Below, in pieces: positions 1 to 38,722 of a DNA stretch of 38,722 nucleotides (positions within the stretch are counted from its first letter, which is position 1; each line of letters starts with the position of its first letter). Position numbers and translations under genes: made by a program. The DNA is from Anaerolineales bacterium (GTDB lineage: Bacteria; Chloroflexota; Anaerolineae; Anaerolineales; Villigracilaceae). The notes beneath the pieces are model-generated. The model saw only the letters and a list, made by a program, of their open reading frames with translations. It was not told the DNA's origin and ran no database searches. The DNA lies in contig JAGVAO010000277.1 in assembly GCA_020060235.1 (NCBI GenBank), positions 1-38,722 on the forward strand, read 5' to 3'.

Positions 1-132
1 ACCAACCGCATGGGCGTTCTGGCTGTCAATACCCTGATTGATATTATCCAAAATCCTGGCTCGCACAAGCGCCACATTGTTTTGCCTGTTGAACTGGTGA
101 TTCGAGAATCCTGTGGCACGTTGCGCGCCTGA
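1..132 (+). CDS. LacI-family transcriptional regulator, C-terminal end (5' cut by window)
   Basis: The window opens inside an open frame of 43 codons ending in TGA at 130-132. The visible residues contain VNTLIDII, then HIVLPVELVIRESC close to the end. The pattern 'LPVELVIRESC' is the usual C-terminal strand of the LacI/GalR sugar-binding domain, which binds a sugar effector while the missing N-terminal helix-turn-helix binds operator DNA. The gene lies 104 bases upstream of a sugar-binding protein gene on the same strand, so it most likely controls the glucan locus that follows, as LacI regulators commonly do for adjacent CUT1 transporters. The DNA-binding domain is outside the window, so neither operator nor effector can be read from the protein. 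Confidence 0.8.
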   Translation, partial: TNRMGVLAVNTLIDIIQNPGSHKRHIVLPVELVIRESCGTLRA

Positions 133-195
133 ATAAAGGAGGTGGTTGCCTGCAAGGGATAAGCATAGTTTTTCACAAGGTTAAATCCGGCAATT

Positions 196-205
196 GGGCC
201 GGCCC
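196..205. promoter_or_regulatory. Candidate LacI-type operator palindrome in the leader of the glucan operon
   Basis: GGGCCGGCCC is a perfect 10-base palindrome with a central CG, a trait shared by many LacI-family operators. It lies 31 bases before the start codon of the binding-protein gene and just after a lacI-type gene. I found no convincing -35/-10 pair in 133-236. The palindrome is short and GC-rich, so chance is possible. Confidence 0.25.
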
Positions 206-236
206 GTTTACTCACTACTAAGGAGAAAGAAAAGTC

Positions 237-1712
237 ATGCGTAAGTTAACTGTAATTCTGTCTTTGCTCGTTGCCATGAGCATGCTGCTGGCCGCTTGCG
301 GCGGCGGCACCACTGAGCCGGTTTCCCCGGATGCTCCCGCTGAACCGGCTGCCCCCGCTGAGCCCACTACTGCGCCTGCTGAGCCTGTCGCCCCGGCTGC
401 TGGCGAAAAAGTCCAGGTTCGCTGGTTTGTTGGTCTTGGCGCCGGTTCGGATGAAGGCACCTTCGCCGGCCAGCAGGCTGTTGTCGATGAGTTCAACGCC
501 TCGCAGGACGCAATCGAGCTGGTTCTGGAAATCGTCGATAACGACGCCGCTTACGACACCCTGGCGACCCAGATTGCCGCCGGCAACGCTCCTGACATCG
601 TTGGTCCCGTTGGTATTCGCGGCCGCGACAGCTTCAAGGGCGCCTGGCTCGACCTGCAGCCCTACATCGACTCGACCAACTACGACCTCAGCGACTTCGA
701 CCCCGCCCTGGTTGAGTTCTACCAGGTGAAAGAAGAAGGCCAGTTGGGTATCCCGTTCGCCATCTTCCCGTCGTTCATCATCTACAATGCTGACCTGTTC
801 GACGAAGCCGGCCTGCCTTACCCGCCCGCTGAATACGGCCAGCCCTATGTTGACGAGAATGGTGTCGAAAAAGAATGGAACATGGACACCCTGCGCGAAG
901 TTTCCATGAAGTTGACGGTTGACGCCAATGGCAATGACGCCACCAGCGAAGCCTTCGACCCCGAGCAAATCGTCCAGTTCGGTTTCATGAACCAGTGGAC
1001 CGACCCGCGCGGTATCGGCACCTTCTTCGGCTCCGGCTCGCTGGTTGCTGATGATGGCGTGACCGCCCAGATTCCTGACAACTGGAAGGCTGCCTGGGAA
1101 TGGACCTACAAGGGCTGGTGGGAAGATTACTTCATCCCGAATGGCCCCTACGGTGGCGCTGACTTCCTGCAAGGCCCCGGCGGCCCCTTCTCCTCCGGCA
1201 ACCTGGGCATGATTCACATGCACATGTGGTATGTGGCTCCGTGGGCTTTCGGCGACTCGACCTTCAATTGGCAGCTGGCCGCCACCCCGTCGTACAACGG
1301 CGTTGTGACCTCCAAGATGCATGCTGACACCTTCGGCATCCTCAAGGGCAGCAAGAACCCCGATGCGGCTTTTGAAGTCCTGACCTACATGCTCAGCGCT
1401 GAAGTTGCTCCCAAGCTGCTGAATGTCTACGGTGGTATGCCCGCCCGCCTGTCGCTGCAGGGTGACTACTTCGACACCTACGGCGAAGCCAACTTCCCCG
1501 GCAAGGACATCAACTGGGACGTGGTCGTGGCCAGCATGGCTTACGCCGACAACCCCAACCACGAATCCTACATGCCTTCCTTCCAGGAAACCACTGACAA
1601 GTACAACGAGTACTGGAACCTGCTGGCGAACACCCCCGGTGCCGATTTCGAAGCCGAAACCGCCAAACTCTTGACCGACCTGCAAGCTATCTTCGACGCA
1701 GCCGGCGAGTAA
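237..1712 (+). CDS. Sugar ABC transporter solute-binding lipoprotein (CUT1 type)
   Basis: Predicted extracellular sugar receptor of a CUT1 (MalE/UgpB-like, family 1) ABC importer, 491 residues. The start has a strong ribosome site AAGGAG at 220-225. The first 21 residues are a lipoprotein signal with lipobox LLAAC, so the mature protein would be lipid-anchored at Cys21. A low-complexity Pro/Ala/Glu/Thr linker of about 30 residues follows and would hold the domain away from the membrane. The body has hallmarks of the family, such as YNADLFDEAGLPYPP near residue 185 and a Trp-rich second lobe. It is followed after a strong hairpin by two permease genes. Neighbouring GH16, GH3 and glucan phosphorylases suggest that it binds beta-gluco-oligosaccharides (inference). 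Confidence 0.92.
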   Translation: MRKLTVILSLLVAMSMLLAACGGGTTEPVSPDAPAEPAAPAEPTTAPAEPVAPAAGEKVQVRWFVGLGAGSDEGTFAGQQAVVDEFNASQDAIELVLEIVDNDAAYDTLATQIAAGNAPDIVGPVGIRGRDSFKGAWLDLQPYIDSTNYDLSDFDPALVEFYQVKEEGQLGIPFAIFPSFIIYNADLFDEAGLPYPPAEYGQPYVDENGVEKEWNMDTLREVSMKLTVDANGNDATSEAFDPEQIVQFGFMNQWTDPRGIGTFFGSGSLVADDGVTAQIPDNWKAAWEWTYKGWWEDYFIPNGPYGGADFLQGPGGPFSSGNLGMIHMHMWYVAPWAFGDSTFNWQLAATPSYNGVVTSKMHADTFGILKGSKNPDAAFEVLTYMLSAEVAPKLLNVYGGMPARLSLQGDYFDTYGEANFPGKDINWDVVVASMAYADNPNHESYMPSFQETTDKYNEYWNLLANTPGADFEAETAKLLTDLQAIFDAAGE

Positions 1713-1729
1713 AAAAGTTTTCTAACAAA

Positions 1730-1758
1730 GCCAGCCTGGCCCACAGGGCCAGGCTGGC
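1730..1758 (+). other. Intercistronic hairpin between binding protein and permease genes
   Basis: A perfect 13-bp stem (1730-1742 with 1746-1758) closes on a 3-base ACA loop. It begins 18 bases after the binding-protein stop codon and ends before the ribosome site of the first permease. No run of T follows, so it does not look like a full terminator. Similar hairpins after malE-type genes protect the upstream message and lower permease expression; that role is inferred here. Confidence 0.6.
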
Positions 1759-1785
1759 TCCCCCCATCTAGACGGAGGTAGACCC

Positions 1786-2757
1786 ATGTCGCTTAGTGCA
1801 TTCCTACAGCGAGATAAGGCCCCAAAAGCACAAATGACAAATATGCAAAAAAAGGAAGCCCGCTGGGGGCTGGTTTTCCTAACGCCCTGGATAATAGGCT
1901 TCCTGCTCTTTTACCTGGCGCCAATGATTGCATCGTTTGTTTTTTCGCTTTACGATTTCAACCCGGCAGTCCCCGACCAGGCACGCTTTATCGGCTTTGA
2001 AAACTGGCAGCGCGCGCTGACGGTGGACGATGAAGTCTGGCTGTCGTTTGTGCGTACCTTGCACTTTGCGGCCATCTCACTGCCGATAGGGCTTGGGTTT
2101 TCACTCTTCCTGGCGATTTTGTTGAATTCCAAGAACGTGATTGGCAAGAACCTGTTCCGCACCCTGTTCTACATGCCGACCATGATTCCGGTGGTGGCGG
2201 TGGTTCTGATTTGGGCCGGGGTGCTGAACGAACAAACCGGCTGGATTAATGTGCTCATCGAGCGCTTGACCGGCATCAAGGCCATCGGCACGCAGGGCTT
2301 GCGCTGGCTGGCCGACCCCAAACTGGTCTACTATGCCTACACCATGTTTGGCCTTTGGGGCGTGGGCAATGCCATGATTATCTTCCTGGCGGGCCTGCAA
2401 GGAGTGCCGACCGAATTGTACGAAGCGGCTGAAATGGATGGCGCAAACTGGCTGCAGCGCCTGTGGAAGATTACCTTCCCGATGATTACGCCGGTGGTTT
2501 TCTACCAACTGGTGCTGGGCGTGATTGGTTCCTTGCAATACTTCCTGGCGCCGTTCGTGCTCAACCGTGGTACGGGTTTCCCCGAAGGGATGACCCGTTT
2601 CTATATGGTTTATTTCTACAGGCAATCGTTCTCATTCTTTAATATGGGTTATGGCGCAACCCTGGCCTGGATTATGTTCATCGTTGCGCTGGTGATAACC
2701 ATCGTTCTGTTCGGCACAGCAAAGTACTGGGTTTACTATGCCTCGGAGGAAAAATAA
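1786..2757 (+). CDS. Sugar ABC transporter permease, MalF/UgpA type
   Basis: Inner-membrane channel subunit of the CUT1 importer, 323 residues. It starts at ATG 1786 behind ribosome site GGAGGT (1774-1779). After a charged N-terminal tail there are about six hydrophobic segments, the first near residues 33-58. The cytoplasmic EAA loop that docks to the ATPase is visible near residues 210-230 as LYEAAEMDGANWLQRLWKIT. Its stop codon overlaps the start of the second permease by one base (TAATG at 2755-2759), so the two are translationally coupled. No ATPase gene follows; a shared MsmX/MsmK-type ATPase elsewhere in the genome is the likely partner (known for CUT1 systems, not seen here). Confidence 0.93.
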   Translation: MSLSAFLQRDKAPKAQMTNMQKKEARWGLVFLTPWIIGFLLFYLAPMIASFVFSLYDFNPAVPDQARFIGFENWQRALTVDDEVWLSFVRTLHFAAISLPIGLGFSLFLAILLNSKNVIGKNLFRTLFYMPTMIPVVAVVLIWAGVLNEQTGWINVLIERLTGIKAIGTQGLRWLADPKLVYYAYTMFGLWGVGNAMIIFLAGLQGVPTELYEAAEMDGANWLQRLWKITFPMITPVVFYQLVLGVIGSLQYFLAPFVLNRGTGFPEGMTRFYMVYFYRQSFSFFNMGYGATLAWIMFIVALVITIVLFGTAKYWVYYASEEK

Positions 2758-3827
2758 TGGCCGCTGAAAAGACACCTAAAGCAGCAGTAATCGTGCCTAA
2801 AAAAGTACGCACCTTTTTTAACACAATTGCCATTACCGGGCTGGCCCTGAGTGTGTTGTTCCTCTTTATGGTGCCGATGGTCTATGGCATCATGACCGCC
2901 TTGAAGACCGATTCTCAATTTTCGAAAATTGGCGCGCCCTGGTGGCCGGCATCCGAAGGAAAGTTTAATTATGAGGGCAAGGATTACGATATTTACAGTG
3001 TGCCCATGGAAGATGGTGAAATCCGCCAGTTGGCCCTGGTGGTCAAGGGGCGCGCGGTTAGTTCGTTTGTCGACCCTGAAAACCCTGAAGCCGGGTTGAT
3101 TGAGTGGGAAGGCGTCTGGCGGCAGTTGGAACGCGCCTGGGAACCCGACCCGCAGTGGGCCAACTTTACCAAAGCCTGGAATACCATCAACTTCCCGATG
3201 CTTCTGCGCAACACAGCCATGTATGCCATCATCACCACATTTGGCGCGGTGCTTTCGGCTTCGCTGGTTGCTTACGGGTTTGCCCGTTTCCGCATCCCGG
3301 GCAAGAACATCCTGTTCATGTTGATGCTCTCGACGGTCATCCTGCCTGGCGCGGTGACTCTCATCCCGACTTATTTCGTCTTCCTGAAACTGGGCTGGGT
3401 GGGGACGTGGCTGCCGCTGATTGTTCCGGCCTTCTTCTCGTGGGGCACGAACGTCTTCCTGTTGCGCCAGTTCTTCCTGACCATCCCGCGCGAGTTGGAC
3501 GAGGCCGCCATGATTGACGGGGCCGGGCCGTTCAGGATTTTCTTCTCGATAATCCTTCCGCAATCTGTTCCGGCCCTGACGGCGGTTGGCCTGTTCCACT
3601 TCTTCTATGCCTGGAACGACTTCTTTGGGCCGCTGATTTACCTGGCTGGCAACCCCGACAAATTCCCGATTACGGTTGGCCTGACGGCATTCAACAACCT
3701 CTACTCGCAGTCCACCAACCTTATCCAGGCGGCTTCGCTGCTTTCGGCAGTCATCCCGATTATCGTCTTCTTCATGGCTCAGCGCGTCTTCATGCAAGGT
3801 ATCGTGGTTACTGGCGTAGAAAAATAG
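2757..3827 (+). CDS. Sugar ABC transporter permease, MalG type, with an extracellular insertion
   Basis: Second channel subunit, 356 residues, starting in the TAATG overlap with the previous permease. A first membrane segment lies near residues 20-45, followed by about 95 mostly polar, Trp- and Tyr-containing residues (about 50-145) before the next membrane helix near 150. Classical MalG has a shorter loop here, so this is an enlarged external loop or small domain that may contact the binding protein. The EAA motif is clear (ELDEAAMIDGAGPFRIFF, near residue 245). A strong terminator follows at 3841-3902, which separates transporter expression from the hydrolase genes. Confidence 0.92.
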   Translation: MAAEKTPKAAVIVPKKVRTFFNTIAITGLALSVLFLFMVPMVYGIMTALKTDSQFSKIGAPWWPASEGKFNYEGKDYDIYSVPMEDGEIRQLALVVKGRAVSSFVDPENPEAGLIEWEGVWRQLERAWEPDPQWANFTKAWNTINFPMLLRNTAMYAIITTFGAVLSASLVAYGFARFRIPGKNILFMLMLSTVILPGAVTLIPTYFVFLKLGWVGTWLPLIVPAFFSWGTNVFLLRQFFLTIPRELDEAAMIDGAGPFRIFFSIILPQSVPALTAVGLFHFFYAWNDFFGPLIYLAGNPDKFPITVGLTAFNNLYSQSTNLIQAASLLSAVIPIIVFFMAQRVFMQGIVVTGVEK

Positions 3828-3840
3828 TCCTTTTGGATGA

Positions 3841-3905
3841 GACTCCCCGTGCCCAATCGAACATTGTGCCATCACTTTGCTTTGGGTATGGGGAGTCTTT
3901 TTCTT
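3841..3905 (+). terminator. Rho-independent terminator after the permease gene
   Basis: A 16-bp stem (3841-3856 with 3882-3897, two G-U pairs) with a 25-base loop is followed directly by TTTTTCTTT. It lies 13 bases after the permease stop. The right arm lies before ATG 3925 of the next gene, so the hydrolase genes need read-through or a promoter that I could not identify. Confidence 0.8.
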
Positions 3906-3924
3906 TCAAAAATTCAAAAACTAT

Positions 3925-5865
3925 ATGATTAAAAAATCCTTTTTCCTAACCATTGTTTTGGTTCTGCTTCTCTCCGCCTGCCAGCCTGCGGCTGTGACCG
4001 AACAGGCTCCTGCAACTGAGGTTCCAGTGGTTGTTGATGAAGCGCCTGTTGAGCAGGGTACTCCCGCTTATCTTGATGTTTCCCTGTCTGCCGAAGAACG
4101 TGCCCTCGACTTGCTTGGGCGCATGAGTCTGGAAGAAAAAATCGGCCAGATGACCCAGGTGGAGAAGAACAGTATCCGCCCTGATGATGTGGCCGCCTAT
4201 TATATTGGCTCGATTTTGAGCGGCGGCGGCGGATACCCTTCGGGGAACAATACCACCGAAGGCTGGATTTCGATGGTGGATGAGTTCCAGGCTGCGGCGC
4301 TGGAGACACCCCTCGGCATCCCGCTCGTCTACGGGGTGGATGCGGTTCACGGGCATAACAACCTGAAGGGCGCAACCATCTTCCCGCATAACATTGGCCT
4401 TGGCGCGGCGAACGACCCCGAACTGGTCGAGAAAATCGGCCGCGCCACCGCCGAGGAGATGCTGGCAACTGGAATCCCGTGGAATTTCGCGCCGGTGCTG
4501 GCCGTCGTGCGGGACATCCGCTGGGGGCGCACCTACGAAGCCTTCGGCGAGGATACGGAACTGGTCACCCGGCTGGGAATCGCCTATCAAAACGGTTTAC
4601 AGGCTGCGGGTGAGGGCGATTCGCTTTTCGTCCTGGCGACGCCCAAGCATTATATTGGCGATGGCGGCACGACCTGGGGTACATCCAAAACTGATAATTA
4701 CAAACTCGACCAGGGCGACACCCAGATGGACGAGGCTACGCTTCGTGAACTCTTCCTGCCGCCTTACCAGGCTGCTGTCGAGGCCGGGGCGCAGAGTATG
4801 ATGATTTCTTACAGTAGTTGGAATGGCGTTAAACTGCATGGCCACAAATACCTGATTACCGACGTGCTCAAGGCTGAGTTGGGATTCGAGGGTTTTATCG
4901 TCTCTGACTGGGGCGCGATTGACCAGATTGACGGCAACTATTACAACGCGGTTGTGACCGCCATCAACGCCGGTGTGGACATGAACATGGTTCCGCAGGG
5001 TTACCAGCGCTACATCACGACCCTGACCCAGGCCGTTGAAAAAGGCGACGTGCCGATGGAACGCATCGACGATGCCGTGCTGCGGATTTTGACCGTCAAA
5101 TTCAGGCTGGGCTTGTTTGAAAAGCCCTTTGCCGACCCGGCTTACTTCGACACGGTCGGTTCAGATGCGCACCGTGAACTGGCGCGCGAAGCGGTGGCCA
5201 AGTCGCTGGTTTTGCTCAAGAATGACAATGCCGCCCTGCCGATTGCCGGGGACGCCGGGCTGATTTACGTGGCCGGGGCCTTTGCCGACGATATTGGCAT
5301 TCAGTCTGGTGGCTGGACAATCGAGTGGCAGGGCAAGGCCGGAAACATTACCCCCGGCACGACCATTTTGCAGGCCATCGAGGCGACCGCTACTGGCGAA
5401 GTGCGTTTCAACCGATTCGGCAATTTTGACGAAGGCCGCAAGGCCGATGTGGCAATTGTGGTGGTTGGTGAGCGCCCCTATGCTGAAGGGCGCGGCGACA
5501 ATGCCAACCTGGCCCTGAGCGATGTTGACCTTGGTTTGATTCAGCGTGTGCGCGAGCAAAGTGAAAAGGTGGTTGTCGTCCTGATTTCTGGCCGCCCGCT
5601 GATTATTACCGAAGTCCTGCCCTATGCCGACGCTTTTGTGGCCGCCTGGCTGCCTGGCACCGAGGGCCAGGGTGTTGTCGATGTGCTTTTCGGCGACCGG
5701 CCTTTTACCGGCAAATTACCCTTTACCTGGCCGCGCACTGCCGAGCAGTTGCCCTTCGACTTTGACAACCTGCCGACCGAAGGCTGTGACGCGCCGCTTT
5801 TCCCCTATGGCTACGGGCTGGATGTGACCTCGAGCGAGCAGGTAATGCTGCCGGTTTGCCCGTAG
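3925..5865 (+). CDS. GH3 beta-glucosidase / exo-beta-glucanase lipoprotein
   Basis: Secreted glycoside hydrolase family 3 enzyme that would remove glucose from non-reducing ends of beta-glucan or oligoglucosides. I start it at ATG 3925 (646 residues): this gives a clean lipoprotein signal with lipobox LLSAC, whereas the longer in-frame ATG at 3877 lies inside the terminator. The (beta/alpha)8 domain contains GRTYEAFGED and KHYIGDGG, and the catalytic nucleophile is Asp328 in GFIVSDW. The second domain carries GERPYAEGRGD (residues 515-525), the acid/base region of barley exohydrolase-type GH3 enzymes, with Glu521 or Glu516 as the acid. No fibronectin-III tail is present. Eleven bases separate it from the GH16 gene, so they likely share a transcript. 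Exact linkage preference cannot be read from sequence. Confidence 0.92.
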   Translation: MIKKSFFLTIVLVLLLSACQPAAVTEQAPATEVPVVVDEAPVEQGTPAYLDVSLSAEERALDLLGRMSLEEKIGQMTQVEKNSIRPDDVAAYYIGSILSGGGGYPSGNNTTEGWISMVDEFQAAALETPLGIPLVYGVDAVHGHNNLKGATIFPHNIGLGAANDPELVEKIGRATAEEMLATGIPWNFAPVLAVVRDIRWGRTYEAFGEDTELVTRLGIAYQNGLQAAGEGDSLFVLATPKHYIGDGGTTWGTSKTDNYKLDQGDTQMDEATLRELFLPPYQAAVEAGAQSMMISYSSWNGVKLHGHKYLITDVLKAELGFEGFIVSDWGAIDQIDGNYYNAVVTAINAGVDMNMVPQGYQRYITTLTQAVEKGDVPMERIDDAVLRILTVKFRLGLFEKPFADPAYFDTVGSDAHRELAREAVAKSLVLLKNDNAALPIAGDAGLIYVAGAFADDIGIQSGGWTIEWQGKAGNITPGTTILQAIEATATGEVRFNRFGNFDEGRKADVAIVVVGERPYAEGRGDNANLALSDVDLGLIQRVREQSEKVVVVLISGRPLIITEVLPYADAFVAAWLPGTEGQGVVDVLFGDRPFTGKLPFTWPRTAEQLPFDFDNLPTEGCDAPLFPYGYGLDVTSSEQVMLPVCP

Positions 5866-5876
5866 AATCAAGTGTG

Positions 5877-7070
5877 ATGAACAAAATGAAACTTACCCGC
5901 CTGCTGTTCGTCATCCTGATTTCCACCGCGCTCTTTTTCGCCTGCGCGCCGCAATTGGATTCGCCAGTTGCAGAATCTCCCATGCCTTCACCTTCTCCGA
6001 CCCCTGAGTGGGAACTCCCTGGCTGGACTCTTGTCTGGCAGGATGAATTCGACGGCCCTGAAATCGACCGCGCCAAATGGACGTTCGACATCGGTGGGCA
6101 CGGCTGGGGCAACAATGAATGGCAGGCCTACACCGAGCGCCCGGAAAATGTCCGCATTGAGGATGGCGCGCTGGTCATCGAAGCCCGCGAAGAGCAGTTC
6201 GTGCGCCGCAATTACACCTCGGCGCGCATGAAAACCCAGGGCCTGCACGCCTGGACGTATGGGCGCATCGAAGCGCGCATGAAACTGCCCTATGGCAATG
6301 GCATTTGGCCCGCCTTCTGGATGCTCGGAGCGAACATCCAACAGACCCCCTGGCCGGCTTCTGGCGAAATCGACATTATGGAATACATTGGGCGCGACGC
6401 CAACCGGGTGTATGGGACGGTTCACGGCCCCGGTTACTCGGGCGGCGGCGGGGTCGGTCATTTCATCAATATGCCCGCCGGGACGCTCAACGAAGAATTT
6501 CATGTTTATGCCGTCGAATGGGAAGAAAACGAAATCCGCTGGTACGTGGACGACGAGCAGTTTTTCAAAGTTACCCCCGAAACCTTACCGGGCCGCTGGG
6601 TCTACGACCATCCTTTCTTTATTCTCATCAACCTGGCGGTCGGTGGCAATTGGCCCGGCTATCCGGATGAAAGCACCGTCTTCCCGCAATTCCTGCTTGT
6701 CGATTACGTCCGCGTGTACCAGCGCCCGGACGGCGCGACCGGCAGCGTCGGCGGAGGCCCGGTTCACGTCGGTGACATCTTCCTCGAGGCCGATGAAAGT
6801 GACGGGGAGTGGCGCGCCGCCGTGATAGTCACCGTCCATGACGCCGAAGGCAACCCGGTCGAGGGCGTCACCGTCACCGGCGGCTGGGTCGGCCTGACCA
6901 ATCGCGGAGAAAGCACTGCGAAGACCGATGCACAGGGTGTCGTTCGCCTGCTTTCCTTCCCTGTCGAGCGAAGCGGTGAAATTACCTTTTGTGTTACCAA
7001 CCTGAGCGGACCGAATGCCACCTACGATAAACCGGCAAACATCCGCAATTGTGCCAAATTGGAAAAATGA
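5877..7070 (+). CDS. GH16 endo-beta-1,3-glucanase (laminarinase type) lipoprotein with Ig-like tail
   Basis: Predicted extracellular endo-acting glucanase, 397 residues from ATG 5877; this start gives a signal ending in a somewhat atypical lipobox, LFFAC. The GH16 jelly-roll runs from about residue 40 to 280. The retaining active site is complete: GEIDIMEYIG with nucleophile Glu164, Asp166 and acid/base Glu169. The WQDEFDG and NNEWQAYT motifs are typical of bacterial laminarinases. After a short Gly-rich linker, residues about 295-397 form an Ig-like domain (VHVGDIFLEA, then VTVHDAEGNPVEGVTV) also found appended to other secreted enzymes; it may aid binding or spacing. Its stop overlaps the next start as ATGA at 7067-7070. 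Laminarin-like beta-1,3-glucan is the likely substrate; mixed-linked glucan is an alternative. Confidence 0.92.
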   Translation: MNKMKLTRLLFVILISTALFFACAPQLDSPVAESPMPSPSPTPEWELPGWTLVWQDEFDGPEIDRAKWTFDIGGHGWGNNEWQAYTERPENVRIEDGALVIEAREEQFVRRNYTSARMKTQGLHAWTYGRIEARMKLPYGNGIWPAFWMLGANIQQTPWPASGEIDIMEYIGRDANRVYGTVHGPGYSGGGGVGHFINMPAGTLNEEFHVYAVEWEENEIRWYVDDEQFFKVTPETLPGRWVYDHPFFILINLAVGGNWPGYPDESTVFPQFLLVDYVRVYQRPDGATGSVGGGPVHVGDIFLEADESDGEWRAAVIVTVHDAEGNPVEGVTVTGGWVGLTNRGESTAKTDAQGVVRLLSFPVERSGEITFCVTNLSGPNATYDKPANIRNCAKLEK

Positions 7071-8173
7071 AACTTTTTTCGAGAAATCTTCTCCTCCTGA
7101 CCCTGCTGGCAGGTATCCTGCTCGCGGCCTGCCAGCAGGGCCTTTCCCCTGAACCGGCGACACCGGAATCGCCCACACCTGCGCCGACCGCAACGCCCGA
7201 CTTGCCTGAATACGAAAAAATCCCCGGCGTGTACCTGGGGACATTTCACGGCACGAGCGTTTCAAGCGTTGATTTGTTTGAGCGTATCGGCAAAGGTGTC
7301 GCTATTTCCGCCGTGTACCTGAACTGGAGCAAAGGCTTCAACAACGGCCTGTTGAGCGCCAACCGTTATGCGGGGCGCGTGACGCTGATTACCTGGGAAT
7401 TTTTCCCTGGCGCAACCAAAACCGCCCGCGACTACGAAGGACGTGTACTCGAAGCCATCATCGATGGGCATTATGACGATTACCTCGACACCTGGTCGAA
7501 GGGTATGCGCGAATTTGGCAAACCAGTTCTGCTGCGCTTCGGACACGAAATGAACGGCGACTGGTATCCCTGGTCGGGCGTCTTCAACGGCGGCAGCACC
7601 CTCGACGGCTATGGCGACCCAACCCTGGCCGACGGCCCGGAACGATTTGTGGCCGCCTACCGCTACATTCACGACCGCTTCACCCAAAACGGTGCTGACA
7701 ATGTGCTCTGGGTTTGGTGCCCCAATGCGCCGTTTTCGGGCATGCAAACCGCCCTCGGCGACTGGAACAATGCCGCCGCCTACTATCCCGGTGACGACTA
7801 TGTCGATTGGATGTGCTTCGACGGCTACAACTGGGGCACTTCCGCGTATGGACAAACTTTCAACGCCCGCTGGACTTCCTTCGACGAAATTTTTGCCAGC
7901 AGTTACGCCGAATTGCAGGCCATTAATCCCGAAAAACCCATCATCATTGGCGAGTTTTCTTCGACCGAAGAAGGCGGAGATAAAGCCGCCTGGATTACCG
8001 ACACCTTCCAGAAAATCCGCACCGAATACCCGCAAATCCGCGCCATCATCTGGTTCCACATTTCCAAAGAGACCGACTGGCGAATCAACTCCTCCGACGC
8101 CGCGCTCGAAGCCTACCGCGACGCCGTGGCAGACGACTACTGGCTGCCTGAATGGCCGGGAATAAACGAATGA
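7067..8173 (+). CDS. GH26-like endo-glycosidase lipoprotein
   Basis: Secreted hydrolase of 368 residues starting in an ATGA overlap with the GH16 gene. A lipoprotein signal with lipobox LLAAC is followed by a Pro/Thr/Ala linker. The catalytic domain has the features of clan GH-A family 26: LRFGHEMNGDWYPW with acid/base Glu161 and IIIGEFSS with nucleophile Glu296, plus DNVLWVWCPN between them. GH26 contains beta-mannanases, some lichenases (beta-1,3-1,4-glucanases) and xylanases. The surrounding genes favour a beta-glucanase acting on mixed-linked or beta-1,3-glucan, but mannanase activity cannot be excluded. Tight overlaps on both sides indicate co-translation with GH16 and the large phosphorylase. 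Confidence 0.85.
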   Translation: MKLFSRNLLLLTLLAGILLAACQQGLSPEPATPESPTPAPTATPDLPEYEKIPGVYLGTFHGTSVSSVDLFERIGKGVAISAVYLNWSKGFNNGLLSANRYAGRVTLITWEFFPGATKTARDYEGRVLEAIIDGHYDDYLDTWSKGMREFGKPVLLRFGHEMNGDWYPWSGVFNGGSTLDGYGDPTLADGPERFVAAYRYIHDRFTQNGADNVLWVWCPNAPFSGMQTALGDWNNAAAYYPGDDYVDWMCFDGYNWGTSAYGQTFNARWTSFDEIFASSYAELQAINPEKPIIIGEFSSTEEGGDKAAWITDTFQKIRTEYPQIRAIIWFHISKETDWRINSSDAALEAYRDAVADDYWLPEWPGINE

Positions 8174-11100
8174 AACCAATCGAAACCGACACCCTCTCAC
8201 AATTTGACCCGCTTGGCCGTTTCATCCTTTCAAACTTCCAACAGGCGCGCCCATTCTCATCCTTCTTGCCCGGCATCGCTGGCACGCTCGGTATCCCGCT
8301 CTGGGCTTTTTACGTCAATCGTGGGCAAGCCATCGCCGGGTTTGGCGTCGAGAGCAAAGACCATCCCATCCTCGAATTCCAGCCCGCCAGCAAAGCCTAC
8401 CGGCAGACCGCCGCGCTCGGCTTCCGCACCTTTCTGCGCTGGCAGCGCGGCGAGCAAACCGGCTTCTACGAACCCTTTAGCGGGCAAAATGCCCGACGCA
8501 CCATGCTGGTCGGCATGAACGAAGTCGAAATCCGCGAGACAAACCCCGAACTCGGCCTCGAAACCAGCGTTTTATATTTCATCACCCCTGAGCAGCCCTT
8601 CGCTGCCCTGGCCCGGCGCGTCACCTTCCGCAACCTGGGCGAAACCCCGCTCGAACTCGAAGCCCTCGACGGCCTGCCCGCCCTCGTCCCCTACGGCACC
8701 AACAACGGCGCACTCAAAGACATGGCTCGTACCGTCGAAGCCTGGATGGAAGTAAAACACCTCGAATCGGGCATCCCTTTCTACAAATTGCGCGCCAGTT
8801 CGGGGGATAGCGCGGAAGTGTCCGCCATCGAAGCCGGGAACTTCGCCCTGGCTTTTTCTGCGGATGGGGAACGACTCCCGGTTCTCGCCGACCCGGTGGC
8901 TGTCTTCGGTTACGACACGGCTTTTGCCACGCCTGAGCCTTTCGCCGCCCGTGGGCTGGATTCCGTTATCTCGGCTCATCAAATTCTGGAAGGACGCACC
9001 CCCTGCGCCTTCTTTGCTGCCAAACTGACCATTAACCCCGCCCAGGCGCAGACCGTTAATAGCCTGTACGGCATGGTTGCCTCCTTCCCGCTCATCGAAG
9101 CGCGGGCCGCCAACCTGACCAGCACCGCCTTCTTTGAAACATCCCTGGCCGATGCCCGGCAACTGGCTCAAAACCTGACCGAACCGATTGCCACAAAAAC
9201 CGCCTCGCCGCTCTTCGACGCCTACTGCCGCCAGACCTTCCTCGATAACATCATGCGCGGCGGCTGGCCGCTAATTCTGGGCGGAAAACACGTTTATCAC
9301 GTCTACTCGCGCAAGCACGGCGACATGGAACGCGACTATAACTACTTCGTCCTTGCGCCCGAATATTATTCGCAGGGTAACGGCAACTACCGCGATGTCA
9401 ACCAAAACCGCCGCGCCGATGTCTTTTTTGAGCCGCGCGTGGCCGATTTCAACATCCGGGCGTTTGCCAGCCTGATTCAAGCCGATGGCTACAATCCGCT
9501 CGTTGTGCAGGGTGCGGTGTTTAGCCTGCCTGCTGAAAAACGGGATACGATTTTAGGTACAGCCCGCTTTAGCAGTCCTGGGATTGCAGCCCTCGAAAAA
9601 CTCCTCTCCGCCCCCTTCACCCCCGGCAAATTGCTGACCGCCGCGATTGACACAGGACTGCCCAACCCGGTCGAATTCCTCGAAACCGTCCTGGCGCAGT
9701 CTGAACAGCACCTGCGCGCCGTATTCGGCGAGGGCTACTGGGTTGACCACTGGACATATATTCTCGACCTGCTCGACTCGTATTTCGCAGTTTACCCCGA
9801 CAAAAAAGCCGACCTGCTCTTCGACTCGGACCCGCTTCCGTTCTATGATAGTCCTGAAGTTGTCCTGCCGCGCCGTGAGCGTTATGTCCTTTCAGGCGGT
9901 AAGCCGCGCCAACTGAATGCCCTGCGTAAAGACCGCGAAAAAGCGGCCCTGATTGCATCTGGTGGCGAAAACGGCCACTGGGTGCGCGCGCAACATGGCA
10001 AAGGCGAACTTTTCCGCCTGAACCTGTTCGGCAAATTGAATCTGCTCGCCCTGCTGAAATTCGCCACCCGCGACCCGTTCGGGATGGGTGTCGAAATGGA
10101 AGCCGGACGCCCCGGCTGGTACGATGCCCTCAACGGCCTGCCGGGCATGTTTGGCTCGTCCATGCCTGAAACCTACGAACTGCTGCGGCTGGTCGATTTC
10201 CTGCTCAAAAGCCTGGAAGAAACCCCGCGCAAAACCGAACTACCGCGCGAAGCGGGAATTCTCATCGACGCCATCCGCGCCCACTCGGGCAGCAACCCCC
10301 TCACAGCCTGGAACGTGCTCTCAGATGCCCGCGAAGCCTATCGCAGCGCAACCCGCCTCGGCTTCGATGGCGAAACCCTGAGCCTGGATACCGCCGATTT
10401 GATGGAACTCCTGCGCGGGATGAAAGCCAACCTCGAAGACGGCATCCGCCGCGCTGCCGAACTGGGCGCGGATGTCCCGCCGACCTACCTGGCCTGTGAA
10501 CCCGTCGAATTCAACGTTTTGGACGAAATCGACGCCTCCGGGCGGCCTTTGATTGCGGTGAAATCCTTCAAACCTGTGCCCCTGCCCTCCTTCCTCGAAG
10601 GCCCGGTACGCCAGATGAAAGTTCTGACGCGCGGCGAAGCCTGTAAACTCCACGAGGCTGTGCGTGCCAGCGGCCTGTACGACCGCAAACTCGGTATGTA
10701 CCGTGTCAACGCCTCGCTCGACGACCAGCCGCACGATATTGGCCGGGCGCGCGCTTTCTCTCCCGGCTGGCTCGAAAACGGCTCGATTTGGCTGCACATG
10801 TCGTACAAATACCTGCTCGAACTGCTGCGCGCCGGGCTGTATGAGCAGTTTTTCGCCGAACTGCCCGCGAACCTCGTCCCATTCATGAACCCGGAAGTGT
10901 ACGGACGTTCCCCGCTTGAAAACTCGTCCTTTATCGTCTCCAGCGCCCACCCGGACGAAACCCTGCATGGCGGCGGCTTCGTCGCCCGCCTGAGCGGCTC
11001 GACGGCTGAATTCCTGTCCATGTGGCAGGTGATGATGAGCGGCGCTCAGCCGTTTATCGTGGAAAACGGCGAATTGCAACTGGCCCTCAAACCGATTTTG

Positions 11101-11337
11101 CCCGGTGACTGGTTCGATGCGGATGGCAATCTGTCCTTCCGCCTGCTCGGCAAAACGGAGGTCACCTACCACAACCCGTCCCGCCGCGATACGTTCAGCG
11201 GCCTCGAAGCGGAAAAAACCGCCCTGCGCCTCGAGAATGGCAAAACGGTTGAACTCCCTGGCGGAATTATCCCCGCGCCGTATGCCCAGGCGGTGCGTGA
11301 TGGGAAAGTTACATCCATAGAACTATATTTTTTGTAG
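8170..11337 (+). CDS. Large GH94-related phosphorylase, probable beta-1,3-glucan phosphorylase (GH161/GH149 type)
   Basis: Cytoplasmic protein of 1055 residues with no signal peptide. I choose ATG 8170 because it makes an ATGA overlap with the GH26-like gene, the same junction as the one before it. The fold is related to cellobiose phosphorylase (GH94), with an N-terminal beta-sandwich, helical linker and (alpha/alpha)6 barrel, but it is longer than usual GH94 enzymes. In place of the DWND signature it has GRPGWYDALNG (residues 646-656), so Asp652 is the likely general acid. Size, motif and neighbours match the beta-1,3-oligoglucan phosphorylases of families GH161 and GH149, which release glucose 1-phosphate from longer beta-1,3-glucan chains. 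I cannot decide between the two families by eye. A palindromic element straddles its stop codon. Confidence 0.75.
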   Translation: MKPIETDTLSQFDPLGRFILSNFQQARPFSSFLPGIAGTLGIPLWAFYVNRGQAIAGFGVESKDHPILEFQPASKAYRQTAALGFRTFLRWQRGEQTGFYEPFSGQNARRTMLVGMNEVEIRETNPELGLETSVLYFITPEQPFAALARRVTFRNLGETPLELEALDGLPALVPYGTNNGALKDMARTVEAWMEVKHLESGIPFYKLRASSGDSAEVSAIEAGNFALAFSADGERLPVLADPVAVFGYDTAFATPEPFAARGLDSVISAHQILEGRTPCAFFAAKLTINPAQAQTVNSLYGMVASFPLIEARAANLTSTAFFETSLADARQLAQNLTEPIATKTASPLFDAYCRQTFLDNIMRGGWPLILGGKHVYHVYSRKHGDMERDYNYFVLAPEYYSQGNGNYRDVNQNRRADVFFEPRVADFNIRAFASLIQADGYNPLVVQGAVFSLPAEKRDTILGTARFSSPGIAALEKLLSAPFTPGKLLTAAIDTGLPNPVEFLETVLAQSEQHLRAVFGEGYWVDHWTYILDLLDSYFAVYPDKKADLLFDSDPLPFYDSPEVVLPRRERYVLSGGKPRQLNALRKDREKAALIASGGENGHWVRAQHGKGELFRLNLFGKLNLLALLKFATRDPFGMGVEMEAGRPGWYDALNGLPGMFGSSMPETYELLRLVDFLLKSLEETPRKTELPREAGILIDAIRAHSGSNPLTAWNVLSDAREAYRSATRLGFDGETLSLDTADLMELLRGMKANLEDGIRRAAELGADVPPTYLACEPVEFNVLDEIDASGRPLIAVKSFKPVPLPSFLEGPVRQMKVLTRGEACKLHEAVRASGLYDRKLGMYRVNASLDDQPHDIGRARAFSPGWLENGSIWLHMSYKYLLELLRAGLYEQFFAELPANLVPFMNPEVYGRSPLENSSFIVSSAHPDETLHGGGFVARLSGSTAEFLSMWQVMMSGAQPFIVENGELQLALKPILPGDWFDADGNLSFRLLGKTEVTYHNPSRRDTFSGLEAEKTALRLENGKTVELPGGIIPAPYAQAVRDGKVTSIELYFL

Positions 11338-11360
11338 CGCGAGAGATTATCTCGCGCTAC
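11334..11360. repeat. GTAG-bounded palindromic element over the phosphorylase stop codon
   Basis: A perfect 11-bp inverted repeat (11334-11344 with 11350-11360) encloses GATTA. It begins with GTAGCGCGAGA and ends with the complement. The TAG stop of the upstream gene lies inside the left arm. No T run follows. It resembles a REP-type element (those linked to RAYT transposases usually start with GTAG). Confidence 0.6.
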
Positions 11361-11375
11361 CCATAGGAGGAACCC

Positions 11376-12350
11376 ATGACCTTACGCCTTCGCACTCTCG
11401 GCAAGAGCAACCTGAACATCACCGAAATCGGATTTGGCCTGTGGGCTGCTGGCGGCGACCAGTGGGGCACAACCGACGACCAGCAGGTCTTCGATGCGAT
11501 TGATTACGCTCTTGACCGGGGCATGAACTTCTACGACACCGCCGATGTCTACGGCGCAGGCCACAGTGAAGAACTGCTCGGCCATGCCATGCGCGGGCGG
11601 CGAGACAAATTCATCGTCGCCACCAAAATCGGCTGGCGCGACTTCGACGGCGAACGCGGGCAAACCGCCTACACCACGCTCGAAAAATTTATCGCCGGGG
11701 TCGAGAGCAACCTGCAACGCCTGGGTACCGACTACATCGACCTCATCCAGAGTCATATCAACTTCCGTGACCCGACCATGGAAATCTTTGTCGAAGGCTT
11801 CCAGCGCCTGCAAAGGGATGGCAAGGTCAAGGCCTACGGGTTGAGCACCAGCGATTTTGAATACATCAAAGCCTTCAACGCCGATGGCGGCTGCGCCAGC
11901 CTGCAAATCGATTACAGCATCCTCAACCGTACTGCCGAGCAAGAAATCTTCCCGTATTGCCAGGCGCACAACATCGGCGTTATCGTGCGCGGTGGGCTGG
12001 CGATGGGCATCCTGGCGGGTAAATTCACCCCCGAAACCCGATTCAGCGAGGGCGACTTCCGCCGCCGCTGGCACGAAAACCCGGACGAATACGAAATCTT
12101 CCTGAACGACCTGCAAATCGTCGAACAACTGCGTTCACTGGCAACCCCTGAGCGCAGTTTGGCGCACCTGGCATTGCAATTCACGCTCCATCATCCCGCA
12201 GTCACGACGGTCATTCCCGGCATCAAGGATGTGGCCCAGGCGCAGAAGAACATCGCCGCCGGACTGCTGCCGCCCCTGAGCGCCGAAGAATTGACGCTGA
12301 TTGACAACCTGGTTGCGCCCGGCAAGGGGCGCAAGATTTGGCCTGCCTAA
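11376..12350 (+). CDS. Aldo/keto reductase family oxidoreductase
   Basis: NAD(P)H-dependent carbonyl reductase of the aldo/keto reductase superfamily, 324 residues, cytoplasmic, with strong ribosome site AGGAGG at 11365-11370. The catalytic tetrad is complete: Asp54 and Tyr59 in NFYDTADVYG, Lys84 in VATKIGW and His127 in IQSHINF. The C-terminal cofactor loop TTVIPGIKDVAQ is present. It sits between the two phosphorylase genes, so a role on a sugar or sugar-derived aldehyde is plausible, perhaps redox balancing of glucan catabolism; the substrate cannot be read. Palindromic elements flank it on both sides, so it may be expressed less tightly coupled than the upstream enzymes. Confidence 0.92.
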   Translation: MTLRLRTLGKSNLNITEIGFGLWAAGGDQWGTTDDQQVFDAIDYALDRGMNFYDTADVYGAGHSEELLGHAMRGRRDKFIVATKIGWRDFDGERGQTAYTTLEKFIAGVESNLQRLGTDYIDLIQSHINFRDPTMEIFVEGFQRLQRDGKVKAYGLSTSDFEYIKAFNADGGCASLQIDYSILNRTAEQEIFPYCQAHNIGVIVRGGLAMGILAGKFTPETRFSEGDFRRRWHENPDEYEIFLNDLQIVEQLRSLATPERSLAHLALQFTLHHPAVTTVIPGIKDVAQAQKNIAAGLLPPLSAEELTLIDNLVAPGKGRKIWPA

Positions 12351-12353
12351 AAC

Positions 12354-12409
12354 GTACCACCGCCTTCAGGCGGTATCGGCAGGCAATGGCAGGCTGAAGC
12401 CTGCGGTAC
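12354..12409. repeat. GTAC-bounded double-hairpin element
   Basis: Between the reductase and GH94 genes lie two small perfect hairpins: 12359-12365 with 12368-12374, and 12389-12395 with 12398-12404 (7 bp each, 2-base loops). The outer ends GTACCACCGC and GCGGTAC are nearly complementary, so the whole 56 bases can fold as one cruciform. It is likely a repeated palindromic element rather than a terminator, as no T run follows. Confidence 0.55.
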
Positions 12410-12434
12410 ACATCCCATCCAACGAGAATTCACC

Positions 12435-15140
12435 ATGCCCTCACCCAACTGGCAATTCATCGACCCCAACGGCACCTTCCAACTGCCCGACCCCGACCAA
12501 AGCAACTATCTCTACTTCCCGCTGCTCAACGAAGCCGGGATGATGTCTTGCGTCACTCCCACACTGCACGGCGATGCCAAGACCGGACAGAACAGTTACC
12601 TGCTCCAGCCCGTTTCGGTGGATGATTTACACAACACTCGCTTGGCGCGCAATTTTTGGGTGCGGATGGATGGGAAACGGGTTTGGTCGGCGACTGGAAA
12701 CAGCGCGGAACAAACTTCCCGCCGCCTGGCCGCCGATAAAGAGGCTGTGACCCTGACTGCGGGCTTGCTCTGGCAAACCGTCCGGCGGACAGATTCCCAA
12801 AGCGGGTTGCAGGCCGAGGTGACGAGCATTGTCCCGGCCAGTACCACCCATCAGGTCGAGTTGATGCGCGTCCGCCTGGTAAACACAGCCAAAAAGACCC
12901 TGCGCCTGACCCCAACCGCCGCCATCCCGATTTACGGACGCTCGGCGGATAATTTGCGCGACCACCGGCACGTTACGTCGCTCCTGCACAGAATTACCTG
13001 CACGGAACATGGTGTGCTCGTCCGCCCGACCTTGTCGTTCGACGAGCGTGGTCATACCGTCAACACGCTGACCTATGCGGTGCTCGGCACAGATTTGGGC
13101 GGAAAGCCCCCCGTCGGCTTTTTCCCGGTGCTGGAGGATTTCATCGGCGAAGGCGGCGCGCTGGATTGGCCGGGGGCAGTTGTGGCTGATTCAACGGCGA
13201 CCCAGGCGGCGGGGAGCATGGTCGATGGGTACGAGGCGATGGGCGCAATCCGATTCGCAGATGTCGAACTGGCTCCGAGGCAGGAAACGTCCTACATTCT
13301 CCTGATGGGCATTTTACAGGACGGCGAAAGCGCCGAAGCCTGGCTGGATGCCTACGGAACGGACGAGAAATTCGAGCGCGCTCTGGAAGAAACCCGCGCT
13401 TTTTGGGCTTCCAAAGTTGCCGCGCTGACGTTTGAAACAGGCGACCCGCGGCTGGATGGCTGGCTGAAGTGGGTGGCCTTGCAGCCGACCCTGCGGCGCA
13501 TGATGGGCAACTCGTTCCTGCCCTATCACGATTACGGGCGCGGCGGGCGCGGTTGGCGCGATTTGTGGCAGGATGTGCTGGCGCTGTTGATGATGGAGCG
13601 CGGCGATGTGGGCGAGATGCTGCTCGGTTATTTTGGCGGCGTGCGCGCCGACGGCTCGAACGCGACGATTATCGGTTCGCAGCCGGGCGAGTTCCGCGCC
13701 GACCGCAACAACATCCCGCGCGTGTGGATGGACCACGGCGCCTGGCCGCTGCTGACGACGCGCCTGTACATCGACCAGAGCGGCGACCTGGAATTTTTAC
13801 TGCGCGAGCAGGGTTATTTCAAAGACCACCTGAGTCATCGCTGTAAACAGACTGACCCCGAATGGTCGCCCGAACTGGGGACGGTGGTGCGCGCAGCGGA
13901 TGGGTTGCCGTATTGTGGGTCGGTGCTGGAGCATTTGCTCATCCAGCACCTGACGGCGTTTTATCATGTCGGCGAGCACAATACAATTTTGCTCGAAGAC
14001 GCCGACTGGAACGACGGGATGGATATGGCCCACCGGCGCGGCGAGAGCGTGGCATTCAGCGCGCTCTACGCGGGCAACCTGCGCGGGTTGGCAGACCTGT
14101 GCCTGGCGCTGGCAGACCGCGGCGTGGAGCGGATTGAACTGGTCTCTGAACTAACGACTTTGCTGGACGGCGCGGATTTTGAATCGGTTTCGTCCAAACG
14201 GGAACTTTTGCAATCGTATTTCAACCAGGTACGGCGCGGATTTTCCGGCGCAAAAACCCAAATTCCGCTGGCAGACCTGGCGGCCAACTTGCGCCAGAAA
14301 GCCGACTGGCTGGCAGGGCACTTGCGCAAGCAGGAATGGCTCGAAGCGGGAGATAGTTTGGGCTGGTTCAACGGCTATTACGACGATGACGGTCAGCCGG
14401 TGGAAAATACCGGGGGGCGCATGACCCTGACCGGGCAGGTTTTTACGCTGATGTGCGGAATCGCCAGCGAGGCGCAGTCCCGCCAGATTGCGGCGGCGGC
14501 AGACAAGTACCTGTACGACCCGTCCCTGCGCGGCTACCGGCTGAACACCGACTTTGGCGAAGTGCGCCTGAATTTGGGACGCGCCTTCGGTTTTGCCTAC
14601 GGACACAAGGAAAACGGCGCGATGTTCAGCCACATGGCGGTCATGTACGCCAATGCGCTCTACCAGCGTGGACTGGTCGCCGAGGGCTGGCGCGTTTTGC
14701 AAGGAATTTACGAACAAAGCCAGGATTTCGCTGTCAGCCGCATGTATCCCGGCATCCCGGAGTATTTCAGCCAGCGCGGGCGCGGCATGTATCCGTACCT
14801 GACTGGCTCGGCCAGTTGGTACCTGCTGACGATGCTGACCGAAGTCTACGGCGTGCGCGGCGCGCTGGGCGATTTGGTGCTTGCGCCCAAGTTGCTGGCA
14901 AGCCAGTTTGGCGCGGATGGCAATGCCAGCGTGCATACCCTGTTTGCGGGTAAGAAAGCGCATATCACCTACCAGAACGCGCTGGGCCTGGAGTACGGGC
15001 AATACAAAATCGGCGCGGTGCGAGTCAATGGACAGGAAATAGCAGCGGAAACCCTGCCGGTCGGTGTCAAAATCAAACGCGCGGCGCTGGAAGCGTTGCC
15101 GGAGCAGGTTGAGATTTTGGCGGCGTTGGTTGCAGGCTAA
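12435..15140 (+). CDS. GH94 beta-glucoside phosphorylase (laminaribiose/cellobiose phosphorylase type)
   Basis: Cytoplasmic GH94 enzyme of 901 residues that would split a short beta-glucoside with phosphate into glucose 1-phosphate and a shorter sugar. The family signature DADWNDGMD lies at residues 522-530; Asp527 corresponds to the general acid of cellobiose phosphorylase. The N-terminal beta-sandwich (to about residue 290), barrel (about 330-800) and C-terminal cap are all present, including NTGGRMTLTGQVF and the SHMAVMYANALY helix. Its length is nearer the laminaribiose and oligoglucan phosphorylases than the shorter cellobiose phosphorylases. With the GH16 enzyme and the larger phosphorylase, beta-1,3-linked disaccharide is the likely substrate. 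The ribosome site is weak, so the start is supported mainly by the protein N-terminus. Confidence 0.88.
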   Translation: MPSPNWQFIDPNGTFQLPDPDQSNYLYFPLLNEAGMMSCVTPTLHGDAKTGQNSYLLQPVSVDDLHNTRLARNFWVRMDGKRVWSATGNSAEQTSRRLAADKEAVTLTAGLLWQTVRRTDSQSGLQAEVTSIVPASTTHQVELMRVRLVNTAKKTLRLTPTAAIPIYGRSADNLRDHRHVTSLLHRITCTEHGVLVRPTLSFDERGHTVNTLTYAVLGTDLGGKPPVGFFPVLEDFIGEGGALDWPGAVVADSTATQAAGSMVDGYEAMGAIRFADVELAPRQETSYILLMGILQDGESAEAWLDAYGTDEKFERALEETRAFWASKVAALTFETGDPRLDGWLKWVALQPTLRRMMGNSFLPYHDYGRGGRGWRDLWQDVLALLMMERGDVGEMLLGYFGGVRADGSNATIIGSQPGEFRADRNNIPRVWMDHGAWPLLTTRLYIDQSGDLEFLLREQGYFKDHLSHRCKQTDPEWSPELGTVVRAADGLPYCGSVLEHLLIQHLTAFYHVGEHNTILLEDADWNDGMDMAHRRGESVAFSALYAGNLRGLADLCLALADRGVERIELVSELTTLLDGADFESVSSKRELLQSYFNQVRRGFSGAKTQIPLADLAANLRQKADWLAGHLRKQEWLEAGDSLGWFNGYYDDDGQPVENTGGRMTLTGQVFTLMCGIASEAQSRQIAAAADKYLYDPSLRGYRLNTDFGEVRLNLGRAFGFAYGHKENGAMFSHMAVMYANALYQRGLVAEGWRVLQGIYEQSQDFAVSRMYPGIPEYFSQRGRGMYPYLTGSASWYLLTMLTEVYGVRGALGDLVLAPKLLASQFGADGNASVHTLFAGKKAHITYQNALGLEYGQYKIGAVRVNGQEIAAETLPVGVKIKRAALEALPEQVEILAALVAG

Positions 15141-15190
15141 CAACAATTTTACCCACAAAGGAAACGACGGAACACGATGGAGACGAATGG

Positions 15191-15284
15191 GTAGGGGCGA
15201 CCCGCCCGGCGCACAAAATCGTCATTTTATGCCAGGCTGACTTGCAAAAGCGAACCTTCTTGTACCCTGACGGGTCGCCCCTAC
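15191..15284. repeat. MITE-like element with 14-base terminal inverted repeats
   Basis: GTAGGGGCGACCCG at 15191-15204 is exactly inverted at 15271-15284, giving a 94-base element. A second, imperfect inverted pair (15164-15174 with 15290-15300, 10 of 11) flanks it, so the arms extend outward. The interior has no ORF. The element fills most of the 199-base gap between the GH94 gene and the cupin gene. Sequences of this GTAG(G)n form occur repeatedly in many environmental bacterial genomes; copy number here is unknown. Confidence 0.6.
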
Positions 15285-15339
15285 GGAAATGTTCCGTGGT
15301 AAACGGTAGAATCAAAAATATTCATTGGGAGCCGCACTT

Positions 15340-15780
15340 ATGAATGAAAATTTGCTCGAAATGCACGAATACCTCGGCGAGGGCTACAAACCGCTGATTG
15401 ACTTTAACTGCTGGCGGGTGGCTGTCCTACGCTATCTCGATGAACTGCGTCCCGATAGAATCTCCTACTTCGAGCGCCACAACGAAACTGACGAGGTCTT
15501 TGTGCTATTGCAGGGGCAGGCGGTTCTGTTCATGGGCGAAGGTGGCGATACGGTTGATGGGATGATTCCCTATACCATGAAGCCGGGAATATTTTATAAT
15601 GTAAGGTGTGGCGCGTGGCACACGGTTGCCTTGAGTCGAGACGCGACCATATTATTGGTGGAAAACCGCGACACGGCCAGAGAGAATAGTTCCTATTTTA
15701 CAATTTCCCCTGCGCAAAGCGCTTTCCTGGTTGAAACAGTACAGCGCGAAATCTCTGAATGGCAGGTTTTGAATGACTGA
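15340..15780 (+). CDS. Small cupin-fold protein
   Basis: Cytoplasmic protein of 146 residues, started at ATG 15340 because GGGAG (15327-15331) lies 8 bases upstream; an in-frame TTG at 15325 lies before this site. The single cupin domain shows motif 1 as RHNETDEVFVLLQG (His47, Glu49, Glu52) and motif 2 as KPGIFYNVRCGAWHTV with His94. These could bind a metal. Enzymes and sugar-sensing proteins both use this fold, so no reaction can be assigned. It overlaps the next gene by 8 bases, which means that the two are almost certainly translated together, and both follow the glucan locus on the same strand. Confidence 0.75.
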   Translation: MNENLLEMHEYLGEGYKPLIDFNCWRVAVLRYLDELRPDRISYFERHNETDEVFVLLQGQAVLFMGEGGDTVDGMIPYTMKPGIFYNVRCGAWHTVALSRDATILLVENRDTARENSSYFTISPAQSAFLVETVQREISEWQVLND

Positions 15781-16960
15781 ACTGGTTTTTTCAGTGTTTG
15801 ACCACGGTACCCTGGCGCGGGAGCGAATGCAGGAATTGCTGCAGGAGTTCGAGCGACAGGAAGGTATTCGTGTGCGTCTGGAAGTCATTTCCTGGGACGT
15901 TGGTTGGCCTCGCCTGGTGGAATTTGCCCTTTATCATCACGGGCCAGATGTGTCCGAGGTCGGAAATACCTGGATAATGGACCTTGTCCACATGAACGCG
16001 CTTGACCCGTTCACGCGCGAGGAAATTACCAGCATTACCGAAGGCGTCCGCTTTTTTGAGCCTTCCTGGAACAGTTGCGTCACATCCGAAGGCGGGACTC
16101 GCTCCGTCTGGGCCATTCCCTGGTCTGGCGATGTGCGCGTGGTGTATTATCGGCGCGACTTGTTGAAAAACGCGGGTGTCGATGAAAATGGGGCCTTTGC
16201 GACCCCGACGGCGTTTGAGCAAACCCTCAAGCGGCTTAAAGAGAACGGCGTTACAACCCCGATAGCGATGCAGACCCTGCGCTCACGCATCAGCGTTCAC
16301 AACATGGCGGCCTGGGTCTGGGGTGCGGGCGGCGATTTCATTTCCGAAGACTCCAAGCGGATTTTGTTTCACCAGGGCGTTTCACTGGAGGCGATTAAGT
16401 CGTACTTCCGCCTGGTGCGTTATTTGGGGCCTGAGCCTTTACATACCGATGCCGAAACAGACCAGGCTTTCTGGTTGGGTGAGGCAAATGCGGCAGTTCT
16501 CCTAAGCGGTTACTGGGTCATACAGGTAGCAGATATGCCCGACCATGTTCGCAAGAATATTGGTCTGACTCAATTGCCAGGTATGTCATTTGTCGGCGGA
16601 CATAATCTTGTGGTTTGGAAGCACTCGCGCCAGCGCATGGCCGCCATTCGCCTGATTAAGTTCTTGAACAGCCAGGAGGCGGAACAGGGGGTTTACCCCC
16701 ATTACGGCCTGCCGATTCGGGAAAACGGCTGGACCCAGCCGCCTTTTAACACCTCGGAGTTTGCCATTTTCCGCGCTTCTCTTAACTCAGGCCGCAGTTT
16801 TCCGAACAGCCCGCTATGGGCGTTGGTCGAAAAACGCTTGGCCGACCTGATGCCCGACCTGTGGGCGCAAGTGATTGAAAACCCTGAAGATTCTGACTCG
16901 ATTGTTGAAACCCAGTTGACCAACGTAGCCCGCCGCTTAGAGATGGCAATCAGCGGTTAG
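15773..16960 (+). CDS. Solute-binding-protein-fold protein without signal peptide
   Basis: Family 1 extracellular solute-binding fold, 395 residues, but starting directly at the first beta strand (MTELVFSVFDHG) with no signal peptide or lipobox, so it should stay in the cytoplasm. The frame is intact and shows the two-lobe pattern: LLQEFERQEGIRVRLEV near the N-terminus, a hinge near IPWSGDVRVVYYRRDLL, and the C-terminal NSQEAEQGVYPHYGLPI segment. It overlaps the cupin gene by 8 bases. No permease or ATPase is beside it. A role as an internal sugar sensor or ligand carrier for a cupin partner is possible but unproven. It is not an obvious pseudogene, as length and core motifs are normal apart from the missing leader. 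Confidence 0.8.
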   Translation: MTELVFSVFDHGTLARERMQELLQEFERQEGIRVRLEVISWDVGWPRLVEFALYHHGPDVSEVGNTWIMDLVHMNALDPFTREEITSITEGVRFFEPSWNSCVTSEGGTRSVWAIPWSGDVRVVYYRRDLLKNAGVDENGAFATPTAFEQTLKRLKENGVTTPIAMQTLRSRISVHNMAAWVWGAGGDFISEDSKRILFHQGVSLEAIKSYFRLVRYLGPEPLHTDAETDQAFWLGEANAAVLLSGYWVIQVADMPDHVRKNIGLTQLPGMSFVGGHNLVVWKHSRQRMAAIRLIKFLNSQEAEQGVYPHYGLPIRENGWTQPPFNTSEFAIFRASLNSGRSFPNSPLWALVEKRLADLMPDLWAQVIENPEDSDSIVETQLTNVARRLEMAISG

Positions 16961-17028
16961 GGTTTTTTCCGGCCCGATGATGCCGGTTCACAGACCAGAT
17001 TGGGCCGTGTTCGTTCAAGGAAACAGCG

Positions 17029-17532
17029 ATGAGCCTGAGCATAGATGAACTTGCCAAAAATTTCCTGTCGCAAAAATCGATAGCCGTGGTCGGCGTTTCG
17101 ACCACCCGCGACACCGGCTGCAACCTGAATTATGAAAAATTCAAAAACGCCGGCTACGCCGTTTACGCCGTCAGCCCCAACACCGCCGAGTTCCAGGGTG
17201 ACCCGTGCTATCCCGATTTGAAATCCATCCCGCAAAAGCCGGATGCGGTCTTCATCTTCGCCAGCCCGAAGGTCACCGAGCAGGTGGTCGGGCAGGTGGT
17301 CGAACTGGGCATCAAGCATGTTTGGATGCACTGTATGATGGGAACCAAACCTGGCCTGGCCCCCGAAATGACCAGCGTTTCGGCAGCGGCGGTGCAGAAA
17401 TGCCGCGAAAACGGCGTCGAAGTTATTCCCGGTTCGTGCCCGGCCCAGTTCCTGCAACCCGATTTTGGGCATAAACTGATGCGCGGCCTGTGGCGGCTGT
17501 TCGGAAACCTGAAAGTCGAGCAAACCGCCTGA
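17029..17532 (+). CDS. CoA-binding domain protein (YccU type)
   Basis: Cytoplasmic protein of 167 residues with a single CoA_binding_2 Rossmann-like domain. The nucleotide loop is seen as SIAVVGVSTTRDTG near residues 17-30, followed by GYAVYAVSPN and the second half KHVWMHCMMGTKPGL. Stand-alone proteins of this kind resemble the CoA-binding part of succinyl-CoA synthetase and bind CoA, but their physiological role is poorly defined. The ribosome site is AAGGAA about 8 bases before the ATG. A hairpin terminator follows 26 bases after the stop, so it likely forms its own transcript end. Confidence 0.88.
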   Translation: MSLSIDELAKNFLSQKSIAVVGVSTTRDTGCNLNYEKFKNAGYAVYAVSPNTAEFQGDPCYPDLKSIPQKPDAVFIFASPKVTEQVVGQVVELGIKHVWMHCMMGTKPGLAPEMTSVSAAAVQKCRENGVEVIPGSCPAQFLQPDFGHKLMRGLWRLFGNLKVEQTA

Positions 17533-17558
17533 TTTGCGCGTAGTCAATCGTCGAGCCT

Positions 17559-17589
17559 GGCCTGCGATGTCGGCAGGCCTGTTTGATTT
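17559..17589 (+). terminator. Probable terminator after the CoA-binding gene
   Basis: A 7-bp GC-rich stem (17559-17565 with 17573-17579, 7-base loop) is followed by TGTTTGATTT. The T tract is interrupted, so termination may be partial. Confidence 0.5.
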
Positions 17590-17655
17590 ACGCAAATATA
17601 GATTGTATAAAAAGGAATGTTTGCAAAAAGTATGCCCTCTTTTTTGCGGTAAAAT
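17583..17655 (+). promoter_or_regulatory. Candidate promoter(s) for RNase Z
   Basis: TTGATT (17583-17588) and TATAAA (17606-17611) are spaced by 17 bases, a fair sigma-70 pair. A second -10-like TAAAAT lies at 17650-17655 without a -35 box at normal spacing. Either would give a leader ending at the AAAGGA ribosome site (17671-17676). Confidence 0.4.
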
Positions 17656-17682
17656 AACCAGACTCTTTCCAAAGGATTGTTT

Positions 17683-18603
17683 GTGTTTGAAATTCTATTT
17701 TTGGGTACATCCGCATCAGCGCCCTCGGTCCGCCGGGGGCTTTCAGCGTTAATCGTTAAACACAATGAGCACCGCTTCCTGGTCGATTGCGGCGAAGGCA
17801 CCCAGCGCCAGATATTGCAGTCGGGAATCGGCTTCAAACAGCTCAACCGCATCCTGCTCACGCACGGCCACCTCGACCACATCCTGGGCCTGGGCGGGCT
17901 GATGTCTACCTTCATGCGCTGGGAATCCATCGAGCAGCTTGAAATTTTTGGCGGCAAAAGCACCATCGAGCGCGTCAAGACCCTTATCAACGAGGTTGTC
18001 CTGGTTGGCAAAAAGCCGCCGATGCCGCTCCACTTCCGCGAGATTGGCCCCGGCCTTTTTGTGGACGAAGCCGATTTCACCGTAACCGCCTTCCCGGTCA
18101 CGCATCGCGGCCCCGACTGCCTCGGATACTGTTTTGAGGAAAAAGCCCGCCGTCCCTTCCTGGCGGACAGGGCGGACGCCCTCGGCGTCCCCTTCGGCCC
18201 CCAGCGCAGCGAACTGGTCAACGGGCGTGAGATTACGCTGGATGATGGGCGGGTCGTAACTCCCGAAGACGTGCTCGGCCCTCTCCAGCGTGGAACCAAG
18301 CTGGTGGTGGTCGGCGACACGGGCCGCACCGATGACCTGCTCGAAGTCGCCCGAAACGCCGATGGGCTGGTCATCGAGGGCACCTATCTTGACGAAGATG
18401 TCGAAATGGCGCGCCAGTTTTCGCACATGACGGCTCGCGGCGCAGCGGAACTGGCCCAAAAAGCCGGGGTTAAGCAATTAATTCTGACACATATTTCACG
18501 CCGCTATCGTGAAAAGGACGTGATTGCCGAGCTGCAATCCGTTGACCCGACTGCGGTGGTTGCGCGTGATTTCGATAATTTCATTATTAAACGTGAAGGT
18601 TAG
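17683..18603 (+). CDS. rnz: Ribonuclease Z (tRNA 3' processing endonuclease)
   Basis: Metallo-beta-lactamase-fold nuclease that cuts the 3' trailer from tRNA precursors, 306 residues, matching short bacterial RNase Z. The zinc site is clear: THGHLDH with His61, His63, Asp65 and His66; further ligands are in PVTHRG and in the late LTHISRRY motif. The exosite arm (about residues 150-190) is present. I prefer GTG 17683: AAAGGA at 17671-17676 is 6 bases before it, while an upstream in-frame TTG at 17677 abuts that site. The two tRNA genes of this window do not encode CCA, so 3' processing by RNase Z is relevant to them. The phosphofructokinase gene follows after 9 bases. Confidence 0.93.
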   Translation: MFEILFLGTSASAPSVRRGLSALIVKHNEHRFLVDCGEGTQRQILQSGIGFKQLNRILLTHGHLDHILGLGGLMSTFMRWESIEQLEIFGGKSTIERVKTLINEVVLVGKKPPMPLHFREIGPGLFVDEADFTVTAFPVTHRGPDCLGYCFEEKARRPFLADRADALGVPFGPQRSELVNGREITLDDGRVVTPEDVLGPLQRGTKLVVVGDTGRTDDLLEVARNADGLVIEGTYLDEDVEMARQFSHMTARGAAELAQKAGVKQLILTHISRRYREKDVIAELQSVDPTAVVARDFDNFIIKREG

Positions 18604-18612
18604 GTATTTTAT

Positions 18613-19590
18613 ATGAACGCAAAGCCATATACAATTGGCGTCTTGACCTCCGGCGGTGACGCGCCGGGCATGAATCCCTGCATCCGCGCCATTGTGCGCG
18701 CCGGGCTGGCGCGCGGGGCGCGGGTGGTTGGCATCGGTAACGGCTATGAAGGACTGATTAACGGTGAGTTTCGTCCCCTCGGCGCGCGTGACGTGGGCGG
18801 TATCCTGCTACGCGGCGGAACCATCCTGCAAACCCGCCGTTCGCAGGCTTTTCGCGAACCGCGCGGGCAGCGCGAAGCCATTCGGCGCATGAACGAATAT
18901 GGCATGGACGGCCTGATTGTCATCGGTGGCGACGGCTCGCTGGCGGGCGCGCTGGCCCTGCACAAACAGGGGGTCAATGTGGTCGGAATCCCCGGCAGTA
19001 TTGACAACGACATCTGGGGTACGAACATTTCGATTGGCGTCGATACGGCCATGAATACCATCATGGACGCGGTCGACAAACTGCGCGATACAGCTTCTTC
19101 GCACGGGCGCGCCTTCCTGGTTGAGACGATGGGGCGCGGCTCCGGCTACCTGGCCGTCATGGCGGGCATTGTCAGCGGCGCAGAAATCGTGCTTATCCCT
19201 GAGACCGACGTCACCATCCAGGACGTTGCCAATGCGGTCGAAAGTGCCTACAAGCGCGGCAAAACCCACGCCTTCATCATCAATGCCGAGGGGTCGAACA
19301 TCAAAACCACCGAACTGGCCGGTGCGCTCGAAGACCTGGATGTCGGTTTTCGGACTCGCGTCACCATTCTTGGCCACATCCAGCGCGGGGGTTCGCCGAC
19401 CGCCTACGACCGGCTGCTGGCCTCGCGCATGGGCATCAAAGCCGTTGATGCGCTGCTGAACGGCACGACTGGCGTGATGACCGGCCTGAAAGGGCGCGGC
19501 ATCGAATTCGTGCCGCTTGAAGAAGTGGTCGATACCAAGCGCGAAATCAACATGGAATATTTTGAGATGGTTAGCCTGTTGGCGCGTTAG
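18613..19590 (+). CDS. pfkA: 6-phosphofructokinase, ATP-dependent type
   Basis: Glycolytic kinase forming fructose 1,6-bisphosphate, 325 residues, cytoplasmic. TSGGDAPGMN at the N-terminus and IPGSIDND near residue 130 are family signatures; Asp131 is the catalytic base. The phosphoryl-donor markers are Gly108 (GGDGS) and Gly128 (PGSIDND); pyrophosphate-dependent enzymes have Asp and Lys there, so ATP is the predicted donor. The C-terminal substrate motif GHIQRGGSPTAYDR is intact. It lies 9 bases after rnz and ends 24 bases before a strong terminator. Sugar phosphates from the upstream glucan locus would feed this step. Confidence 0.95.
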   Translation: MNAKPYTIGVLTSGGDAPGMNPCIRAIVRAGLARGARVVGIGNGYEGLINGEFRPLGARDVGGILLRGGTILQTRRSQAFREPRGQREAIRRMNEYGMDGLIVIGGDGSLAGALALHKQGVNVVGIPGSIDNDIWGTNISIGVDTAMNTIMDAVDKLRDTASSHGRAFLVETMGRGSGYLAVMAGIVSGAEIVLIPETDVTIQDVANAVESAYKRGKTHAFIINAEGSNIKTTELAGALEDLDVGFRTRVTILGHIQRGGSPTAYDRLLASRMGIKAVDALLNGTTGVMTGLKGRGIEFVPLEEVVDTKREINMEYFEMVSLLAR

Positions 19591-19614
19591 TCGCTAAAAA
19601 GGCAACTCGAGATT

Positions 19615-19657
19615 AAACGGAAACGCTTCCCAGTTTTGGGAAGTGTTTCCGTTTTTT
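19615..19657. terminator. Strong, partly bidirectional terminator between pfkA and the dioxygenase fusion
   Basis: A 17-bp stem (19615-19631 with 19638-19654, one G-U pair in the + transcript) and a 6-base loop are followed by six T at 19652-19657. On the minus strand the stem is bordered by TTTAATC, so it may also end the convergent dioxygenase operon whose stop is at 19665. Confidence 0.85.
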
Positions 19658-19664
19658 GCGCCGG

Positions 19665-22600
19665 TTATGCCCCCAGACGTTGGTAGTAGGCGTCCAGAAC
19701 GCCAGGCAGGGCCTGCGCGGCTTCCAGAAGGGCTGTGCGCCCCTGGCTGACGGTCTGGCGCTCATAAGCCTCGAAAACCTGCAATCCGCGCCGCAGGCCC
19801 AGTTTGAACTGGTTCAGGAATTCCTGGTCGGCGTTGCGCAGGTCTTCGGTCAGGTGTTCAAGCGCGGGCAGGCTGCTGTCTGGCGTGGAACTAATCCGCG
19901 CCAGGGCTTGCGAACCGAGCGAACGCGTCGCCTGGGCTGCCGGGCCGGATTCGATTTCGCCAATCCGTTCGCGCATCCAGCGGTAGTCCTGCTGGTTTGA
20001 GCACAGGCCGCTGGTCAGCGCCCAGAGTTCGTCGAGCGGTGTCCCGCAGATTTTGGCGAGGTAATCGCGCAGGAATCTTTCGTGGGTTTGCAGGAGCAAC
20101 TGGGCGCGGTAATGCGATGGGCGCGGCTGTCCGCGTGTTTCATCGTGCGTGACCTGCTCGCCGCAGATGCTGTAATCGTTGAGCAGGGCGTTTTCCATCT
20201 CGACCACTGCGTAAAGGAAGCGCACCCAGGTTTCGTACAGGCGTGTCAGCGAGACGAACTGCAATCCCTGTGGCGTGATGGCCACCCCGCCGCCCGTGCC
20301 AAAATCGAGACGCCGCACCGCGCCCAACTGGTACATGCCGAGCAGGGAATCGACTTCGGGGTTGACATCATGCTGGACTTTTTTGTAGGCAATCGTCGCG
20401 TCCATGCCCGCGTAGGACTGGATGATTTTCAGCCCACCAGGGTGCAGGTGGGCGAAGTCGCTGGCGTCGTACACGCGCCCGTTGATGATGAGCCAGTAGC
20501 CGTCCTGCGGGTTATTGTGCAGCACCACTTCCGAGGCGGGGTAATGTTGGGTTTGCTCGAACTGCGCCCCGGCGTAGGTGGTGAAAACTTCCTGCAAATA
20601 GCGGTCTTCGCCCACCAGCCGGAAGAACAACTCGCGGCCCTCGTCCGGCCCGGCGTGGCTGGCGATGATTTCGCGCAGGGTATCCATGACAGTTTTGGCG
20701 AATCCTGTCCGCCCGCAGACGTAGAAATACGCGCCGCGCTGGACAAGTTCCCACAATGCGGCCTGGTTGGCAGGCGTTTGCATGACCTGGTCGATGTAGC
20801 CGCGCGGGTCGGGGCTGAAGACCAGTTTCCCGGCCTCGGTTGCCAGGCTGGCATCTTCTTGTGAAAAAGCGGCTTGCAAGTTCAGGCGGCCTGTCGCGGC
20901 CAGCGCCTGCCACTCGTCCTGGTAATACAGTTCGGAGCGGGTGCGCGCGCCAAAAAAAAGCCAGCTTTCGCTGTCTGCTGGGCGGGCCTGCAACATGCTG
21001 CGGAAGGGGGCAATCCCTGTGCCGCCAGCGAACATGACCACCGGGCAAGCCGAGTCGGCGGGCAGACTGAAACGCGGCGGGTGGATGATTTTGACGGAGA
21101 TGCGGCGCGTTTCGGGGCTGCCCTCGGCGGCGATGCGGCTGAGGAAGCCGGAGCCGGTTCCGGTGCGCAGCGCGGCGCGCGAGACGGGCGTTTCCTGCGT
21201 CTGGTAGCGCAATCCGCCGATGGTCAGTTGCATCTCATCCGCCGCGTCATCCGCCATGACCGAGGAAATTGAATAAGTGCGGAAGGTCTCCGGTGGGACG
21301 AGGCGGGTGATGTGCTCGCGCTCACCGGGCTGGGCCTTCCACAACCGCTTGGGGTTGAATCCGGCTTCGGCCAGCAGATGCAGCAAATCCCACAGTTCCC
21401 ACTGGTCTTCGGCGCGGGCCTCGATGATTTTGTGCAGGCGCTCATTGTGGCTCAGCGACAGCAGGGTTTTGGCGACGCTGCGCGCCACCGGGCGGATGCG
21501 ACCGAACGTGAGCAGGCTGCGCAGCGAAAGCACGACCGCCCCCTGGTAGCCGTCGCGCAATTGTACGGCGGTGCGCCAGACTGCGTTGAGCGGAATTGGC
21601 TTGTCGCCGGTGGCGCGCAGGGCGGCCAGGGTCTGGCGGACAAGTTCGGGGTCGTTTTCGGGCAGGATGGCGCAGCGGTCGCCGGGCTGGTAGCGGATTC
21701 CGCTGCCGGAAATATCCAGCGCCACGCGGCTGACCGGCGCAGCCTCCGACCCTGCCAGCGGCTCGACGCGCTTGACGCGCACGAAGTGGCAGGCCGCCGG
21801 GGCTCGGACGTAGCGCTCCTGGCGGGCGCGCTCCAGTTCATCGTCCATGCGGTCCCACAGGCGGTCTTCAAACCCGCCGTCGAACCCGCCCAGGGTGCGG
21901 CTGCGCCCGGCCTTGAAAGACAAATCCAAAAATCCGTAGGCTTTCAGGCGGTGCCTGCCTATCAAGCCGGTTTCGCCGGAGTAGGCCTCGAGGGCCTGCT
22001 GGAACAGGCCGCTCAATTCGCTGTCGTTGGCTTTTTTGACGAAGGCGGGCACGGAAATTTCTTCGGCGGCTTTGAGCAGTTCCTGCCAGTGGGGCGGGAA
22101 CCAGGCGCGGGTGCGGTCGGTTTCATGCCCGACGGTGGTCGCGTAACTGCCGCGCCCGAAGAAAATATCCATCAGCGTAAAGGTCGGGATGGCCGTGCCG
22201 CTCGGCCCCGGAATGGCGTTGCCTTCCTGGAAAGGCGTCGCCAGCGGCGCAACCGTTTTGCCCCACACCACAGGGTCGACGTACAGCGGGTGGTAGGCGT
22301 TGGGGTTGACCTTCATAAAGGAGGTGTGGGTCAGGTTGTTGAAGGTGTCGGCCAGCAAGGTCAGTTCGCGCTTGAGCGCGGCGCAGTCTTCGGCGTGGGC
22401 GGCCTCCTGCGCGCGGATGACGGAAGCCAGCACCGGCGTAAAGCGGGCCACAATCTCAATCGGGGTGCACTGGAAGCGGCGCTCGTCCTCGTTGCCGACG
22501 ATGGGGATGAGCAGGCGCAGGTTTTCCATGCGCATCGGGTCGGGCAGGGCGGGGTCGATAAGCCGCCAGTTGTAGATGTTCAAGTCGATGAAGGAAAGGT

Positions 22601-23009
22601 GTGGGGCCGGTCGGTGCAGGCGGCGGCTGACCTCGTCCCAGGGGCGAAGGACGCTTTCAGGGATGCGCTCGTACGCCGCGCCTTCGACGTAGTGATAGGC
22701 GTGGGCGAAAATGCCCAGGATGGCGGCGGCCCGGTACAGGTCGCCGTCCGACAGGGCGGATTCTTCCCCGCTCAGGATGGGCATCTGTTCCAGCTGGCGG
22801 CGCAGGCCGACCGTGCGGAAGAGTTCCGGCAAGTTGGCGGCGGTCTCGTCCCAGGCCTGGTGCGAGGCGGGCAGCGACAGGCGCGGCAGTTCGACGGGCA
22901 TAAATCCGTGCGAGGCCGAAAGGAAGCCCAGGTTTTCATGTCCCAGGCGGCGGTTTTCGGCCTCGGCTTCCAGCAGCGCGCGCCGGATGGGAATCTGGCT
23001 CTCCGGCAT
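19665..23009 (-). CDS. Fusion: IDO-like heme dioxygenase + CPR-type FAD/NADPH reductase + cytochrome b5 + helical tail
   Basis: An 1114-residue multidomain oxidoreductase. Residues about 1-320 resemble indoleamine 2,3-dioxygenase: AHAYHY and LSFIDLNIYNW, then PGPSGTAIPTFTLMDIFFG and TRAWFPPHWQELL, where His307 aligns with the proximal heme His of human IDO1 (in PPAHRNFL). Residues about 400-790 match the FAD-binding and NADPH-binding halves of cytochrome P450 reductase (PGDRCAILPEND; FRTYSISS at 576-583; FAGGTGIAPFR at 660-670; FYVCGRTGFAKTV at 762-774) but lack the FMN flavodoxin. Residues about 820-903 are cytochrome b5, with axial His856 in HPGG and His880 exactly 24 residues later. Residues about 915-1114 are helical and unrecognised. 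The start at ATG 23009 lies one base after the upstream stop. Substrate is unknown; tryptophan or another indole is only an inference. Confidence 0.75.
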   Translation of the reverse strand: MPESQIPIRRALLEAEAENRRLGHENLGFLSASHGFMPVELPRLSLPASHQAWDETAANLPELFRTVGLRRQLEQMPILSGEESALSDGDLYRAAAILGIFAHAYHYVEGAAYERIPESVLRPWDEVSRRLHRPAPHLSFIDLNIYNWRLIDPALPDPMRMENLRLLIPIVGNEDERRFQCTPIEIVARFTPVLASVIRAQEAAHAEDCAALKRELTLLADTFNNLTHTSFMKVNPNAYHPLYVDPVVWGKTVAPLATPFQEGNAIPGPSGTAIPTFTLMDIFFGRGSYATTVGHETDRTRAWFPPHWQELLKAAEEISVPAFVKKANDSELSGLFQQALEAYSGETGLIGRHRLKAYGFLDLSFKAGRSRTLGGFDGGFEDRLWDRMDDELERARQERYVRAPAACHFVRVKRVEPLAGSEAAPVSRVALDISGSGIRYQPGDRCAILPENDPELVRQTLAALRATGDKPIPLNAVWRTAVQLRDGYQGAVVLSLRSLLTFGRIRPVARSVAKTLLSLSHNERLHKIIEARAEDQWELWDLLHLLAEAGFNPKRLWKAQPGEREHITRLVPPETFRTYSISSVMADDAADEMQLTIGGLRYQTQETPVSRAALRTGTGSGFLSRIAAEGSPETRRISVKIIHPPRFSLPADSACPVVMFAGGTGIAPFRSMLQARPADSESWLFFGARTRSELYYQDEWQALAATGRLNLQAAFSQEDASLATEAGKLVFSPDPRGYIDQVMQTPANQAALWELVQRGAYFYVCGRTGFAKTVMDTLREIIASHAGPDEGRELFFRLVGEDRYLQEVFTTYAGAQFEQTQHYPASEVVLHNNPQDGYWLIINGRVYDASDFAHLHPGGLKIIQSYAGMDATIAYKKVQHDVNPEVDSLLGMYQLGAVRRLDFGTGGGVAITPQGLQFVSLTRLYETWVRFLYAVVEMENALLNDYSICGEQVTHDETRGQPRPSHYRAQLLLQTHERFLRDYLAKICGTPLDELWALTSGLCSNQQDYRWMRERIGEIESGPAAQATRSLGSQALARISSTPDSSLPALEHLTEDLRNADQEFLNQFKLGLRRGLQVFEAYERQTVSQGRTALLEAAQALPGVLDAYYQRLGA

Positions 23010-23010
23010 C

Positions 23011-23868
23011 TTAAAGCGTCCCCACGACAGCCTGGCAGATGTTGGCGCGCGAGACCGTTCCCAGCAGGCGTCCATCCTTGACCACCGGCAGCAAGCGGAT
23101 TTGCCTGCTGACCAGAATGGCCGATGCCTTGGCGACATGGTCTTCGGGCAGCAGCGTAATTGGCTCGCGAATAATCAGCGGCGCAATCGGGCGGTGCGAC
23201 AGTTCGGCCCCGCGCCGCAGGAAGACCTGGTAGGCGTCGTCGAGCGTGCCGCCTTCTTCCAGAATCTCGTCGATGTCGGGCAGGGCCGCGCGCAGGATGT
23301 CACCTTCGGAGAGAACGCCGACAAATCCGCCGGATGAATCCACCACCATCAGGTCGCTGACTCCCGAAAGGGCCACAATCTCTGCCGCCACATGCAGGTT
23401 CGAATCGGCGCGAATGCGGGCAACATGGGTGTTCATCACGCCCTTGACGTACATATAAGCAGGCTGGCCGACCGCCTGCCAGTCTTCGAGAAGTTCGTCT
23501 AGATGTTCCAGGTTTTTGGCATGCCACGGCCTGACCAGGAAATAGTGAATCCCCAACTGGTTGATGGCGGTGATGGCGGTTTCACTGTCCCTGGTTTCGG
23601 CCAGCAGCACCCGGCGGGCGTCCGGGTACAGGCTGCCTGCCTTGCTGAAAAATTCCACGCCGGGCATATCTGGAAGGGATTGACCGACCAGCAGGAGCGC
23701 AACGCTGTCGTTTTCGGCGCGGTGCTGTTCGAGGGCGCTCAAAACCTGTCCGCCGGTATCGGCGCGCAGGACGCGATACTTGTCGGCGTAGCGGCTGCGC
23801 AGGTCGCTTTCGATGCGTTCGCTTTCATCCGCATCGGGTTGCAGGATATAAATAAATGGAGAATTCAT
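23011..23868 (-). CDS. Degenerate receiver domain fused to two CBS domains
   Basis: Regulatory protein of 285 residues. Residues 1-130 resemble the receiver domain found at the N-terminus of fused response-regulator/thioredoxin-reductase proteins (YRVLRADTGG, SLPDMPGVEFF, PDARRVLLAE, LDELLEDW). The phosphoacceptor Asp is replaced by Gly62 and the conserved Lys by Arg113, so it should not be phosphorylated normally. Residues about 142-197 and 228-283 are two CBS motifs (DLMVVDSSGGFVGVLSEGD; LLPVVKDGRLLGTVSRA), which usually bind adenine nucleotides or NAD-type ligands. Its stop is one base before the dioxygenase fusion start, so it is probably a regulatory partner sensing energy or redox state (inference). 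There is no DNA-binding domain. Confidence 0.85.
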   Translation of the reverse strand: MNSPFIYILQPDADESERIESDLRSRYADKYRVLRADTGGQVLSALEQHRAENDSVALLLVGQSLPDMPGVEFFSKAGSLYPDARRVLLAETRDSETAITAINQLGIHYFLVRPWHAKNLEHLDELLEDWQAVGQPAYMYVKGVMNTHVARIRADSNLHVAAEIVALSGVSDLMVVDSSGGFVGVLSEGDILRAALPDIDEILEEGGTLDDAYQVFLRRGAELSHRPIAPLIIREPITLLPEDHVAKASAILVSRQIRLLPVVKDGRLLGTVSRANICQAVVGTL

Positions 23869-23894
23869 GACAGCACCGCCCCTTTGCTGCCGGT

Positions 23895-24281
23895 CTATTC
23901 CGGCAGTTTGGCAATTGCTTCAATTTCAATCAAAAGGGCCGGGTCTACCAGGGCAGAAAGTACAGTGGCGCGGGCTGGCAGCGGCTCGGAGAAGTATTCC
24001 ATGTAAATCTGATTGAAGGGCTGGAAAAATTCCGATTTGGTAATAAAGACGGTGGCTTTCACCAGGTCGCTATAATCGCAGCCCGCGGCCCGCAAAATCA
24101 TGCCGATGTTTTCGATGGTCTGGCGAGCCTGCTCCTCGATGGTGCTGCCCAGGTAGCCATCCGGCCCGCGGCCCACCTGGCCGGAGATAAACAAAAATCC
24201 CCCGCTGATGAGTCCCGGCGAGTAAGCGCCCAGGGGTTTGGGAGCGCCTTCAGGGAATACTGCGCGTTTGTCTTTTGCCAT
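23895..24281 (-). CDS. Rid-family (YjgF/YER057c/UK114) protein
   Basis: Small cytoplasmic protein of 128 residues. The family fold is clear: PLGAYSPGLISGGFLFISGQVG near the N-terminus, DLVKATVFIT in the middle, and PARATVLSALVDPALLIEIEAIA at the end, where the Arg of PARATV is the residue that contacts the substrate carboxylate in RidA. Rid proteins hydrolyse reactive enamine/imine intermediates from amino acid metabolism, and some relatives deaminate 2-aminomuconate in tryptophan breakdown. AAGGAGA (24289-24295) is a good ribosome site. It is the first gene of the operon with the receiver-CBS protein (26 bases away) and the dioxygenase fusion, which suggests amine or indole chemistry for the operon. 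Confidence 0.92.
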   Translation of the reverse strand: MAKDKRAVFPEGAPKPLGAYSPGLISGGFLFISGQVGRGPDGYLGSTIEEQARQTIENIGMILRAAGCDYSDLVKATVFITKSEFFQPFNQIYMEYFSEPLPARATVLSALVDPALLIEIEAIAKLPE

Positions 24282-24313
24282 GTTTCACTCTCCTTGTGTG
24301 GTTGGTTGCTTCG

Positions 24314-24343
24314 AGTATACCTGATAAAGACTGTCCAATTCAA
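24314..24343 (-). promoter_or_regulatory. Candidate promoter of the Rid-dioxygenase operon
   Basis: On the minus strand TTGAAT (24343-24338) and TATACT (24319-24314) are spaced by 18 bases, placing transcription start roughly 20-25 bases before the Rid start codon. It is the best sigma-70-like pair in the gap between the divergent Rid and helicase genes. Confidence 0.5.
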
Positions 24344-24425
24344 AAAATTGCGCCACCTATCGCATCCGGCTTTCATCGGGTATGATGAGACCGCAAAGAA
24401 AAACCACCCATTTGAAGGAAAGACT

Positions 24426-25652
24426 GTGAATTTCAATCAATTTAAATTAGATTCCCGCCTGGCGGCAGGCATTGCCCGCGCCGGTTATGAGACCCCGACC
24501 CCCGTGCAGGAACAGGCCATCCCGGCGGCCCTCGAAGGCCACGACCTGATTGCCACCGCCCAGACCGGAACCGGAAAAACGGCAACCTTTGTTTTGCCAA
24601 TTTTGCACAAATTGCTACAGGGACCGCGCCACAAAGCCCGCGCCCTGATTGTGACCCCCACCCGCGAACTGGCCGAGCAAATCAACGACAACATCCGCAC
24701 CTTGAGCGCCGGCACCAACCTGCGCTCTGCAACCGTTTACGGCGGGGTGGGGACTGCGCCGCAGGTCAGGGCGCTGAAAACCGGCGTCGAAATCCTGGTG
24801 GCCTGCCCTGGCCGTTTGCTCGACCTGGCCGCGCAGGGTATTGCCCGGCTCGATAACATCGAAATCCTGGTGCTGGATGAAGCCGACCGCATGTTCGACA
24901 TGGGCTTCCTGCCCGATGTGCGCCGGATTATCAAACTCGTCCCGCCCAAACGCCAGACGATGCTTTTTTCGGCCACTTTCCCGCCCGAAGTGGAGAAACT
25001 GACCGCCGAGGCGCTTTCCGCGCCGATGCGAATCGCGGTCGGGTTGACCCGCCCGGCGCATACTGTCAGCCATGCCTTGTATCCCGTCCCCAAGCACCTC
25101 AAAACCGCGCTGACCTTTGAAATCCTGAAACGCACCGACACCAATTCCGTGCTGATTTTTGCGCGTACCCGCCACCGTGCCCAGAGTCTGTCCATCAAAC
25201 TCTCGCGTCAGGGATATCGCGTCACCAGCCTGCACTCTGACCGCACGCAAGGACAGCGCCAGTCCGCGCTGAACGGCTTCAAGGACGGCCGCTACCAGAT
25301 TATGGTCGCCACCGACATTGCCGCCCGTGGCCTTGACGTGGACAGCATCTCGCACGTCATCAACTTCGACATGCCTGACACCGCCGACGCCTACATCCAC
25401 CGCATCGGGCGCACGGGCCGCGCTGAACGAACCGGCGACGCCTTCACCCTCATTACACCCGAAGACGATGACATGGTGCGCGAACTTGAAAAAATCATGA
25501 AGCAGACCCTGCCGCGTGAAACCATCGAGGGGTTCGATTACAATGTCCCGGCTCCTGTCCAGTCCAACCAGCCCGCGCCGCGCGGCCCGAAACCCGTCCC
25601 GCACCGTCCGCCCAGCCACAAGAGTCACAAACCCCATCCGCCGCGCCGGTAG
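24426..25652 (+). CDS. DEAD-box ATP-dependent RNA helicase
   Basis: RNA helicase of 408 residues from GTG 24426, which has AAGGAA just upstream and begins exactly before the conserved aromatic of the Q motif (MNFNQF); longer in-frame starts lack family similarity. All core motifs are visible: Q motif, AQTGTGKT (45-52), PTRELAEQ, DEAD (151-154), SAT (182-184) and HRIGRTGRAERTG. The C-terminal tail of about 40 residues is Pro/Lys/His-rich and probably binds RNA loosely, as in RhlE-type helicases. RNA unwinding in ribosome assembly or mRNA decay is the usual role. It is divergent from the Rid operon and convergent with the tRNA-Lys gene. Confidence 0.93.
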   Translation: MNFNQFKLDSRLAAGIARAGYETPTPVQEQAIPAALEGHDLIATAQTGTGKTATFVLPILHKLLQGPRHKARALIVTPTRELAEQINDNIRTLSAGTNLRSATVYGGVGTAPQVRALKTGVEILVACPGRLLDLAAQGIARLDNIEILVLDEADRMFDMGFLPDVRRIIKLVPPKRQTMLFSATFPPEVEKLTAEALSAPMRIAVGLTRPAHTVSHALYPVPKHLKTALTFEILKRTDTNSVLIFARTRHRAQSLSIKLSRQGYRVTSLHSDRTQGQRQSALNGFKDGRYQIMVATDIAARGLDVDSISHVINFDMPDTADAYIHRIGRTGRAERTGDAFTLITPEDDDMVRELEKIMKQTLPRETIEGFDYNVPAPVQSNQPAPRGPKPVPHRPPSHKSHKPHPPRR

Positions 25653-25661
25653 GTGAAGGCT

Positions 25662-25860
25662 AACAAAAAAGCCATCCGGTTAGGGAAGGCTTCTTGTGAG
25701 CGCGGAGGGGACGAATATCATCCCCTGAATGGGGGCCATCAACAAAAAAAGCCCTCTGGTTAGGAAAGGCTTTTCTTGTGAGCGCGGAGGGGACGAATAT
25801 CATCCCCTGAATGGGGGCCATCAACAAAAAAAGCCCTCCGGTTAGGAAAGGCTTTTCTTG
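25662..25860. repeat. Tandem 82-base repeats carrying the tRNA-Lys 3' end and terminator
   Basis: Two full units, 25697-25778 and 25779-25860, differ at a single base; a partial, more diverged unit covers 25662-25696. Each full unit begins with TGAGCGCGGAGGGGA, identical to the minus-strand 3' end of the adjacent tRNA-Lys, then follows the tRNA for CGAA with one T missing before diverging. Each unit ends with a hairpin (AAAAGCC/GGCTTTT) and a T run. The array therefore looks like repeated duplication of a tRNA tail plus its terminator. There is no believable coding frame. Confidence 0.85.
25664..25856 (-). terminator. Three successive terminators for tRNA-Lys, also facing the helicase
   Basis: Hairpins 25829-25835/25850-25856, 25747-25753/25768-25774 and a weaker one with stem 25669-25673/25688-25692 each have A/T-rich flanks. 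Read on the minus strand the first two are followed by TTTTTTT-like runs; on the + strand by TTTTCTT. They can stop transcripts from both the tRNA-Lys and the helicase. Confidence 0.65.
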
Positions 25861-25932
25861 TGAGCGCGGAGGGGATCGAACCCTCAACAAACGGCTTAAA
25901 AGGCCGCTGCTCTGCCATTGAGCTACGCGCCC
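25861..25932 (-). tRNA. tRNA-Lys (anticodon UUU)
   Basis: A full cloverleaf of 72 bases reads on the minus strand. The acceptor GGGCGCG pairs with CGCGCTC (one G-U), the D arm is GCTC/GAGC, and the anticodon stem GCGGC/GCCGT encloses loop CTTTTAA with anticodon TTT. The T arm is GAGGG-TTCGATC-CCCTC and the discriminator is A at 25861. CCA is not encoded. Its 3' tail is copied in the repeats that follow. Confidence 0.95.
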
Positions 25933-26006
25933 GACTAGCGAATGCGGATTTTATCATCAACCGCTTGTGCGGGCAAGGCCAATTCTGCGAATTGCATCAA
26001 AAATAA

Positions 26007-26034
26007 TTGACAAATCTATGAAGTGGGGTAAAAT
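26007..26034 (+). promoter_or_regulatory. Promoter of tRNA-Leu
   Basis: TTGACA (26007-26012) and TAAAAT (26029-26034) are separated by 16 bases and lie 21 bases before the tRNA. The -35 matches consensus fully, and the -10 closely. Confidence 0.75.
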
Positions 26035-26055
26035 ACCATCCGCTCCAGCAATATT

Positions 26056-26139
<84 letters not shown>

Positions 26140-26144
26140 CACAC

Positions 26145-26170
26145 AAACCCTCGTCTTGGCGAGGGTTTTT
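26145..26170 (+). terminator. Terminator after tRNA-Leu
   Basis: A 9-bp stem AAACCCTCG/CGAGGGTTT (26145-26153 with 26160-26168, 6-base loop) is followed by TTTTTC, six bases after the tRNA. Confidence 0.85.
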
Positions 26171-26182
26171 CTTTCTCCGTGA

Positions 26183-26188
26183 TACAAT
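26183..26188 (+). promoter_or_regulatory. -10 box for a leaderless FtsB-like gene
   Basis: TACAAT ends six bases before the ATG at 26195, which places the transcription start at or next to the start codon. There is no Shine-Dalgarno sequence, which fits a leaderless message. No good -35 box is seen. Confidence 0.5.
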
Positions 26189-26194
26189 AAAAAG

Positions 26195-26578
26195 ATGAAA
26201 ATCGGTCGCTTTCACGTTGATTTTCGCCGTCTGGGCATCCTGGCAGGCATTGCCATTCTGCTCTTCCTCGTGATGGATTTTAACAGCCGTATGGAAGAGT
26301 TGACCCGCTTGCAAAAAGAAGCCGCGGTTGTGCGTTCGCAGGCTACAGCGGTCATGGTGACGCAATACGCCCTGCAAACCCAGGTTGCTTATGCCACATC
26401 TCCTCCGGCCGCGGAGGCCTGGGCGCGGGAGCAAAGCCGAATGGCTCAGGATGGAGACATCGTTGTCATTCCCCTGCCAGAGCCGGGCGCGACCCTGCCG
26501 CCTACCCCGGTGCCAACCCCCATTTTGAATGACCTCACCAAATGGGACATCTGGGTTGATTTGTGGTTTGGAGAATAG
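26195..26578 (+). CDS. FtsB/DivIC-like septum formation initiator protein
   Basis: Small bitopic membrane protein of 127 residues. A positively charged N-terminus precedes one membrane helix (about residues 13-27, LGILAGIAILLFLVM), then a coiled-coil (about 28-70, RMEELTRLQKEAAVVRSQ) and a Pro-rich external tail ending in WDIWVDLWFGE. This layout is typical of FtsB/DivIC proteins, which join the divisome with FtsL and FtsQ/DivIB. Sequence is too short and simple to be certain. It has no ribosome site and appears to be expressed leaderless; a small terminator with a GCAA tetraloop follows directly. Confidence 0.75.
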   Translation: MKIGRFHVDFRRLGILAGIAILLFLVMDFNSRMEELTRLQKEAAVVRSQATAVMVTQYALQTQVAYATSPPAAEAWAREQSRMAQDGDIVVIPLPEPGATLPPTPVPTPILNDLTKWDIWVDLWFGE

Positions 26579-26600
26579 TCCCGCAAGGGGCTTTTTCTTT
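26577..26600 (+). terminator. Terminator after the FtsB-like gene
   Basis: AGTCCC-GCAA-GGGGCT (26577-26592, one G-U pair, GNRA tetraloop) is followed by TTTTTCTTT and overlaps the stop codon. Confidence 0.65.
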
Positions 26601-26615
26601 AAAAAAGTCTTACTG

Positions 26616-26643
26616 TTGCCTGTTCACGAAAAAAACCTAAAAT
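26616..26643 (+). promoter_or_regulatory. Promoter for a leaderless histidine kinase gene
   Basis: TTGCCT (26616-26621) and TAAAAT (26638-26643) are 16 bases apart. The -10 box ends six bases before ATG 26650, the same spacing as at the FtsB-like gene, and there is no ribosome site. Confidence 0.55.
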
Positions 26644-26649
26644 TTATAT

Positions 26650-29600
26650 ATGCTAAGAAAAATTAGCAACAAGATTTTTCCAGCGATGAGTTTGGATGAA
26701 AAGGCTCGCGTTCGGCGGTCATTGGGTTTAATTTTGCCGATAGGGACAGCCTTTAGTTTTCTTTATAGCGTGTTTTATCGCTGGCAAAACCCCGATGATT
26801 TCAGGCACTGGTTTATTTTTGCCGTAACAGCCGCCTCGCTGTTATGCTGGGCGATGGTACGGACAAATTACCTGCGCCTGTCGGCCCTTTTGTACGCCAT
26901 CATGTTGTGGGCGATTATGTCCACGGCAATTTATTACTCTGGGGGAATGCAAACCTTTGGGCAAAGCGGCCTGATACTGGTAATTTTTGTTACCGGTTTA
27001 TTGTTGGGCGGACGATATGCGTTAATTCTCATGTTATTGAGCATCGCCAGCCTGGCCTGGATATTGCGCCAGGAAATGCTGGGGCTTTTATCGCCATACC
27101 TGGTGCTTGATTCGCTCAATAGTTTTGTTATTTTTGTGTTCTACCTCATAGCAGGCTGGTTCTTGTTGTCCATGACCATGAAAGACCTGCGCAGGGCATT
27201 GGAGAACGCTTCACAGGAATTGGCGGAACGCCGCCAGGTTGAAAAGCGGCTGAGCGAACAGGCTGAATACCTTGCCGCCCTGCATGAAACGACCCTGGCG
27301 ATTATCGACCGCCTGGATTTAAATTCATTGCTCGAACTGATGCTCACCCGCGCCGAAGCCCTGGCGGATACAAGGCACGGCTGCATTGACCTTGTCTTGC
27401 CGGGGAATGGGGCCAGTCAGGAATACATCGGGCATGGCATTTTTGAATCTTTCCAGGGCACTGTCTTGCCAATCGGCCAGGGGATTGCAGGCCTGGTATT
27501 GCAGGAAAAGCAAACCATCGTAGTGGATGACTATAGCCAATGGCATGCCAGGCTGGACAGTTATTCCAGCCTCGGGCTGCGTGCTTTGCTGGCGACCCCG
27601 CTAAAGGCGCAGGGGCGCATTCTTGGAATTATCGAACTGGCTTATGACGACCCTCAGCGAAAATTCACCCAAAAACACATCCAGCAATTGGAGCAATTCG
27701 CCGAACTGGCCGCCCTTGCGCTTGACAACGTTTCGTTGTACCAGGCTGCCCAAACTGAACTGGCCGAGCGCACACGAACAGAAAATGCCCTCAGGGAGAG
27801 TCAGTCGCGCCTCGACCTGGCGCTTTCCTCAGCCAATATGGGAATCTGGGATTGGGAAATCGACGCCGACCAGATTGTCTGGTCGGAGCGCGTTTATGAT
27901 ATTCTCGATACCCACAAAGAACACATCCCTTACACTCTTGAAAATTATTTTGAAATCATTCACCCTGACGACCAGACCCTGGTGAGGCAAAGCGTCGAGA
28001 ACTGCCTGGCGGGTATAGAGCCCGACTTGCATACCGAATATCGCATTGTTTCAGGGCAGGGGGAAAGTCTTTGGGTCGAATCAAACGGACGGCTTTATCG
28101 CGATGAAGATGGCAGGCCCGTCCGTATAGCAGGAACGATAACTGACATTACTGAGCGCAAACAAGATGAACGGGTGATTCGGAATGCCAACGCCAACCTG
28201 AAAAATTATGCCGAGGCGCTGGAGCGTCGCTCGGGCCTGCTGCAACTGGGCGCGGAAGTTGCCCGTGCGGCAACCGCCATCCTGGATTCCCAGGCCCTGA
28301 GTCAGCAAGTCGTCGAGATGGTGCAAAAACAATTTGGCCTGTATTATGTGGGCTTATTTTTGGTTGAAGAAGACCTGGCCTGGGCAATCCTGCGCGCTGG
28401 AACCGGTTCAGCGGGGATTATCATGCTGGAGAGCGGACACCGTCTCGAGGTTGGCGGCGCGTCGATGGTCGGCTGGTGCATTGCCAATCGCCAGGCGCGC
28501 ATCGCCCTGGATGTAGGGGAGGAAGCCGTCCGGTTTAACAATCCGCTTTTGCCCGATACCCGCTCCGAACTGGCCCTGCCGCTTACCAGCCGCGGCGAGG
28601 TTTTGGGAGCGCTGACCATCCAGAGTAACAAACAGGCGGCCTTTAGCCAGGAGGATATCGCCACTTTTGAGACAATGGCCGATTTGCTGGCCAACGCCAT
28701 TCTCAATGCGCGTCTTTACGACCAGGTGCAGCGTGAACTGGAAGAACGCAAACGTGCGGAAGACACTGTCCGCCAGTTGAATGTCGAACTGGAGGCTCGG
28801 GTCAGGCGGCGCACTTCTGCCCTCAAGGCCAGCGAGGAGAAGTTTCGCGCGCTTGCTGAGAACAACCCTCTGCAAATTGCGCGTTACGACCGCGACGGTC
28901 GCTACCTGTACGTCAACCACCTGGGCCAGTCTGACAGGCTTCGACCAGAAAACGTGGTTGGCAAAACCCTGCGCGAAGTGTTTGGGAACCATCCCAGCAT
29001 TGATTTTGCCGAGCAGCAAATTCGCCTGGTGTTCGACAGCGGCGAACCGGTAAAGACCGAATACGAGTTGAATGGTTTTGTCGGCCACTGGTCGCTTGCG
29101 CCTGAATTCGACCCGCAAGGCAATGTTGTTTCGGTTATTTCCACCACCCTTGACATCACCGAACGCAAAAAAATAGAAGAAGAACTCCATGCCACCAACC
29201 GCGAATTGGAGGCTTTCTCTTATTCCGTCTCGCATGATTTGCGCGCCCCGCTGCGCGCCATCGACGGCTTTACCCGCATCTTGATGGACGATTTTGCCGG
29301 TCAAATTCCTGAAGACGGCCTGGCCTTCTTGAACAGGACCCGCCAGGCTGCCCAGAACATGGGCCAACTGATTGACGACCTGCTGCGTCTTTCACGCATT
29401 ACACGCGCTGAACTACACAACCAGCCCGTCGATATTTATGCCCTGTCACGGGAAATTTTCGAGCAGTTAAGTTTGCAAGAGCCGGGTCGAGATGTGAAAT
29501 TCGAGGCAGCCAAAGGTATGAAAGCGACTGGCGATGAGCGGCTGCTGCGGGTTGCGCTAGAAAACCTTCTCAATAACGCTTTGAAGTTTACGGCCAAAAC

Positions 29601-29862
29601 CCCTGCGCCGGTTATCAAGGTGGGCAAGCAAAAAATAAAAGGCAAACAGGCTTTTTACGTTACCGATAATGGTGTCGGATTCGATATAAGTTATGCCAAC
29701 AAACTGTTTGGCGCCTTCCAGCGATTGCATTCGGCCGAAGAATTCCCTGGCACGGGCATTGGGCTGGCGATTGTGCAAAGGATTATTCACAGGCATGGGG
29801 GGCAGGTTTGGGCTGAGGGGCGCCCCGGCGAAGGCGCGACCTTCTATTTCACCCTCGACTGA
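26650..29862 (+). CDS. Membrane-bound hybrid-sensor histidine kinase (5-6 TM, GAF, PAS, GAF, PAS, HisKA, HATPase)
   Basis: Sensor kinase of 1070 residues. About 5-6 membrane helices span residues 25-180, followed by a coiled linker, GAF (about 215-370), PAS/PAC (about 385-505, ending ITDITERK), GAF (about 525-685), coiled coil, PAS (about 725-835, ending TLDITERK), HisKA with phosphoacceptor His862 in YSVSHDLRAPLRAI, and an ATPase domain with NLLNNALKF, DNGVGFD and GTGIGLAI. The HisKA is of the phytochrome-like type. There is no receiver or output domain in the protein, and no classical response regulator lies next to it. Ligands of the GAF and PAS domains cannot be read. It ends 12 bases before a convergent gene. 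Confidence 0.93.
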   Translation: MLRKISNKIFPAMSLDEKARVRRSLGLILPIGTAFSFLYSVFYRWQNPDDFRHWFIFAVTAASLLCWAMVRTNYLRLSALLYAIMLWAIMSTAIYYSGGMQTFGQSGLILVIFVTGLLLGGRYALILMLLSIASLAWILRQEMLGLLSPYLVLDSLNSFVIFVFYLIAGWFLLSMTMKDLRRALENASQELAERRQVEKRLSEQAEYLAALHETTLAIIDRLDLNSLLELMLTRAEALADTRHGCIDLVLPGNGASQEYIGHGIFESFQGTVLPIGQGIAGLVLQEKQTIVVDDYSQWHARLDSYSSLGLRALLATPLKAQGRILGIIELAYDDPQRKFTQKHIQQLEQFAELAALALDNVSLYQAAQTELAERTRTENALRESQSRLDLALSSANMGIWDWEIDADQIVWSERVYDILDTHKEHIPYTLENYFEIIHPDDQTLVRQSVENCLAGIEPDLHTEYRIVSGQGESLWVESNGRLYRDEDGRPVRIAGTITDITERKQDERVIRNANANLKNYAEALERRSGLLQLGAEVARAATAILDSQALSQQVVEMVQKQFGLYYVGLFLVEEDLAWAILRAGTGSAGIIMLESGHRLEVGGASMVGWCIANRQARIALDVGEEAVRFNNPLLPDTRSELALPLTSRGEVLGALTIQSNKQAAFSQEDIATFETMADLLANAILNARLYDQVQRELEERKRAEDTVRQLNVELEARVRRRTSALKASEEKFRALAENNPLQIARYDRDGRYLYVNHLGQSDRLRPENVVGKTLREVFGNHPSIDFAEQQIRLVFDSGEPVKTEYELNGFVGHWSLAPEFDPQGNVVSVISTTLDITERKKIEEELHATNRELEAFSYSVSHDLRAPLRAIDGFTRILMDDFAGQIPEDGLAFLNRTRQAAQNMGQLIDDLLRLSRITRAELHNQPVDIYALSREIFEQLSLQEPGRDVKFEAAKGMKATGDERLLRVALENLLNNALKFTAKTPAPVIKVGKQKIKGKQAFYVTDNGVGFDISYANKLFGAFQRLHSAEEFPGTGIGLAIVQRIIHRHGGQVWAEGRPGEGATFYFTLD

Positions 29863-29874
29863 TATTTTCAGCTG

Positions 29875-31452
29875 CTAAAACATTTTTTGCCACTTGCTCA
29901 AGGCCCAGCGTCCCGTTTCGGGGTGGGCGCGGCCCTCGAGGTCGAGAAACTCGTCTGATTCCAGGGAGGTATGGATGAGTTTGCGAATCGTCCCCACGCA
30001 GTCTTCATCGAAAACCAGCCTGCTTTTTGCGGCCAGCGTCAGCACCACACCGGCATACAGGGCGGGATATTCTGCCGGTTCGGCGCGGCTTTCGAGCGTC
30101 TGGCGCAGGATTTTTCGGACAAGGGCAACATCGGGACTGAGCGGCCTGGCGCGGCGCGGCTTGGCCGGTTGCAGCACCAGGCTTGCCAGCCCGCTGTTTT
30201 TCTCGCTCTCGAAGGTTTCGACCCGCCAGCCGCTGGCCGAGGCCGCCAGGATGACCGCGCCGAGAAAATCCGGCTCCAGTTCTGGCACCAGGGCGTGAAA
30301 GGGGATTTGCCCGCCCGCGACCTGGCGCAGGTTGCCGAACAGGGCGCGCAGGGCTTCGGCGTGCCACTGCCAGTCGTAGCGGCGGCGGCGCAGGACGGCC
30401 TTGAAGGGCGCGACGGCTTCGCGCCCCCACAACCAGCCAGCCCAGAGCGCGGAAAGCGTCCAGAAGGCCTGGTTGGGGCGCGGGATGATGGCCGCCAGCG
30501 CCGCAAAGGGGATTTCGTCCAGTTGCCCGGCGGCTTCGCGCAGCGGCCCCTCGTAAATGGACAGGCCGCCGTTTTCGGGCGGTTCGTCGGGCCAGAGGGC
30601 GTGGGCCACCTCGGCATCCTGTGAAGGCGCAAAATTTGTCCAGAAGTCGATGCCTTTTTCGAGCGCGAGCCAGGCGTTGTGTTCACGAAATGTGGCTGGC
30701 AGGCTGAGTTGGCGCGGACGCGGGCGTTCTGTGGCGTGCGGCCACAGGCTGTTGCACAGGTCGAGGGCATACAGGATGAGCGCCAGCAGGCAGCGGCGGC
30801 GCTCGTCGCTGGTGGAAATGCCGTCGAGGCGGTTAATCACCGTCCCCAGGGCGTACACGGCGCGGGGCAGGTACAGGCGCAGGGCTTCCTCGGCGTGAAC
30901 CCGGTCGGGGTCGTCGCGGGCGGCGATACGCTCCAGGGCGCGGGCGCGGTGCAGGCCTTCGGTGTTGGCCCATTGGGTGGCGTTCTGGATGTCAGATTCG
31001 GACGCGGGCCGCTCACCCATATCGCCGCAGGAGGCGCAGGTATAAGTCTTGGACAGCAGGTGGCCGCTTTTAGAATCCCAGGTGAAAAACTCGGCGGGCA
31101 GCCGGTGGTTGCAGGCCGCGCAATGGGTTTCGTACAGGCTTTGCAGGTGGATTTCGAGCCGCTCGTCGTCTTTGCGGGCAATTGCCAGGTCTGAGAGCGC
31201 GGCGCGCAGGTCGGCTTCGGCGGGCGGATGGGCGGCCAGGTCGAGCAGGAAGCGGATGATGGGGTTGCCGGCAGTGACCAGTACGCGCATTCCGCCTGCC
31301 GCCAGTTGGACAGGTAATCGCGGCGAGGCGGCTGCGGGGTCCAGCACCCAGGCTGCGGGTGGCGCGATGCCGCTGGCCCAGGCCAGGGTGGCCTCACCCG
31401 GCAGGGGCGGCAGGTAACGGCTAAGGGGGGCAGAAAAATCCAGCGTATTCAC
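29875..31452 (-). CDS. Zinc-ribbon protein resembling a degenerate DNA methylase
   Basis: Protein of 525 residues from GTG 31452; this start is 6 bases after a TATCCT box, while an upstream in-frame TTG lies before it. Residues about 35-70 (VLDPAAASPRLPVQLAAGGMRV, here shown as VLDPAAASPR then GGMRVLVTAGNPIIRFLL) resemble the SAM-binding start of DNA adenine methylases (DPFxGSG). A zinc ribbon follows with Cys111, Cys114, Cys139 and Cys142. Near residues 315-340, RPNQAFWTLSALWAGWLWG occupies the place where DUF1156-type methylases carry the catalytic DPPY, which is absent. I infer an inactive or altered methylase-like protein; the similarity is by eye and the true role is unknown. It lies 33 bases downstream of the GH13 gene on the same strand. 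Confidence 0.55.
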   Translation of the reverse strand: MNTLDFSAPLSRYLPPLPGEATLAWASGIAPPAAWVLDPAAASPRLPVQLAAGGMRVLVTAGNPIIRFLLDLAAHPPAEADLRAALSDLAIARKDDERLEIHLQSLYETHCAACNHRLPAEFFTWDSKSGHLLSKTYTCASCGDMGERPASESDIQNATQWANTEGLHRARALERIAARDDPDRVHAEEALRLYLPRAVYALGTVINRLDGISTSDERRRCLLALILYALDLCNSLWPHATERPRPRQLSLPATFREHNAWLALEKGIDFWTNFAPSQDAEVAHALWPDEPPENGGLSIYEGPLREAAGQLDEIPFAALAAIIPRPNQAFWTLSALWAGWLWGREAVAPFKAVLRRRRYDWQWHAEALRALFGNLRQVAGGQIPFHALVPELEPDFLGAVILAASASGWRVETFESEKNSGLASLVLQPAKPRRARPLSPDVALVRKILRQTLESRAEPAEYPALYAGVVLTLAAKSRLVFDEDCVGTIRKLIHTSLESDEFLDLEGRAHPETGRWALSKWQKMF

Positions 31453-31458
31453 AAAAAT

Positions 31459-31464
31459 AGGATA
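31459..31464 (-). promoter_or_regulatory. -10 box for a leaderless zinc-ribbon gene
   Basis: On the minus strand TATCCT ends six bases before GTG 31452. A weak -35-like TGAACA lies 18 bases further upstream. The spacing equals that of the leaderless + strand genes in this window. Confidence 0.45.
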
Positions 31465-31485
31465 GCACAATTGGGGCTGGCGTGT

Positions 31486-33003
31486 TCACCCCGTGGAGGA
31501 GTAAATTTGCGCTTCGCCGCCAGGGCTGACGAAAACGGGTTTGCCTTCGGGCCGGTAGTTGTGCTTGCGGCCCGAAAAGTTGAGCACGACGGTCAGTTTT
31601 TCCCTGCCGTCGGTGCGGGTGTAGGCCAGCAGGCCACCGGGCGCTTCGAGGAAATCGAGCCTGCCGCACCGCAGGGACGGGTAGGCGCGCCGCAGGGCAA
31701 TCAACTGGCGGGTGATGTTGAAGAGCGAATCAGGGTCGGCCTGCTGGGCGGCGGCGTTGCGGTGAACGTAATTGGGGTGGACTTTGAGCCAGGGAGTCGC
31801 GCCGGAAAAACCAGCATTGGGCGAGGCGTCCCATTGCATCGGGGCGCGACAGCCGTCGCGGCCTTTGTAGAAGGGCCAATAACGTTTGCCGGGCGGGTCG
31901 AGGATTTCATGCCGGGCGAGCGAAATGTCGCGCAGGCCGAGTTCTTCGCCGTAGTAGAGGAAGGGCGTGCCGCGCAGGGTCAGCAGCATTGCCATGACCA
32001 CAATGGCGCGCGAGTCGTCTTCGCCGCGGCAGTAGCGCGTGGCGGTGCGCGGCTGGTCGTGGTTGGAGAGCACGTAATTGGGCCAGACCTGCTGCCCGGC
32101 AACCTGGTCCCATTTTTGGATGGCGTCGCGGAAGGCGGCGGGGTTGTAGGGGCGCAGGGTGAAGTCGAAGTTGAAGGCAGCGTGCAGTTTGTCGGGCCCG
32201 CAGTAACCGGCGGCGGTCGCCGGGCTGGCGATGAAGGTTTCACCGACGGCGTATTTCTCAGGGCTGGCATCCAGGATTTCGCGCAACTCGGCCAGCAGGG
32301 GCATCATTTCGGGCTGGTCGATGTCGTAGATGTGCTTCTGGCGGTCGAAGCCGCGCAGGCCGAATTTGGGCGGGTTGTCGCGCAGTTGCTCATCCTTGAA
32401 GTAAGCGTTGAAAACATCCAGCCGAAAGCCGTCGGCCCCGCGCCCCAGCCAGAAGCGGACGACATCCAACTGCGCCTGGCGCACCTGCGGATTGCGCCAG
32501 TTGACATCTGGCTGTTCCTTGACGAACATGTGAAAGTAATATTCACCGGTCTGTTCGTCGTATTCCCAGCCTTTGCCGCCAAAGACCGATTGCCAGTTAT
32601 TTGGACGCGGCTGCCATATGTACCAATCGCGCTTGGGATTGTCGCGGCTGGCGCGGGATTCGGCAAACCAGGGGTGCTGGTCGGATGTGTGATTCAGCAC
32701 CAGGTCGAGCACGACTCGGATGTCGCGCCGGTGCGCTTCGCGGACGAGGTCGTCGAAATCGGAAAGCGTACCGAAGCGCGGGTCAACCTCGCAGTGGTTG
32801 CTGATGTCGTAGCCAAAGTCAACATCGGGGGTCGGGTAGAAGGGCGAGAGCCAGATGGCATCCACACCCAGGTGGGCGAGGTAGTCGAGTCGGGCGGTGA
32901 TGCCGGGCAGGTCGCCCAGGCCGTCGTTGTTCGAGTCGGCAAACGAGCGCGGATAGATTTGGTAGATGACGCCGTCGCGCCACCACAGGTAGGGATTGGT
33001 CAT
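31486..33003 (-). CDS. GH13 alpha-glucosidase / oligo-1,6-glucosidase
   Basis: Cytoplasmic alpha-amylase-family enzyme, 505 residues from ATG 33003, with GGAGA upstream; the longer frame to 33075 adds an unlikely N-terminus. The four family regions are intact: DLVLNHTS, GFRLDVFN with nucleophile Asp196, VGETF with acid/base Glu255, and SNHDQPR with Asp316. The N-terminus WWRDGVIYQIYPRSFADSN and the C-terminal beta domain are as in bacterial alpha-glucosidases and oligo-1,6-glucosidases of similar length. It would hydrolyse maltose- or isomaltose-type alpha-glucosides. No signal peptide is present. No transport genes accompany it, so it is separate from the beta-glucan locus. It is divergent from the receiver-GAF gene. 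Confidence 0.93.
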   Translation of the reverse strand: MTNPYLWWRDGVIYQIYPRSFADSNNDGLGDLPGITARLDYLAHLGVDAIWLSPFYPTPDVDFGYDISNHCEVDPRFGTLSDFDDLVREAHRRDIRVVLDLVLNHTSDQHPWFAESRASRDNPKRDWYIWQPRPNNWQSVFGGKGWEYDEQTGEYYFHMFVKEQPDVNWRNPQVRQAQLDVVRFWLGRGADGFRLDVFNAYFKDEQLRDNPPKFGLRGFDRQKHIYDIDQPEMMPLLAELREILDASPEKYAVGETFIASPATAAGYCGPDKLHAAFNFDFTLRPYNPAAFRDAIQKWDQVAGQQVWPNYVLSNHDQPRTATRYCRGEDDSRAIVVMAMLLTLRGTPFLYYGEELGLRDISLARHEILDPPGKRYWPFYKGRDGCRAPMQWDASPNAGFSGATPWLKVHPNYVHRNAAAQQADPDSLFNITRQLIALRRAYPSLRCGRLDFLEAPGGLLAYTRTDGREKLTVVLNFSGRKHNYRPEGKPVFVSPGGEAQIYSSTG

Positions 33004-33073
33004 TGGGTCTCCGGTAGTTTGACTAACAAAATTCACAACACAGCAATTTAAAATTATGCTATCATAAATTGCC
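33004..33073. promoter_or_regulatory. Divergent promoter region, GH13 and receiver-GAF genes
   Basis: This 70-base AT-rich gap must serve both directions. For the + strand, TTCACA (33032-33037) and TATGCT (33055-33060) are 17 bases apart, and TATCAT (33060-33065) lies 8 bases before ATG 33074 with no ribosome site, so a very short or absent leader is likely. Minus-strand boxes are less clear. Confidence 0.4.
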
Positions 33074-34240
33074 ATGAGTCCACAACTAAACGAAAAAATC
33101 CTGGTTATCGATGCGGACGACCACAGCCGCGACCTGATTGTGCGCCAAACCCTGCAGCCAATGGGCTACAAAGTGCTGGCCGCCGAGGAGGCCGGGTCTG
33201 CGATTCGCCACGCGCTTGAATTCCAGCCTGATGTGATTATCGCCGACTTGAATCTGCCCGGTTTTAGCGGCAAAGACATGCTGGTGGCTTTTTCCTCGCA
33301 GGGGATTAACACCCCGGTCATCGTCATGGCCGAAAAAGGCGAGGAGCCGAAGGTCATCCAGGCCTTTCGGCTGGGCGCTTCAGATTACTTCCTGCGCCCG
33401 GTGCGCGAACCGGAAGTGCTGGCTGCCGTCGAGCGCTCTCTGAAACAGGTGCGTGAAACGCGTGAGCGCAAAAAACTGGACGAGCAACTCAAGACCACCA
33501 ACGCCGAGTTGCAGCGCCGCCTGCAAGAGATGACCACTATTTTCGCGGTCGGCAGGGCGGTTATCTCGGTGACCGACCAGCGCGTCCTGTTCGAGAAAAT
33601 TGTCGAGGCGATAACAAGCGTTTCACAGGCTGATATGGGCTGGCTGACGCTCAAAGATGAGCACAGCAACACCTTCCTGCTGGCGGCGCACCGCAAATTG
33701 CCCGATTCGTGGGCCAAGTATCTTGGCCATCCCCTCGATGATGGTGTCAGTTCGCTGGTGGCAATGTCGGCTGAAAGCCTGAGCATTCACGGGCAACCCC
33801 TGGCAAAGTTCAAAATTGCCTCGCTGGGTAAGTCGGCCCTGGTGGTTCCCATCAAAGTTAAACAGGAAGTGATTGGCTTGATGATTGTGGTTCGCAAGGC
33901 AGAACGACCCTTTGGACAAGGAGAGCAGCACCTGCTCGAAGCCATTGCCGATTACGCCTCCATTTCGCTGGTCAACTCGCGCCTGTTTCGCGCGGTGGCG
34001 CACACCGCCGAACTGGCCCAGGCCGGGGAGCGCCGCAAAAACGAAATTTTGCAAAACCTGCGCGAGGAATCGCAAACCATTATCCAATCTGCGATGTACC
34101 CGCTTGAGGTGGTTTTGGGTGAAAAAACAGGGGGCTTGAACGAAGAACAGAAACAGGCTCTGGCTACCACCCAGAATGGGCTGAAACGTCTGATTTTTTT
34201 GATGAATCAGCAAATTACCCAGCCTGCGAAGAAAGATTAA
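33074..34240 (+). CDS. Receiver-GAF signalling protein with a kinase-like but His-less tail
   Basis: Protein of 388 residues. Residues 1-125 are a receiver domain with acidic pocket (Asp13, Asp15, Asp16) and phosphoacceptor Asp58 in IIADLNLPGFSG; the usual Lys is Arg (FLRPV). A coiled linker (about 130-155) leads to a GAF domain (about 155-315). The last 70 residues look like the two-helix dimerisation region of a histidine kinase, but the H-box is absent (NEILQNLREESQTII) and there is no ATPase domain. It may act as a phospho-sink or dimerisation partner for the kinase encoded 15 bases downstream (inference). No DNA-binding output is present. Confidence 0.85.
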   Translation: MSPQLNEKILVIDADDHSRDLIVRQTLQPMGYKVLAAEEAGSAIRHALEFQPDVIIADLNLPGFSGKDMLVAFSSQGINTPVIVMAEKGEEPKVIQAFRLGASDYFLRPVREPEVLAAVERSLKQVRETRERKKLDEQLKTTNAELQRRLQEMTTIFAVGRAVISVTDQRVLFEKIVEAITSVSQADMGWLTLKDEHSNTFLLAAHRKLPDSWAKYLGHPLDDGVSSLVAMSAESLSIHGQPLAKFKIASLGKSALVVPIKVKQEVIGLMIVVRKAERPFGQGEQHLLEAIADYASISLVNSRLFRAVAHTAELAQAGERRKNEILQNLREESQTIIQSAMYPLEVVLGEKTGGLNEEQKQALATTQNGLKRLIFLMNQQITQPAKKD

Positions 34241-34242
34241 GA

Positions 34243-34248
34243 TAAAAT
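34243..34248 (+). promoter_or_regulatory. -10 box for a leaderless kinase gene
   Basis: TAAAAT ends seven bases before ATG 34256, overlapping the end of the upstream gene region. No ribosome site lies before the ATG, so a leaderless transcript is likely in addition to any read-through. Confidence 0.4.
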
Positions 34249-34255
34249 TACCTGA

Positions 34256-36187
34256 ATGCCAAAAACTGATTTGATTTTGCTTGCGATGGACGATTCGCCC
34301 GCTCTGGGATTATTGGAGAGGGCTTTGCGTGCTGCCGGGTATACGGTTTCCAAGGCCCAGGATGCAGAGGCGGTTGACCGCTTGCTGCTCGAATCGGCCC
34401 CGGTGGTTATGCTTGTCTCGCAAAACCTGAAAAGTCAAAGCGGCATCGAGATTGGCAAAAAGGTGCTGGAGCGTTTCCCGACCTTGCCCATTTTGCTGTA
34501 CGCTGATAAGGATGATGTAAAACTCTTCAAGGAAGCCATTCGCGCCGGCCTGGCCGATTTCCTCTACCCGCCGCTGCGGATTGACGACATCGTCGCGATT
34601 ATCAAGCACAACCAGAAACGCGCCGAGCAGATGGGCGACTGGGTGCGCCGCGAAGTGCGCCGCTCGACTGCCTCGCTCGAAAAGCGGGTGGACGAGATGG
34701 AGGCGCTGATTAAACTGGGGCGGACGGTCAATAGTTCCCTGGATACCGACAGCGTGCTCACCAGCGTTGTGACAGCCGCTGTGGAATTGACCGGCGCAGA
34801 AGAGGGCCAGTTGCTGCTTCTCGACGAAGAGACTAGCGAGTTATACATGCGGGCCGGGCGCAATTTTGAAGAAAACTTTGCCCGCACGTTTCGCCTGCCG
34901 GTTAAAGATTCGATTGCCGGGCAGGTCATCCACACCGGCCAGCCGATTTCGTTTTGCCAGGATTCGCCCAGCAAAATCAAAACCGCTTACCTGGTCTATG
35001 CGCTAATTTATGTCCCCTTGCGGATTGGCGAGCGGGTCGTTGGCGTGCTGGGGGTCGATAATCGCCAGAACAAACGCCCGTTTACCCAGCAAAATGAGTT
35101 AATTATGTCGGTGCTGGCCGATTATGCGGTCATCGCCCTTGAAAATGCAAAGGCGTTCGAATCCACCGAGCAGGAGCGCCAAAAGCTCGATTCGACCCTG
35201 ACGAACATCCAGGATGGTGTTATTTTGCTCGACCCGGAGCAGAACATCCTGCTCATCAATCCGGCGGCGCGGAAAGCCTTTGGCCTGGGATTCAAAGACT
35301 TGACGGGGGAGCCGGTGCTGCAGGCGCTGTCCAACAACGAGTTTGCGGTAATCCTGCCTTCCATCATTGACAACCCGCTTAAGCAGCACGAAATGATGTT
35401 TGAAGATGGGCGGGTCTTCAACACCCAGTATGTTCCCATCCCGGAAATTGGCGCGGTGGTTACTTTCGAGGAAATCACCCACCTGAAGATGCTCGACCGG
35501 CTGAAGAGTGATTTTATTCATACCATCTCACACGATTTACGCTCCCCGCTAACGGCAATCATGGGCTATGTCGAGTTGCTGGGCCGGGTTGGGCCGCTGA
35601 ATGAACAGCAGCAACAATTTGTCAAGCATGTCCAGAACAGCGCCCAGAACATCACATCCCTTATCAACGACCTGCTCGACCTGGGACGCATCGAGGCCGG
35701 TTTCGACACACGCAAGGACGAAGTCGCTTTCGAGACCATTCTGCGTTATACGCTCGACAACCTGAACCAGCAAATCATCGAAAAGGGCCAAAGCCTGAAT
35801 CTTTCAGTCCAGGACGGTTTGCCCTCCCTTCGCGGCAATCCTATCCGTCTGCGCCAGTTGGTGGATAACCTGCTGGTTAATGCGGTCAAATATACCCCGG
35901 CAGGCGGGATATTGACGGTGAATTTGTTTTCAGAAGATGGGCAGATTATTCTCGAAGTCATCGACACCGGGCTTGGCATTCCGGCCACTGACCAGCCGCA
36001 TATTTTCGAGAAGTTTTACCGCGCCAGCAATACCCCCAAGAACGCTCCCGGAACCGGCCTGGGACTGGCAATTGTCAAATCGATTGTCGATAATCACGAC
36101 GGGCGCATCTGGCTGGAGTCATCGGTCGGCAAGGGCAGCAAGTTTGTGGTGGTGCTGCCTGTCTACAAAGCCGACGAAGACGCATAA
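34256..36187 (+). CDS. Soluble histidine kinase with pseudo-receiver, GAF and PAS domains
   Basis: Cytoplasmic sensor kinase of 643 residues. Residues 1-120 keep the receiver fold with Asp12 and Asp13, but the phosphoacceptor is Ser55 (MLVSQNL) and the Lys is replaced by Pro (FLYPPL), so it is a pseudo-receiver. A GAF domain (about 150-305), PAS (about 315-410), HisKA with His426 in TISHDLRSPLTAI, and an ATPase domain with N box VDNLLVNAVKYTP, DTGLGIP and GTGLGLAI follow. It would autophosphorylate on His426 and could pass phosphate to Asp58 of the protein encoded just upstream. The true signal is unknown. It ends 24 bases before a convergent gene. Confidence 0.92.
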   Translation: MPKTDLILLAMDDSPALGLLERALRAAGYTVSKAQDAEAVDRLLLESAPVVMLVSQNLKSQSGIEIGKKVLERFPTLPILLYADKDDVKLFKEAIRAGLADFLYPPLRIDDIVAIIKHNQKRAEQMGDWVRREVRRSTASLEKRVDEMEALIKLGRTVNSSLDTDSVLTSVVTAAVELTGAEEGQLLLLDEETSELYMRAGRNFEENFARTFRLPVKDSIAGQVIHTGQPISFCQDSPSKIKTAYLVYALIYVPLRIGERVVGVLGVDNRQNKRPFTQQNELIMSVLADYAVIALENAKAFESTEQERQKLDSTLTNIQDGVILLDPEQNILLINPAARKAFGLGFKDLTGEPVLQALSNNEFAVILPSIIDNPLKQHEMMFEDGRVFNTQYVPIPEIGAVVTFEEITHLKMLDRLKSDFIHTISHDLRSPLTAIMGYVELLGRVGPLNEQQQQFVKHVQNSAQNITSLINDLLDLGRIEAGFDTRKDEVAFETILRYTLDNLNQQIIEKGQSLNLSVQDGLPSLRGNPIRLRQLVDNLLVNAVKYTPAGGILTVNLFSEDGQIILEVIDTGLGIPATDQPHIFEKFYRASNTPKNAPGTGLGLAIVKSIVDNHDGRIWLESSVGKGSKFVVVLPVYKADEDA

Positions 36188-36211
36188 ATCCCTCATTCAA
36201 ACCTACCAAAC

Positions 36212-37222
36212 CTATAAAGATACGCGAGTTGGGTCCATGATGTATTGCCACCAATTGTTGGCAATACTGTTTGTGCGTCCGCTGGCCTTCGGGAAGTGCT
36301 TGAACCACCAGATGTGGTGGGCACGAATCTCGCCGTTGCCCCAGTCGTTGGCGTTGACCATGCGCCTGGTTCCCGTAAAGTTGGGGAAGTGATACCAATC
36401 GTCGCAACCGCTCTCGACCAGGCGCATATTGCCCCAATCGTAATCCTTTTCGCTGTTAGGCGCAAAATGGATGTTGCCGCATTCCGACTGGCCGGGATGG
36501 CTTTTGTCGTAACGGATGAATTTATGCCAGAGATTATCCTGGGGCGAATGCTTGGCATAGACTTTTTCCATGATTGCCTCGGCGCGATGGCCGAAACTTT
36601 CGTGCATTTCGCCTATGCCGCGCTCGTAAGAAAAGCCCATGATGATGAAGCGGCGCGGGCAACTAAAAGTGCGCGCCAGGGGCTGGGAATTGCACCAGAA
36701 CGCGCCCAGCCCGCCCATGGTCGACTCGTATAAACCGGCATAGGGGAAGGCGAAAATCCAGACTTCGTCTATTTCATTGCTGGCAATCCTTTGCAGGATG
36801 TTAAATCGCTGCATAAAGTCTTCATAGTTGAACAGGTCGGGCTGGTGGGGTTGGGCGGCGCGGGTTATCACCTGTCGATATGATTCGGCGGTATAGCGGA
36901 ATCCGTCTGCCTTGAGGGGAAACTCGTCCACATCGACCCGCTCGACGACCTGGTAACGCGCCAGGCCGTTGCTGGTGTCGAGAATATCGGCCAGGAAGCC
37001 CGCGCTGAGCGTGTCGGGACGCCCCCAGTTCATTTTCTGTGAGAGTTTTGCGCCAGTGGACGGCTCGACAACGGGGTCGTAGACGACCATCAGCACCTTG
37101 CGGGTGACGATGGCTGCCGGTTCGGGGATTGCGTTGGTTGGCTGCGCGGGTTGCGGCTGGGGTTTTGGCTGCGTTTTCTTGATGCCCAACAGGGACAGGA
37201 TGAAATCAATAAAACTACTCAT
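36212..37222 (-). CDS. Conserved protein of unknown function with HExxxH motif
   Basis: Protein of 336 residues, not assigned to a named family by me. The first 16 residues form a short hydrophobic or amphipathic helix, then a Lys/Pro/Gln linker (residues 17-35) leads to a globular domain rich in Trp, Tyr, His and Asp. Residues 207-212 read HESFGH inside GIGEMHESFGHRAEAI, which could bind metal but is not the standard HExxH. Other strong patches are DEVWIFAFPYAGLYEST, RRFIIMGFSYERG, CGNIHFAPNSEKDYDWGN and RAHHIWWFKHFP. A surface or secreted enzyme-like role is possible, but no signal peptide is clear. It lies 20 bases downstream of the propeller gene on the same strand and is likely co-transcribed. 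Confidence 0.7.
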   Translation of the reverse strand: MSSFIDFILSLLGIKKTQPKPQPQPAQPTNAIPEPAAIVTRKVLMVVYDPVVEPSTGAKLSQKMNWGRPDTLSAGFLADILDTSNGLARYQVVERVDVDEFPLKADGFRYTAESYRQVITRAAQPHQPDLFNYEDFMQRFNILQRIASNEIDEVWIFAFPYAGLYESTMGGLGAFWCNSQPLARTFSCPRRFIIMGFSYERGIGEMHESFGHRAEAIMEKVYAKHSPQDNLWHKFIRYDKSHPGQSECGNIHFAPNSEKDYDWGNMRLVESGCDDWYHFPNFTGTRRMVNANDWGNGEIRAHHIWWFKHFPKASGRTNSIANNWWQYIMDPTRVSL

Positions 37223-37242
37223 GAGGGGCCTCTCGGGGAATT

Positions 37243-38722
37243 TCAGGGGGCGTTGACCGCAAAATAGACCTGACCGCTCACGAGCACAAACAAGACCTTG
37301 TTGGGGCTGAATGCCATCGCCGTAACGGGCGAGAGCGGCAGGGGGTCGTCTTTTCCCGGCTGGCTGCGGATTTGGTGTTGCAGTTCGAGCGAGCGCGGGC
37401 TAAAGCGGAAAATCGAGCGCATATTGGGTTCGAGCATGACAACCGACGGGTCGGGCGGCAGGGTGAAGGCAATCTGGGTAAATAGACCGTCGAGCAGTTT
37501 GGGGCCGCCCTGAGAGCCGGGACGGGTATCGTTGAGGGTGGCAGGGTCGGCGCAGCGGGTGGGGGAAGTAAAAATGCGGCTGTAGGTGCAGGTGGTCAGG
37601 TGGCCGTCCCTGTGCAGGATGTATAAATCGTCGCCGTTGGCGGCCATGCCGATGGCCTCCGACAGGCGCGGGATTTCCTGCTCGAAGAAGAAAAACGGCT
37701 CAGAAAAGGACTGGCCCGGCTGGCCGTTGTAGGTCCAGACGGCGTTGGCCTTGGAATCTAACACGTATAACGTGCCTGCGTCATAGGCAAAGGCGTCGAA
37801 CCCGCGCCAATCGGCGCTGGGCAGGGTCAGGAAGGCGGCTTTGGGCGTCTGGCCGGGGATGCAGAAAAGCAGGTTGCCCGACGAATCCATGCCCATCAGG
37901 GTCACGCCGCTGGGGCTGGTGCGCGGCAGGGCAATGATGTCTATCAGCGGGCCGACAGTGATACCGTCATAGGTTCCTGACCTGCAATTGAAATCCTGAA
38001 TGGTGTAGTTGTTGCCGTTGGATACCGCCCGCACGACGTTGTTCTCAGCGGCGTTGAGCAGGTACAGGTCGAAATCGGAGGCGGCCATGCGGGTGATGCG
38101 CAGGCTGCTCGAAAGCGGCGCGTTGAAGGCCGGGCGATAGGTCGTGCGTTTGACCCGGTCGAGGGCGTCGAGCGCGGACTGGGCCTCGCGGCGCAACTGG
38201 TCCGAATTGGCTGTGACGCCATACTGTTCGGCCTGGTCGAGGTGGAAAAGGGTGGCCTGCCATTTCAGGCGCAGTTCTGCCGGGTCGGTCAGGTTTTGGG
38301 TTTGCCGGGCGGCCTCGACAGCCAGGTTATATTGCGCGCCAAATTCAGCCGGGCGGCCCAACTCGAAATAAATCGTGACAGCCACCACCACGACCAGCAG
38401 GGGAACGGCGACGGCGATGAAAGCCGCTATCCAGTTGGGGTTGTGGGATTCTTGCTCGCCTTCTTCGGCGGGCAGCAGGCGCGGGGCCAGTTTGCCCATT
38501 TTCTCGTTGAAGGAATGGCTGAAATCGCGCGCGGCGTGAATGGCCTGGGCCATCCAGCGCGCTGAGCGGCGGCCAACATGCACCATCTGGGTGCGGCGCT
38601 CGGGCGTCAGCAGGGATTTGGGTTCAGCGCGGGCTGCCGGGGCGGCCTGCGCCGGCATTGGCCGGGGAGCAGGCTCAAGCGTCGAAACGGGGTCGATGAG
38701 CGGGGCGGCTTCAGGCTCAGGC
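37243..38722 (-). CDS. Membrane-anchored beta-propeller-like protein (5' cut by window)
   Basis: The frame stays open to the window edge, so the N-terminus is missing; an ATG at 38658 is internal, since Pro/Ala/Glu-rich codons continue upstream of it. Visible order: Pro/Ala-rich linker, a basic helical stretch, one membrane helix (NWIAAFIAVAVPLLVVVVAV), a helical stalk of about 80 residues, then about 270 residues of repeated beta segments (DLYLLNAAENNVVRAV; GTLYVLDSKANAVWTYNG; DDLYILHRDGHLT; SVVMLEPNMRSIFRF) typical of a propeller. The missing cytoplasmic part could be a signalling enzyme such as a PP2C phosphatase or kinase, but this is a guess from similar architectures. The propeller likely faces outside. 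Confidence 0.7.
   Translation of the reverse strand, partial: PEPEAAPLIDPVSTLEPAPRPMPAQAAPAARAEPKSLLTPERRTQMVHVGRRSARWMAQAIHAARDFSHSFNEKMGKLAPRLLPAEEGEQESHNPNWIAAFIAVAVPLLVVVVAVTIYFELGRPAEFGAQYNLAVEAARQTQNLTDPAELRLKWQATLFHLDQAEQYGVTANSDQLRREAQSALDALDRVKRTTYRPAFNAPLSSSLRITRMAASDFDLYLLNAAENNVVRAVSNGNNYTIQDFNCRSGTYDGITVGPLIDIIALPRTSPSGVTLMGMDSSGNLLFCIPGQTPKAAFLTLPSADWRGFDAFAYDAGTLYVLDSKANAVWTYNGQPGQSFSEPFFFFEQEIPRLSEAIGMAANGDDLYILHRDGHLTTCTYSRIFTSPTRCADPATLNDTRPGSQGGPKLLDGLFTQIAFTLPPDPSVVMLEPNMRSIFRFSPRSLELQHQIRSQPGKDDPLPLSPVTAMAFSPNKVLFVLVSGQVYFAVNAP

Follow-up and report, generated by a model that had tools for sequence, protein, structure and literature searches.

The window, meaning the whole 38,722-nucleotide stretch of DNA that was analysed, carries one gene in which an IDO-fold heme domain, an FAD/NADPH reductase, a cytochrome b5 and a C-terminal helical domain form a single polypeptide. 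The preferred reading, held at a probability of about 60%, is a self-sufficient, His-ligated heme oxygenase on the IDO fold, probably acting on a substrate other than tryptophan and under regulatory control. The anatomy is well supported: one chain with two predicted heme sites and one flavin site, arranged so as to permit self-reduction of the IDO-type heme. Sequence comparisons and structural models show the four domains, their ligand and flavin motifs, conservation across a family, an operon partner and loss of the residue equivalent to Arg231 of IDO1; from these we infer cofactor content, electron path, chemistry, substrate and gating. The features are as follows.

19665 to 23009, minus strand: gene for the four-domain fusion protein of 1114 aa, from its IDO fold to its C-terminal helical domain
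21792 to 22997, minus strand: heme domain with the IDO fold, spanning residues 5-406 (108.4 bits for Pfam IDO, against a cut-off of 26; VIA Z 38.5-40.5 against IDO1/IDO2)
21951 to 21953, minus strand: codon of the predicted proximal heme ligand His353
20574 to 21788, minus strand: CysJ/CPR-type FAD and NADPH module without flavodoxin, residues about 408-812 (R577xYS and Gly/Cys-Gly motifs)
20310 to 20552, minus strand: cytochrome b5 domain, residues about 820-900 (Pfam Cyt-b5; conserved His ligands)
20442 to 20444, minus strand: codon of the cytochrome b5 ligand His856
20370 to 20372, minus strand: codon of the cytochrome b5 ligand His880
19668 to 20297, minus strand: C-terminal helical domain, residues 905-1114
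19626 to 19643, minus strand: weak terminator-like hairpin 3' of the fusion stop codon
23011 to 23868, minus strand: CBS-domain protein, 285 aa, with a degenerate receiver-like N-terminus
23895 to 24281, minus strand: member of the RidA/YjgF family (PF01042), at the head of the probable operon
24314 to 24343, minus strand: weak sigma-70-like promoter match upstream of RidA

The fusion is real and belongs to a dispersed family. Its 1114-residue frame on the minus strand contains no internal stops, in line with the intact frame reported in the earlier note, and the gene occurs once in the window's genome (G000). A genome scan found 57 loci, scattered across bacteria whose labels name six phyla, and the fused frame is intact in 52 of them, including one on a finished chromosome (L050). 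The other five comprise three that run off contig ends (L017, L018 and L051), one split across two frames in a MAG at cov_1.06 (L048) and one fragment covering query residues 383-665 (L068). A homologue in a congener is 79% identical over its full length. The window's genome is a draft of 279 contigs, 96.9% complete, which could invite an assembly or annotation artefact merging adjacent genes; the intact loci, the finished chromosome and the congener rule out the assembly fusion that the earlier note had named as a possible refutation, and the chance of any such artefact is vanishingly small. Trees of the separate modules show no strongly supported conflict. No viral relatives appear in viral_contigs, and no plasmid record has a place covering 80% of the fusion query; 95 plasmid records match, and the best 20 of these 95 all cover the reductase part only. 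Limited literature searches, thin on subscription papers, returned no described protein with the same domain order, in agreement with the note's own impression.

The IDO-type domain resembles its namesake beyond chance. Its profile match to IDO1 reaches an E value of about 1e-31, and the fold comparison proposed in the earlier note, now run, matches the IDO-type alpha-helical fold of IDO1 and IDO2 over 347-363 residues at an rmsd of 2.0-2.5 among the matches listed. The domain extends to about residue 406, beyond the end at 320 that the note had given it. The fusion thus shares with IDO a complete fold, the proximal histidine and a PF01231 score over cut-off; it differs in its reductase, b5 and C-terminal additions, in an identity of 19-22% in structural alignments, and in two substitutions at substrate-site positions described below. 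An alignment of the 52 intact loci plus the window protein (53 fusions) places a histidine at position 353 in all 53, aligned with His346 of IDO1 via a stand-alone IDO, and the equivalent residue is histidine in all four stand-alone IDOs aligned. His353 is therefore likely the proximal heme histidine. The note's choice, His307, is ruled out: that position is histidine in 49 of the 53 fusions (otherwise Ala in two, Asn in one and Tyr in one), and His303 of IDO1 aligns at 308, one column away.

The substrate site departs from that of IDO1. Arg231 of IDO1 holds the tryptophan carboxylate, according to the accessible text of PMC12921851. In a MAFFT alignment with gaps close to this position, the fusions carry Gly (32/53) or Ala (21/53) there, while the four stand-alone bacterial IDOs aligned all retain Arg. 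Additionally, the position of Phe226 of IDO1 is an invariant Trp in the fusions, where the four stand-alone IDOs have either Phe or Tyr, and Trp249 and Lys251, beside the Arg231 position, are invariant in all 53 fusions. Together with the lack of a kynureninase over cut-off in the host draft, the Ala/Gly replacement disfavours ordinary tryptophan dioxygenation and suggests a non-tryptophan substrate.

The kynureninase search used TIGR01814 (cut-off 246.4) on 22 fusion-bearing genomes, with L031 left out. The best score in the window's genome is 34.1 bits, and its congener G002 has no match over cut-off. Ten of the 22 genomes exceed the cut-off and two more fall just under it (242.1 and 234.9). 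Matches at E<=0.001 occur in 19 of the 22 and also in 10 of 14 control genomes, two of them over cut-off; because such sub-cut-off matches are common, only scores over the cut-off were counted. Among fusion neighbours scanned with Pfam there is no kynureninase-type match, and the sole kynurenine-type match is a stand-alone IDO. Stand-alone IDOs are present in 4 of the 22 genomes, three genomes hold a canonical one near the fusion, and a stand-alone homologue from the window's order adjoins a kynureninase. A kynurenine role is thus disfavoured for the window's genome and possible in other hosts.

These observations bear on the view of the earlier note, in which the protein is a true tryptophan or indole 2,3-dioxygenase and the attached reductase and b5 serve only to rescue autoxidised heme. 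The IDO fold, the proximal histidine and the ten host genomes with a kynureninase over cut-off are in keeping with it; moreover, cytochrome b5 is proposed in the accessible text of PMC4191572 as an electron donor to IDO in trans in cells, as the note states. It is nevertheless unlikely, given the Ala or Gly at the Arg231 position in every fusion, the missing over-cut-off kynureninase in both the window's genome and G002, the silence of the Pfam-scanned neighbours, and the three genomes that already keep a canonical IDO close by. Of the note's self-reducing, two-heme, one-flavin dioxygenase, the anatomy stands on domains, fold and conservation, and the word dioxygenase is not established.

The electron-supply modules are also conserved. 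The reductase scores 36 bits for FAD_binding_1 (cut-off 32.3) and 53.3 for NAD_binding_1 (cut-off 22), and no flavodoxin (FMN-binding) domain is matched by Pfam anywhere in the 1114 residues; with the fold match, this bears out the note's description of a CPR-type module lacking flavodoxin. It lies closest to CysJ/CPR, with a Foldseek E of 5.5e-19 against SiR-FP60 and 143.7 bits against the CysJ equivalog, far under the cut-off of 668.15; it also matches the reductase portions of BM3 and NOS and, far more weakly, flavohemoglobin, at 25.9 bits. R577, C765 and G766 are invariant in 53/53 fusions, and Y579 and S580 of the RxYS motif are kept in 52/53. The Arg that usually contacts the 2'-phosphate at the NADPH site is present in 45/53 and replaced by Gln in the window protein, so NADH may also serve as donor. 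The b5 domain scores 56.7 bits (cut-off 23.7), and its two axial histidines, His856 and His880, correctly identified in the note, occur in all 53 fusions. A structure model of the whole protein has a pLDDT of 89.1 and a pTM of 0.88.

Compared with CysJ and NADPH-cytochrome P450 reductase, the fusion has the same FAD_binding_1 and NAD_binding_1 domains, RxYS motif and SiR-FP60 match, but lacks the FMN/flavodoxin domain and continues instead into cytochrome b5. Ncb5or and other fusions of cytochrome b5 reductase with b5 combine an FAD-NAD(P)H module and a b5 in a single chain; unlike them, this protein has a CysJ/CPR-like reductase, places b5 after rather than before it, and adds an oxygenase domain. 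P450 BM3, nitric-oxide synthase and flavohemoglobin likewise unite a heme oxygenase with an NADPH-flavin reductase on one polypeptide, whereas the fusion has an IDO fold, a predicted His-ligated heme, a putative b5 carrier and no FMN domain.

In the proposed mechanism, NADPH would reduce the FAD of the CysJ/CPR-like module, which would hand single electrons to the b5 heme between His856 and His880, with b5 occupying the place that the FMN domain has in diflavin reductases. The b5 would then reduce the His353-ligated IDO heme, which may bind O2 and oxygenate an aromatic, probably amino-containing substrate, not free L-tryptophan. The tether would hold the heme in its ferrous state. It may also re-reduce the iron once one oxygen atom has been transferred, tipping the reaction toward monooxygenation. 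The CBS protein, and elsewhere FHA or cyclic-nucleotide domains, probably gate this activity.

Published work bears on this chemistry. As far as the accessible text of PMC12921851 goes, IDO dioxygenation requires no electrons beyond the first reduction, and monooxygenation requires re-reduction at every turnover, which NADH supports; a tethered reductase therefore fits monooxygenation at least equally well. Reductant-dependent monooxygenation is also suggested for MarE (PMC11904535, in part). With cytochrome b5, human IDO1 is reported to be less active than in the methylene-blue assay (PMC4191572, in part), and PrnB, an HDAO member, is described in the accessible portion of PMC11791213 as failing to form product when supplied with either cytochrome b5 or P450 reductase. 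A bolder version of the preferred reading is tentative, a possibility tilted toward doubt: a new class of self-sufficient, His-ligated heme monooxygenase, in which an NADPH-FAD-b5 chain would re-reduce ferryl iron at each turnover in the manner of P450 BM3, with a non-tryptophan amine as substrate and with gating by the CBS partner and by FHA or cyclic-nucleotide domains.

The protein would thus be an IDO-fold enzyme with an apparently built-in electron supply, in which control of IDO/HDAO chemistry by the reductant, that is, transfer of two oxygen atoms or one, becomes testable in a single purified protein. How the reductant influences the outcome of oxygenation is a question raised for IDO (PMC12921851) and for MarE (PMC11904535), in the accessible parts of both papers. 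A family member would also offer a fixed model of cytochrome b5 meeting an IDO heme.

The surroundings of the gene point to regulation. In 50 of the 57 loci the fusion is preceded, on the same strand, by a CBS-domain gene, and in the window the stop codon of this gene ends one base ahead of the fusion start codon. The N-terminus of the CBS protein scores 27.8 bits for Response_reg, under the cut-off of 30.2. At the phospho-acceptor position, aligned by eye, the window protein has Gly in place of Asp; L012 has Ser, L013 Asp and L014 His. L031 is one of the loci that lack the CBS gene. FHA is fused in 33 of the 34 N-terminal extensions scanned, and cyclic-nucleotide domains occur in other family members. 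RidA scores 102.9 bits for PF01042 (cut-off 27.3) and 104.2 for TIGR00004, just short of 106.25, and is present in 8/57 loci. Besides CBS, the widest neighbour cluster is common to at most 11 of the 57 loci, so context barely hints at a pathway. The promoter call upstream of RidA is weak, since the one match found is near the 0.9 expected by chance, as is the terminator call, with eight hairpins in the region against 6.6 expected. The six-phylum-labelled host spread and the CBS partner point to an overlooked regulated step.

Two further explanations draw on this context. In one, the IDO-fold heme would act as the globin of flavohemoglobin does, detoxifying NO or peroxide with electrons from FAD/NADPH and b5; the parallel in logic, the stress-like coupling to CBS, FHA and cNMP domains and the few shared metabolic neighbours suit it. 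Yet invariance of Trp249 and Lys251 is what an enzyme acting on a specific organic substrate should show, the reductase resembles CysJ/CPR most and matches flavohemoglobin poorly, and RidA, where present, suggests an amine or imine product, all of which makes detoxification quite unlikely. In the other, the heme-flavin chain would sense redox state or oxygen and signal to FHA, CBS or cNMP partners with no bulk organic oxidation. Regulatory domains, in cis or in trans, at most loci and a helical domain kept alongside the enzyme are compatible with such a sensor, but a complete reductase plus an oxygenase fold would be a costly one, and Pfam scans of eight fusions find no output domain of the DNA-binding, kinase or cyclase type; this role is distinctly improbable.

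The C-terminal domain, residues 905-1114, had escaped the earlier note. Its model is confident (pLDDT 95.3), and the best VIA match, at Z 8.0, lies in the range of helical bundles, so that a new fold is not claimed. Searches with 24 members assign it to no Pfam family, giving only scattered single-member matches; a PDB profile search yields three unconvincing matches (E 0.5-0.9), and Foldseek nothing at E<=0.001. Four of 400 genomes of the phylum contain the domain. In the fourth of these, G497, it sits in a 338-aa frame near a contig end, which leaves a fusion there unproven; in the other three the frame exceeds 1100 aa.

The fusion is encoded by a single open frame of 1114 residues on the minus strand, from window position 23009 to 19665; an alternative 1157-residue reading of this frame begins within the upstream CBS gene. 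Pfam places four domains along it, all above cut-off:

Fusion residues 31-324, minus strand: IDO (108.4 bits)
Fusion residues 410-597, minus strand: FAD_binding_1
Fusion residues 659-774, minus strand: NAD_binding_1
Fusion residues 826-896, minus strand: Cyt-b5

These matches bear out the earlier note's description of one intact frame joining an IDO-like part, an FAD/NADPH reductase and cytochrome b5, but that note overlooked a C-terminal domain; Pfam gives no match for the last 215 residues. NCBIfam and PDB comparisons identify CysJ as the reductase's closest relative, with SiR-FP60 at E 3.4e-32 in the PDB comparison and the CysJ model TIGR01931 at 143.7 bits, far under its equivalog cut-off of 668 bits. 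No flavodoxin domain was found in the 1114 residues, as the note had said of the reductase.

The AlphaFold model, built from the window protein aligned with 34 homologues, has a mean pLDDT of 89.1 and a pTM of 0.88, and the only stretches of at least three residues below pLDDT 50 are residues 1-3 and the linker 811-818. Among the matches listed, VIA superposes residues 5-406 on IDO2 and IDO1 (Z 38.5-40.5, rmsd 2.0-2.5, 347-363 residues), the comparison with IDO1 that had been proposed from the sequence. The Foldseek matches listed for the reductase are CysJ, CPR, P450 BM3 and heme-oxygenase-CPR fusions. Modelled separately, the C-terminal 210 residues reach pLDDT 95.3; Foldseek gives nothing for this domain at E<=0.001, and its top VIA Z of 8.0 lies inside the chance range for helical bundles by the tool's own note. 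By its modelled fold, the fusion is a member of the HDAO superfamily; we do not class it as an IDO enzyme proper. The anatomy of a self-reducing IDO-type protein is well supported, and its function is predicted. Within the literature searched, and as far as the searches reach, the architecture is new.

A scan of genome_contigs (one genome per species, 84,980 species) with two peptide patterns returned 91 stretches, yielding 58 relatives at 57 distinct loci, a floor because two patterns miss relatives. One intact frame spans the query length in 52 of the 57, so an assembly fusion, the artefact considered at the outset, does not hold. Host labels cover Chloroflexota, Actinomycetota, Cyanobacteriota, Armatimonadota, Pseudomonadota and Myxococcota; several belong to MAGs and may be mis-binned, and isolate records exist for Actinomycetota and Cyanobacteriota. 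Distribution is patchy: in the window's order the protein is matched in 10 of 400 genomes, five of fusion type (two being contig-edge pieces) and five limited to the IDO part. The C-terminal domain is present in 4/400 genomes of the window's phylum, 15/150 of the family of a Herbidospora genome and 11/150 of that of a Catellatospora genome. Quick trees built for the IDO part, the reductase and the b5 plus C-terminal part have 16-18 of 32 splits in common, with no conflict among branches with support of at least 95. These sequence comparisons are consistent with a single old fusion passed on as a unit. One Chloroflexi genome (G408) holds two divergent copies, L025 and L029, and another genome (G912) has two C-terminal-domain matches.

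Residue conservation was counted over 53 aligned fusions, namely all 52 intact loci and the window. His353, His856 and His880 are invariant, the last two being the b5 ligands named in the earlier note. Its candidate for the proximal ligand, His307, gives way to His353: position 307 is His in only 49/53, and IDO1 His303 aligns at 308, one column past it. The sole histidine that 13 fusions have in common with four stand-alone IDOs from bacteria aligns with His353 and pairs in phmmer with the IDO1 proximal histidine, which we take to be His346 (position counted minus a three-residue tag). At the substrate pocket, the position equivalent to IDO1 Arg231, which touches the substrate carboxylate according to PMC12921851, is Gly in 32 fusions and Ala in 21, and Arg in all four stand-alone IDOs. 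The adjoining Trp249 and Lys251 are invariant, and Arg369 is kept in 52/53. The apparent loss of Arg231 is strong but not final evidence because the alignment is gapped nearby. The proposed self-reducing assembly stands in its domains, fold and conservation, but its tryptophan-dioxygenase reading is weakened.

In the reductase, Arg577 (53/53), Tyr579 (52/53) and Ser580 (52/53) match the FAD motif RxYS. Cys765 and Gly766 are invariant in the 53 fusions, as are Gly663, Gly665 and Pro668 in a 35-row alignment, where position 809, close to the point at which CysJ/CPR chains end, is aromatic (32 Phe, 2 Tyr; n=35). Positions 716-717 are mostly Ser-Arg (Ser 52/53, Arg 45/53), a pair that we interpret as a 2'-phosphate motif; in the window protein it is Ser-Gln. 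NADPH is the likely reductant of the family and a less sure one for the window member.

In the simplest reading, electrons would pass from NADPH to FAD, to the b5 heme and on to the IDO heme, b5 standing in for an FMN domain. PMC4191572 proposes cytochrome b5 as a physiological reductant of IDO and gives human IDO1 lower activity with b5 than with methylene blue. According to PMC11791213, PrnB was inactive with either b5 or CPR, which counts against this reading. The Discussion of PMC12921851 states that N-formylkynurenine formation requires no electrons past the first reduction and that turnover in IDO monooxygenation depends on re-reduction by ascorbate or NADH; for MarE, PMC11904535 suggests that ascorbate reduction of Compound II leads to monooxygenation. 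Given this reductant dependence, the tethered reductase would either guard the heme against autoxidation or support monooxygenation. The reading favoured here is an oxygenase with a new substrate; monooxygenation is a bold but tenable option.

Three genomes (L026, L047, L067) have a canonical stand-alone IDO close to the fusion; at L047 and L067 the two genes are immediate neighbours. Amidohydro_3 proteins and a 369-400-residue protein that belongs to no known family are also present in these clusters, along with GT90 in L026 and L047 or a sulfotransferase in L067; the clusters look like specialised-metabolite loci. Two IDO-fold enzymes in one cluster suggest that the fusion's reaction differs from that of IDO. 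This cluster is common to two cyanobacteria and a Kitasatospora (L026 4-19 kb, L047, L067, L069, L071). A fourth genome (L058) carries its stand-alone IDO on a different contig from the fusion. At L009 (77-2589), in the window's order, a kynureninase over cut-off has a stand-alone IDO homologue as its next gene, the two forming a canonical kynurenine pair; no kynureninase exceeds the cut-off in the window's genome. Against this contrast, one does so in 10 of 22 fusion-bearing genomes.

A single base separates the end of the CBS gene from the fusion's start codon, and at 50/57 loci a CBS homologue is found upstream in the same orientation. Of the other seven, three start at a contig edge (L018, L051 and L067, the last having no upstream flank), one is a fragment (L068) and three lack the gene (L026, L031 and L047). 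Within the clade that includes the window, the CBS protein carries a receiver-like domain whose phospho-Asp is not conserved; in other members the partner consists of a double-CBS unit alone, and the enzyme frequently bears FHA. Across the 57 loci, FHA is found in 33 of 34 long N-terminal extensions, the remaining one being GGACT (L031); L030 adds a C-terminal saccharopine dehydrogenase and L043 two tandem C-terminal cNMP-binding domains. RidA comes ahead of the CBS gene in the window and at 8/57 loci, a hint that the product is an imine or enamine. Only one sigma-70-like match falls within 19300-24700; it is located before RidA, with 0.9 expected by chance. Three Chloroflexota loci (L019, L020, L025) have downstream clusters in common, which in L019 encode a PIG-L deacetylase, a glycosyltransferase and a 1015-residue PIG-L frame that also holds a cNMP domain.

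Elsewhere in the window, long frames at 8152-11337 (1061 residues) and 29875-31470 (531 residues) have no Pfam match at E 0.001. A sugar-utilisation cluster spans 237-15140, with a solute-binding protein, two permeases, GH3, GH16, GH26, an aldo/keto reductase and GH94.
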